Positions 1 to 64,000 of a stretch of DNA of 64,000 bases are shown here, one piece after another. The stretch spans positions 18,593,608 through 18,657,607 of the forward strand of contig NC_088299.1 in assembly GCF_032854445.1 (NCBI RefSeq), given 5' to 3'. A program made the position numbers and the translations under genes. Source of the DNA: Liolophura sinensis. Taxonomy: Eukaryota > Mollusca > Polyplacophora > Chitonida > Chitonidae. How positions within the stretch are numbered: the stretch's first letter is position 1; the number at the start of each line of letters is the position of its first letter. The notes under the pieces are model-generated. The model searched no databases, was not told the origin of the DNA, and saw nothing but the letters and a program-made list of their open reading frames with translations.

Positions 1-235
1 TTTTCACAGCATTTGTGTCGTCATACAACTACCTATCACCATCATGAAGTAAGTACGTAAGTATTTATGATCATATATATGTAAGGTTCAAGTTTATCCG
101 GTCGTGTTTGGAGGGTTTATTTATTTTATCTTGAAGATAATTATCATCCATGTTCAGGAAGACTATACAAATGTAACTTCTATAAGCACTGCATGCTTTC
201 AGTCACTTTAACCCATATATACATTTTCCGCAATC

Positions 236-452
236 ACCCAGGAGCCCCCCACCAATGCGGTGGCTGGGAGTTCAAGTCCAGCTAATTCTGGCTTCCTCAA
301 CGGCCGTACGTGGAAAAGTTTGTCAGCAGCCTGCGGATGGCCGTACGTTTCCCCCGTGCTCTGCTCGGTTTCCTCCCAACACAATGATCACTGCCGCGGT
401 ATAAGTGAAATATTCTTGAGTACGGCATAAAACACAAACCAAATCAAATCAA
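236..452 (+). repeat. tRNA-derived SINE, 5'-truncated copy
   Basis: This copy lacks the box A head but keeps a box B-like stretch (gagttcaagtcc), the conserved middle (ggccgtacgtgg, cagcctgcggatgg) and the 3' end 'gaaatattcttgagtacgg' with a degenerate A-rich tail. It matches the full copy at 28387-28658 over its length. It lies only about 45 bp before the 18-bp minisatellite. Confidence 0.85.
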
Positions 453-496
453 ACCATATATTTTCAAGTTAAGTAGCTTTATCCTTATGCTATTTG

Positions 497-1231
497 TCAG
501 GCTACATAGATACATCAGAATACATCCGGGTATATGGATACATCAATGTATATAGACACATCAGAATACATCAGGATACATAGTTACATCAGGGTATATA
601 GATACATCAGGGTACATAGATACATCAGGGTATATAGATACATCAGAATACATCCGGGTATATGGATACATCAATGTATATAGACACATCAGAATGCATC
701 AGGATACATAGATACATCAGGGTATATAGATACATCAGGGTATATAGATACATCAGGGTACATAGATACATCAGGGTATATAGATACATCAGAATACATC
801 CGGGTATATGGATACATCAATGTATATAGACACATCAGAATGCATCAGGATACATAGATACATCAGGGTATATAGATACATCCCGGGTATATAGATACAT
901 CAGGGTATATAGATACATCAGGGTATATAGATACATCACGGTAAATAGATACATCAGGGTATATAGATACATCAGGCTACATAAATACATCAGGCTACAT
1001 AGATACATCAGGGTATATAGATACATCAGAATACATCCGGATACATAGATACATCAGGGTATATAGATACATCTGGGTATATAGATACATCAGGGTACAT
1101 AGATACATCAGGGTATATAGATACATCAGGCTACATAGATACATCAGGCTACATAGATACATCAGACTACATAGACACATCAGGGTATATAGATACATCA
1201 GAATACATCCTGCAACTTAGATACATCAGAA
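497..1231. repeat. Minisatellite, 18-bp unit, about 40 copies
   Basis: The unit is gatacatcagggtatata with frequent substitutions (gggtac, ggctac, gaatac). Because 18 is a multiple of three, both strands stay open over long runs (for example MYLYTL repeats on the minus strand), which is not evidence of a gene. A longer variant block containing 'catccgggtatatggatac' recurs three times (about 517, 646 and 788), so part of the array grew by duplicating several units together. Confidence 0.95.
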
Positions 1232-3353
1232 TACATAGATCCTCGCACTGAGGTTGACATGTCGCACTCAGAAGGAAATCAGCCCCTGACCAATTAGGCA
1301 TGGAAAGCTCATACTTGAATCCATTCTTAGTTATGGCATTAAACGAAAATAAATCGAGAAATAAAATTTAAAAAATTTCCAGCGAATGATCACATGTATA
1401 ACCCGTTAAATCTGGCCTTTCGTCAATTTATCTCAGTCAGTTATAGAGTTTTAGTCAAACTGACAATGCTTAAATAGTAGTTACTTACATACCTCTAGCT
1501 CCTCGGTCTGAGTAGTGATGTGAATAGCAATCTATTAGTTATAATACGAAAGACCTACAGTATAGAGAGTAAGACTGTGACGACAGTTAGACAGATGGTC
1601 ACACGTACTCTGTGAAATACGACGTCTTGTCAGTTTACCTTAGTTAGGGTTTTATTCTAACTGATCAGGTAAATGCATAAATAGTATCAATTTACACGCC
1701 CCCTGGCACCAAAACCCTTACCATCATGACCATAAAAACACTGGAGTAATGTCAATAACAATTTATTAGATATCTCTGGTTTAGAATGATCACACTCCAT
1801 AAATCCGTCTTGCATCGTTTATTCCACAAGATAGTGTATAAACTGATCAAAAATGGTCTAATGGCCAAATCAGGTTTTTCATGGAATATCTATAATCTGA
1901 GCAGCTCAGGGGCAGGCTTTTTATACAGGTTATCCCGGATCTTGATATTTGAGGGTCAAGGAATATCAAAGAGCTGGCAATCACAAAGGACGGCCGAAAT
2001 TAAATATATGTCTTTCAGAAAAAATCAGACCCGCACCCGGACTATTTATAGTACTTAACGATTCTAAAGTTTTGAAATTTACGATTTTTTGTGCACTGAC
2101 GAGACTCATATTTTGTGAAAGGTAACTGGGCTATTCTAAAATAACAGTAAAAATCAGTTGAGTTTGCACTGATCGATTTTGTCTAAAACTACAAGATACT
2201 GCCTCTTTAATATACATCGCTAATAAAGCACAACTTATCGGGCTTTCTTTTAATATTTCCAATAAACCTTGACAAACCCCATTAAATTAATCTTAATTAA
2301 AATATAGAATAGCCCTAATGTTTTGGGAACTTTTGGGTTTCGGCGTCTCAAATTAAGTACGCATATGTGTACTGATTGATCAGGCGATAGGATCGTGAGC
2401 GTAGCGAATAAGCCGTCGGTTCCAATACTAAACGGTGACTGAATGACAGTAATTAGGAGACCATACGATATCTTGTATGCATCCCTGAGACACTCTGACC
2501 AAAGATTCCTCAGGGGTCGGGGTTCCTATTACCGCTGATTGTGACGGATTAGGCTTAGCACTTCTATCTTTCTGGGGTCAGCTACTCCATCACCAGTGCA
2601 TGATGTGAAAATTCTAGAGCGTTATCAGCCAATCTCCTACCTAATGTGTCTTAATTGCTCTGTTTAGATGAACGTTAGATGCGGAAATGCCATCGCGTGA
2701 ATGGCGTTTACTGTTACGTCATAAAACTACCTATCTTACATCATTCCAAAATAAGCATTACAATTACTCATCTGCTCGAGTTGAACAGGCTTTAATTGAA
2801 GGAATAGCCCGAGATGTCCAGGAAACTAATTGCACACGTGCGAACATCGGATAGTAGGATAAATAATGGGGGAGGAGGAATGGGTAAAATGGTGCATTCA
2901 TTGGCAGGAACGGAATGTTAATTCTCTGGTATGCAGGTCTCCAAATATTTAACTTCGTCCGTAGTACAATAACATGTGCTTTGTAAGATGTCTGAAGCAT
3001 GAGCAGTTAGAATAAGACCCTAGCCAACGTACACTGTTTTCGCTGCTCTGGGCGTACTTTATGCTGTAAGTTTTTATGTCAAACGCTTGTTTTAATGTCC
3101 CTGCAGGACTATTCATTCGCAAACTGGAAATCATCTGTTATTCCACTGACCACGAATATGTGACAAGAACATATCTGCAATTTTCTGCTATACGAATTCT
3201 GGTTATATTTTGTTTTCTTCACTGGGACTAACATGCTAAGATATCTGCTTTTGATGACATTAGTTTATTTGTCAAGTTTTTACGTTCTTGATCTTATTTT
3301 ACGTGAATGACGTCACAGAGCTAGTTCTAGAACTTTAAGAAACTCCTTTCATT
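1232..3353. other. AT-rich stretch without a recognised gene
   Basis: Only short chance reading frames are present, with no recognisable domain, no convincing splice pattern and no tandem repeat. Confidence 0.5.
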
Positions 3354-3522
3354 TACTCAGGAATATTTTACTTATACGACGACGGGAGAAAAGCGGGCGG
3401 GGCCCGGGGGAAACTCACGACCATCCACAGGTTGCTGCCAGAACTTCCCACGTACGGCCGGAGAGGAAGCCAGCACGAGCTGGATTTTGAACTCACAGCA
3501 ACCCCATTGGTGAGAGGGTCCT
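3354..3522 (-). repeat. tRNA-derived SINE copy, minus strand
   Basis: The reverse complement carries box B-like gagttcaaaatcc, the gtacgtgggaag middle block and the end 'tactcaggaatattttac', which corresponds to the tattcttgagta end of the plus-strand copies. The tRNA-like head is mostly missing. Confidence 0.8.
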
Positions 3523-3783
3523 TTAATTAATGTGAGGAGAAAAAAGTCATAAAAAACAACAAACATCATGACAAAATGGAACATACAGTACTGTTTTGAC
3601 CTGAATTCGGGAAAGCAGAATATTAGTCCATTTGAAAAAATTTCGGCTCCAGAAAATTTTATAGAGGGAAAAACACATACATTGACAGAAAGCATCCGCC
3701 TATAGCAGATTCAAAGTTGATAATGGTTTCAAAGCCGATTGAATTTTTATTTTTTAATTTAAATATTTATTTACACATTTAGT

Positions 3784-3845
3784 TGATTGGTGTTTTACGC
3801 CGTACTCAAAATTATTTCGCTTCTAGGCCTACGGCGGCGGGATTG
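3784..3845 (-). repeat. SINE 3' tail fragment
   Basis: 'gattggtgttttacgccg' followed by tactcaaaattatttcgc and the cggcggcggg block is the reverse complement of the 3' end of the main SINE family. Only the terminal 60 bp or so remain. Confidence 0.75.
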
Positions 3846-5147
3846 GATTTATATAATGTATACCTAATGTCGCACGACATTCTAAGCCTCAGACAGTAAG
3901 TATGTGTGCGATGTAACTGAAGCTAAGGCAGAGCCAAGATAAGACGATATAGATGAGGGACGTGCGAGATAGATGTGTGACAAAGTGGTGGCAACACGTG
4001 TCAAAACTTCTCCTCTACAGATAGTATCTCACTCAACAACAACAACGTTTAACAACAACAGCATGAAGACAAACACAGCGCCGGCTCTAATAGCTAGTTT
4101 GGTGCGAGTACGACTGTCGTTAAAACAAACAAGGACGCCACGAGCAAGGGGTAATAATGATGCCGAAAACAGGGGAAATTATCTCACTCATCTTAATTGA
4201 CGAGTTACTTGAAAGTACTTGAAACATCCATTAGCAGACGATCACCAGCACGGTTCAGCGTACACCTACATGCGTACACATTAGGTTGATGTGTCCAATC
4301 CCCACATTGAATTAATAAGCAATCAACGTTGTACACCCCTTTTTATCGTTTAAGGCGTTTGATTGACAAGTTACCTGGTGGTTGTCATCGAACATTGTTG
4401 CCAATTTCCAGATAGTATTTGTTTTCGTTATGTTCTGTATATAACAAGCGGGTAACCATATGTATTTACTCCTCTGTATAAAGGCTATGCAACACAGTTC
4501 ATATACCGATGTTAAGTTTGCAAAGGGAGGTCACTGTGTAATCCTGTAATATGCGCGAATAAGACAACAAATGACAAAGTATGAACCTTTCGTGGTTATG
4601 ATGGCTTAATGAATACGCCTTTAACGACCCGACCGTCCCTCTGCCTGCTACCGCCCCCCTCCCCCCCACCCTTACGTTCTTTGGTACACATATAGCTGTG
4701 AATAAATTGCAGTAACCAATTTAAGTAAATAAATTTAAGAAGTTTTAAAAAATTGCTTCGAGGTGGTCCCTTCAGCTGAAGATATGAATACTCGATTTGA
4801 CGAGAATGTTTGCAGATACCTGCTGTGTGTACAACATCCAGTACTTTATAAAGGGAATTTTCAGGGTAACATTTGGTGAAAAAAAAAAAGACTTAGAACT
4901 TTCTGAAACTTGGAAGATTTCATTTCAATTATAAAATGTCATGGATTTCATGAATTTGTAACGAGCATTCGACGGTCAGACTTGAAATAATATGAGAGAA
5001 ATTGTCTGTAAAAGTGCACATCTTGATTCCTGCACGATTCTCAGAGTTCATTTCCAGTTGCTGTCCATCAGAGTTTCAAAAATGTGACCCGACCAGGAGT
5101 GTTTTATGGGGCTTCCATTAGTAAGGCAGTTGCGACGGTTTATGTGT
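3846..5147. other. Intergenic stretch, no gene seen
   Basis: Contains a short caa-rich run near 4035-4065 and a C-rich tract near 4650-4670. The 75-codon frame at 3973-4200 has no domain or repeat and is probably chance. Confidence 0.45.
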
Positions 5148-5506
5148 CCTCTTCAGATCACCATAGCGCACTTATCAATGATCCAGTCGGCTTCAGATCA
5201 CTACAGCGCGCTTATCATTGATCCAGTCCTCTTCAGATCACCATAGCGCACTTATCAATGATCCAGTCGGCTTCAGATCACTACAGCGCGCTTATCATTG
5301 ATCCAGTCCTCTTCAGATCACCATAGCGCACTTATCAATGATCCAGTCGGCTTCAGATCACTACAGCGCGCTTATCATTGATCCAGTCGGCTTCAGATAA
5401 CTACAGCGCGCTTATCATTGGTCCAGTCGGCTTCAGATCACTACAGCGCGCTTATCATTGATCCAGTCGGCTTCAGATCACTACAGCGCGCTTATCATTG
5501 ATGCAC
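5148..5506. repeat. Minisatellite, 39-bp unit, about 9 copies
   Basis: Units contain cttcagatcactacagcgcg or the variant cttcagatcaccatagcgca. The first six units alternate between the two variants, giving a 78-bp dimer repeated three times, and the later units are all of the tacagcgcg type. A different 43-bp array begins almost immediately after it. Confidence 0.95.
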
Positions 5507-5519
5507 TACACATGATCTT

Positions 5520-6392
5520 GAACACCGACTGCTTCTGTATGAGTTGAGCTGTAGTGCAAGGCGCCATTTCGCTGCTCCTGTATGTGTTGAGGTGTAGTAC
5601 AAGACGCCATTTCGTTGCTCCTGTATGAGTTGATCTGTAGTACAAGACGCCCTTTCGCTGCTCCTGTGTGAGTTGTGCTGTAGCACATGACGCCATTTCG
5701 TTGCTCATGTAGGAGTGGAGCTCTAGCACATGACGCCATCTGGCTGCTCATGTAGGAGTGGAGCTCTAGAACATGACGCCATTTCGCTGCTCCTGTAGGA
5801 GTGGAGCTCTAGTACATGACGCCATCTGGCTGCTCATGTAGGAGTGGAGCTCTAGTACATGACGCCATTTCGCTGCTCCTGTCGGAGTGGAGCTCTAGTA
5901 CATGACGCCATGTGGCTGCTCCTGTTGGAGTGGAGCTCTAGTACATGACGCCATTTCGTTGCTCATGTAGGGGTGGAGCTCTAGCACATGACGCCATTTC
6001 GCTGCTCCTATAGGAGTGGAGCTCTAGTACATGACGCCATCTGGCTGCTCATGTAGGAGTGGAGCTCTAGAACATGACGCCATTTCGCTGCTCCTGTTGG
6101 AGTGGAGCTCTAGTACATGACGCCATTTCGCTGCTCCTGTTGGAGTGGAGCTCTAGTACATGACGCCATGTGGCTGCTCCTGTTGGAGTGGAGCTCTAGC
6201 ACATGACGCCATTTCGCTGCTCCTATAGGAGTGGAGCTCTAGTACATGACGCCATCTGGCTGCTCATGTAGGAGTGGAGCTCTAGAACATGACGCCATTT
6301 CGCTGCTCCAGTAGGAGTGGAGCTCTAGGACATGACGCCATGTGGCTTCTCCTGTTGGATTGAAGCTCTAGTACATGACGCCATTTCGGAGA
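5520..6392. repeat. Minisatellite, 43-bp unit, about 20 copies
   Basis: The unit runs from gctgctcctgtaggagtgga through gctctagtacatgac to gccatttc. Many units hold the inverted repeat CTCC-tgta-GGAG and all hold GAGCTC. Minus-strand open frames across the array come from the repeat itself. Confidence 0.95.
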
Positions 6393-8284
6393 TAAATTTA
6401 TAAATATCTTGTGCTGATTTTTTCTTTCTTTCTTGAGGGAGGAGAGGGTGTTGGTAAGGGTCTTCATTAACTTTTGCAGATCAGGGTAAATTTGACACTG
6501 TAGAGTAGAGCACCTGTACTACATATTGCTTTAAGTCATGGGATATTCCCTTAAATAAACACAAAAATGTTAACATTGCTCAAATCTTGTCCTTTACATT
6601 TACCTCGAAAAATGATCTATTCATCCGCGGTGCATGAACATTACGAGACAAACATATATGGAACTGAAGGAGACACCTCAAGAATGCAATCAGTAACCTA
6701 AGTGCTGTGTACCCGTGAAACCTCCTGGTCCAATATTAACCAACAAACCTGATCTAAAATGATAACAAATCAAGGGCTATCATCTTGATTGCATTTAGTT
6801 GTTTTTTTTTAATTTGATTGCTAATTGCGTTGCACTCGAAAATATATCACTTCATAAACGGAAAAAAATGGAAAGCCAAATTTTATAGAAAATAAATTTC
6901 AGGTGGCACATAAATCAAAAAATATTCTCATATCAAATTATATCAAGGATCTTAACACTGCTGGCCGTTTTATTTCAACACACTGTTACATGGACACTCC
7001 AAGGGAAGTAACTCGCACGCACAGCTGGAAGTCTCAACCGGGAGGCACCTTTGGGGGTTTCTCAGCGGTTTTTCATGTATACGTATTTTGGTTTCACAAT
7101 CAAAAAGGGTTGCAATCTTATTATAGTCAGATTTTGTATTAGATTTCCGCAGAAAATACATTGACCATTACACACATGCGCCGCTATAACACGAGGTTGA
7201 GGATAGGGTAGTGACTGATCCGGGTAGAATGATGCCTCATTTAGTTTGTATTAATCACTAACAGTCCGAAATTGAGAGTTACGGGATATTTTGTTTTTAT
7301 TCGCCGTGTTGGTGAGTCGAGGCGATAAGTGTCACAGATGTGGACAAATAGTACCACGTGTGCGCGACTCGTTCACCCGGCACTTCACGGGTGTAGATTG
7401 CCTCGGCTAGGCGGTATTCCCAGCCTATAACCAGAGAACATTCCACCCGTAGCATCGAAACAATCTGGCCGTGCCGTTAAATCTCACAACATATCCGATT
7501 TAATTATATAACAACCACATGTTGGATTTCGTGGAGTTTTATTTTTTACACCTCGCAAAACTTCCCAAAAGTCACACAAGGCATGCAATTTGTTAACGGC
7601 CTTCATATCTCAGACAATATAGCTACGTCTGAATCGGTTAAAATAATACTGTAAAATGGTTTTTGTTTCCCAAATGACAATAATTGTGCTTCCTTTCCGT
7701 AATGGAGTGATATTCTGTAGCGTCAAGAAAAGAAAGTGAAGTTATGAAACAGTTGTAAAAAAAAAATTGCGCCAAAACTTTTTGAACTCTAATATACTCT
7801 GTGTACAAAATTGTTAATGTTAATACTGCGGAGGCTGACATTCTAAGCACTAATCATTCATTCATTCAGCACTAACCATTACATTTTAGAATAACTCAAC
7901 AAGGCAAAAAGCCGACAAAAGAATATTGCGAAAACCTATATGTTTGTTCGGGTATTTATAGCCTTGCTAAAATATACTTAACGAACGATCAAAGAAGTAA
8001 ACCTTCTATTAAAACCACACGGAGTGGAAAAGAGTTTTTTTCATTCCAGAGTCGATTGGATGCTCATTGAAAGGGTAGATACAGAGCCATGCTTAATGTG
8101 ATAGCCGCAAAGCCCGGAGCTCATACCGGGCGGTAAGGGAATCGCCTATTCATGAGGCTGCCAGCGACAGTCAGCGTGTTTGTTTAAGCCTCGTAGTCTT
8201 CTCTATACCTGCTTTTTGAATAATGAGTCGCCCTGCACACAGATGACCGTTCTCTGCCACTCCAATGAATGACGCCGCACGCGC
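6393..8284. other. Intergenic stretch, no gene seen
   Basis: AT-rich sequence with no recognised coding exon, RNA gene or tandem array. Short frames at 6903-7142 and 7638-7850 show no domain. Confidence 0.45.
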
Positions 8285-8694
8285 TCAATGCCATTTCCTA
8301 TACAACGGCCAATCGGCGGATTTTTTTCCCTTCAAGCGAATGGATTCAAATAATTTAATAGGACAGACAGAGAGGGTTTTATGCGATCTGGGGGATTCAC
8401 AGAAGACATTTTTCTGAATGGACCCGAGGAGCAAAATAAACAACTTTGTTTCTGCGTTAAAATGAAATTGGCTGAACTGGATTTGTGAGGCGGGGTGATC
8501 CTCTATGCCTCCTGTGTTATCCTCACCACCCAATACAACTATACCGTCCAGCACGAAGTCGTTATGCTGGACACGGGCAGGTTTCCAGAAACTTTCTTTC
8601 AATTCTTCCCAAGATCCACCATCTCCTAGTATATATCTTGATGAGTAAATATGGACTATGTTGAAAACCCGTCCGTACCATACCTATAAATCAA
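8285..8694 (-). other. Possible coding exon, unidentified
   Basis: On the minus strand the frame is open for roughly 135 codons, starting just after an acceptor-like 'gatttatag' at about 8695. The composition looks protein-like (SWEELKESFWKPARVQHNDF, then a Gly/Asp-rich segment and FHFNAETKLF). No clear donor was found and I do not recognise the family. It could be a chance open frame in a locally less AT-rich patch. Confidence 0.2.
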
Positions 8695-9106
8695 GCCCCG
8701 CGCATCCGCAGAACTGCCCTGACACTATACGTGTATACGGCTATATGTAAACCGTAATATCGGATTTATATACACAATCTTTTCAACACAAATGTCTCTG
8801 TTTTACTTTACGACTAAATTTGTGTTAAATTTTGGTGTAAATTTTGGCGCGATAAATGAACGAATAATATCATTAAAAATGTTTTTGGTGCTCCACAAAT
8901 TCGTTTGTGAGCGGTATCGCGTCACTGTCAGCAATCAGTGTTTATTATATTTATAGATATAGAAACATATTTGTTATGTGTTATGGAAAACTGTAATATA
9001 GTTGTAAAAGTGTAATACTTTTAAATAAATGTAAATGTAAATCAAAGATTTATTTATTTTAAAAAAAATAAGTAAATCTGGTAAAATATACGAATATCTA
9101 AATTTC

Positions 9107-9292
9107 CACAGACGGCCGTTACAACACATCAGCCATAACCAAACTTTGTCAGCCACAGACGGCCGTTACAGCACAGCAGCCATAACCAAACTTTGTCAGC
9201 CACAGACCGCCGTTACAGCACATCAGCCACAACCAAGCTTTGTCAGCCACAGACCGCCGTTATAGCACATCAGCCGTAACCAAGCTTTTTCA
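9107..9292. repeat. Short minisatellite, 47-bp unit, 4 copies
   Basis: Four copies of a unit beginning ccacagacggccgttacagc and ending ccaaactttgtcag, with progressive substitutions along the array. Confidence 0.9.
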
Positions 9293-9955
9293 TCAACAAT
9301 TGCTTTATAAGTTTACGTCCTACAGAACTCTTTGTTGACCTTGTGTGCTTGAGGAGTTCTTTAAAAGAATACCCCATATGACAATCTTCGAAAATGTTCA
9401 AATACATATTGTAACAGAGCATGGCTATTTACAAGTTTTGCTTAACAAATAATAACAATTTATCTGTGCCCAATTGAAAGTATAATTTAGTTATGACTTC
9501 CGTCCTGGGTATATCATCAGATCAATTCCTTAATAAAATTTCCCGCAATAAACCAAATGCTTTATTTTGCAGGAAACACGAAACGTCGTCCCTATGTAAA
9601 ACAGTATCGGACAAAAAATTGTGCAACTACCCCTCCCCCCCCCCCCCCCCCCACTCCATCCTCCCTTAATCATCTAGATCACTCCCGAGGGGTAAGACCC
9701 TCTACCCTGTCAACTAGCGATTAACGTTTCATTTCCCCCACAACACGTGAGACGGAAGAAACCGGAGGGTGGTGCAAATGGCAGATCTGGCTCAGCAAAG
9801 CTCCCTGTTTACCTGGGACGAACCAGCCTCTAATTAGCGAGCACAGATGAGCGGTGTATCCCCGATCGGCCGGAAATACACAGAGGCTTGTTATCTGTCC
9901 TTATCATTAAGATATAATATAAAGGTAAGGCTCAGTTTGGTTCCCATAAAACGAG
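9293..9955. other. Non-coding stretch with an 18-C homopolymer
   Basis: A run of 18 cytosines lies at 9635-9652. Nothing else is recognised. Confidence 0.6.
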
Positions 9956-10836
9956 ACATCCCTACCCATACAGGAAGATATCATACATTTAGATATCCCT
10001 ACCCATATAGAACCACCTCATACAGTTAGATATCCCTACCCATATAGAACCATCTCATACAGTTAGATATCCCAAGCCAAACAGGACTACCTCATACAGT
10101 TAGATATCCCTACCCAAATAGAACCACCTCAAACAGTTAGATATCCATACCCATATAGGACCGATCCGTACAGTTAGATATCCCTACCCATATAGGATCA
10201 CCGCATACAGTTCGAGATCTCTATACATAGATGACCACCCTATACAATTGGATATCCCTACTCATACAGAACCACTTCATACAGTGAAATATCCCTACCC
10301 ATATAGAACCAACCCATACAGTTAGATATCCCTACCCAAACAGGACCACCTCATAAAGCTAGATATCCCTGCCCATATAGGATCACCTCATACATATAGA
10401 TATCCCTACCTATATAGGACCACCTCATACAGCTAAATATCCCTATCCATATAAAACCACCCCATACATTTAGATATCCCTACCTCATATAGAACCATCT
10501 CATACAGTTAGATATCCCTACCCATATAGAACCACCTCATACAGTTAGAGATGGGACCACCTAATACCGTTAGATATCCCTACCCATACAGCACCACCTC
10601 ATACAGCTAGATATCCCTACCCCTTATAGGACCACTTAATACAGTTAGATGTCTCTACTCATATAGAACCACCTTATACTGTTAGGTAAAACATTCTGAT
10701 ATCCCTACCCATATAGGACCACATACAGCTAGATGTCCCTACCAAAACAGGATCATCTCATACAGTTAGATATCCCTACCTCATTGGACCACCCCATACA
10801 GTTAAATATCCCTTCCCATGCAGGCCCACCCCACTC
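9956..10836. repeat. Minisatellite, about 37-bp unit, about 24 copies, degenerate
   Basis: The unit is built from gatatccctacccatatag plus aaccacctcatacagtta, with many substitutions and length changes, so this looks older than the arrays at 52.9 kb or 59.4 kb. Confidence 0.9.
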
Positions 10837-11256
10837 CAGGTACCGAAATACCTCCTGGCGGTCACGATAGCATATATTCACCCATACCACCTGCCTCAAT
10901 AGAGCATATTTATAGGTATCAAAAGGAAGTGTATAGTCATTTATACGACGCAGCTTAACAAATACCACAAAGTTATGATCATCTTCACAAGTACACACAG
11001 AGTTGTCGTTCATTCGTTGTTGTACACACTTACATATGAAGAATTATTCAAATTCATTAGCGTATATTTAAAGTTCACAGTTACAGTTTACAGTTATAAA
11101 ATTTACAGTGACGGTTACGATTTACGAACATAAAGAGCACAAAATATAGTTGAATGTTGAGATACACTTAATTTAACCAAAAAAAATAATTAAACCTGAC
11201 ATAAATTAATCCAAGCCAAAAATCCATTATTACCCACATAATATCCGAGTTTAATT

Positions 11257-13446
<2,190 letters not shown>

Positions 13447-13801
13447 TCAGGTGAAGCTATCTTCCTGTAGGATCAGAACATGACTTCCCCGGCCAGATAC
13501 TCGCCTTGTTTTCACAACACTGCTATCAGATCGCTGTTGCATTAGGTACCGACAGTAAAATGGGTTTCTCATGAAATCCGAGTCGGCCAGGAAAAGTTTG
13601 AAGACGATCCGCCCAAAGACTGGTTTGCTCTTTTGGGGGGCCTCCAGACGGTCTGAGGAACGGATAATAGGGTACAGATGTGGTATGCGGGGTTTGTAGC
13701 GCCCTATACACCAGGCTCCTCTGGGCCCCATTCTCTGTGTGAGCGGGCCGCACGCTGAGCTCTGGTATCCCCAGACACAACTCTTCACGAATATAGCACA
13801 C
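13447..13801 (-). other. Possible coding exon, unidentified
   Basis: A GC-richer patch in which two minus-strand frames stay open for about 90 and 113 codons. One frame reads FGRIVFKLFLADSDF near its end, which looks protein-like, but the other is equally open, so base composition alone may explain both. I recognise no family and cannot fix splice sites. Confidence 0.18.
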
Positions 13802-16800
13802 AGAGTCGGGGTATGTAAAACATTCTGATCGGTACGCGGCTGGTTAGGACAATTCGTCGGTGCCTACCCTGGTGACGTGTGATGATAATCGCACAAATTG
13901 ACCTTGTCCGCGACTTCAGCGGAGACTAAGATTTATCACTAGGCCACGAGACTAACAGGCCGGCAAGCTCTGACACATAGTTCCCTATTGATGCGCTCGA
14001 TGTGTTTACTTTAGGAGGCAATTGTCTGAGTGTTAACTCTGTTAAATCGGAATGTTAAAACGCCTAGATCAGTTCACCTGATACAAACATGAGATACTGT
14101 CAGATCGTCGTAAAGGTTATCTGTCACGTTAACAGAATTAGACGCGTTTGCTTTAGAGCTTTCAGGAAATTCTGTTCTGTTCAAAAAAGCGTGTTTGTGA
14201 AAAGATGTAGTTTTCGCGACCTCAAAATATCCCTTCCCATTTGTTGTTAGATGGTGAAACCTCCAGTCGTGATCTATGTATACATGGCCTCGAATGAAAC
14301 AGACTTTATTTCGTTCCGCTTATTAGAGAGAGGATATTGTTTTTGAGAATAAATTCACTCAGCATGACAACTTGTCATGTCTACGTCGGGTCAGTAGAAC
14401 ACGATCTACACTCATGCCAGAACTCAGCCCAATAGACCTACATGCTTTCGTTCAGGTCCGAAACTCGTTCATGATTTACGACTGGCATTTATCTCGGTCG
14501 AAATGTCACGTGCTACGTATACGGTATTACCGCGGGATGATAAATGTCGTCTGCTATTCATGTTTATTTCACGCGCTAAGCATTTCGCCTCACAAACTGT
14601 CTTGTTGTGTGGGATATCGCTTAGCTACCCACGCGCTCAGACACGGTTGCCATGTAGCGCCGCCTAGGTGGTAAACAAACAGACTCATTCCAACCGTTTG
14701 TTAACCAGTTCTTTCTAATTCTGACAAATTGATGAGCATGTTGAACGGCAGGTAGCTGACCCGTATCTCTATCCATCACTACAGAGTGAATTTACCGGTC
14801 CGGTGTGACGAGAAGAGAGAGGGGAGCATATACGTAAATCTTGGTTCATCCTGAGCGCATTTTCTATATGTACACTGACACACATGACGTATATACGAAT
14901 ATACCATCACCCCCAAAATCCCACTTCCAAGCTGTGTAACCCATTGTCCATCGTCATCATATAGTGGCCAAAAGAGTAGACAGTGCGCGTGTGTGGAACA
15001 GTGCACGCTCCAGTTTTCACGCGAATTACTCCGCCAAAAATCTGCAGCGAGCGCACAGAGCACAAAGCAGAGTTCTCAATCTGCGTGATGCGCTATAATC
15101 AGCCGAGTACACTCGTACTTAGCTTTTAATCGTTTATTAATACTTTTTATAATTGTTTTTGTTCTTCCCCGGAAGCCCTTGCAGGTGATTGACAAATGCA
15201 AACATACACGCACATAAATAGGTTATGCATTTACCTGTTTGGTGTACATATACATTTAGAAGGAGTATACCTTATTATTTTTGTTAGAAATAAAAACACT
15301 GTGGTTATGCATGTCGCCATATTGTAGAAAAGACGCGAACACAGTTAGTCAAATCGAACAGAAAAGAAAATACGAAGATGGGAAAAAGGGCACATTTCGG
15401 AGTCCAAACTTTAACAAATTTACACTTTGCGAATGTAATATAGATAACAAAGGCAAGCTTCACAGGCAAATTTACCAACAGCTGATGAATATGCATATAT
15501 ACCTTGACGCGGTATATAAAAATAATGAGATCACGATAGTTGGATGGTGTTGTACACGATTGCGGTGGGAGCGGTAGGGAGGAGATTGGTGGTAAGCGAG
15601 TAAGATGAAACGTCCACACAAAGTGGTGTGCCGGGTGTTTTACTCATCAAAGCTCGTTAAATGAAATTAGAGACCGTAAAACAAGTCTGATGTAGGTCGA
15701 AAATCTGCACGTCTCGAATACATAAACCAAACTTTGTAAGACTTGTACAAAAGCTGACTTTTGCAAACCGAGAATTATCTCTCATCACTGCCAAAGTTCA
15801 GACGAAATCTATATGCTAATTTGTTTCTGGAAATCTTTCACCCATATGTGAGGTTTGGAAGTGAAAAAATGTTAACTAGGTCCAGCTTGTGTGGCTGGCA
15901 ATTGACATCCATTTAAGCAGGTTTAAAGACTAGTCCATAAAACACGTGCTTGGCTTCTCTGCAGCACCTGTTACACGATACCAGCACCGAGCTGTCAAAG
16001 GACGGTATGCTTACGTTTCCGTTTTAAGTAGAAAGAGTGACGTAATGACTGGAAGTATTTCACTTTGGACTAAGTGGCCGTAGTTAATGAATTGCCCATA
16101 CTATGAGTATTGGCCAAATTTGTGCTGCGCGCTTTGGGACGCGGGATCCATCGAAGGCCATCTCGCCAATTATACAAGCCTCCGGGGATTCGATCGCTCC
16201 GACCACAGGTGCTCGGGATGGTACATTTCATTCGCTTCGGATGCTGACGGACCAACCTAAGCGGAAAATGGAAATATGAATCGTGCAATTTGATTATGCC
16301 CGGTGCTGAGATCATGGACTGATATGAACACGTGTTCGCTCATCACGTCTTGCTCACTGACGAGAAACAGCTCGTCCATTCGCACGCCACTTGGAGTTTT
16401 CACAAACCACATCAATTTATTGCTGTACACTAGAAAAATAATCCTCTATTACCAGAAATTTAATTCAGCAAATTTTTGACACCCATCGAAAGCTAAAAGC
16501 AAACTACATTGGACATCATTAACTTACAACTGCCTGATGCAGTTTAATTAACGATCTACTTCAAGCTTTTGAATTAAACGTCACAGATACATTGCCGCAG
16601 TTTTGCTCGTATTGCAGGAATAAAAATGCTTGAAATAAGGATAGGCAGTCAGCCTTGAATGTTACACATTTATCCTCTACACTATATTTGAGGATGTCTG
16701 AATAAATGAATGACTGAATGAATGACTAGAGCAATACTGCAGCCATAACGAGGCGAGAACATGGGCTCCAATAATGGAAGTCTAAATATAGGTCCCCGTA

Positions 16801-17541
16801 ACCATCATCGCACAAATATTGTCTGTCCTCACTAAATGAAGGTTTCTAAAATACATAACTGTACAATGTACACAAGTATTAATTAAGACCTATTAGCTAG
16901 AAGAAGGCCAGCCACTGAAGGTCCACATGGCCATTTGTTTACATTTCCCTCGTTTTTGAGTTTGTCACCGCAGAGTTCGTTCCGTTTAGCAGAAGACTGT
17001 TCTGGCAGCTGAAATGGAAGACGATTCCATGGGTCAACATGCTGACTGTGACACCCTGCATGCTGCTATAGTGTCATGTTTTGTTGTTTTTAGACAACCG
17101 CCTAGGGTGTTGTAGTGCACCCGAGTAATCCGTGGGTCGCGCGGTATGGGGACAGTGGTATCGGTTTCGGCAACCAGTATCTCGTCAATCACGCTTGTAA
17201 CAAAGTGACCAGTATGCACTAACATGCTATAAACACCACGCCGGAAATGAAAATTAATTATTAAATTGACATTTATGTCAATCCAGAAAGTTCTGTGATA
17301 ATTAACGGGTTTAGAACCCTGTAGCACTTTGATGTCGAACGCGTGTACAGTATGAGTATGAAGTTATAACACAGGCTTATTGACTCGTCGAAACATTCAC
17401 GTCCTTAACGTTGGCCTCGTACTATCCGATAGGTGAAGCCACAAGATCGAATCCATCTCTTGCAGTGTTACGTCAGAATATTTGTCAGGTATCCGGCTAG
17501 GGGGCTGTAGTTTAATCCGGTTTCTTCCATCTATAATTACC
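13802..17541. other. Intergenic stretch, no gene seen
   Basis: Several frames of 70-104 codons occur on both strands (for example 14372-14674 and 15281-15577), often overlapping on opposite strands, without domains or splice context. No array is present. Confidence 0.4.
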
Positions 17542-17888
17542 GGCCCGGATAGCACAGTTGGTAGAGCGTCCGCTTCGGGACCGGTAGATCCAGGATCAAT
17601 CCTTGATCGAGTCACACCTAAGACTTTAAAAGAGGAAGTTGTAACTTCCTCGCTTGGCGTTCAGCATGAAGGGGATAGTGCAACGACTGGTTGACCCGTA
17701 TCAGTATAATGGCTCGGGCGGGCGGCTTACTTGCCTTCGGTAAGTCGTCTCAGTGATGCAGCACTAAATAAAAGAGCGGTCGAAATCCGTCCTGCAACAA
17801 GGAGGCACATTACACGTGCATGCACCCTAATGATTCCTTCGTCGTCATATGACTGAAAAATTGTTGAGTGCGACGAAAAAACACCTAT
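17542..17888 (+). repeat. tRNA-derived SINE, second family, near full length
   Basis: The 5' head is tRNA-like: box A tagcacagttgg at about 17550-17561 and box B ggatcaatcc at about 17592-17601. A central block (gttgacccgtatcag ... ggcttacttgccttcggtaa ... gtgatgcagcac) resembles the conserved central domain of molluscan SINEs of the Meta/RUDI type, as I recall them. The 3' end reads 'attgttgagtgcgacg' followed by an A-rich tail. It is not an intact tRNA gene because no acceptor stem closes. Confidence 0.8.
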
Positions 17889-18204
17889 TAGAGAAATATA
17901 CCAGTATAAGCATAACAGTTCGCCAATAAAGTATTAATTAGGCTTAAGCGAGACTCGTAACGAATACATCACAGTTCATGTATGGGAAGAGAGTTTATCC
18001 AAAAGCCACATGGCCAATTTGTTTATGATGTGTGAGATGTTAGTATGAGTGATTTTATCCTCAGGTATAGGCGTTATAGTGGGACTGTGGCGTTGCCTGA
18101 TTGCAGATGATCAAGGTTCTACGCTGATCATCAGTACATCAGTATATTGTGGTAAGTAATATATCTTACTATATAGGTAAAAAAAACGTAGCAGGAACAA
18201 TAAA

Positions 18205-18362
18205 ATGTTTATTTTATTTATTTTATGGATGTTTTACTCAAAAATATTTCACTTATACGATAGAGGCCAGCCTTGCGGTGGGAGGAAACCGACTAGAGCG
18301 CGGGGAAACCCACGACCGTCCTCTGGTTGCTAACAGATCTTCCCACATATGACCGGAGAATT
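18205..18362 (-). repeat. SINE fragment, main family, minus strand
   Basis: The sequence atgttttactcaaaaatatt, then cacttatacgat, ggtgggaggaaaccg and cttcccacatatgaccggag is the reverse complement of the 3' two thirds of the main SINE family, considerably diverged. Confidence 0.75.
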
Positions 18363-18509
18363 TTAGTGTGGCCTGGAAGTACTGTATTTTCAGGTCGGTT
18401 TAAAATTAATTTCGGAGGTTTTTAAAAATTAATTTGTAAAAGGTGAAATTCGTGTGGTCCGCATCAAAAGTTATTCTAGAATTGGGTTCCAATTTATTTT
18501 TGAGGCGCG

Positions 18510-18856
18510 TAGAATAACATAAATCTGCGTAATTAAAAAAAAAAACACATACAATGTCTCGCTTTGAAAAAACGCATACAATGTCTGGTTTGCATTAACA
18601 TAAAACTGCGTAATGAAAAAACACACACGTACAATGTCTGCTTTGGACTAACATAAAACTACGTAATTAAAAAATACACACGTACAATGTCTGCTTTGGA
18701 TTAACATAAAACTACGTAATTAAAAAATACACACGTACAATGTCTGCTTTGGATTAACATAAAACTACGTAATTAAAAAATACACACGTGCAATGTCTGC
18801 TTTGGATTAACATAAAACTACGTAATTAAAAAACAGACATACAATGTCTACTTTGG
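18510..18856. repeat. Minisatellite, about 53-bp unit, about 6 copies
   Basis: Units contain acacacgtacaatgtctgct and cataaaactacgtaatt. The central three are nearly identical and the outer ones are shortened or diverged. Confidence 0.93.
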
Positions 18857-18925
18857 GATTTTTTTTTGTTTTTTTTTTTATTTATTTATTTTTTTTTGTT
18901 TTATTTAATTTTTTTTTTTGGAAGC
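18857..18925. repeat. T-rich low-complexity tract
   Basis: About 60 bp of nearly pure T with scattered A and G directly follow the 53-bp array. Confidence 0.9.
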
Positions 18926-21900
18926 CGCCATTAACCCATGGTAATCCTTTGGTGTGATCTGTTTCTTCAACCGTTTTCTGCCTCCTTCGTCATGGTACTT
19001 AAAACAGCCCGGATCCCTGAATCACCCTTACTGCGTCCTTCTTCGTAATTATGTCGCATACCTCAACCAACTCATGTAACGTATGTACATGTATCTTGAA
19101 TGTTATATGTACAAAAGACAGTTTACGTATTACTCAGGCTACATGTGTACACCCAAAGCACAGATAACATGAAGTCATATACATGTAGTGAGGCTGTACT
19201 GCCCTACACTGTGGTACATTTGGTGACATGATCTAACAGTCGGGGGGCAGCTGGGGATGGGTGTACGGCTTGTTTCATACCTCTTCATCCCACTACGAAT
19301 GATGTCAGAAGGCATTTTCGGTCCACATCGGCTGATTGGCCAATTTCACGTCTCGTTTGTCGTGATGTTGGACGCTTGACCACTGGCCATTGAGAGGTGG
19401 CCCTGACATACTCACTGCTGACCGCGCACCGTCCATCTGTGTTTATTGACGCTGGCCGCCAGCCAAGGCTTAAAAACAACACCGCCTGTGACAAGTCAGC
19501 GAAACGGCTATACATCCCCAGATGGTGCACGGCTGAAATGAAACATGGAATCAACAGACACCGACCGAAATGTGACATCGCTCAAACCCTCCGCAAATTA
19601 AGTGATTTCACCAGGTCAGGGCTGATCGTATGTCAGACGATTACGTTTTTGCGTGGACAGATCTCTGAGCTATCTGTCAGAGTGGTCAGCAACGGCCAAC
19701 TGTCCAAGTGACGTGCAATTTGCTCAGCGTAATCGCCGAGTTAAGCTGGTGTGAAGATTTGACTGATAGGGAAAGGAAATACGGGAACGCTTACTGGGAA
19801 TTAGCCATTTAAATGGGACTTCTGAGGATATCAGAAGCGGGAATCATGCAGCACAAGCTTCGTCTTGAAACGACCAATATGTGGTGTCTATGTATTTAGT
19901 CCCAAGGTTTCTAAATTACCAGAAAATTAACCAGAATAAAAACAGATCGTGTATGAATAATTTAAGAAATTAATATCAAGATTCTCCGCATCCAGCGGCA
20001 ATCAACTGAAACAAAAGCTACTCCTTTAAGTACATCCACAAGCATTTAATTTGTTATTATCTTGACTGATAGTATATTGTCAGTTATAATCAAACATATT
20101 ACTTGACAGTCTTTATGGATTCAGAATGGTTTTTTTGTGCGAAAAATCCTGCCATGCGAATCGCAAAAAAAAACATCTCAGAAGGTAATGCGCAGCCAAA
20201 CCAAAATTGTTGATCCATGACAGGTAAATGATAACATAGAAAACACGAGTGTGTATAGCTTTCATGTTCATATAAACTACAATTGTTGTATGCAATGCTG
20301 GCTCAGTGGGGAAACTTTCCCGTCTTAGGTAACTGGTCCGCATAGAAGCTGGGTGCTCTGTTGTTCATTCCTGCCTTTGCGATGACTTTTTGTGGGAAAA
20401 CTGGTCACGTATTTCTCATGTTCTGCGATGACCGCACCAGATTGGACCCGAGTGGCCATCGGGCGGGGGTGGGTGTGTGTGTGTGTGGGGGGGGGGAGTA
20501 TCCCTTTGTTTACTCATATCTATTTATTTCCATTAGATTTTTACGCCGCACGCATGAATGTTTATTACTTATAACAGTTTAATATTGAAACACGTGAAGT
20601 AATAAATGTGACGTTAGACAGTTCCTCTGTTAGCGACAAACAACACTCTAGCATGAGCTACATGTTAGATGAAAGACCATTAAATATTTTGAAAATAGTT
20701 AGATTTATGTATTTTAGAATATTTTTCGAGCCAGTAAAATACATTTAAAGTCTTGGATTCTAATGTGGCCTTTTCTAACTATACTAGGACCAGTGATGTC
20801 ACTTCAGTTTTTTGCCACACCTATACTCCTATATTTCATCATTCAAAATGTATCTTCATTTAGAGCTATGAATGCATTCAGCAAATGGACCTTCAAAAGA
20901 ACTATTTCTTTTGCTGTGACAATACTTCTGTGACGTCATTGATACCCTTTGGGTCCCAAGAAACCACCATAGAATCCTATGTGTTAGATGCATTTTAGTC
21001 GGTTAGAAACATTCTGAAAAAATAAATCAGAGTATTTTCCTGGACAGTGTTTAATGCTCCTTCATCTTTACGAAAATACTAATATCCCTTCTTCATTTGA
21101 AAGACAAAACATCTTAACAGAAGCACGGAGGATTACCGTGGTTTGTCAACGCTCTCGGATTATCAGAGGCATTGTTTGTTATATGTTCAGAATAGTTCAG
21201 TGACACTTTGTGGGTGACGGTGAAAAAGTGTCATGTAGGTACTGTTTTGTTTCGTACACGTGAAGGAACGAACAAAGCGGCGCGATTTGGTGAACCTGGG
21301 TGCCCAGAAGCCTGTCACAATTAACATCAGCTGTTATCCCTACTTCTCACAGCTTCACAGCCGCCACATCTGAAAACGATTGTTTCCAGGCTTGATCAGA
21401 GCCACAAAGAAATGTAACGACAGAAAAAAAGTAAGGCGCCTACATCGTGAAAACCAAGACCCATTTCTTTATACAATTTGAGAAAAGTAAGATATCTGTC
21501 CGTTAAAACGCGATATGCAACCTGGAGAAGCGATGAGATGTCTTTTTCTTTGGTCTCTCACTTGTCAGCCTACGTCAGTCATGGCTTCAGCAGAAACGAA
21601 CAGCGATAGCAACATCGCTCGACAAGCCACTACGCTCTGCTATTGACATCTTACCGACCGTTGGATTGTTTTCAAAGCAGGAAACAAAAACAAAATAATT
21701 GCTTAAACATTTATCGCCCTTTTTTCTCGCCTCTCACGCCAATCGTACGTTGATTTATATTGCTTTATTTCAAAACAAGTCACGAATTTCATGCATGTTT
21801 TTCAAGCTAAACTGTGTTTATCCATGCGCCATAGAGAGGCGCGTGTGATAGGTAGTGAAAGCAGCAGTGCTGGCTGCCGAATGGCTCTCCCTGCCACTCG

Positions 21901-22834
21901 ATAACGCCTTCAACAGATATCTAACGAAAACACATCATGTATCCACTCGGTGTGTACATGGAATCAGCGACCCGCCATTGTTTGTACAGAGAAACCGGTC
22001 CGCGCTTTACCCCGCTATAAAAGCCAGCGCATGTTGTTTCGGCCTGACTTTCATTTAGTCCCATCGCCGTGCTTGTCGTTCTCGTCTTTTTCCCTATTCG
22101 TTCACTTCCACATGCCACCTCGTTTCTTATAAGATGCCTCCTACCAAATGAATATCAGCTAAAAATATAAAGCCTCCGAGTAGATAAAACAAAAGCTTAT
22201 TTGCTGGCGAGATTTCACCAAAGTTGTATTTATTTATATTGTTACGAGGAGCAAGTGTTTGCACGTGATGCCTGTATTGTAGGCATAGAGCGCTAACACT
22301 GCTAGGAAATGGCCACTTAGCGGAGCTTGCACAAGATATGGTAGATCTGTACAGGTATATAACGCTGTGCTTTTCCAGAAACAATAGAGTACAATTCTGA
22401 CCTGTTATATATCGACACAATTGGAACATTTTTATTTCTGCAAGTTTATTTCTTTATTATTTAATGGCCATACCAAAGAACTTCTTGGCGACAGTGCAAT
22501 GGTGAGGTTTTTCCACCATTGACTTTTAATAGTTGAAACTACACAAACATAAAATTGTACATTTTATATTCAGAACATCATCAATGAGTTTATTATGGAG
22601 AGTTTCCGTGCGGATTTCTCACTCTCTCATAACGCTTTATATTGTTTGCTTATAGAAATTATGTGTATAGACAATCTTTCACAAACCCATCACATATATA
22701 TATTTTGAAAAGTATCGGAAATTAATTTATTTGGCTTAACCGATGAATACATATATGTTGTGTGAATTCAGACATACTTGACTGAAAGTACAGAAGACCT
22801 TAGACTGTGGTCTAAATGTCCACGTTTACCGTGC
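18926..22834. other. Intergenic stretch, no gene seen
   Basis: Contains a short GT/G-rich tract (about 20463-20498). Frames at 19285-19711 overlap on opposite strands and lack domains. No tandem array or RNA gene is recognised. Confidence 0.4.
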
Positions 22835-22893
22835 AAAGGGAAGTAACTCGCAAAATTATGCTGACTATTATATTTTTGAAGTTATGTCCCTTT
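22835..22893. mobile_element. Short hairpin (MITE-like) element
   Basis: The ends form an inverted repeat: AAAGGGAAGTAACT at 22835-22848 pairs with AGTTATGTCCCTTT at 22880-22893 (12 of 14 positions). The AAGGGA-TAACT motif is familiar as an abundant repeat in molluscan genomes. No target-site duplication is visible. A single arm of similar sequence occurs near 7000-7015. Confidence 0.6.
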
Positions 22894-23310
22894 AAACTTC
22901 CTTAGAGTCCTGGGGCTGTTCGGTTGCAGGTTCAGGGAGTTTGTGGGATACGATACATGGATATATAAGTGGTTCATCGGAAAATTTATTGGATGTTACG
23001 GACATCGAAATCTAGTATAATGTTTGTATAGTTCGTATATCCATCACAATGGTAGGCTTATTGGTTGTAATATACTCACAATTAAGATTATCTGGAGATT
23101 TTCTTGCGACAGTGATATCTAAAAGATTTTCTTACCTATAAATAGTATAATGTATGTATGCACGCTAGGGTTTAACTTCGTACTTAGCAATTTTTCAGAC
23201 ATTTGACAACGAGAAGTCGTTAGGAATGTGTGCATATACTTTGTTTTCCTGTGGCAGGGTGTCCATGCCACCAAAGTGCTGCCGTCACTGAAGCATCACG
23301 CCGAAGACCT

Positions 23311-23763
23311 GGCCTCGGACCCCCATTAATTTTCCATAAGCGACAATGTTAACGTCTAGCACTGTAGCTCAGTCCCAAACATTCCGTGGCCAATAAGCTT
23401 TGGTGCATACCTGGCCCAGCCTGTGAGAAAGAAGCCATAAAAATCTTGACATAGGTTGACCGTCAAAATCTGGACCTTTCCATGCCGGCAGCTGGGAGGC
23501 GTGCCTAGCAACGCCAAGGGGACGTCACTCGCAGCCTCATCACTACCTCACACCTTGTGTCCTCTCGCCCAGAGTTTCAAACTTTCATCAATAAAGCTCA
23601 TACCTCCTCAAAGTTTAGACAGTTTCCAGCATTTTAATACCAAGCATGCACCTGTGCACCAAAAATGGACGCCTGGGAGCAAAAAAAGACTTTATACCCT
23701 AAAATTCACAGAACTACAATCGTCCCTACCGAAAAACGGAAGTTGTAATGGGGGTCTGTGTCC
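23311..23763 (+). repeat. Left 453-bp terminal direct repeat
   Basis: The copy itself begins and ends with an imperfect inverted repeat: it starts GGCCTCGGACCCCCATTA, and its 3' end, read on the other strand, starts GGACACAGACCCCCATTA (14 of 18 positions match). It includes AATAAA at 23590-23595. A frame shared with the right copy starts at 23456 but is probably not a gene. Confidence 0.9.
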
Positions 23764-24637
23764 TATCACACCAGCCAACTTTTTTCAAAATCAATAATTT
23801 TTGCACCACACAATTCCTGACACTTCTGAACCTCACAGGCAAAATTAGGGCTTGATACATGCAGAAACTTTGGAGTTGAATGAATTCAAGTTGGGGTACC
23901 CCCATCTTGGACATGTGTCTTTTTTTCAGGGTGAAAAAACTCTGAAGGGTAAACTTTGAAGCTTTGCAGTGCATATACCGTTCAAGATATCTCCATCAGG
24001 TCAACTGTTTTGGAAAGACAAGATGTTTATCTGCAAGAAAAGTTAAAAAAATCACATTGACAGAGCACTTTAGACTTTTCAAAAGCAACCATTTAGAGAA
24101 ATATACATTTTTAAGAAGACTTTTCTACTCAGAGCAGCTTTAAATATGAAAGTTACAAACCAAAAGTGTCAAAGCATACATCAAAATATAGGCAATTTAT
24201 CTGACAATTAAATGTCAAAATATAAGACATTTACTTCAGCAACTATGTGAAAAAAATTGACTGACAGTGTGGTAGGGGGTATCAAAGCGGATTGTCACGA
24301 TTTCGGAACAATCATTTGTGACCAAAATCAAAGCAAGAATAATGCCTCAAGGTGATGAAGACCTACTCACAGGCACTTTTTTAGTGGACAGGACTTAAGA
24401 AAAGACTAGTATCCCAGTTCCCCACTGAATAGCATGATGAAACCCTTTAAAAGACCACCCAGCCAGGCATCCCCCCCCCCTGCCCTCCTCCCCCATGACT
24501 GCTGATTGGCTGACCACCTCACCATGCAAAAACCTCCCTGCACCATTGCTGTTGTCTCACAGCAGGTTATTACTCTACACAGTCACATCAAAGGGTGTCA
24601 CATTGGCATCTACAACATATAAACAGAGAGGAAAAAT

Positions 24638-26692
24638 ATGAATTTAACATTTCCAATCAGGCAGCCACCAAGTACACCTATATTGGTCAGTCTGACAGTT
24701 AACAAGGCAAACAATCTACCCCAAAACACCATGAAGGGAGACAGAAAGAGGAAACAGTCTAGATTTCAAGCTGGAAAGGCCCAGGATCGCTCAAATAACC
24801 TGTCAGCAGTTACAGACATGCTGAATCCTCTGCCTGGGTGTTCCTTGATGGACACAGATTTCCAGCCCAATCAGGAGGCTGTAAGAACACACCAGCCTGA
24901 CACAAAGAGAATACAGCGGCCAAGACGGTGCAAGGTAGATTCCACGGCTGGATCAGACAGAGATACCCATGAGCGGGAATGGGCTGCTGAAGGAATGCGA
25001 CTCATAGACATACAGAAAATGGTGTGTATATGGAACAAAGTTATGCTTGAGCACAGTGAGACCAAGGACCACTGTCCACTGCCCAGGTTAGAGATAGCTG
25101 CAGAGAAAAAGTGGGGTTTAGCCTGGGCGTTCAGTTTTAAGTGCTGTGACTGTGACTATGTATCTGGCTTCCACAAATTCTACAAAGAGGTAGAATGCAA
25201 CAGACCTGGCCAAAAAGCTGCAGCGGTGAACCGAGCTCTTCAAGTAGGCCTCCAGGACACACCAATGGGGAACACCCGAGCCAGACTCCTATTTGCAGCG
25301 ATGGACGTGCCGCCTGCCACTCGTAGGAACATGCATCGCACTGCAAACCATGTCGCATCTGCAATCGCAAAGCTGAACAGAGAGGATATGGCAAATAAGG
25401 TGGAAGAGGTAAAGGCATACAAAAGGCAAAGAGGAGAGGATGACAGCACAATAGATTTGGCCACAGACACTCGCTACAACAGCATTACCATAACCAGTCC
25501 CAAGAAACCGGGCCAGAATGCTTCACAAGCCATTTCCCTGGCAGTGGAGACATCAACAGACAAGCAATACATTGTCTCCGCAGCACTGAAGAATAAATTG
25601 TGTTGGACTGGGTCCTGGCTGAGAGGAAAAGGCTTCCAAGTAAAGTGCCCTGGAGGACACGAGGAGTGCACAGCGAACACAAACCCACATGCCCCCTGGT
25701 CCGAGTATAATATGGGGAACGAGATTGGCGAGGGATTGGCGAGGCAAGGTGTTTTAGCCAAGCACGTAACCACGGACGGCGACTCCAGGTCAGCCAAGGG
25801 AGTGGAGGACGGCATCCGACTGGTCGAGCCACTGTGGGAGGTCGAACGGTTAGCAGACCCCACGCACCTTGGTAGATCCCAGTTCAAGAAATGTAACCAG
25901 GCTAAGTTCAGCGATGCCATGTTTGAAGGACAGGGCCGAACGAGGGAAGCCAGGAAGAAAGCACAGAAGGTGTTGAGTCAGGATGTTAAGGCCAGGTGTA
26001 GCTTGATATTTTCTCAACTTATGTCTGAGCACATTGGTGACATAAGGAAAATAAAAGCTTACCTACCCAGGGTTGTGGATGCAACGGTCAGGTGTTATGG
26101 TGGGGACTGTTCCAAATGCCGCAGGAACAGTGTGGTTTGCTCCGGAGGGGAAACCAGCAGCTGGTGGGAGAGATCCCTGTTTTTATCCGCCAGTAAACTC
26201 TGCCCTTTCAACATGGATGACAACGACAGGAAACTATTGACCGAAGTACTGCACATGAGGTTGAGCGAGACAGCCGTCACCAGTCTCCGGATGAACACCA
26301 GTACTCAAAAGTGCGAAGCTGTCAACAGATCACTCAGCGTCTCCTTGCCCAAGAATGTAAACTACAGCAGAAATATGGAGGGAAGGGCGGCGTCCACAAT
26401 CCACAGACTTAACAATGGCCAGGACAAGTCCACGGCTGCCAAACTCCAAGCTGTCGGCGCCAGTATTTCACCTAGGAGCGAGAAAACAGTACAACAGATT
26501 GAAAGGGTGAACCAGTACCACAAGGTTTATAAGAAGCGACAGACAGTTAAGGGGAGATCACTCCGCAATACAGCCAGAAAACTCCGAGAGCACATTGAGT
26601 ACAGGCTTTCAAATCCAGAAGAGAAAACTGACTATGCCAAGGGACAACTGGACAACACCCCAACAGATCACACATACGCTAGATATTTGTAA
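24638..26692 (+). CDS. Mutator-like transposase-domain protein
   Basis: An intact single-exon frame of 684 codons, probably the DDE-type transposase of the surrounding element. The N-terminus is basic (KGDRKRKQSRF at 34-44, RPRRCK at 94-99) as in DNA-binding or nuclear-targeting segments. A Cys cluster (CCDCDY, about 169-174) follows. The core has the layout I recall for metazoan Mutator-like transposase domains: ISLAVETSTDKQYIV (299-313), a Cys/His cluster (CPGGHEEC, 337-344), TTDGDSRSAKG (378-388, likely catalytic Asp), a second Cys set (CYGGDCSKC, 486-494), WWERSLFLSASKLCPF (509-524), and QKCEAVNRSLSVSLPK (557-572, likely the Glu). The start at 24638 gives the longest protein. Met32 has a better Kozak context. 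A Kolobok-like or other related assignment is possible. Confidence 0.65.
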   Translation: MNLTFPIRQPPSTPILVSLTVNKANNLPQNTMKGDRKRKQSRFQAGKAQDRSNNLSAVTDMLNPLPGCSLMDTDFQPNQEAVRTHQPDTKRIQRPRRCKVDSTAGSDRDTHEREWAAEGMRLIDIQKMVCIWNKVMLEHSETKDHCPLPRLEIAAEKKWGLAWAFSFKCCDCDYVSGFHKFYKEVECNRPGQKAAAVNRALQVGLQDTPMGNTRARLLFAAMDVPPATRRNMHRTANHVASAIAKLNREDMANKVEEVKAYKRQRGEDDSTIDLATDTRYNSITITSPKKPGQNASQAISLAVETSTDKQYIVSAALKNKLCWTGSWLRGKGFQVKCPGGHEECTANTNPHAPWSEYNMGNEIGEGLARQGVLAKHVTTDGDSRSAKGVEDGIRLVEPLWEVERLADPTHLGRSQFKKCNQAKFSDAMFEGQGRTREARKKAQKVLSQDVKARCSLIFSQLMSEHIGDIRKIKAYLPRVVDATVRCYGGDCSKCRRNSVVCSGGETSSWWERSLFLSASKLCPFNMDDNDRKLLTEVLHMRLSETAVTSLRMNTSTQKCEAVNRSLSVSLPKNVNYSRNMEGRAASTIHRLNNGQDKSTAAKLQAVGASISPRSEKTVQQIERVNQYHKVYKKRQTVKGRSLRNTARKLREHIEYRLSNPEEKTDYAKGQLDNTPTDHTYARYL

Positions 26693-26801
26693 CCGCCAGT
26701 TTTGTATAAAATTTGTCACTGCTGTTGTCGCTTGTGAAAGAAATTAAAAAATGATGACAGAAATTGAGCAAAATCTGAAACACATCTGTTATTTATTATT
26801 T

Positions 26802-27196
26802 TTAATGAGGGGAAACCAACCTGCTCAGTCTTAAATGCAGCATGCACCTTGCATACTGCCCATGGCCGAGACAGCGCCCTACGTTGCAGCAGCGCTGCCT
26901 GTTATTGTTAACACAATGCGGTTCCAAGCTTGTGTGGTCCACATTTACACAGCGTGTGTTGTGGCACAATCAAGCTTGGGATCTAAATGTGACAGCCCCT
27001 GTCTGGCCATATAAACAAGTCTACTGATGTATTTCTTCTTCCATCCATGTGTGACGGGGTCTTTGTAGGAGGCAAGGCCATATCGACCATCTCTCGTCAA
27101 TGGTCCAGTCCACACTCGACAGGCTCCGTTTTCGTTATAAACACTGAAACTTTCAATTTTTGCAGCAATTTCTGCTCTGAACGTCTCCATTTTCAA
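26802..27196 (-). pseudogene. His-Me-finger endonuclease-like zinc-domain gene, frameshifted
   Basis: From an ATG at 27196 the first frame reads a Cys-x-Trp-Thr-Gly segment (CRVWTGP) and SRLVYMARQG, as in the N-terminal half of I-PpoI-like (zf-His_Me_endon) domains. Near 26970 the homology moves to another frame, which reads LCHNTRCVNVDHTSLEPH, then NNNRQRCC, down to a stop at 26802-26804. That is the characteristic Cys-His-Asn ... Cys-Val-Asn ... His zinc/active-site core. The break appears to be a small deletion that removed the usual Ser-His before LCHN. It converges on the transposase gene, 109 bp from its stop, inside the same direct repeats, so it is probably cargo of that element. It looks inactive in this copy. 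Confidence 0.7.
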
Positions 27197-27448
27197 GCGT
27201 AGGAATACTAGAACGTTGCATGTTGTTCATTTCAGGATGCCTATACACATGTTACCCTACACTGAACAGCATTTTACCGATTTTTCATCAAAATGGATAT
27301 TTTCAAAAAATAAATAGCCCCAAGAAGCTATAAAACGGCTCAATCAATGCAAAACACATCACAGACATACCCACCAAAAATTATCAGGCTGCTGCGAAAT
27401 CTAAGCGCATAGTGACATTTTTCACATTTTGGTGACTTCGTCAGTACA

Positions 27449-27901
27449 GGCCTCGGACCCCCATTAATTTTCCATAAGCGACAATGTTAACGTCTAGCAC
27501 TGTAGCTCAGTCCCAAACATTCCGTGGCCAATAAGCTTTGGTGCATACCTGGCCCAGCCTGTGAGAAAGAAGCCATAAAAATCTTGACATAGGTTGACCG
27601 TCAAAATCTGGACCTTTCCATGCCGGCAGCTGGGAGGCGTGCCTAGCAACGCCAAGGGGACGTCACTCGCAGCCTCATCACTACCTCACACCTTGTGTCC
27701 TCTCGCCCAGAGTTTCAAACTTTCATCAATAAAGCTCATACCTCCTCAAAGTTTAGACAGTTTCCAGCATTTTAATACCAAGCATGCACCTGTGCACCAA
27801 AAATGGACGCCTGGGAGCAAAAAAAGACTTTATACCCTAAAATTCACAGAACTACAATCGTCCCTACCGAAAAACGGAAGTTGTAATGGGGGTCTGTGTC
27901 C
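27449..27901 (+). repeat. Right 453-bp terminal direct repeat
   Basis: Same sequence and orientation as 23311-23763 with constant 4,138-bp spacing. It ends TAATGGGGGTCTGTGTCC and is followed by ACCTGACA. Its AATAAA (27728-27733) could serve the transposase transcript. Confidence 0.9.
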
Positions 27902-28304
27902 ACCTGACACGCCACTGGGCCAGCCAGATCTGTTTCTTACTCTAACCCCTCAGTGCTGAGCGCAAAAGCCAGGCAAAAAACAACGACCATTTTTATAAAG
28001 TCTTTGCTAAGATCCCAAAGGTTTGACCCCGGGTCTCCCGACTCCCCTATACATAGTAGACAGAAGCTTTATTTAGCCTGTGGGGACACAACGACCATCC
28101 GCTGGAAGTTTCCCGAGACCTTCACATAAAGAAATAATGTATTCAAAGTGCTGTGTCCGCCTACAGCTGACCGCCCGATAGACAGATAGAGAGACAGACA
28201 TCCACCGAAAATAAAATACCCTTTCATGAAACAATTTTAGTATTTCATAGAACCACACCTTTGTCAAATCCTACCATGAGCATTACTTATGTTCATAATC
28301 TGTT
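27902..28304. other. Non-coding flank, nothing recognised
   Basis: No gene, array or named repeat is seen between the element and the SINE fragment that follows. Confidence 0.5.
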
Positions 28305-28373
28305 TTATTTATTTATTAAATTGTTACTTTACGCCATAGTGAAGACTTTTTCACCATATACGACGGCGACCTG
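28305..28373 (-). repeat. SINE tail fragment, minus strand
   Basis: tttatttatttatta, then ttacgccatagtgaagac and atacgacggcg read as the reverse complement of the main SINE 3' end. The full-length plus-strand SINE inserted directly next to it. Confidence 0.65.
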
Positions 28374-28386
28374 TTTTAATGGTGCA

Positions 28387-28658
28387 TGGGGGCCTCCGTG
28401 GCTCAGTTGGTTAGCGCGCTAGCGCAGCGTAATGACCCAGGAGTATCTCACCAATGCGGTCGCTGTGAATTCAAGTCCAGCTCATACTGGCTTCCTCTCC
28501 GGCCGTACGTGGGAAGGTCTGTCAGCAACCTGCGGATGGTCGTGGATTTTCCCCGGGCTCTGCCCGGTTTCCACCCACCATAATGCTGGCCGCCGTCGTA
28601 TAAATGAAATATTCTTGAGTACGGCGTAAAACACCAATCAAATAAATATATAAATAAA
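28387..28658 (+). repeat. Full-length tRNA-derived SINE with target-site duplication
   Basis: It starts ggggcctccgtggctcag. Box A is tggctcagttgg and the box B region is gaattcaagtcc. The body contains gtacgtgggaag and gcaacctgcggatgg, and the 3' end reads attcttgagtacggcgta with an aaataaat-type tail. A 13-bp duplication flanks it: ttttaatggtgca at 28374-28386 and ttttaatgatgca at 28659-28671, one mismatch. That proves insertion by target-primed retrotransposition and sets the reference ends for the other copies here. Confidence 0.93.
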
Positions 28659-28671
28659 TTTTAATGATGCA

Positions 28672-30028
28672 GGAAGGAAATCGGATTTTCTGGAGTAAAC
28701 CAATGACCTTTGGCGAGTTACTACTCTCCCACAGTCAACATATGCCTTATATCTCTTAGGACAAGAGATCTCCGGTGAACGTCAGTCACACCACGCACGA
28801 TGACACCCTTATGTGGGTATACCCGTGTAACTAGAACAATGCATCAGCTCACACAAAAGCCACGTGTTTATAACAAATGATGTAAAGAGTTTATTGCCAG
28901 GCATTATGGGTAAGGATTGTTCAAAGTTACACGCCTAAACGCATAGCGTTATAAATGTTAGAACTGCAGGCCACAAAATGCAAATGTACATACACTGGTT
29001 GACGGAAATGCGTAACGGTGCATATAAAATTGTATATATCATTCTTTTCGAAGTGAATCGAAAAAGTGGGTAAAATAAATATGCAGGCAGTTGTAAGTAC
29101 ATGTATATAAAATACAAATTCAAAATTTTCAAAACCACGGCAATATTTTCTTGATTTAAAACCGAACTTCAAAAATATATCATCGTGCATCAAAAGGATG
29201 AATATCCACTTGTACTATATGGTATTTTTCAGGAATTAAAAAATATAAAAGGTAAGTTATAAAATCTAATGGTTAAGTGGTGACGAACCAATAAGTAGCT
29301 TACAAAGTAAAGAGTGTTATAAAATGTATAATGTAATGCGGTACACAAACTAATGAAGCTAACTTCTTGTATACACATCTGTGAACCGATAAAGACATTT
29401 TCTTTGAGAAGCTGTTACTGCAAGGAAACCTGTTTTAAATCATTTATTTATTTGACTGTTGCTTAAGACCGTCATCCAGAAATGTGAAGTCCTCAGCGAA
29501 AACCATCGGCCTTTGTTCAGTACTCGACACAACCTGTTACCTCACTGGCCGGCGGCCGATTGCAGCATAGCGAGCAATGCTTTACACCGCTTTGCCAGCA
29601 GGGATTTATTTCTACTTCAAAGCTATAGGCCTACAAATTGCAAGCTATCCTGAGCTAGGTAGGAACAAAGGTATGATCAGCTGTGAAATTTAGTAATAAA
29701 ATATTGTCTTCCATGGATTTAAATGTTGTCCCTGGATTATCAGTTTAAGTAATAATAGGATGTTCAAATAATTAACGATATCCGATACGGAAGATTACCA
29801 CACAGACGGTACCATGTGTTAATTGCCTCATACGTCTGTCAACATATACATCATACACACCGGCCTATAATAATACGGCAACTTTACACATTCTTCAAAT
29901 TCTGTACATGGATAGAGATTCTCCATACATCCAGTGAGAAGATTTTTTTTGCACATATTTCCCTGTCAACGCAGCAATAACAAAATGCTAGATTTCCACA
30001 CAAACACTATGACCTAGGCTATATAACT
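28672..30028. other. Intergenic stretch, no gene seen
   Basis: AT-rich sequence. Only short frames without domains are present. Confidence 0.45.
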
Positions 30029-30478
30029 GTGCTCTGACAATCCCTGATTGCCTATTACACCGGTGCTCTGACAATCCCTGGTCGACTATTACACCGGTGC
30101 TCTGACAATCCCTGGTCGACTATTACACCGGTGCTCTGACAATCCCTGATTGCCTATTACACCTGTGCTCTGACAATCCCTGATTGCCTATTACACCGGT
30201 GCTCTGACAATCCCTGGTCGACTATTACACCGGTGCTCTGACAATCCCTGGTCGACTATTAAACATGAGCTCTGACAATCCCTGGTCGACTATTAAACAT
30301 GTGCTCTGACAATCCCTGGTCGCCTGTTACACCGGTGCTCTGACAATCTCTGGTCGCCTATTACACCGGTGCTCTGACAATCCCTGATTGACAATCACAG
30401 ATGTGTTCTGGCATTCCTTGATTGTCTGATTGTCTATTACACCTGTTCCTGACAATCCCTGATTCCCATTACACCTGT
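30029..30478. repeat. Minisatellite, 34-bp unit, about 13 copies
   Basis: The unit runs from gtgctctgacaatccctggt through cgactattacaccg. The variants gattgcctattacacc and gtcgactattacaccg alternate in blocks, and the last two units are degenerate. Confidence 0.95.
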
Positions 30479-30837
30479 TTATGGAAAATTTATTATAAAC
30501 TGCTCACAGCGTTTAAATTTGCAAGAACAGCGGTTAAAAAAACATGAAAATCTTTGTTTGCTTCAAAGTTTTTTCATACCGCATATCGCTTGGCAGTTAC
30601 GTGATCGGCTCGTCAAAATCGTGACTTTGTCTGTAAAGCCGGCAGTTTAGTTCAGACGAATGTCCGATTAACGAATTATCAATTGTCTGATTCATACGCT
30701 TATTTCGGCAAATATGTTCCGAGGAGTAGTAAAAGGACAAAATTTGGTATCCTGCTATCACAAACGTTTTGTTGCTTTGCTGTCATAGCAAAACACTTTA
30801 ACCTAACCACAATTGTCACCAGGCCGGGAACGCTCAA
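30479..30837. other. Spacer between two arrays, nothing recognised
   Basis: No coding or repeat signal beyond chance frames. Confidence 0.5.
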
Positions 30838-32080
30838 CATGTATGATCGTTACACCTCAATACGTTAGCGTATGATCATCACACCTCAATACGTTAGCGT
30901 ATGATCGTCACACCTCAAATCGTAAGCGTACGATAATCACACCTCAATACGTTAGCCTATGATCGTCACACCTCAATACGTTAGCGTATGATCGTCACAC
31001 CTCAATACGTTAGCCTATGATCGTCACACCTCAATACGTTAGCGTATGATCGTCACACCTCAAATCGTAAGCGTACGATAATCACACCTCAATACGTTAG
31101 CCTATGATCGTCACACCTCAATACGTTAGCCTATGATCGTCACACCTCAATACGTTAGCGTATGATCGTCACACCTCAATACGTTAGCCTATGATCGTCA
31201 CACCTCAATACGTTAGCTTATGATCATCACACCTCAATATGTTAGCGTATGATCATCACACCCAGTACCCTAGCGTATGATCATCACACATAAATACATT
31301 AGCGTATGATCATCACACCTCAATACGTTAGCCTATGATCGTCACACCTCAATACGTTAGCCAATGATCGTCACACCTCAGTATGTTAGCGTATGATCAT
31401 CACACCCCAGTACCCTAGCGTATGATCATCACACATAAATACATTAGCGTACGATCATCACGCCTCAATACGTTAGCGTATGGTCATCACACCCCAGTAC
31501 CCTAGCGTATAATCATCACACCCCAGTACCCTAGCGTATGATCATCACACCCCAGTACCCTAGCGTATAATCATCACACCCCAGTACCCTAGCGTATGAT
31601 CATCACACCCCAGTACCCTAGCGTATAATCATCACACCCCAGTACCCTAGCGTATGATCATCACACCTCAATACGTTAGCGTATGATCATCACACCCCAG
31701 TACCCTAGCGTATGATCATCACACCCCAGTACCCTAGCGTATGATCATCACACCCCAGTACCCTAGCGTATGATCATCACACCCCAGTACCCTAGCGTAT
31801 GATCATCACACCCCAGTACCCTAGCGTATGATCATCACACCCCAGTACCCTAGCGTAAGATCATCACACCCCAGTACCCTAGCGTATAATCATCACACCT
31901 CAATACGTTAGCGTATGATCATCACACCTCAATACGTTAGCGTATGATCATCACACCTCAATACGTTAGCGTATGATCATCACACCCCAGTACCCTAGCG
32001 TATGATCATCACACCCCAGTACCCTAGCGTATGATCATCACACCTCAATACGTTAGCGTATGATCATCACACCTCAATTG
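30838..32080. repeat. Minisatellite, 29-bp unit, about 43 copies, two variants
   Basis: All units share the core tatgatcatcacacc and end in either tcaatacgttagcg or ccagtaccctagcg. The left half is almost all the first type (with gatcgtc as well as gatcatc). The right half mixes both in runs. The TGATCA palindrome recurs in most units. Confidence 0.96.
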
Positions 32081-32250
32081 CACTTAATGGTAAAACAAAT
32101 GATATCTAACACAACTACATGCTATCACATTAAAAGCGACAGCATGTAACGATGTAATAAAAATAATGACGAAATGGAACGATTGCCCGACGAGGGTATT
32201 CGCCAGGACATGGTGGATATACTGACGGCTTAACATTAAAGTCATTATGG

Positions 32251-32256
32251 TTTATT
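32251..32256 (-). promoter_or_regulatory. Likely polyadenylation signal of the SAM-retropepsin gene
   Basis: AATAAA on the minus strand, about 200 nt downstream of the stop codon at 32455. It is the nearest canonical signal I see. Confidence 0.45.
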
Positions 32257-32454
32257 CATTCCCAAGTGGAAGCCAATGCACCTCTGTGGACTACCTGAAG
32301 TGCTTGGCAGTATGTCTGGATGAAACAGTGATAGCGCGATTATAACAGCACTTTGGGATTTCACAAATCGTGTATAGCTTGTTCATGCCTGTATTCAGAT
32401 ACCAGTGTGCTAAAATTGGCAATCATCAATAGACAATTAAACCTGGCGCTGGTC

Positions 32455-33312
32455 TCAAGATGGCTCCTCTGTGTGGATATTTGGTTGGGAATTGTCATCC
32501 TGAGGTATTGGTAGCTGATTCATGTCAGCGCGAGGTTTGTCAGTTTGAACGATAGTGTCCCCAGCTGATCCAAAGCTGGGCATGCGTTGCAGGAATTCTG
32601 ATAGACACACAGATGAGGGTGTAGATGAGATGGTCTCAGTTGGCGAACCGGAGGAATTTTTAACTTCTTCACTTTGATACTGGGCAAAAGTCTTCGAACC
32701 AGCAATTGATCTGGCCAATATTTTTTCCGATAGCACTGATCCTACTAATGTAACGGTAACATCTCCCGAGTGCGATGGTTTTGTTAACGTAGTAGAAATA
32801 TCTGCCGAATGCACTATGCTTGTTAACGTAGAAGAAATATCTGCCGAATGCACTGTGCTTGTTAACGTAGTAGGAATATCTGCCGAATGCACTGTGTTTG
32901 ATAATGCGGTTGGAATAACTGCCGATTGCACTGTGTTTGGTAATGCGGTCGGAATATCTGCCAATTGCGCTGTGCGTTTTAATGTGGTTTGAATATCTGC
33001 CGAATGCACTGTGCTTGCTGATGTTGTTGGAATATCTGGCGATTGCACTGTACTTGCTAATGCGGTTGGAATATCTGCCGATTGCACTATGCTTGCTAAT
33101 GAAGTTTGAATATCCTCCGAGTGAATTGAATCAGTCGTTAACACTGAGCTGCCAGTTGTTGATATTCCCTCTCCACGAGAAGAGTCAACGTTCATTACTA
33201 AAGGTGGTTCTATGTAGTTGCCAGGCAACCAAACATGTCGGTTTCCGTCAATAAAATGCCGGAAGTGACGTATCACCCTGCTGCCAAGGGAATCGTACGA
33301 CTCTGGCATAAC
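32455..33312 (-). CDS. Exon 5: protease C-terminus and repeat tail
   Basis: The acceptor is ctgttccag|G in phase 0. The exon completes the protease fold (VMPESYDSLGSRVIRHF) and then encodes about 50 Ser/Thr-rich residues, ten copies of a 13-residue repeat (type SADIPTALASTVQ) from a 39-bp tandem DNA repeat at about 32730-33120, and a final ~90-residue segment. The stop codon is at 32455-32457. The repeat stays in frame throughout. Confidence 0.8.
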   Translation of the reverse strand, partial: VMPESYDSLGSRVIRHFRHFIDGNRHVWLPGNYIEPPLVMNVDSSRGEGISTTGSSVLTTDSIHSEDIQTSLASIVQSADIPTALASTVQSPDIPTTSASTVHSADIQTTLKRTAQLADIPTALPNTVQSAVIPTALSNTVHSADIPTTLTSTVHSADISSTLTSIVHSADISTTLTKPSHSGDVTVTLVGSVLSEKILARSIAGSKTFAQYQSEEVKNSSGSPTETISSTPSSVCLSEFLQRMPSFGSAGDTIVQTDKPRADMNQLPIPQDDNSQPNIHTEEPS

Positions 33313-36300
33313 CTGGAACAGCCAAAAACAGTGAAATACCGTCAGTCCAATTTTATCAAGCACTGCTCTGTACATATCAAACAAATACGAAAGCTAATAT
33401 AAAAATAAGAAAATAAGAAAATATAAGAATAAGAAAGCTAATAAGAAAATGTCAGAACCATGTTCAGCAAGGACACAGAGTGTAACACCACTGGACGGCA
33501 TGAGGTATAAGTCGAGAGGGGAATAGTGACAGCCTGCTGTGAAGCATCATTAGTGTACATCAATAATTGTTTTTGTGTGTTTGATTGACTGGGGTTTAAT
33601 GTCGCTTTGGACATTACTTCGGTCATATCAAGACGGTGTCTCCCTGTAGCAGGCCGGAACAAATGCCGGCATGGTTTATCGTGTCCCCTTACATACCGAA
33701 GACACAAAATACGACACCCCACCCAGTCACATTTTACTCAAACCGGGCCGACCTGAAAGCCTCTTACACAAATGATCGTGGAGAACTTGACTGTAACTAA
33801 TATAAATGGAGATGTATGTTTTAAACATGTGTCACCCTGCTAATTACTAATACTATCCTGCTGCTAATAGTCCTGCAAAATGGCCGACTACATCATGGCC
33901 GTCGTTTCATTTGATAGATGATGACGTAACGTGTACATTTTATCTGCATTAAATATCCGCTCGCAAGGTTGATAGGAATGACACAGTCTCCTAATCAGGT
34001 ACAGGTTTCAACGAAGGAAAACAGATAAATAGCAAGAGCTAAAGTAATATTTTTACTTCTATTTCAATCTGGCTGCTTCCTATCAGTAGCTTGGCCTTGT
34101 ATAGGCGTTTTTCCCGGGAGGCGTGGACACCTTTACTTCGCACCGTCCCTAACAACTCCAGGTCGAGGCTCTCCAGCACCTCTTCTCTTAAAGTGACGAC
34201 GTCACTTCCGGAATCCACCATGAAATCTGACGAGTAAAAAGTAACATTTGAGCCCAAGAGCAATTTAGACAAAGCTATACAAGTGGTGGGTCACAGTAAT
34301 CCATAACTGTGATACTGTTTTAATTGATATTGTTACAAGATAGGTTTAGGCGATGTACTGGTGTACAGCCATGTATCATGCTACCTCCATATAATGACTG
34401 AGAAGCCTCATCAGTCACAAACATCAGCAAGCCGTTCGAAAATTTCCTGTCAAGTACAGCTAAAATGTATTTATTGGAATTTTACGCCGTACTCAAGAAT
34501 ATTTCACTTATACAACGGCCAGCAACGTTATGGTGGGAGGATAACAAGGCACAGCCCCGGGGTAACACCACCATCCACAGGTTGCTGGGAGACCTTCCCA
34601 TGTAGGTCTAGAGAGAAAACCATAATGAGTAAGAGGAACTCACAGCGACGGTATTGGGGGAGACCCTTAGGTCACTGTTCTACATTAGCACTGCAGCTCA
34701 AATACACATACGATTTATTTCTTTGCACTTAAAAATACACTCTGCTTATATACCGACAGGCAGCGTTATGGGTGCAGGAAGCCGCAAATAACCCAGAGGA
34801 AAACTACCGGTCCCCAGTTAAGGAATACATATCCTGACTTACAGCCGCGGCCAAAACAAATCTTTCCCTGACGAGTCACGGACAAGTGGTCTCACTGGAC
34901 GGTGCCATCAGAGAGGAAGTCATTTTTATCCTCATAGGACAGATTCACATGAGAAATGTCCCATGCTAAATATGCAAAATTTCTGCAAGAATCAGGTTTT
35001 TAAAATGAATATGTAAACAATTTGTTTTACCAAAATCGGACAATATTTGGAGCAGTTATTTCACAGAAACCAACGACCAATCAGAATCAACGAAACGAAG
35101 ACGTGACAGAACGAATAATGGACAAACGTACTGACCGACAAACAGACCCACGTTAATATCCCTGGCAAAAGCGTGGAGTAACATAGTTATTCACTTGTCT
35201 TGTGTAACTTACCAATCCTCTTGGCATTTTGCGGATGTTTCGTGGAGGTAATGACGCCTTCAACACACAGAAAATCATATTTGGCATCGACGAGAGCACT
35301 GGGCTTTCCCCAACGTCCCACGACAAGAGGCTCTTCCGGTGAGCTATCATCCAATCGCCGTTTCTTTCTCAGCTGTGTAACTGTAACATTACAAGCAGAA
35401 AACCAGGAAAGTTAGTTTTTGAAAGAAAACTTGACTTAAGATGAGCATTGATCGTATTTACGTCGCTTAAACAATGTTTTCAGATCAACATTAATGAGTT
35501 TTACTTCACTTAACCAAATTTTTAGGATGGACACTGGTCAGATAGACGTCCCTTAACCAAAGTTTTCAGATCAGCATAGATCAGATTGACGTCACTTCAT
35601 GGTTCCACGGTTAGAATTATTCTGATAACTACATTTAACCAATGTTTAACATAAAGTGCAATAACAAAGGAAAAGCACATCTATATAATTAATGACATGT
35701 ACTAGAGTATGATACGTCAGTGCGGGATTTTACATTCTTCTCAACAACCTGTCTGCGGCGACAAGGAAGTTCTAAGTGTTCTGATCACGTGATCTCTGGG
35801 ACCAGGTGCCTTGGCGTCTGGTTAGAAAAGTCCGTGTCACTTGACGCGTTATTTGTGTAAGTGTTCAGATTAAGTAGGTTATGGCACCCCAGTGGGTCTG
35901 GCGAGATTATTGTGTAATAGTTAAGCCCGTCCTGGAAGTAGTGCCAGTCAAGATAACATACTAAACATGCAGAGAATAAAAGCTATTCTTAGTTCAAAGA
36001 AACCGCGAAGTGCCACAGTCCCCTCTGTATTCAATATGTGTAAGGCTTATTTCTTATATAAGAACGAGCGCTCTTATTTTAGGCGTTCTCTGTCCCTGTT
36101 CACGTACATGTATTTATTCACATCAGATTATATCATTCACATTTTAGACCCAAGTATACATTCACAGTTTAGACCCAAGCATACATTCACAGTTTAGACC
36201 CAAGCATACATTCACAGTTTAGACCCAAGTATATATTCACAGTTTAGACCCAATTATACATTCACATGTATTCACACGTACTACACTACATTCCCTGGAA

Positions 36301-39300
36301 CTTACGCTCGTACAGCCATGCATCGTAAATGAATAATTAGCGAAGAATTAGCGAACCAATTTGCCCTGGATGTACGAGTGTTTGGCAACCATTGCAATTT
36401 ACCCTGCTTGCACGAGCGTATGACAACCCGCGCTATTTACCCTGGTTGTACGCGCGTATGACAATCCGCTACAATTTCCCTGGTTGTACAGGCGTATGAC
36501 AACCCGCTACAATTGCCCTGGTTGCACGAACGTATGACAATCCGCGCTATTTACCCTGCTTGTACGAACGTATGACAACCCGCGCTATTTACCCTGATTG
36601 TACGAACGTATGACAATCCGCGCTATTTACCCTGGTTGTACGCTTATATGACAACCCGCTACAATTGCCCTGGTTGTACAGGCGTATGACAACCCGTTAC
36701 AACTGCCCTGGTTGTACGAGCGTATGACAACCCACTACATTTACCCTGGCTGTACGAACGTATGACAGCCCGCTATTTTTACCCTGGTTGTACGAGCGTA
36801 TGGCAGCCCGCTGTTTTTACCCTCGTTGCACGAACGTATGACAACTCGCGAAATTTCCCCTGGATGTACGAACGCATGACAACTCGCGAAATTTTCCCTG
36901 GATGCACGAGCGTATGGCAGCTCGTGCTATTTACCCTGGTTGTACGAGCGTATGGCAGCCCGTGCTATTTACCCTGGATGTACGAGCGCATGACAACCCG
37001 CACTATTTACCCTGGTTGTAGGAGCGTATGGCAGCCGGTGCTATTTGTTGTACGAGCGTGTGGCAGCCTGTACAGGTAACCTTGGGTGCATTCGAGCGAG
37101 CTGCAACCCGCGCTATTTACCCTGGTTGTACGAGCAAATGACATCCCGCGCTATTTACCCTGGTTGTACGAGCTTATGACAACCCTGGCTATTTACCCTG
37201 GTTCTACGACCGTATGACAACCCGAGACATTTACCCTCGTTGTACGAGCATATCGCAGCCTGTACAATTTATCTTGAGTGTATTCGAAGGAGGGCCAACC
37301 GGCACAAAAGTGTTGACTGTGTCGTGTAAGTGAAATATTCTTGAGCATGGCGTAAAACACCAATCAAATAAATAAATAAATACAACACCACAGTGTTGAT
37401 AACCCTGTTATAAAGCCATAATGTTGTCAATTGTACTTATATTGCGCACGTTTTACCCTCACCCAAACCGGTTGCACTTTTTTTTCATTCTTCCGTGTGT
37501 AATCGTAATTTATCGTCGAGTACCCTTTTTGATGTCCCTTTTTATTTGACTAGCATGAACGACGTGTGCGGGAGAGCGTGAATCCGAATTCAATCGCGCA
37601 ACCTGAGGTAGCATATCTAGTGTCGAACCTGCCCGAATTCAACTTACAGAAAACAAGAGGCACATGTGTGTAACCTGTCCTCAAGAATGTCATGTCGACA
37701 TGCAATATAGCTTGACGTTGATCTTACACTTAAGAGATATAAGTAACTTTATACTTTGGTTATTTAAATAAAGCACTCTCAAATTGTCCCTTATATCACG
37801 ATTTCTCAAATGGTGGTGTATATGTACATCGTTCTAACCCACAGGTGAGCTATTGTATAGACCGTGTAAAGATAGCAGGTTTAGACGCTGTCTATACAGT
37901 TAAAACTTCTGTAACTATATACATAAGCGAGTAAATAGCTTGGTTAACAAAGAAACACCCCCAAATAAAGAAAGAAACCGAAAATACATGAGTATTGCTG
38001 TCCACTAGTCGTAACCTAAAATGAATAGCTTACACGACAAACAGATTTAGAAGACTTAGAAATCTCCATGTGAGAGCACAGTAATACCAGTACCCAGATA
38101 ATAACCCAACAGCGGTCTATATACCGCTTAAATAAAATAAAAATGAAAATAAAGCGCAAGCCAAACCGGCGACTGGTTTCGATTTCGAACATTCGACCAG
38201 ACGCAGGCTATCACTATCTTTCATCATTTGCCTATAAATATCTGCCATCCTCTGTTAGCCTATAAATATCTGCTATCTTCTGTTAGCCTTTAAACATCTG
38301 CCACGTTTTATCAGCCTATAGCTATCTGCAATCCTCTGTTAAATGGTTTATTGGTTTATTAATATTCAGAGCCAACAGGCCAGGAGCCCACTTACAGGTC
38401 TGATAACAGGGTTACATACAGAGTAACAGATGCGTATAATACAAAATACAATTTTTGTACAAAGATAGTGTAAACACAGGTAAACCTATGGTGTAATTCT
38501 TGGTACAAAAATGTTATACGTGTAAACATAGGTTAATATATAAAACTATTGTAAACGGTTATAATCAGAAGTCAAGATCATGAAATATGTTAATCACAGG
38601 AATACCGTTAAAAAAGAATCGAGTGAACTGACATGACCTTTTAAAACATTGTTGTGAAGACAAATTTCTCTGGAATGATTAGATCTCAGGTCATAGAAAT
38701 TCATGGCTCGAGGGGAAAAAAGAAGGTTTTCGAGCGTTAATTCTGGTTGACACAGGCCGGAAAGTTGTCATTTGTCGTAAGGCGGGGGCAGGAAAATTAA
38801 AGTTGACCTGTTGTACTAGGTAAGGCGAGTCAACGATAGAGTGAACACATTTGTGTAAGAACTTTAAATCGGCAGCTCTGCGGCGATCAGATTGTGTCGG
38901 CAGCTGAAAATGTTTACACATAGCACTGTATTTTTCAGAGGAATAAGCGTGATTAGTTTTAAAACAAAGATATTTGATGAGCTTTTTTTGAATGAACTCT
39001 AACTTGTCTGAAAGATATATTTGGGTGGGAAACCATATAATTGACCCATACTCCAAGTTGGAGCCAACTAAGAATCTGTACAGGGAAAAAGTAAAATGCA
39101 CGATCGCTTGAGAAAACTAAGCATTTTATAACCTTTTCTAACGGTATTGGTGACATATACTCTAAAATTCAGATTACTGGTTAATGTTATCCCACGATCT
39201 TTCAGTCTCTTTCAAGTGCATGTCCGTCAATGCTATAATTATAATATATATATAACATATAATATTTATAATATAATTGGATATAATTTTGTTTTATTCG

Positions 39301-42300
39301 TGAATGATGTGACACAACAATTGTCCACGTTTAACTTAAGCTGCGAAACTGAACACCAGTTGGTTGCTGAACACCACGTGCGAGGTCTTCCTGTAATAGC
39401 TCACATTCTTGTGCGGAACGCACTTGTTTTTAAAGTTTACTGTCATCTGCATACAGTGACAATTTAGAGTGCCGAACACAAGAAGACATGTCGTTTACAT
39501 ATAAAACAAACAGTAACGGAAGAATCAAAGACCCTTGCGGTACCCCGGACAATACCGGCTTCCATGAAGATCCTGCGCCCTGTAAGATAACTCGTTGTGA
39601 GCGGCCTTTGAGATACGAGCGCAGCCATTTGAGCAGTGGGCGTTGGAAGCCATAATGCTTCAGTTTATGTATCAACAACTCATGACAGACGCTGTCGAAG
39701 GCTTTACATAGGTCTAGGTACACAGCATCGGTCTGCAGTTTTGCGTCAAAAGCCTTAGTGATACCATCAACATAACAGGTTGGGTTGGTAACCGTGTCAC
39801 GGTTACGAAAAAATCCATGTTGATTTAAGGCTATTTTGTTTCGAACATGTTGAAATAGTGTTTCATATACAGCCTTTTCATGAATTGTACTGAAGATTGG
39901 TATCAAAGATATAGGGCGGTAATTAGTAACGTCAGTCCGGTCGCCTTTTTGAAAATTGGAATCACGTTAGCTCTCTTAAAACCTGTTGGAAAGCACCCAT
40001 TTGAAGAGATGTGTTGAAAATTAAACTTAGGGGAACGGCCAGTTCCTCTGCACACTCTTTCAAAAGTAGGCCTGAAATATTGTCATATCCACAGGCCTTG
40101 TGGATTTTTACAGAATTCAGTAAACAGGATATATAATGGGCATCAACAGTAGCATTGCTCATTATGTCATCACACTGAACAGAGAGCGGAGGCATTTCCG
40201 TTGTTTGAGGTCTGGTAAAAACACTATTGAAAAAATCGTTGAACAACTCGATTGAGTTTATATCATTAGCCTTAATATTTTCATACTTAACAAAGCCCAA
40301 AACTGAGCCTTTTGATTCCTTGGTTTTAACGAAACCCCAGACTTGCTTTGGGTTGTTTTCCCTTTCTGACTCAACATTTGAAATATATTCCTTATATTTC
40401 GTTTTAACTTTTTGAATGTATCGCGACCAGTGATGACGAGTGATCAGTGCAATGTTAGTTGTTACACTAAAGGGCATAGTTGCCTTCACAGTATTGTGTC
40501 AATGTTGCTTGTTACAGTACTGAACACAGTTGCCTTCACAGTATCATGTCAATGTTGCTTGTTACACTACCGGCCATAGTTGCCTTCACAGTATCGTGTC
40601 AATGTTGCTTTTACACTACCGGGCATAGCTGCCTTCACAGTATCGCGTCAATGTTGCTTTTACACTACCGGGCATAGCTGCCTTCACAGTATCGCGTCAA
40701 TGTTGCTTGTTACAACACTGGGCATAGTTGCCTTCACAGAATCGTGTCAATGTTGCTTGTTACACTACCGGCCATAGTTGCCTTCAAAGTATCGTGTCAA
40801 TGTTGCTTGTTACAGTACTGGACATAGTTGCCTTCACAGTATTGTGTCAATGTTGCTTCTTACGGTATTGAACATAGTTACCTTCACAGTATCGTGTCAT
40901 TGTTGCTTGTTACAGTACTGGACATAGTTGCCTTCACAATATTGTGTCAATGTTGCTTGTTACGGTACTGAACATAGTTGCCTTCACAGTATCGTGTCAG
41001 TGTTGCTTGTTACAGTACTGGACATAGTTGCCTTCACAGTATCGTGTCAGTGTTGCTTGTTACAGTACTGAACATAGTTGCCTTCACAGTGTCGTGTCAA
41101 TGTTGCTTGCTACAATACCTTGACGGTATTGTGTCATTTTTGGTTCTTACAGTACTGGACGATATAGTTAATATACAATTCCACAGTGATGACTCACCTG
41201 CTCTCTCCAGTCGCTTCCGGTGTCCGGGAAGGACTATCTCTAGCTCATCATACAATTCCTGGTCCGGTAACTGAAGGTTGGCCAGCTCCGTGAAATCCGT
41301 CAGATCTGACCGGATAAAGTTCACAAGGTAGTAGTCTAGATGGTGTTGACGTAACCATGTGTACAGTTGGTAGCCTTCACTGGGAGTGTAATGATAGCCT
41401 GAAAATACAGTTGACATAAGTTCAACAATGACGAGATGTATCATTCCACATTTTTTTCCTTAACAATGCAGAATACTGAGTGGACTGTCTTTATTATGTT
41501 ATATTTTGTTCTTGTGCAGTTCGAGACCGTTCTGTGGTGGAGTGCCGGTATTCAGATCGACACCGTTCTGAGGTCGAGTGCCTGTATTCAGATCGACACT
41601 GTTCTGTGGTCGAGCGCTAGTGTTCAGATCAACACTGATTCTGTGGTCGAATGCCTGTATTCAGATCGACACTAACTCTGTGGTCGAGTGCCTGTATTCA
41701 GATCAACACTGTTCTGTGGTCGAGTGCCTGTATTCAGATCGACACCGTTCTGTAGTCGAATGCCTGTCTTCAGACCAACCTTGTTCTGTGGTCAAGTGCC
41801 TGTATTCAGATCAACACTATTCTGTGATCGAGTACCTGTATTCAGATCGACATTGTTCTGTGGTCGAGTGCCTGTATTCAGATCGACACTGTTCTGTGGT
41901 CGAGCGCCAGTGTTCAGATCGACACTGATTCTGTGGTCGAGTGCTAGTATTCAGATCGACACTGATTCTGTGGTCTAGTGCCTCTATTGAGATCGACACT
42001 GTTCTGTGGTCGAGCGCCAGTGTTCAGATCGACACTGATTCTGTGGTCGAGTGCCAGTATTCAGATCGACACTGATTATGTGGTCGAGTGCCTGTATTCA
42101 GATCGACGCTATTCTGTGGTCGAGCGCCAGTGTACAGATCGACACTGATTCTGTGTTCGGGTGCCTGTATTCAGATCAACACTGTTCTGTGGTCGAGTGC
42201 CTCTATTCAGATCGACATTGTTTTGTGGTCGAGCGCCAGTGTTCAGATCGACACTGATTCTGTGGACGAGTGCCTGTATTTAGATCGACACTGATTCTGT

Positions 42301-45300
42301 GGTCGAGTGCCTCTATTCAGATCGACATTGTTCTGTGGTCGAGTGCCTGTATTCAGATCGACACTGATTCTGTGGTCGAGCGCCAGTGTTCAGATCGACA
42401 CTGATTCTGTGGTCGAGTGCCTGTATTCAGATCAACACTGTTCTGTGGTCGAGTGCAAGTGTTCAGATCGACACTGATTCTGTGCTCGAGTACCTGTATT
42501 GAGATCGACACCGTTCTGTGGTTGAGTGCCTGTATAGAGATCGACACTGTTCTGTGGTCAAATGCCAGTATTCAGATCGACACTGATTCTGTGGTCGAGT
42601 GCCTGTATTGAGATCGACACTGTTCTGTGGTCGAGTACCTGTATTCAGATCGACACAGATTCTGTGGTCGAATACCTGTATTCAGATTGACACTGTTCTG
42701 TGGTCAAGTGCTTGTTTTCAGATCGACACTGTTCTGTGGTCGAGTGCCTGTATTCAGTCACAATCAGTCATAAACTCATTTTTTATGGTTTATTTTTTCG
42801 TGTGAGCCGTAGACAGTCTATACTGTGAAACAAATAATTGCAGTCCTTTGACTGAATTAATTTTATGAACGATTTATGTTATTGCAGTTAGATATAACAT
42901 ACTGGGTTTTCGAGGGAACGAGCTGAATATACTGGTCTATTACTGTGATTCACAATTTTCTGCACTTTGATCAAATCCAAAACCTTTCACGAACTAGAAA
43001 TGGTGTTAACACGGGACTTAGCTCGCGAATCTAGATGTCAAAAACTCGTCAGGCAAAATAGGGGTACCACGCCAGCACTTGCGGGAATTTTTTTTTTGTA
43101 CACATTTACACATATAGCTCCCAGCCAGGTATTCCATTAAAGGGGGCGTTGACGGGACATATAGGCCCTTCAACTTACATAACCCTTATGTAAGGATGTA
43201 TGACGCTTTCTTACACTTGGTTTCCTACCACTACAACACCATACCACGCGATCATGTATACACCCATGAAATGGGTATCTTGCATGCACATGCAGTCTTA
43301 TTTATTTCATCATTTAATTATTTGTCCATTTCATTGGTGCGTAACTCAATAATACAACACTATACCAGATGACAAGTATTATGTTTATTTGCATGTTGTT
43401 GTTTCTTTATACATTTGATTTCTGTTTAAAATCATGAGCAGGAAGACTCCTATCACCCCCAAGGTTCACTCATAACATCGCCAAAATTCATTTATATCAT
43501 CGCCAATGTTCACTCATATCATCGCCAAGGTTCACTCATATCATCCCTAAGATTCACTCATATCATCGCCAAAGTTCACTGATATTACCGTCAAGATTCA
43601 CTCATATCATGGCCAAGATTCACTCATATCATCGCCAAAGGTTCACTCATATCACCCCCAAGGTTCGCTCATATCATCGCCAAGATTCAATCATATCACC
43701 CCCAAGGTTCCCTCATATCATCCCCAAGGTTCACACATATCATCCCCAAGGTTCACTCATATCACCCCCAAGATTCACTCATTTCACCCCCAAGGTTCGC
43801 TCATATCACCCCCAAGGTTGACTCATGTCACCCCCAAGGTTCCCTCACATCATCCCCAAGGTTCACACAAATCATCCCCAAGTTTCACTCATATCATCGC
43901 CAAGATTTACTCATATCATCGCGAAGATTCACTTATAATTTCGCCAAGGTTGACTCAAATCATCGCCAAAGTTCACTCATATCACTCCCTATGTTCACTC
44001 ATATAAAACCCAAGATTCGCTCATATCATCGTCAAGGTTCACTCATGTCACCCCCAAGATTCGCTCATATCATCGACAAGGTTCACTCATATAACCCTCA
44101 AGGTTCACTCATATAATCCCCAAGATTCGCTCATATCATCGACAAAGTTCACTCATAACACCCCCAAGGTTCACTCATATCATCCCCAAGATTCGCTCAT
44201 ATCATCGACAAGGTTCACTTATATCACCCCCCAGATTCACTCATATCATCCCCAAGGTTCACTCATATCATCCCTAAGGTTCACTCATATCATCCCCAAG
44301 ATTTACTCAAATCACCCCCAACGTTCACTCATATCATTGTCAAGGTTCACTCATATAACCCCCAAGGTTCACTCATATCATCCCCAAGGTTCATTCATAT
44401 CATCGCCAAGATTCACTCCAAGATATCACCCCCAAGATTCACTCATATCATTGTCAAGGTTCACTCACATCATCGCCAAGGTTCACTCATATCACCCCCA
44501 AGATTCACTCATATCATCCCCAAGGTTCACTCATATCATCGCCATGATTCACTCCAAGATATCACCTCCAAGATTCACTCATATTATTCCCAAGGTTCGC
44601 TCATATCATCGCCAAGATTCACTCATATCATTGTCAAGGTTCACTCATATCATTCACAAGGTTCACTCATATCATTCACAAGATTCACTCATATCACCCC
44701 CAAGGTTCACTCATATCACACCCAAGGTTCACTCATATCATCCTTAAGGTTCGCTCATATCATCCCCAACGTTCACTCATATCATCCCCAAGGTTCACTC
44801 ATATCACCCCCAAAGTTCGCTCATATCATCGCGAAAATTCACTTATATCCCTTCCAAGGTGCGCTCATATCACCCCCAAGGTTCACACATATCACCCAAA
44901 GGTTCACTCACATCATCGCCAAGGTTCACTCATATCACCCCCAAGATTCACTCATATCATCCCCAAGGTTCACTCATATCATCGCCATGATTCACTCCAA
45001 GATATCACCTCCAAGATTCACTCATATTATCCCCAAGGTTCGCTCATATCATCGCCAAGATTCACTCATATCATTCACAAGGTTCACTCAAATCATCCCC
45101 AAGATTCACTCATATCACCCCCGAGGTTCACTCAAATCATCCCCAAGATTCACTCATATCACCCCCAAGGTTCACTCATATCACACCCAAGGTTCACTCA
45201 TATCATCCTTAAGGTTCGCTCATATCATCCCCAACGTTCACTCATATCATCCCCAAGGTTCACTCATATCACCCCCAAAGTTCGCTCATATCATCGCGAA

Positions 45301-48300
45301 AATTCACTTATATCCCTTCCAAGGTGCGCTCATATCACCCCCAAGGTTCACACATATCACCCAAAGGTTCACTCATATAACCCCCAAGGTTCATTCATAT
45401 CATCGCCAAGGTTCGCTGATATAACCCTCAAGGTTCACCCATATCATCCCCAAGGTTCACTCATATCATCGCCAAGATTCACTCCAAGATATCACCCCCA
45501 AGATTCACTCATATCATTGTCAAGGTTCACTCATATCATCGCCAAGGTTCACTCATATCACCCCCAAGGTTCACTCATATCATCGCCAAGATTCACTCCA
45601 AGATATCACCCCCAAGATTCACTCATGTCATTGTCAAGGTTCACTCATATCATCGCCAAGGTTCACTCATATCACCCCCAAGGTTCACTCATATCATCCC
45701 CAAGGTTCATATCCCACTCAAATCATCTCTCAAGGTTCACCCTCACTCATATCATCCCCAAGATTCACTCATATCACCCCCAAAGTTCACTCATATCACC
45801 CCCATGATTCACTCATATCATTGTCAAGGTTCACTCATATCACCCCCAAGGTTCGCTCATATCACCCCCAAGGTTCACTCATATCACCCCCAAGGTTTAC
45901 TCAGATCACCCCCTAGGTTCATCCATATCATCGCCAAGATTCACTCATATCAACCCCAAGGTTCACTCATGTCATCCCCAAGATTCACTCATATCACCCC
46001 CAAGTTTCGCTCATATCACCCCCAATGTTCACTCACATCCTCGCCAAGATTCACTTATACCATCGCCAATATTCACCCATATCACCGCCAAAATCCACTT
46101 ATATCATTTAAGGAACACCAATCAAATGAATAAATCTAAGTATTTTATATACAGAGTTAACCACGTATGTAACTCTGTTTTTGGAACTCACACATAACCA
46201 TCTGGTGCGCATGTACCATTAACGATTACACGTTCATTATATATACGTGTCGCATATAACAGAGGGTTCTATAAACATACGTGTATATAAACGTTGGTAT
46301 TACTTTCTGTTTTAGTCCACTTTTCCCACACTTTATACCTACACAGGATATCCCCTGGGTGACCAGCCTTGCCTCACTGCACAAGGAATTAGACATAAGA
46401 CTAGCATTTTCTACATGTTCACATGTATCTTAGATTTCTAAACATATGTCGTCTGAAAACCATCTCCGTGTATAGGCTTACTTGTACAAAGTTGACGGGG
46501 TCAGACATGCGTTGTTTGTATGCGATGCATTTAGTCTACCAGGCAGGTAGATCTATACATTTCCCTGTCGTTGTCCCGGACTATACACACATATGATATG
46601 TAGGACAAAAACTCTTGCAAGCTGAAGATAAACGATGTATTTATTTTAACCCAGTTTTACAAATGCTATACTTATATGTTCTTTTGAATAAACCTTTCAA
46701 CGAAATGTGAAAATTTCCACGCCGAGATTTTACCTTTTGAATACAAAAATGAGAGTACATGTATAATTCTTCGTGTGTAAGAAACTTGAGCGAATTATTT
46801 TATAGAAAGTTTGCAGTACCTCCATAATGCATCTTTTCACCATGAACAAAGTAGTGATATCGTTGTACTCAAGTGTAGGCTAGACATGTACACATGACTG
46901 TACCTATGTCTCCATGTCTCTGTGTTACTTTATCCAGGTATATATATTTCCTGGTCCTAGACTTTTACTTCTTGCTTGGACCTCTGTGACCTAGTGGCTA
47001 TCGTGCTAGCGAAGCCCACTGACCCAGAAGCCCCTCACCAATGTGGTCGCTGTGAGTTCAAGTCTAGCTCATGCTGGCTTACTCTTCGGCCTTCCAGCAA
47101 CCTACGGATAGTCGTAGGTTTCCTCCTAGGCTCTCCTATACGTTTATGCTGGCCATCGTTGAGTAAGTAAAATATGCTTAATACGCGTAAAAAACAAACA
47201 AATAAATAAATATATAAATATATTTCATCTATTGATTGTTGTACTAGAAGTCAACTAAACTGTAACAGTATCTGCAGTGTAACAGTCCAATTAGAAACAC
47301 TGCTGTACCAACAGTCCTGGGAGCCAAATCTTATATATCGTACAAATAGCCAAGGAAGCAATATTATACCAGCACTGTGACCAATGTGCTCGCTGTGAGT
47401 TCAAGTCCAGCTCATGTGGGCATGTTTATTTATTTATGTATTTATTCACTAAAACGCAGGGCTAAACAACTGTTCGCTCGTTCGATTCCGGTCAGGTTTA
47501 CGGCTTGAGGAGTCAGGAGCACTTTAAGTAATCACCACCTGGCTGTCTAAAGCATCTATACCTAAAGTGTACCCGATCTGTCTGACCAATAAGGTCCCAG
47601 GCTCGAATCCCAGCTATAAAACTGAATCGAAGGAAGATTTAAATTAGGAGGTGTGTCGACCAGCTGGCAGTTACTCCCTGTACTGTGGTTTCTTAATTTT
47701 CCACCCATGCATAAAGGAGACCATGTGATATAAGTGAACAATTCAACTAGATGCGGAGTTCAGCACTAATGAAATAAGTAAATACATATGTATTCTATAT
47801 CAGATATATGTATTTATTATCTACTGATCAGTTTACAGCTTACGACTGAGAAATTCGGACGCGGGCCACGTACAGACGGTTTAAGGAATATATGAGAGAA
47901 CCATCTCAACACCCAAGTTGACTTCTAATCGCGCGCCTATGGATTTGAACATTGCAAAGACTACACACATGTATAGTATGGCCCGCATTCATTGATATGT
48001 GCGCAAGCTGATAAACCTGTCTATTATCATCAGTGTAAAGAAACTTGCTCTATGCAAACCGTTTACACATTCTTGAGAAAAGTTTTTTTGTTTAATACCA
48101 TACTCCATAAGAACTTGGGATTCCCATGTTATAGGTAGTGTTTTCAGTTATTTAACTGAAAAATTTTCGTTCACAGGAAAATATATATCTACATGAACAG
48201 GGATAAATAGTTTTCAAAGGCTTTATGCGCATGTGTACGACATTTATTAAAATTAATTCATTCCCCTGACGGGTATACGACATACACACCTTCACACTTA

Positions 48301-50153
48301 TCTATCTAGTATGTGTCCCTTGCAGAATGAGCACGTATACTTCCATAACAATTGCATATACAGTCTCAAGTCTGTTTGAATAACGCGTCTTACGTAGCCG
48401 GGTTACCTGCAATATGGTGTCAAAAGACCGGCGGCCCACCCCGCCCGTCACTGGAGACTCCGCATGTGACACAACAGCCGATTTTATGCGCAGCCAAACA
48501 TGTCGTTTGATATATGTAAAGCGGCTTATGTGTACGGGACAGGGGTTACATTTGAGGTCAAATTTCTTGGTAGTTCTCCATATACAAGAAAAGACAACGT
48601 ACATGTAGGCTAAAGAAAACATTCATACAATGGCATATACTCTTTTCTTATACGACTCTCCTGTACACCTCTGGTGTGTGCTACTTGTACACGTTAGGCC
48701 CTATATATATGCTAATATACATGAATAGGTATGTTTCGAGGTGCTATCACTCATTCAAGAGACGTGTCGTAAACCTCTGATAATAATTAATTCGACATCT
48801 GCAAAATAATTAAACATTTATAGATTTACTTGTAATATATTCACATATAGGCCTACGTCTCCATTTCATATATGTTTTTATATACACATGTATGTGTACC
48901 GAAAGCGAAAGCCTGTGTACTTTATTATATCAACAAGCACGTTAACAAAGTATTAGATGTTGTATACCAGTGTAAATACATAACCATTTTGGTATTTTTT
49001 TGTTGTTGTGTACATTTAGCAGCTGGAAGGGCATGTCTTACCTCAAGAGGTTGCCAGAGGCCTGGTGGTTTTAGCCCCAGCATTCCGATTGCTTTATGAA
49101 TGCACTTATAAAAAGCTATGATATATGGGGCTAACAAAAATATTCACCATCTTCGCGTTAAACCACAGCTACAACTGCAATGGCTGGTTTTGAATAGGAA
49201 TAGTTTTAAGTAAAGCATAAAACAGTGTCAAACAGAGGCATACATCGTTAATCAACGCGATTGTTCAGTGCAGAGACTTTCGGATTAAAATAAAGCAGGC
49301 AAAGTTTAGGTCGAACGCTTTACATGTGTTCTAGGGTAAAGGCCTATATTTGACCCCATCTATGTGTCTGTTAAATATAATGTGTGTTTACAAATTACAG
49401 TTGGGAAATATTCGCTGAACTTTTGACACCAGATTAAACTCTTTTATCAATCGAACTTCGATCCATATTAGCAGATCAGTAGTACAACTGCAAACAACTG
49501 TGAGTTACAGCTAACCCACCTGCAAAACTGACGGGGAAAGTTTCCATATATACAGGCCTAGTCTGTTCCAGGCAGTGTAAATAGTTAGTGAAGGCTGAAT
49601 AAATGTAGGCAGGGTTACATGGGGACAATCTTATATCAATCATAATAGCCCCACCCCCCTCCGCAAGCCACACTCACTACCCCAGGGTTTGTTACTGCGC
49701 CTCCATGCATATGCTCATTCTAAGTGGATAAAATTTCAGTGTTTTAAACTGATCTCCAGTTAACGTACACTTCCCATCACTAGGCGAGTGAATAAATCAA
49801 GACTTTAGTGTGCACAGGGCTACGTCACATAAATAATTACACGCATATGCATGTAGCCTGTATTAACTAGAAATAATGAGAACTTGCTGAAGGGGAGTGG
49901 GGGGGGGGGGGTCAGAGTAATATGATAAACACCCCCAGCTGTTGGTAGATTCTGCCTTACCTGCTGTCAACAGCAACTGCCGATGGTTCGGGTCCGAAAT
50001 TTCCATGGCATCCAGGTCATCGTCTTGTAAATTATTCACGTCCGACTCACAGTCAAAACCTTTCGTTACAAAAATTTCGTAATATTGCTCCAGTCCAAGC
50101 TCCATCAAAAATTCCTTCACACCTTCAGTCATTGCTAAGTAGTTTTCGTTCAT
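32455..50153 (-). CDS. SAM-SAM-retropepsin protein, five-exon gene (whole span)
   Basis: Joined exons (minus): 50153-49961, 41398-41198, 35380-35213, 34274-34057 and 33312-32455. Their lengths (193, 201, 168, 218, 858) total 1,638 nt, or 545 codons plus stop. The phases agree at every junction (1, 1, 1, 0) and every intron is GT-AG. The protein has SAM1 (about 8-64), SAM2 (about 74-131), a basic linker with RKKRR (136-140), and a retropepsin-like domain with FMVDSGSDVVTL (D208-S209-G210 catalytic loop) and a later SYDSLGSRVIRHF (265-277, the usual LG motif before the C-terminal helix). Ten 13-residue repeats (about 325-454) and a Ser/Pro-rich end follow. Retropepsins act as dimers, and SAM domains could supply the oligomerisation. 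That is inference. I know no named orthologue. It appears intact and so is probably a host gene with a domesticated protease. The GAA|GTAAAA donor of exon 4 is the weakest site. Confidence 0.82.
33575..33765 (-). repeat. SINE fragment, second family, minus strand (intron 4)
   Basis: The reverse complement has taaaatgtgactgggtgggg, tgtcttcggtatgtaa and a 3' end with aagcgacattaaacccc. It matches the central block and tail type of the SINE at 17542-17888. The tRNA-like head is not visible. Confidence 0.65.
34057..34274 (-). CDS. Exon 4: retropepsin-like active-site exon
   Basis: The acceptor is cttgtatag|C (phase 1) and the donor is gaa|gtaaaa (phase 0). It encodes residues 188-260, including LLLGSNVTF, FMVDSGSDVVTL (the D-S-G catalytic triad plus the hydrophobic strand) and a Lys/Arg-rich hairpin that ends in QIEIE. 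With exon 5 it forms the roughly 100-residue length expected of a single-lobe retropepsin. No gag, RT or integrase sequence lies beside it. Confidence 0.82.
34466..34684 (-). repeat. SINE copy, main family, minus strand (intron 3)
   Basis: Reads ttttacgccgtactcaagaa, cacttatacaacgg, ggtgggaggataac, ccaccatccacaggttgc, cttcccatgtaggtc and gaactcacagcgac, the reverse complement of most of the family. A further degenerate piece of similar pattern follows at about 34725-34830. Confidence 0.8.
35213..35380 (-). CDS. Exon 3: basic linker
   Basis: The acceptor is aatgttacag|T and the donor is attg|gtaagt, both phase 1. It encodes residues 132-188, beginning VTQLRKKRRLDD (possible nuclear signal) and containing GRWGKPSALVDAKYDF. 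No stop occurs in this frame, and 168 nt keeps the phase. An alternative acceptor six bases further on (ttacacag|C) would drop two residues without changing frame. Confidence 0.75.
35381..36135. other. Intron 2, part without recognised features
   Basis: Unique AT-rich intron sequence. The 76-codon plus-strand frame at 35967-36197 has no domain. Confidence 0.5.
36136..36265. repeat. Short tandem repeat, about 25-bp unit, 5 copies
   Basis: Copies of ttcacagtttagacccaagc plus ataca, with small changes, directly before the larger 38-bp array. Confidence 0.9.
36360..37290. repeat. Minisatellite, about 38-bp unit, about 24 copies (intron 2)
   Basis: The unit contains tgtacgagcgtatgacaacc and cgcgctatttaccctgg, with abundant substitutions and some shortened units. 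Its right edge runs into a SINE 3' tail. Confidence 0.94.
37300..37385 (+). repeat. SINE 3' tail next to the 38-bp array
   Basis: gtgaaatattcttgagcatg, gcgtaaaacaccaatc and an aaataaataaat tail match the 3' end of the main SINE family. No box A or B precedes it. Array sequence takes their place. Confidence 0.85.
37386..38230. other. Intron 2, part without recognised features
   Basis: No coding or repeat signal recognised. Confidence 0.5.
38231..38341. repeat. Short tandem repeat, about 28-bp unit, 4 copies
   Basis: Units of the form gcctataaatatctgccatc plus ctctgtta, diverging along the array, directly beside the LINE 3' end. Confidence 0.85.
38342..40440 (-). pseudogene. Non-LTR retrotransposon (LINE) fragment with RT domain
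   Basis: Minus-strand frames cover the linker (about 40440-39962), the reverse transcriptase core (39906-39430) and the C-terminal segment (39101-38691). RT hallmarks are visible: NQHGF, DLCKAFDSV (first catalytic Asp), LLKWLRSYL, GVPQGS and the YADDSKL box. The element is broken by at least two frameshifts near 39900-39980, a gap between the RT core and the C-terminal part, and loss of the endonuclease half. The 3' end on the minus strand shows an aataaaccaataaacc-like tail near 38345-38365. I place it in the broad CR1/jockey group without certainty. It lies in intron 2 in the same direction as the host gene. Confidence 0.85.
40478..41165. repeat. Minisatellite, about 50-bp unit, about 13 copies (intron 2)
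   Basis: The unit runs from gttgccttcacagtatcgtg through tcaatgttgcttgttac to a variable actaccgggcata. The array abuts the LINE fragment on the left and reaches to about 30 bp from the exon 2 splice donor on the right. Confidence 0.93.
41198..41398 (-). CDS. Exon 2: second SAM domain
   Basis: The acceptor is tgtattttcag|G and the donor is gcag|gtgagt. It is phase 1 on both sides, so the exon is symmetric and exactly encodes one module. Residues 65-131 include YQLYTWLRQHHLDYYL, FIRSDLTDFTEL and LPGHRKRLERA, the helix pattern and final G-H-R-x-R helix typical of SAM domains. The phase matches exon 1, so splicing directly across the 8.5-kb intron keeps the frame. Confidence 0.85.
41526..42756. 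repeat. Minisatellite, 36-bp unit, about 34 copies (intron 1)
   Basis: The unit is gttctgtggtcgagtgcctg plus tattcagatcgacact. Point variants recur (gattctg for gttctg, gcgccagtg for gtgcctgta). Its length, a multiple of three, keeps several frames open on both strands, so the short frames here are artefacts. Confidence 0.96.
42757..43455. other. Intron 1, unique stretch between arrays
   Basis: Nothing recognised. Confidence 0.5.
43456..46111. repeat. Minisatellite, 22-bp unit, about 120 copies (intron 1)
   Basis: The unit is tcactcatatcaycnccaag plus gt or at. Substitutions are frequent, and insertions such as 'tcactccaagatatcac' recur at several places, which marks block duplications (44.35-44.8 kb, 44.9-45.3 kb and 45.4-45.7 kb look alike). 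The right end passes straight into a SINE tail. Confidence 0.96.
46112..46135 (+). repeat. SINE tail remnant at the end of the 22-bp array
   Basis: 'acaccaatcaaatgaataaa' equals the terminal motif of the main SINE family. Only this tail is present. Confidence 0.65.
46136..46975. other. Intron 1, unique stretch
   Basis: No coding or repeat signal recognised. Confidence 0.5.
46976..47222 (+). repeat. tRNA-derived SINE, near full length
   Basis: It starts ggacctctgtgacctagtgg (box A region). The box B region is gagttcaagtct, and the middle caacctacggatagtcg and the tail aaacaaacaaataaataaat follow the family order. It has a deletion where other copies carry gtacgtgggaaggt. Confidence 0.85.
47385..47785 (+). 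repeat. Degenerate SINE pieces
   Basis: gtgagttcaagtccagctca at about 47395 is the box B region of the main family, cut off after about 30 bp. At about 47595 ggctcgaatcccagc is a second box B-like site, followed by cacccatgcataaagg, atgtgatataagtgaa and an A-rich end at about 47785. This looks like a related, older SINE. Confidence 0.55.
47786..49960. other. Intron 1, no further exon identified
   Basis: Mostly unique AT-rich sequence. A G-run lies near 49900. A plus-strand patch at 49018-49111 looks weakly exon-like but was not accepted. Confidence 0.45.
49961..50153 (-). CDS. Exon 1: start codon and first SAM domain
   Basis: It starts at the ATG at 50153 (MNENYLAM) and ends LLLTA plus one base before a strong donor, cag|gtaagg. 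The SAM pattern is clear: VKEFLMELGLEQYYEIF, then FDCESDVNNLQDDDLDAMEI and HRQLLLTA. A second in-frame Met8 exists. Met1 gives the longer protein and begins just before the domain. Confidence 0.83.
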
Positions 50154-51006
50154 TGTACAGATATTGCCATGTAAGCCTTAAAAATGCATGTTAAGTGTGA
50201 TCGGCAAAGACACAGAGTAGGCCTACGATTAACCATCGCCCTCTTCCTTAACCCAGATCTTACTTCAAACACGTCGCATGAACATGCCGAACCTGCCAGC
50301 CCTTACATGCCAGAACAAGAATGTCTCGTATATTTTTAATTTCAGTTTGATTGGGTACATCGCAGTGAGACCCGTCGTCTTTGTACGTTTCAACCAATGC
50401 CTACCGAACATGGGATGCTCGTTTGGACATGTTCGGGTTTCCCCCACGCTCCTTATACCAACCAATGAAATAGCTCCAATAAAATGACGTCACGAGAAGA
50501 GGGACACGATTTCATACTCCTCACAGCGTGAGCATATTCTCTACGCCCGCTTAACATCACATCCACCATTATCAACTTTGTACACAATCTGGAGCAACAC
50601 GAAGGTCACTGGAGAGAAATAAAAAAACACAAATTTCATCTTTTGTTTCTATGAATTTCTACATAGCATATGCATTCCCTGTTATCTACAGTGTGCATGA
50701 CATGATTTCAACCGACGCCTATAGTCTTTTTATTGATACTTGTTGATCGTAGTCCCGCGTTAGGCATGAGCGATGAGGCTAGCCTACACAAAACGACGCG
50801 TGGCGTACAAATTCGAAAGGTCAAATATGTCTTATGTTGGCAGCGTTATAACGCGATCGTCTAAACGGGTACATGCACTGTAAGGAGTGTGACGGGATTC
50901 CCTAATATGATCACCACGTTGTGGTGCTTTCTCCACATATCAGTGAGAGGAGCGCATTTGCTGAAAACTGTTTGGTGTAGGAGATCGTTGTTAACATTAC
51001 ACAAAA
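50154..51006. promoter_or_regulatory. Shared head-to-head promoter region
   Basis: 853 bp separate the start codons of the minus-strand SAM-retropepsin gene and the plus-strand GMDS gene. The interval holds a perfect CRE-like palindrome TGACGTCA at 50485-50492, CCAAT motifs at 50394, 50462 and 50476, and ATTGG at 50350. No TATA box is obvious at a suitable distance. The palindrome could act on both genes. The motifs are seen and their function is inferred. Confidence 0.5.
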
Positions 51007-51081
51007 ATGGCTTCCAAGGGAACAGTAACTGGTGACGGACCCACTCATAAAATAGCCCTGATAACGGGCATAACTGGGCAG
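51007..51081 (+). CDS. GMDS: GDP-mannose 4,6-dehydratase, exon 1
   Basis: The ATG has a good Kozak context (A at -3, G at +4). The exon encodes 25 residues ending KIALITGITGQ, the first strand and start of the glycine-rich NADP-binding loop of GMDS. It stops at cag|gtaagg in phase 0, just before the expected DGSYL continuation. As I recall, vertebrate GMDS also has a break after GITGQ. The enzyme converts GDP-mannose to GDP-4-keto-6-deoxymannose in the cytosol, the first step to GDP-fucose. No second exon was found up to 64,000, so intron 1 exceeds 12.9 kb. Confidence 0.85.
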
Positions 51082-51654
51082 GTAAGGAGTGTAGTTGTAC
51101 AAAACCTCTCAAGTAGGACAGTATTTTGTTTTGCTTTTGTTTTTTGTCTTTCCACTGGTGAAAGGGAAATGTGAAACTTGCTAGGTCTTGCCTTTGCCTA
51201 CTATGAGAGCGGCATAACTTGAAATGCCGCTCGCCGGTGAATTAAGTTTGATTAAACAGACTGACTATACAACACGTGGCAGAGAGTGCAGGCTGTAGTA
51301 GATATTGGAGTTAGGTGCCTAGACAGGAAGAGATTATGTGCTCTTTGAAAAACACTCGTGTACTCATGTATACACCTGTAACAATATTTCAGATTCTGTT
51401 GTCGGGTAGTTTTATCTTGTCTTTATCTTGCGACCCTTACCACAAACCATGATTGAAGAATGTTCACCACTGGTATATCTAGTGGCTTTATGTCAGCTAA
51501 TCAGTGTGTTGACCTTAAACACAATCTACAGCCCACAGTGATACAAATTTTGGAGCCAGCCACAAATTTTTCATCTACGTCAGTCATCATTACTTGTTAT
51601 TTTCTACATGAAGATTTCGCCTGACAAATATAGCAGTGACCCATTTCACAAAGC
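51082..51654. other. GMDS intron 1, unique start
   Basis: Starts with the splice donor. No exon or repeat recognised. Confidence 0.6.
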
Positions 51655-52781
51655 GCTCCTAGCACTGCATTCATGTAACTACCTTGGCATCATAATGCCC
51701 ACAGTACTGGACGCCTAGCACTACATTCATGTAACTACCATGGCATCATAATGCCTACAGTACTGGACACCTAGCGCTACGTTCATGTAACTACCATGGC
51801 ATTGTAATGCCTACAGTACTGGACACCTAGCACTACATTCATGTAACTACCATGGGATCATAATGCCTACAGTACTGAACACCTAGCAATATGTTCATAT
51901 AACTATCTTGGCATCGTAATGCCTACAGTACTGGACACCTAGCACTACGTTCATGTAACTACCTTTGTATCGTAATGCCTACAGTACTGAACACCTAGCA
52001 ATATGTTCATGTAACTACCTTTGTATTGTAATGCCTACAGTACTGAACACCTAGCAGTATGTTCATATAACTATCTTGGCATCGTAATGCCTACAGTACT
52101 GTACACCTAGCACTATGTTCATTTAACTACCTTGGCATCGTAGTGCCTACAGTACTGGACACCTACCACTATGTTCATTTAACTACCTTGGCATCGTAAT
52201 GCCTACAGTACTGGACACCTACCACTACGTGCATGTAACTACCATGGCATCGTAATGTCCACAGTACTGGACACCTACCACTACATTCATGTAACTACCA
52301 TGGCATCATAATGCCTACAGTACTGGACACCTAGCGCTAAGTTCATGTAACTACCATGACATTGTAATGCCTACAGTACTGGACACCTAGCAATGTGTTC
52401 ATATAACTATCTTTGCATCGTAATGCCTACAGTACTGTACACCTAGCACTACGTTCATTTAACTACCTTGGCATTGTAGTGCCTACAGTGCTGGACACCT
52501 ACCACTACGTTCATTTAACTACCTTGGCATGGTAATGTCTACAGTACTGGACACCTACCACTACATGCATGTAACTACCATGGCATCGTAATGCCTACAG
52601 TACTTGACACCTACCACTACTTTCATTTAACTACCTTGGCATCGTAATGCCTACAGTACTGGACACCTACCAATACATGCATGTAACTACTATGGCATCA
52701 TATTGCCTACAGTACTGGACACCTAGCACTACGTTCATGTAACTACCATGGCATCGTAATGCCTACAGTACTGGACACCAT
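51655..52781. repeat. Minisatellite, 56-bp unit, about 20 copies
   Basis: The unit joins actggacacctagcactacg, ttcatgtaactaccatggca and tcgtaatgcctacagt. Variants (ctaccac for ctagcac, ttggcat for atggcat) are spread along the array. Confidence 0.95.
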
Positions 52782-52911
52782 GGATGTTAGGTGCATGTAA
52801 TGTTATGTGCGTTTTGTTAAACAGACCCCAGATTTTTCGCACAAGGCACAGAACTATAGCATGCAGGCTCCTGTAGTAATTAAAATGTGTTACTTTATGA
52901 CACTAAAGTAT

Positions 52912-53892
52912 GGTTCTGAGCCCCTGTGGTTTTTAGCTGGTCTACAGTTCTGAGCCCCTGTGGTTTTTAGCTGGTCTACGGTTCTGAGCCCCTGTGGTTT
53001 TTAGCTGGTCTACGGTTCTGAGCCCCTGTGGTTTTTAGCTGGTCTACGGTTCTGAACCCCTGTGGTTTTTAGCTGGTCTACGGTTCTGAGCCCCTGTGGT
53101 TTTTAGCTGGTCTACCGTTCTGAGCCCCTGTGGTTTTAGCTGGTCTACGGTTCTGAGCCCCTGTGGTTTTTAGCTGGTCTACCGTTCTGAGCCCCTGTGG
53201 TTTTTAGCTGGTCTACGGTTCTGAGCCCCTGTGGTTTTTAGCTGGTCTACGGTTCTGAGCCCCTGTGGTTTTTAGCTGGTCTACGGTTCTGAGCCCCTGT
53301 GGTGTTTAGCTGGTCTACCGTTCTGAGCCCCTGTGGTTTTTAGCTGGTCTACCGTTCTGAGCCCCTGTGGTTTTTAGCTGGTCTACCGTTCTGAGCCCCT
53401 GTGGTTTTTAGCTGGTCTACCATTCTGAGCCCCTGTGGTTTTTAGCTGATCTACGGTTCTGAGCCCCTGTGGTTTTTAGCTGGTCTACCGTTCTGAGCTC
53501 CTGTGGTTTTTAGCTGATCTACGGTTCTGAGCCCCTGTGGTTTTTAGCTGGTCTACCGTTCTGAGCCCCTGTGGTTTTTAGCTGGTCTACGGTTCTGAGC
53601 TCCTGTAGTTTTTAGCTGATTTACGGTTCTGAGCAACCTGTGGTTTTTAGCTGATCTACGGTTCTGAGCCCCTGTGGTTTTTAGCTGGTCTACGGTTCTG
53701 AGCCCCTGTGGTTTTTAGCTGGTCTACCGTTCTGAGCCCCTGTGGTTTTTAGCTGGTCTACGGTTCTGAGCCCCTGTGGTTTTTAGCTGGTCTACGGTTC
53801 TGAGCCCCTGTGGTTTTTAGCTGGTTTACCGTTCTGAGCCCCTGTGGTTTTTAGCTGGTCTACCATTCTGTGCCCCTGTGGTTTTTAGCTGA
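52912..53892. repeat. Minisatellite, 34-bp unit, about 29 copies, very uniform
   Basis: The unit is ggttctgagcccctgtggtt plus tttagctggtctac. Most units are identical apart from ggttctg/cgttctg, which suggests recent expansion or homogenisation. Confidence 0.97.
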
Positions 53893-54371
53893 AGTCCAGT
53901 GTCAGTATCATATTTAACGTTTTGTGTTTTGGTACATTATTATTTGGTGCATATTATTATGGCATGTAAATTAAGCGCAGGTTTTGATTTCTTTTCACAT
54001 ACTGAAACATGTTAATTACGGATAAATATAATCAGATGAATGTGTACTGTGTTTTATTTGTTTTCAGTAAACTAAAGCTCAGTATCAACTAAAAAAAAAA
54101 TCAATTGTGAATGACAGTTGACATATACTGCTGTAAGAAATGACATCTTGCCTGTTTCTACATTAACTCGAAAAGTAACGCAAGTTTTCTAATTTCTCTT
54201 TCTTGTATCAACTCAATATGGTTATGGAATTTGAACCAAGATGATTTCACAAATATATTACAAGTGTTAAAAAACATGTGGTCATTACTTTCCACCAAGA
54301 GATCAAATGATCTTTCTGCATAGAAACTTCACGCACAACTGTCTACTCTCAGAAATGAGGTTAGAAATGCA
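53893..54371. other. GMDS intron 1, unique stretch
   Basis: Nothing recognised. Confidence 0.5.
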
Positions 54372-54379
54372 ACTAAAAC

Positions 54380-54497
54380 CATAGATTTAGCCAGGGGGTG
54401 TCAGTGTCTTTGAGATCCCCTATCCTGACAAAATTAACATGGGGGACAAAGGGAAAATAGGAGAAAAACCTGATTTCAAATTCAGGCTAAATCCATG
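54380..54497. mobile_element. 118-bp MITE with 8-bp target-site duplication
   Basis: Terminal inverted repeats CATAGATTTAGCC (54380-54392) and, on the other strand, CATGGATTTAGCC (54485-54497) differ at one position. ACTAAAAC occurs directly outside both ends (54372-54379 and 54498-54505), a perfect 8-bp duplication. It has no coding capacity. Eight bases fit hAT or P-type elements. The superfamily is not fixed. Confidence 0.85.
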
Positions 54498-54505
54498 ACT
54501 AAAAC

Positions 54506-55122
54506 AAATTAATTTCAGCTTTCCATTTACATCTGAAATTAAAACATTGCTTATAAACAAGAGACATGTACAAATGTCTGCGTTATGGCTTTTGTTTTGA
54601 CTTTATTTATGACTTACTGTGATATAAAATGCTACTTGATAGTTCATACACTTTATACAGGGTGTTCTCATATGTATCACATGTATGGATGGTTAGTGAC
54701 TAGCAGGATCATGGAATGGTAAAAGAAATATTGCTTTTGTGTGGTCTCGCACAGGGTTTTTGTTAGATCATAAAATCATGTTGACATAGATCTACCTTCT
54801 CTACCTGTTCTTGACCCATCTTTCTTTGCCCAGGGAGTCACTTATTGTACTTAAGCACACACAGACCCTGACTCAGGTACATACTGAATCGGGCACATGC
54901 CCATCGGCATCTAGCACGGCTAACCGGTATACAGGTCCATCACCCTCTAGCAAGGTTTATCAATCCTTATACTGGCCCTCTGTCATCCTCTAGCAAGGCT
55001 GATCAAGGGTTTTACAGGTCCACCCCCTCTAGTCTGGCTTGTCAGAGCATCAGTGGGCTACTGACAGACCTGAACACACATCTGTGGCAGGAGATGTTTG
55101 ATTTGCTCATTCTAAATAAGTG
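54506..55122. other. GMDS intron 1 with a degenerate short repeat
   Basis: At about 54905-55045 the phrase ctctagcaaggtttatcaa recurs about four times at spacings of 40-60 bp in diverged form. No exon recognised. Confidence 0.55.
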
Positions 55123-55191
55123 GCACATGCCATGTTTACACACATGCCATGTTTACACACATGCCATGTTTACACACATGCCATGTTTACA
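55123..55191. repeat. 17-bp tandem repeat, 4 copies
   Basis: acacatgccatgtttac repeated. Each unit contains the near-palindrome ACATGCCATGT. Confidence 0.93.
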
Positions 55192-55616
55192 CTCACATAC
55201 ATTCATTACCATTACTGAAAAGGCTATGTCTTTCAAGTTCAGTCAAACGTCTGTGGTGGCAGAGTCATTTGATTCAGTGACAGATGTTGGTGGTGTAGAT
55301 TTTAAGATTTAATAGCAGTATTACATACATGTACATGTGGAGCCAAGAAAGAATGCTTAAAGAATACATAAAGTGCTTTGGTTTTATTTTTTAATGTGCA
55401 GATTATCATGTGTAATAACATCTTTGGGGTAAACAAGTACAGATTTCTTAATGCTTCAGTGGTCACTCTGGAAATTAAGTGGCTTACAGCAGTGACATCA
55501 AGGATCATCCCTGTTTAAAAAGATCTCTGTGGGGGACAGACTGAACTGGTTTGGCCGACTGGGGCCGGGGGTGTTGGGAACAAATGAAGGCCATTTCTCA
55601 ACCCCAACCTCTCCTT
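55192..55616. other. GMDS intron 1, unique stretch
   Basis: Nothing recognised. Confidence 0.5.
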
Positions 55617-55822
55617 GGACATTTTCCCCTCCGGACATTTCCCCCTCAGACATTTTCCCCTCTAGACATTTCCTCCCCAGACATTACCCCCCACCAACCC
55701 CACCCCCCAGACATTTTCCCCTCCTCACATTTTCCTCTCCTCACATTTTCCCCTCCTCACATTTTCCCCTCCTCACATTTTCCCCTCCTCACATTTTCCC
55801 CTCCTCACATTTTCCCCTCCCT
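55617..55822. repeat. Pyrimidine-rich tandem repeat, 16-bp unit, about 12 copies
   Basis: acattttcccctcctc repeated, with earlier diverged units such as gacattttcccctcta. The plus strand is almost purely C/T apart from aca. Confidence 0.93.
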
Positions 55823-56562
55823 ATATATCTACATGTATATAGGATCAGTGGGAAATATAAATATGATCTTCTAAGTGAGGTGTCTTGTAATGAATGGTCC
55901 AGGGGGTCAAAACAAGTATTTTTTTTAAAATATTCACAAAATTCAGGTATATGTCTTGAATGGTGAAGATTTTAAGGCCTCTGTAGCCTGTCAGGTGGTC
56001 AGAGCAGTCGGTTTTTTATTTTTTGTATATTCACAAAGTTCTGGTGAAGATATTATGTTCATAATCAAAGTGGAACTTCTCATAATAATGCAGTAACAAA
56101 ACAGTATTGTGATTAAAGTCTTATGAATAGACTTGTGTTCTGTAGAATTTGGAGTAAGCTGTGTTAAGTCATTACTCTTTACACTTAGGCTAATCAGTTC
56201 TCTGTCAAGGGATTAACCCAAAAGCCAGGTATACTGGCTACAGTCATACAGGGCAAAAAACGGACAACAGCGTCACAGCTAGCAAACGGTCACATGTGAC
56301 AGGTGAAATATGCCCTCTTGTCTGTTTACATCAGTCATGGTTGTATTGTAACTGTCCATGTAAATGCATAAATATTAGCAAATTACAGGTCCCCCCTAGC
56401 ACCATGGCTAACACATAGTATGGTAAAAGAAATATACACTCTTATGGATATTCCCAGTGTATTGTTTGCTATCAGTTCCTCACATACATGTGTACACTTG
56501 GCTTGTGTTTAGGCAGTGTGCCTTAAGAAAAACATGACTGAACCTTGCTGGAGTTGGTTTGT
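55823..56562. other. GMDS intron 1, unique stretch
   Basis: No exon or repeat recognised. Confidence 0.5.
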
Positions 56563-58406
56563 GTCGATCGCTACTGCCTACACTGTTAATGAGGATAGTT
56601 TGCGCTGATCACTACTGCCTACGCTGTTATTGAGGATAGTTTGTGCTGATCGCTACTGTCTCACTGTTCATGAGGATAGTTTGTGTTGATGGCTACTGCC
56701 TACACTGTTAATGAGGATAGTTTGTGCCGATCACTACTGTCTCACTGTTCATGAGGATAGTTTGTGTTGATGGCTAATGCCTACACTGTTAATGAGGATA
56801 GTTTGTGCCGATCGCTACAGCCTACACTGTTCATGAGGATAGTTTGTGCCGATCGCTACAGCCTACACTGTTCATGAGGATAGTTTGTGCTGATCGCTAC
56901 TGCCTACACTGTTCATGAGGATAGTTTGTGCCGATCGCTACTGCCTACACTGTTAATGAAGATAGTTTGTGCTGATCACTACTGCCTACACTGTTCATGA
57001 GGATAGTTTGTGCTGATCGCTACTGTCTCACTGTTCATGAGGATAGTTTGTGCCGATAGCCACTGCCTACACTGTTCATGACGACAGTTTGTGCTGATCG
57101 CTACTGCCTACACTGTTCATGAAGATAGTTTGTGCCGATCACTACTGCCTATACTGTTAATGAGGGTAGTTTGTGCCGACCGCTACTGTCTACACTGTTC
57201 ATGAGGATAGTTTGTGCCGATGGCTACTGCCTACTCCGTTAATGAAGATAGTTTGTGCTGATCACTACTGCCTACACTGTTCATGAGGATAGTTTGTGCC
57301 GATAGCTACTGCCTACACTGTTCATGAGGATAGTTTGTGCTGATCGCTACTGCCTACACTGTTCATGAAGATAGTTTTTGCCGATCACTACTGCCTACAC
57401 TGTTCATGAGGATAGTTTGTGCCGATCGCTACTGTCTACACTGTTAATGAGGAGAGTTTGTGTCTATCACTGCTGTCGACACTGTTCATGAGGATAGTTT
57501 GTGCTGATCGCTACTGTCTACACTGTTCATGAAGATAGTTTGTGCTGATCGCTACTGCCTACACTGTTCATGAGGATAGTTTGTGCTGATCGCTACTGCC
57601 TACACTGTTCATGAGGATAGTTTGTGCCGATAGCTACTGCCTACACTGTTCATGAGGATAGTTTGTGCTGATCGCTACTGTCTTACCCTGTTCATGAAGA
57701 TAGTTTGTGCTGATCGCTACTGCCTACACTGTTCATGAGGATAGTTTGTGCCGATAGCTACTGCCTACACTGTTCATGAGGATAGTTTGTGCTGATCGCT
57801 ACTGCCCACACTGTTCATGAAGATAGTTTGTGCCGATCACTACTGCCTACACTGTTCATGAGGATAGTTTTTGACGATCACTACTGCCTACACTGTTCAT
57901 GAGGATAGTTTGTGTCGATGGCTACTGCCTACACTGTTAATGAGGATAGTTTGTGTCGATCACTACTGCCTACACTGTTCATGAGGATAGATTGTACTGA
58001 TCGCTACTGCCTACACTGTTCATGAAGATAGTTTGTGCCGATCACTACTGCCTACACTGTTCATGAGGATAGTTTTTGACGATCACTACTGCCTATACTG
58101 TTAATGAGGATAGTTTGTGCCGATGGCTACTTCCAACACTGTTCATGAGGATGGTTTGTGCTGATCACTACTGCCTACACTGTTCATGACGATAGTTTGT
58201 GCTGATCGCTACTGCCTACACTGTTCATGAGGATAGTTTGTGCCGATGGCTACTTCCAACACTGTTCATGAGGATGGTTTGTGCTGATCACTACTGCCTA
58301 CACTGTTAATGAGGAGAGTTTGTGTCGATCACTACTGCCTACACTGTTAATAAGGATAGTTTGTGCTGATCACTACTGTCTCACTGTTCATGAGGATAGT
58401 TTGTGC
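56563..58406. repeat. Minisatellite, 41-bp unit, about 45 copies
   Basis: The unit joins gctactgcctacactgttca and tgaggatagtttgtgctgatc. Recurring variants are gttaatg/gttcatg, gtgccgat/gtgctgat and gaagata/gaggata, often duplicated together as multi-unit blocks. Confidence 0.96.
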
Positions 58407-59391
58407 TTGGTCCCTGAAGTTGTTAGTCCCTGGATGTAAAATATTGTATGACTAGGTTTTAATGGCTCAAGGTAATGTTGGTCCCACCTGAACATTCCGA
58501 GATTCCTGGCATAGAATATGTATTGTGCAATGTATATGTAGCCCCAGGTATGAATGGAGCTGAGATTCACTGAAGTGGTGGACAGTCAGGCAGTGTGTAG
58601 GGCATGAGGACTTTAATAATACCTGTCCCCACTGCTGCTGGGTTAAAGCAGAGTGAAATTAGCACCCAGCTGCACCTGTACTGTGATATCTTGCAACATA
58701 TGAAAAAAATGGCAGCTGTCTGAAATACATGCATGTATGTGGCTTTTGGGATGCTAAATCACAGATAGCCAATCCACATTGGATCCAAAAGGTTCTCTTA
58801 GCTTAACAAAAGTGTGGAGTCATAATGTTACAGAGCGCACAAACCCAGTGGCATCACAGAGGATAAAATTCTTACAACATAAACGAAAAGGAAGGAAATT
58901 TCCAGGACTTGTTACTTTGTGTGCTGATATGTAGCTGTTTGTATTTCTTTGGCTATGTGATTTTTTTTTCCATTGTGTGATATTCATTGTGGGCAAAAAT
59001 TAGACCTATGTCCAACGGGTTGTTGTGGTCTTTTTGCACAAATCACATGGTGGTGTCCTTGCCACAAGGACAAGCAACAAACTTGTTTTTCTGTTGTTGG
59101 TGTCTCTTATTTTGTATATCCTGTTTTCCTTGTACAGTGGAGGCTGGAAAGTTAGGACACTGGCTTAACCAGAGATATCCTGCCTAGCTTCCAGTCACCC
59201 TTCATCCCCACCCCCCATCCCCCCCCCCCTTCGTCTAAGTTGGAAGATCTATTTGTATGTAAAATGAGTGCTGTTCAGAACACACATCTTAGAGTGTCAA
59301 GTTACAGGGCAATATACATGCGTGTAGATGTACATGTAGATATTGTAAGAAGACCTATATGAACACACATATACCTATATGTGGACTAACA
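58407..59391. other. GMDS intron 1, unique stretch
   Basis: Contains a C-rich run near 59205-59230. No exon recognised. Confidence 0.5.
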
Positions 59392-60240
59392 GTGCATGAA
59401 CCAATGACAAGGAGCATACTCCTCACAGTGCTTGCCCCACTGACAAGGGCATGCACAGCTGACAAGGACCATACTGCTCACAGTGTATGCTCTGCTGACA
59501 AGGGGCATACTCCTTAGAGGGTAATCAGCACTAACAAGGGGCATACTCCTTAGAGGGTAACCACCCCTGACAAGGGGCATATTTCATTAGAGGGTAATCA
59601 CCCCTGACAAGGGACATACTACTTAGAGGGTAATCAGCACTAACAAGGGGCATGCTCCTTAGAGGGTAAACAGCACTGACAAAAGTCATACCCCTTAGAG
59701 GGTAATCAGCACTAACAAGGGGCATACTCCTTAGAGGGTAATCAGCACTAACAAGGGGCATACTCCTTAGAGGGTAATCAGCACTGACAAGGGGCACACT
59801 TCATTAGAGGGTAATCACCCCTGACAAGGTGCATACTCCTTAGAGGGTAATCAGCACTGACAAGGGTCATACCCCTTAGAGGGTAATCACCACTGACAAG
59901 GGTCATGCTCCTTAGAGGGTAATCAGCACTGACAAGGGTCATACCCCTTAGAGGGTAATCAGCACTGACAAGGGGCATACTCCTTAGAGGGTAATCAGCA
60001 CTGACAAGGGGCATACTTCATTAGAGGGTAATCACCCCTGACAAGGGGCATACTCCTTAGAGGATAATCACCACTGACAAGGGTCATACCCCTTAGAGGG
60101 TAATCACCCCTGACAAGGGGCATACTTCATTAGAGGGTAATCACCCCTGACAAGGGGCATACTCCTTAGGGGGTAAACAGCACTGACAAGGGTCATACCC
60201 CTTAGAGGGTAATCACTCCTGACAAGGGGCATACTCCTTA

Positions 60241-61432
60241 GAGGGTATTCACCTCTGACAAGGGGCATACTTCATTAGAGGGCAATCACCACTGACAAGG
60301 GGCATACTTCATTAGAGGGTAATCACCCCTGACAAGGGGCATACTCCTTTGAGGGTAATCACTCCTGACAAGGGGCATACTCCTTAGAGGGTAATCAGCA
60401 CTGACAAGGGGCATACCCCTTAGAGGGTAATCACCACTGACAAGGGGCATACCCCTTAGGGGGTAATCAGCACTGACAAGGGGCATACTTCATTAGAGGG
60501 TAATCAGCACTGACAAGGGGCATACTTCATTAGAGGGTAATCCGTCCTGACAAGGGGCATACCCCTTAGAGGGTAATCACCACTGACAAGGGGTATACTC
60601 CTTAGGGGGTAATCAGCACTGACACCCCCTTAGAGGGTAATCACCACTGACAAGGGGCATACTCCTTAGGGGGTAATCAGCACTGATAAGGGGCATACTT
60701 CATTAGAGGGTAATCACCCCTGACAAGGGGCATACTCCTTAGGGGGTAAACAGCACTGACAAGGGTCATACCCCTTAGAGGGTAATCACTCCTGACAAGG
60801 GGCATACTCCTTAGAGGGTATTCACCTCTGACAAGGGGCATACTTCATTAGAGGGCAATCACCACTGACAAGGGGCATACTTCATTAGAGGGTAATCACC
60901 CCTGACAAGGGGCATACTCCTTAGGGGGTAATCAGCACTGACAAGGGTCATACCCCTTAGAGGGTAATCACTCCTGACAAGGGGCATACTCCTTAGAGGG
61001 TATTCACCTCTGACAAGGGGCATACTTCATTAGAGGGCAATCACCACTGACAAGGGGCATACTTCATTAGAGGGTAATCAACCCTGACAAGGGGCATACT
61101 CCTTAGAGGGTAATCACCACTGACAAGGGTCATACCCCTTAGAGGGTAATCACCCCTGACAAGGGGCATACTTCATTAGAGGGTAATCACCACTGACAAA
61201 GGGCATACTTCATTAGGGGGTAATCAGCACTGACAAGGGTCATACCCCTTAGAGGGTAATCAGCACTGACAAGGGTCATACCCCTTAGAGGGTAATCAGC
61301 ACTGACAAGGGTCATACCCCTTAGAGGGTAATCAGCACTGACAAGGGTCATACCCCTTAGAGGGTAATCAGCACTAACAAGGGTCATACCCCTTAGAGGG
61401 AAATCAGCACTGACAAGGGGCATACTTCATTA
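60241..61432. repeat. Higher-order repeat copy A (1,192 bp)
   Basis: It starts at the unusual gggtattcacctctgac unit and recurs 1,192 bp later with the same rare landmarks: the catactcctttgagg unit, the aatccgtcctgac unit and a truncated unit reading gcactgacacccccttag. Confidence 0.88.
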
Positions 61433-62624
61433 GAGGGTATTCACCTCTGACAAGGGGCATACTTCATTAGAGGGCAATCACCACTGACAAGGGGCATACT
61501 TCATTAGAGGGTAATCACCCCTGACAAGGGGCATACTCCTTTGAGGGTAATCACTCCTGACAAGGGGCATACTCCTTAGAGGGTAATCAGCACTGACAAG
61601 GGGCATACCCCTTAGAGGGTAATCACCACTGACAAGGGGCATACCCCTTAGGGGGTAATCAGCACTGACAAGGGGCATACTTCATTAGAGGGTAATCAGC
61701 ACTGACAAGGGGCATACTTCATTAGAGGGTAATCCGTCCTGACAAGGGGCATACCCCTTAGAGGGTAATCACCACTGACAAGGGGTATACTCCTTAGGGG
61801 GTAATCAGCACTGACACCCCCTTAGAGGGTAATCACCACTGACAAGGGGCATACTCCTTAGGGGGTAATCAGCACTGATAAGGGGCATACTTCATTAGAG
61901 GGTAATCACCCCTGACAAGGGGCATACTCCTTAGGGGGTAAACAGCACTGACAAGGGTCATACCCCTTAGAGGGTAATCACTCCTGACAAGGGGCATACT
62001 CCTTAGAGGGTATTCACCTCTGACAAGGGGCATACTTCATTAGAGGGCAATCACCACTGACAAGGGGCATACTTCATTAGAGGGTAATCACCCCTGACAA
62101 GGGGCATACTCCTTAGGGGGTAATCAGCACTGACAAGGGTCATACCCCTTAGAGGGTAATCACTCCTGACAAGGGGCATACTCCTTAGAGGGTATTCACC
62201 TCTGACAAGGGGCATACTTCATTAGAGGGCAATCACCACTGACAAGGGGCATACTTCATTAGAGGGTAATCAACCCTGACAAGGGGCATACTCCTTAGAG
62301 GGTAATCACCACTGACAAGGGTCATACCCCTTAGAGGGTAATCACCCCTGACAAGGGGCATACTTCATTAGAGGGTAATCACCACTGACAAAGGGCATAC
62401 TTCATTAGGGGGTAATCAGCACTGACAAGGGTCATACCCCTTAGAGGGTAATCAGCACTGACAAGGGTCATACCCCTTAGAGGGTAATCAGCACTGACAA
62501 GGGTCATACCCCTTAGAGGGTAATCAGCACTGACAAGGGTCATACCCCTTAGAGGGTAATCAGCACTAACAAGGGTCATACCCCTTAGAGGGAAATCAGC
62601 ACTGACAAGGGGCATACTTCATTA
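61433..62624. repeat. Higher-order repeat copy B (1,192 bp)
   Basis: Tandem to copy A with no difference found at the landmarks checked. A partial third copy starts near 62952 and soon departs from the pattern. Confidence 0.88.
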
Positions 62625-64000
62625 GAGGGTAATCACCACTGACAAGGGGCATACTTCATTAGAGGGTAATCACCACTGACAAGGGGCATACCCCTTAGAG
62701 GGTAATCACCACTGACAAGGGGCATACTTCATTAGAGGGTAATCACTCCTGACAAGGGGCATACTCCTTAGAGGGTAATCACCACTGACAAGGGTCATAC
62801 CCCTTAGAGGGTAATCACCCCTGACAAGGGGCATACTTCATTAGAGGGTAATCACCCCTGACAAGGGGCATACTCCTTAGGGGGTAAACAGCACTGACAA
62901 GGGTCATACCCCTTAGAGGGTAATCACTCCTGACAAGGGGCATACTCCTTAGAGGGTATTCACCTCTGACAAGGGGCATACTTCATTAGAGGGCAATCAC
63001 CACTGACAAGGGGCATACTTCATTAGAGGGTAATCACCCCTGACAAGGGGCATACTCCTTTGAGGGTAATCACTCCTGACAAGGGGCATACTCCTTAGAG
63101 GGTAATCAGCACTGACAAGGGGCATACCCCTTAGAGGGTAATCACCACTGACAAGGGGCATACTCCTTAGGGGGGTAATCAGCACTGACAAGGGGCATAC
63201 TTCATTAGAGGGCAATCACCCCTGACAAGGGGCATACTCCTTAGGGGGTAATCAGCACTGACAAGGGGCATACTCCTTAGAGGGTAATCAGCACTGACAA
63301 GGGGCATACCCCTTAGAGGGTAATCACCACTGACAAGGGGCATACTCCTTAGGGGGTAATCAGCACTGACAAGGGGCATACCCCTTAGAGGGTAATCACC
63401 ACTGACAAGGGGCATACTCCTTAGGGGGTAATCAGCACTGACAAGGGGCATACTTCATTAGAGGGTAATCAGTACTGACAAGGGGCATACTTCATTAGAG
63501 GGTAATCCGTCCTGACAAGGGGCATACCCCTTAGAGGGCAATCACCACTGACAAGGGGCATACTTCATTAGAGGGTAATCACCCCTGACAAGGGGCATAC
63601 TCCTTAGGGGGTAATCAGCACTGACAAGGGCCATACTCCTTAGAGGGTAATCACCACTGACAAGGGTCATACCCCTTAGAGGGTAATCACCCCTGACAAG
63701 GGGCATACTTCATTAGAGGGTAATCACCCCTGACAAGGGGCATACTCCTTAGGGGGTAAACAGCACTGACAAGGGTCATACCCCTTAGAGGGTAATCACT
63801 CCTGACAAGGGGCATACTCCTTAGAGGGTATTCACCTCTGACAAGGGGCATACTTCATTAGAGGGCAATCACCACTGACAAGGGGCATACTTCATTAGAG
63901 GGTAATCACCCCTGACAAGGGGCATACTCCTTAGGGGGTAATCAGCACTGACAAGGGTCATACCCCTTAGAGGGTAATCACTCCTGACAAGGGGCATACT

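What the first reader, a model, noticed from the sequence alone, without database searches (positions are those of the whole stretch)
32455..50153. Undescribed-looking host gene: two SAM domains fused to a retropepsin-like protease
Five exons with consistent phases and GT-AG borders join to an uninterrupted 545-codon frame. Tandem SAM domains followed by a D-S-G retropepsin domain is a combination I do not recognise as a named protein. No RT, integrase or gag lies beside the protease, so it looks like a domesticated retroelement protease or an ancient DDI1-like branch, possibly dimerised through SAM polymers.
Basis: partly seen in the sequence, partly recalled or inferred. Interest (0 to 1): 0.85.

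Follow-up and report, generated by a model that had tools for sequence, protein, structure and literature searches.

The report
Twin-SAM gene with retroviral-like protease
A single animal gene appears to join two protein-clustering domains to a small protease domain of the kind that retroviruses use, a pairing we could not find described, although nothing yet shows that it is transcribed or that it cuts proteins.

Summary
The observation largely holds. Five minus-strand exons join in phase to one open frame of 529 codons, not 545. It encodes two SAM domains (over Pfam's SAM_1 cut-off) and a D-S-G domain that hits Asp_protease_2 at E 1e-4, just below that family's cut-off. Donors 1-3 rank in the best 0.6% of GT sites of that strand; donor 4 is ordinary. 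The exon 2-3 and 3-4 joins raise the SAM and protease scores; adding exon 5 slightly lowers the latter and gets no profile support. No second copy was found in the 609 Mb genome. Paper searches found no SAM-plus-retropepsin protein. Fold prediction was uninformative. Origin is unresolved: this genome's DDI1 has its introns elsewhere, and retroelement and prokaryotic clan AA profiles match about equally weakly. Best reading, inferred: a host retropepsin-like enzyme whose SAM pair (acidic mid-loop, basic end-helix) brings together the two halves of a dimeric protease, as SAM domains cluster the catalytic domains of SARM1 and tankyrase.

The parts
49961..50153 (-). exon 1: ATG and SAM domain 1 (residues 1-64); an upstream coding exon is not excluded
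   Evidence: SAM_2 9.3e-11, SAM_1 6.4e-9 (protein 4); donor CAG|GTAAGG in the top 0.05% of GT sites
41198..41398 (-). exon 2: SAM domain 2 (residues about 65-131)
   Evidence: SAM_1 29.1 bits alone (protein 1); donor CAG|GTGAGT in the top 0.02%
35213..35380 (-). exon 3: end of SAM2 helix 5 (VTQLRKKRR), linker, start of the protease domain
   Evidence: joining it raises SAM_1 from 29.1 to 33.2 bits (intron read-through 27.7) and Asp_protease_2 from 21.4 to 23.4 bits (intron read-through 21.2)
34057..34226 (-). exon 4: DFMVDSGSDVVTL... protease core with the D-S-G motif (D192)
   Evidence: Asp_protease_2 E 4.2e-4 alone, 1e-4 with exon 3; donor GAA|GTAAAA is weak, best 22% of GT sites
32455..33312 (-). 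exon 5: putative C-terminal protease strand with LG (L253), then a Ser/Thr-rich 13-residue repeat tail and stop
   Evidence: open frame; MAFFT sets L, G and ID on conserved positions of four cyanobacterial clan AA proteases, with a one-residue gap between L and G; no HMM support and the Asp_protease_2 score falls slightly when exon 5 is added (21.4 to 20.0)
32781..33114 (-). 39-base minisatellite inside exon 5, in frame
   Evidence: 8.6 copies; dN/dS near 1
32251..32256 (-). possible polyadenylation signal AATAAA, about 200 bases after the stop
   Evidence: motif only

Best explanation
A host gene, found once in its genome, encodes a protein of about 529 residues: tandem SAM domains, a basic linker, one retropepsin-like domain (one half of a dimeric aspartic protease) and a low-complexity Ser/Thr-rich tail. 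Shown: the exons, phases, splice borders, two SAM domains, the D-S-G core, and no second copy found in this genome. Inferred: the acidic mid-loop face of SAM1 (net -9 over 23 residues) binds the basic end-helix of SAM2 of a neighbour (net +8 over 21 residues); this head-to-tail assembly brings two protease halves together, and the dimer, with one D192 from each chain, cleaves a partner or itself where the SAM scaffold is assembled. This would be catalysis by induced proximity, as SAM domains do for the TIR domain of SARM1 and the PARP domain of tankyrase.
For: Frame and borders. SAM_1 1.4e-15 and Asp_protease_2 1e-4. Three of four donors in the top 0.6% of GT sites and four of four acceptors in the top 8% of AG sites of that strand (donor table recalled and approximate, acceptor score ad hoc). 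The exon 2-3 and 3-4 joins each raise a domain score while intron read-through does not. Two multi-sequence clan AA profiles score the domain above all 2000 shuffles. MAFFT aligns D-S-G, L, G and ID with four cyanobacterial 'clan AA aspartic protease' proteins, with gaps after D-S-G and between L and G. Charge pattern of the SAM faces. Solved relatives of the SAM pair include Caskin-1, Caskin-2 and ANKS1A/B, which have tandem SAM domains. Precedents: SAM multimerisation is essential for SARM1's function (PMC10252437, passages); loss of tankyrase SAM polymerisation lowers PARylation by about 40-50% (PMC4980433, abstract and one section).
Against: No transcript evidence. Asp_protease_2 is below its cut-off; NCBIfam gave no hit and the PDB sequence search no retropepsin. 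Exon 5's half has no profile support, adding it lowers the Pfam score by 0.6-1.4 bits, and donor 4 is weak. Against single retroelement or DDI1 sequences the domain does not stand clear of shuffles (3 to 36 of 2000). AlphaFold without an alignment gave pLDDT 39.8 and 43.0. The flap region lacks a glycine-rich motif (by eye). No relative in another species could be sought, so selection on the protein is untested. SAM2's mid-loop is also acidic (net -7), so the charge argument does not fix which faces meet.
Confidence: 0.45

Rival explanations
1. The protein is real but the retropepsin-like domain is a catalytically dead binding module; the gene works as a SAM scaffold.
For: Weak, sub-threshold profile match and no profile support for the C-terminal half; no glycine-rich flap seen by eye.
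Against: The catalytic triplet is intact (DSGS, residues 192-195) and lies in the stretch that matches every profile tried here.
Confidence: 0.27
2. Exons 1-2 (SAM) and exons 3-5 (protease) belong to two adjacent transcripts, or exon 5 is not joined; the fusion is an artefact of the parse.
For: Introns of 8.6 and 5.8 kb with minisatellites and an RT fragment; donor 4 weak; exon 5 without HMM support.
Against: Phases match at all four joins; SAM2 helix 5 continues into exon 3 with a 4.1-bit gain while intron read-through loses 1.4 bits; donors 2 and 3 are strong.
Confidence: 0.18
3. A captured or decaying LTR-retroelement protease fused by chance to SAM exons (debris, not a working gene).
For: The genome holds at least 36 Asp_protease_2 matches at E up to 0.01; the 19 stretches printed (of 20 loci) look retroelement-like, by eye only; a profile of five of them scores the domain at 13.7 bits.
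Against: The domain is split by two introns inside the fold and has no close relative elsewhere in the genome; no gag or integrase was seen by eye in the window's longer frames, and the RT nearby looks non-LTR.
Confidence: 0.1

Closest known systems
SARM1 (tandem SAM plus TIR NADase)
   Same: Tandem SAM domains beside a catalytic domain; SAM multimerisation is essential for its function in axon degeneration (PMC10252437, passages)
   Different: NAD hydrolase, with a TIR domain and ARM repeats (the last two recalled), not an aspartic protease
Tankyrase (SAM plus PARP)
   Same: SAM polymerisation supports catalysis and clustering (PMC4980433, abstract and one section)
   Different: Single SAM, ankyrin-repeat clusters (recalled), PARP
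Caskin-1/2 and ANKS1A/B tandem SAM
   Same: Among the 17 solved matches of the SAM pair at E up to 0.01; tandem arrangement
   Different: Scaffolds with ankyrin repeats and SH3 or PTB domains (recalled); no protease domain
DDI1/DDI2
   Same: Host retropepsin-like domain with D-S-G
   Different: Ubiquitin-like and UBA domains instead of SAM (PMC2642776, passages); other intron positions in this genome; no PF09668 hit here
SASPase/ASPRV1 and NIX-1/NRIP
   Same: Named eukaryotic single-domain clan AA host peptidases (PMC2642776, passages and part 1 of section 7)
   Different: No SAM domains (recalled); their sequences were not compared here
Prokaryotic clan AA DTGF proteases (COG5550 / TIGR03698; names partly recalled)
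   Same: D[TS]G, L, G and ID align; 16.5 bits with a 27-sequence profile
   Different: 20% identity to the first of the four; NCBIfam model not hit; annotated as separate small bacterial proteins

Membership tests
SAM domain proteins | Pfam SAM_1 above the curated cut-off, both copies | tested here: met
   SAM1 36.5, SAM2 29.1 (33.2 with exon 3), cut-off 23 bits. By SAM_2 (cut-off 20.5): SAM1 42.2, SAM2 18.7-20.1, just short
retropepsin-like (clan AA) | D-[ST]-G catalytic motif | tested here: met
   DSGS at residues 192-195; alignment
retropepsin-like (clan AA) | profile match above the curated cut-off | tested here: not met
   Asp_protease_2 23.4 against 24.3 bits; gag-asp_proteas 20.9 against 28.2 (protein 7); hence 'retropepsin-like', not filed as a certain member
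retropepsin-like (clan AA) | C-terminal hydrophobic-hydrophobic-G motif and following strand | tested here: inconclusive
   LG and ID present in exon 5, aligned with a one-residue gap; no HMM score for that half; chance pattern rate 28 of 1793
retropepsin-like (clan AA) | retropepsin fold, homodimer | tested here: inconclusive
   single-sequence models with pLDDT 39.8 and 43.0; fold search not obtained; dimer not testable here
DDI1/DDI2 | PF09668 protease with ubiquitin-like/UBA domains | tested here: not met
   no such Pfam hit; the genome's DDI1 is on C9 with other introns
LTR retroelement polyprotein | protease in frame with or next to gag, RT and integrase | tested here: not met
   Pfam finds only SAM and protease in the frame above cut-off or near it; the RT in intron 2 is separate and looks non-LTR by eye
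known multi-SAM families (ANKS1, Caskin, SASH1, liprin, SARM1) | ankyrin, SH3, PTB or TIR domains with the SAM pair (domain list recalled) | tested here: not met
   none in the 529 residues; upstream exons were not excluded; family list from PMC10252437

The most novel reading that the evidence does not exclude
A new class of host protease: a retropepsin-like half-enzyme that is switched on by tandem-SAM assembly, so that proteolysis occurs only where a SAM scaffold or polymer forms, with D-S-G-S catalysis across two neighbouring chains.
Probability: 0.25. Interest if true: 0.8.

Novelty: new variant of a known kind. Interest (0 to 1): 0.5.

Why it matters
Eukaryotes have few named host retropepsin-like proteases (DDI, NIX-1/NRIP and SASPase in the 2009 clan AA review, PMC2642776, passages), and how their dimerisation is controlled matters for all of them (my judgement). 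A natural fusion to a known oligomerisation module would make that question directly testable and would extend the SARM1/tankyrase principle to proteolysis.

Tried and rejected
Orthologue search: no eukaryote collection is on hand. Viral and prokaryote scans with the protease part found none, nor did tblastn on plasmids at E up to 10. Prokaryotic origin: my impression of a COG5550-like protease was tested and not upheld as exclusive. The 27-sequence DTGF profile (27 non-redundant of 75 usable, from 85 loci; 80 of 111 relatives kept, plus 5 from plasmids) gives 16.5 bits against 13.7 for five retroelement copies of this genome; but with five DTGF sequences only 6 of 60 draws reach 13.7 (median 10.9). 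Single DTGF sequences give a median of 5.5 and a maximum of 12.4, single retroelement sequences 2.4-5.7 and DDI1 4.9; hhalign probabilities are all low (DTGF 8.2, retroelement 38.6, DDI1 1.5). Exon 5 was tested against 119 candidate acceptors with C-half profiles; it did not score, and the best others (2.9 bits or less) are noise, as the best shuffles reach 8.1 and 9.6. Intron position shared with DDI1: rejected; DDI1 is split inside the Gly codon of DSG, this gene in codon 188, four codons before the Asp of DSG. Tail repeats as proof of coding: rejected, dN/dS near 1. Structure models: too poor to interpret. Rfam: no match in the window.

Full report
What is there. On the minus strand, five exons (50153-49961, 41398-41198, 35380-35213, 34226-34057, 33312-32455) join with phases 1, 1, 1 and 0 to an open frame of 529 codons and a stop. 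Scored with a recalled, approximate donor table and an ad hoc acceptor score, the first three donors fall in the top 0.05%, 0.02% and 0.54% of all GT sites of the strand; the fourth (GAA|GTAAAA) is ordinary (best 22%); the four acceptors lie in the top 1.6-7.7% of AG sites. An AATAAA lies about 200 bases after the stop. An upstream coding exon is not excluded.

Domains. Pfam finds SAM_1 at 1.4e-15 with two stretches and Asp_protease_2 at 7.8e-4 on the whole protein, and Asp_protease_2 at 1e-4 on the exon 3-4 piece, just below that family's cut-off. The joins were tested separately: adding exon 3 to exon 2 completes SAM2's last helix (29.1 to 33.2 bits, profile end reached), whereas reading into the intron lowers the score to 27.7. 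Adding exon 3 to exon 4 raises the protease score from 21.4 to 23.4; reading exon 4 out into both introns gives 21.2. Adding exon 5 to exon 4 lowers it from 21.4 to 20.0, and the piece with exons 3, 4 and 5 gives 22.8. One search also found no support for exon 5 in profiles of the C-terminal half of the fold, among 119 candidate acceptors. What speaks for exon 5 is its good acceptor, the continuous IEIE|VMPES, and an LG...ID pattern that MAFFT sets on conserved positions of four cyanobacterial clan AA proteases, with a one-residue gap between L and G; such a pattern follows 28 of 1793 open stretches after AG sites by chance.

Is the protease match more than chance? Two multi-sequence clan AA profiles built here score the domain above all 2000 shuffles of it (16.5 against a best shuffle of 7.1; 13.7 against 9.6). 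Against single sequences it does not stand clear: 7 of 2000 shuffles reach the score for the genome's DDI1, and 3 to 36 of 2000 those for five retroelement copies. The PDB sequence search gave no retropepsin, NCBIfam nothing, and AlphaFold without relatives was uninformative (pLDDT 39.8 and 43.0).

Surroundings. Intron 2 holds a broken element with a reverse transcriptase (RVT_1 2.5e-22) on the same strand; by eye it is non-LTR, a kind that from recall carries no retropepsin. Introns 1 and 2 hold several minisatellites. Exon 5's tail contains one with a 39-base unit, in frame, with dN/dS near 1. A forkhead gene (Pfam 1.3e-41) lies at C5:18586557-18587840, about 38 kb beyond the gene's 3' end. 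SAM1, SAM2 and the protease part each find themselves at this place in the 609 Mb genome; the only other hit of these three searches is a distant SAM (39% identity, E 4.6e-5) on C12 (only best candidates are scored by that tool). At least 30 SAM_1 matches exist in the genome.

Origin. This genome's DDI1 (C9) is interrupted inside the Gly codon of DSG and again before QIKIG; our gene is interrupted in codon 188, four codons before the Asp of DSG, and before VMPES. So there is no shared intron to support a DDI1 branch. Prokaryotic DTGF proteases and this genome's retroelement proteases fit about equally weakly once the number of sequences is matched. The origin is therefore open.

How it may work. 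Retropepsins act as dimers (DDI and LTR-retroelement enzymes; PMC2642776, passages), with one D-T/S-G from each chain (recalled). Here D-S-G-S is intact. The SAM pair carries a strongly acidic mid-loop in SAM1 (net -9 in 23 residues) and a strongly basic end-helix in SAM2 (net +8 in 21) (segment limits set by eye); head-to-tail SAM assembly uses a mid-loop and an end-helix face (PMC10252437, passage). SAM2's mid-loop is acidic too (net -7). I infer that assembly brings protease halves together. Known parallels: SARM1, where SAM multimerisation is essential, and tankyrase, where blocking SAM polymerisation lowers PARylation by about 40-50% (PMC4980433, section read). None of this is tested for the present protein.

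Known or new. Six searches combining SAM and protease terms returned no paper. A seventh returned five papers, in none of which 'SAM domain' occurs. One search with family names held 7 papers and listed 5, none with the SAM_1 label; by their titles they concern transposable elements, endogenous retroviruses or genome sequences. These are listings only. The library is open-access papers only, so unannotated database proteins with this architecture may well exist. I file it as a new domain combination of known domains, with the enzyme part as 'retropepsin-like' because a curated cut-off was tested and narrowly missed.

Noticed in passing
window 23311-27901: A 689-codon Mutator-like transposase frame (24623-26689 +, PF20700 1.5e-77) sits between two identical 453-base direct repeats (23311-23763 and 27449-27901), each with an 11-base inverted repeat near its ends; an LTR-like layout around a DNA transposase.
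   Followed up: partly
window 38694-40498 (-): Broken element with a reverse transcriptase (RVT_1 2.5e-22 at 39433-39966) in intron 2; looks non-LTR by eye.
   Followed up: partly
window 43446-46107, 59446-64000 and others: About twenty distinct minisatellite arrays with unit lengths from 16 to 56 bases in one 64 kb window.
   Followed up: no
L135:2950-4233 (C5:18586557-18587840 +): Single-frame forkhead gene, about 6 kb left of the window; a possible synteny anchor for orthologue searches.
   Followed up: partly
window 26948-27226 (-): 93-codon frame that by eye resembles an HNH-like module beside the Mutator transposase; no Pfam hit at E up to 0.01.
   Followed up: partly
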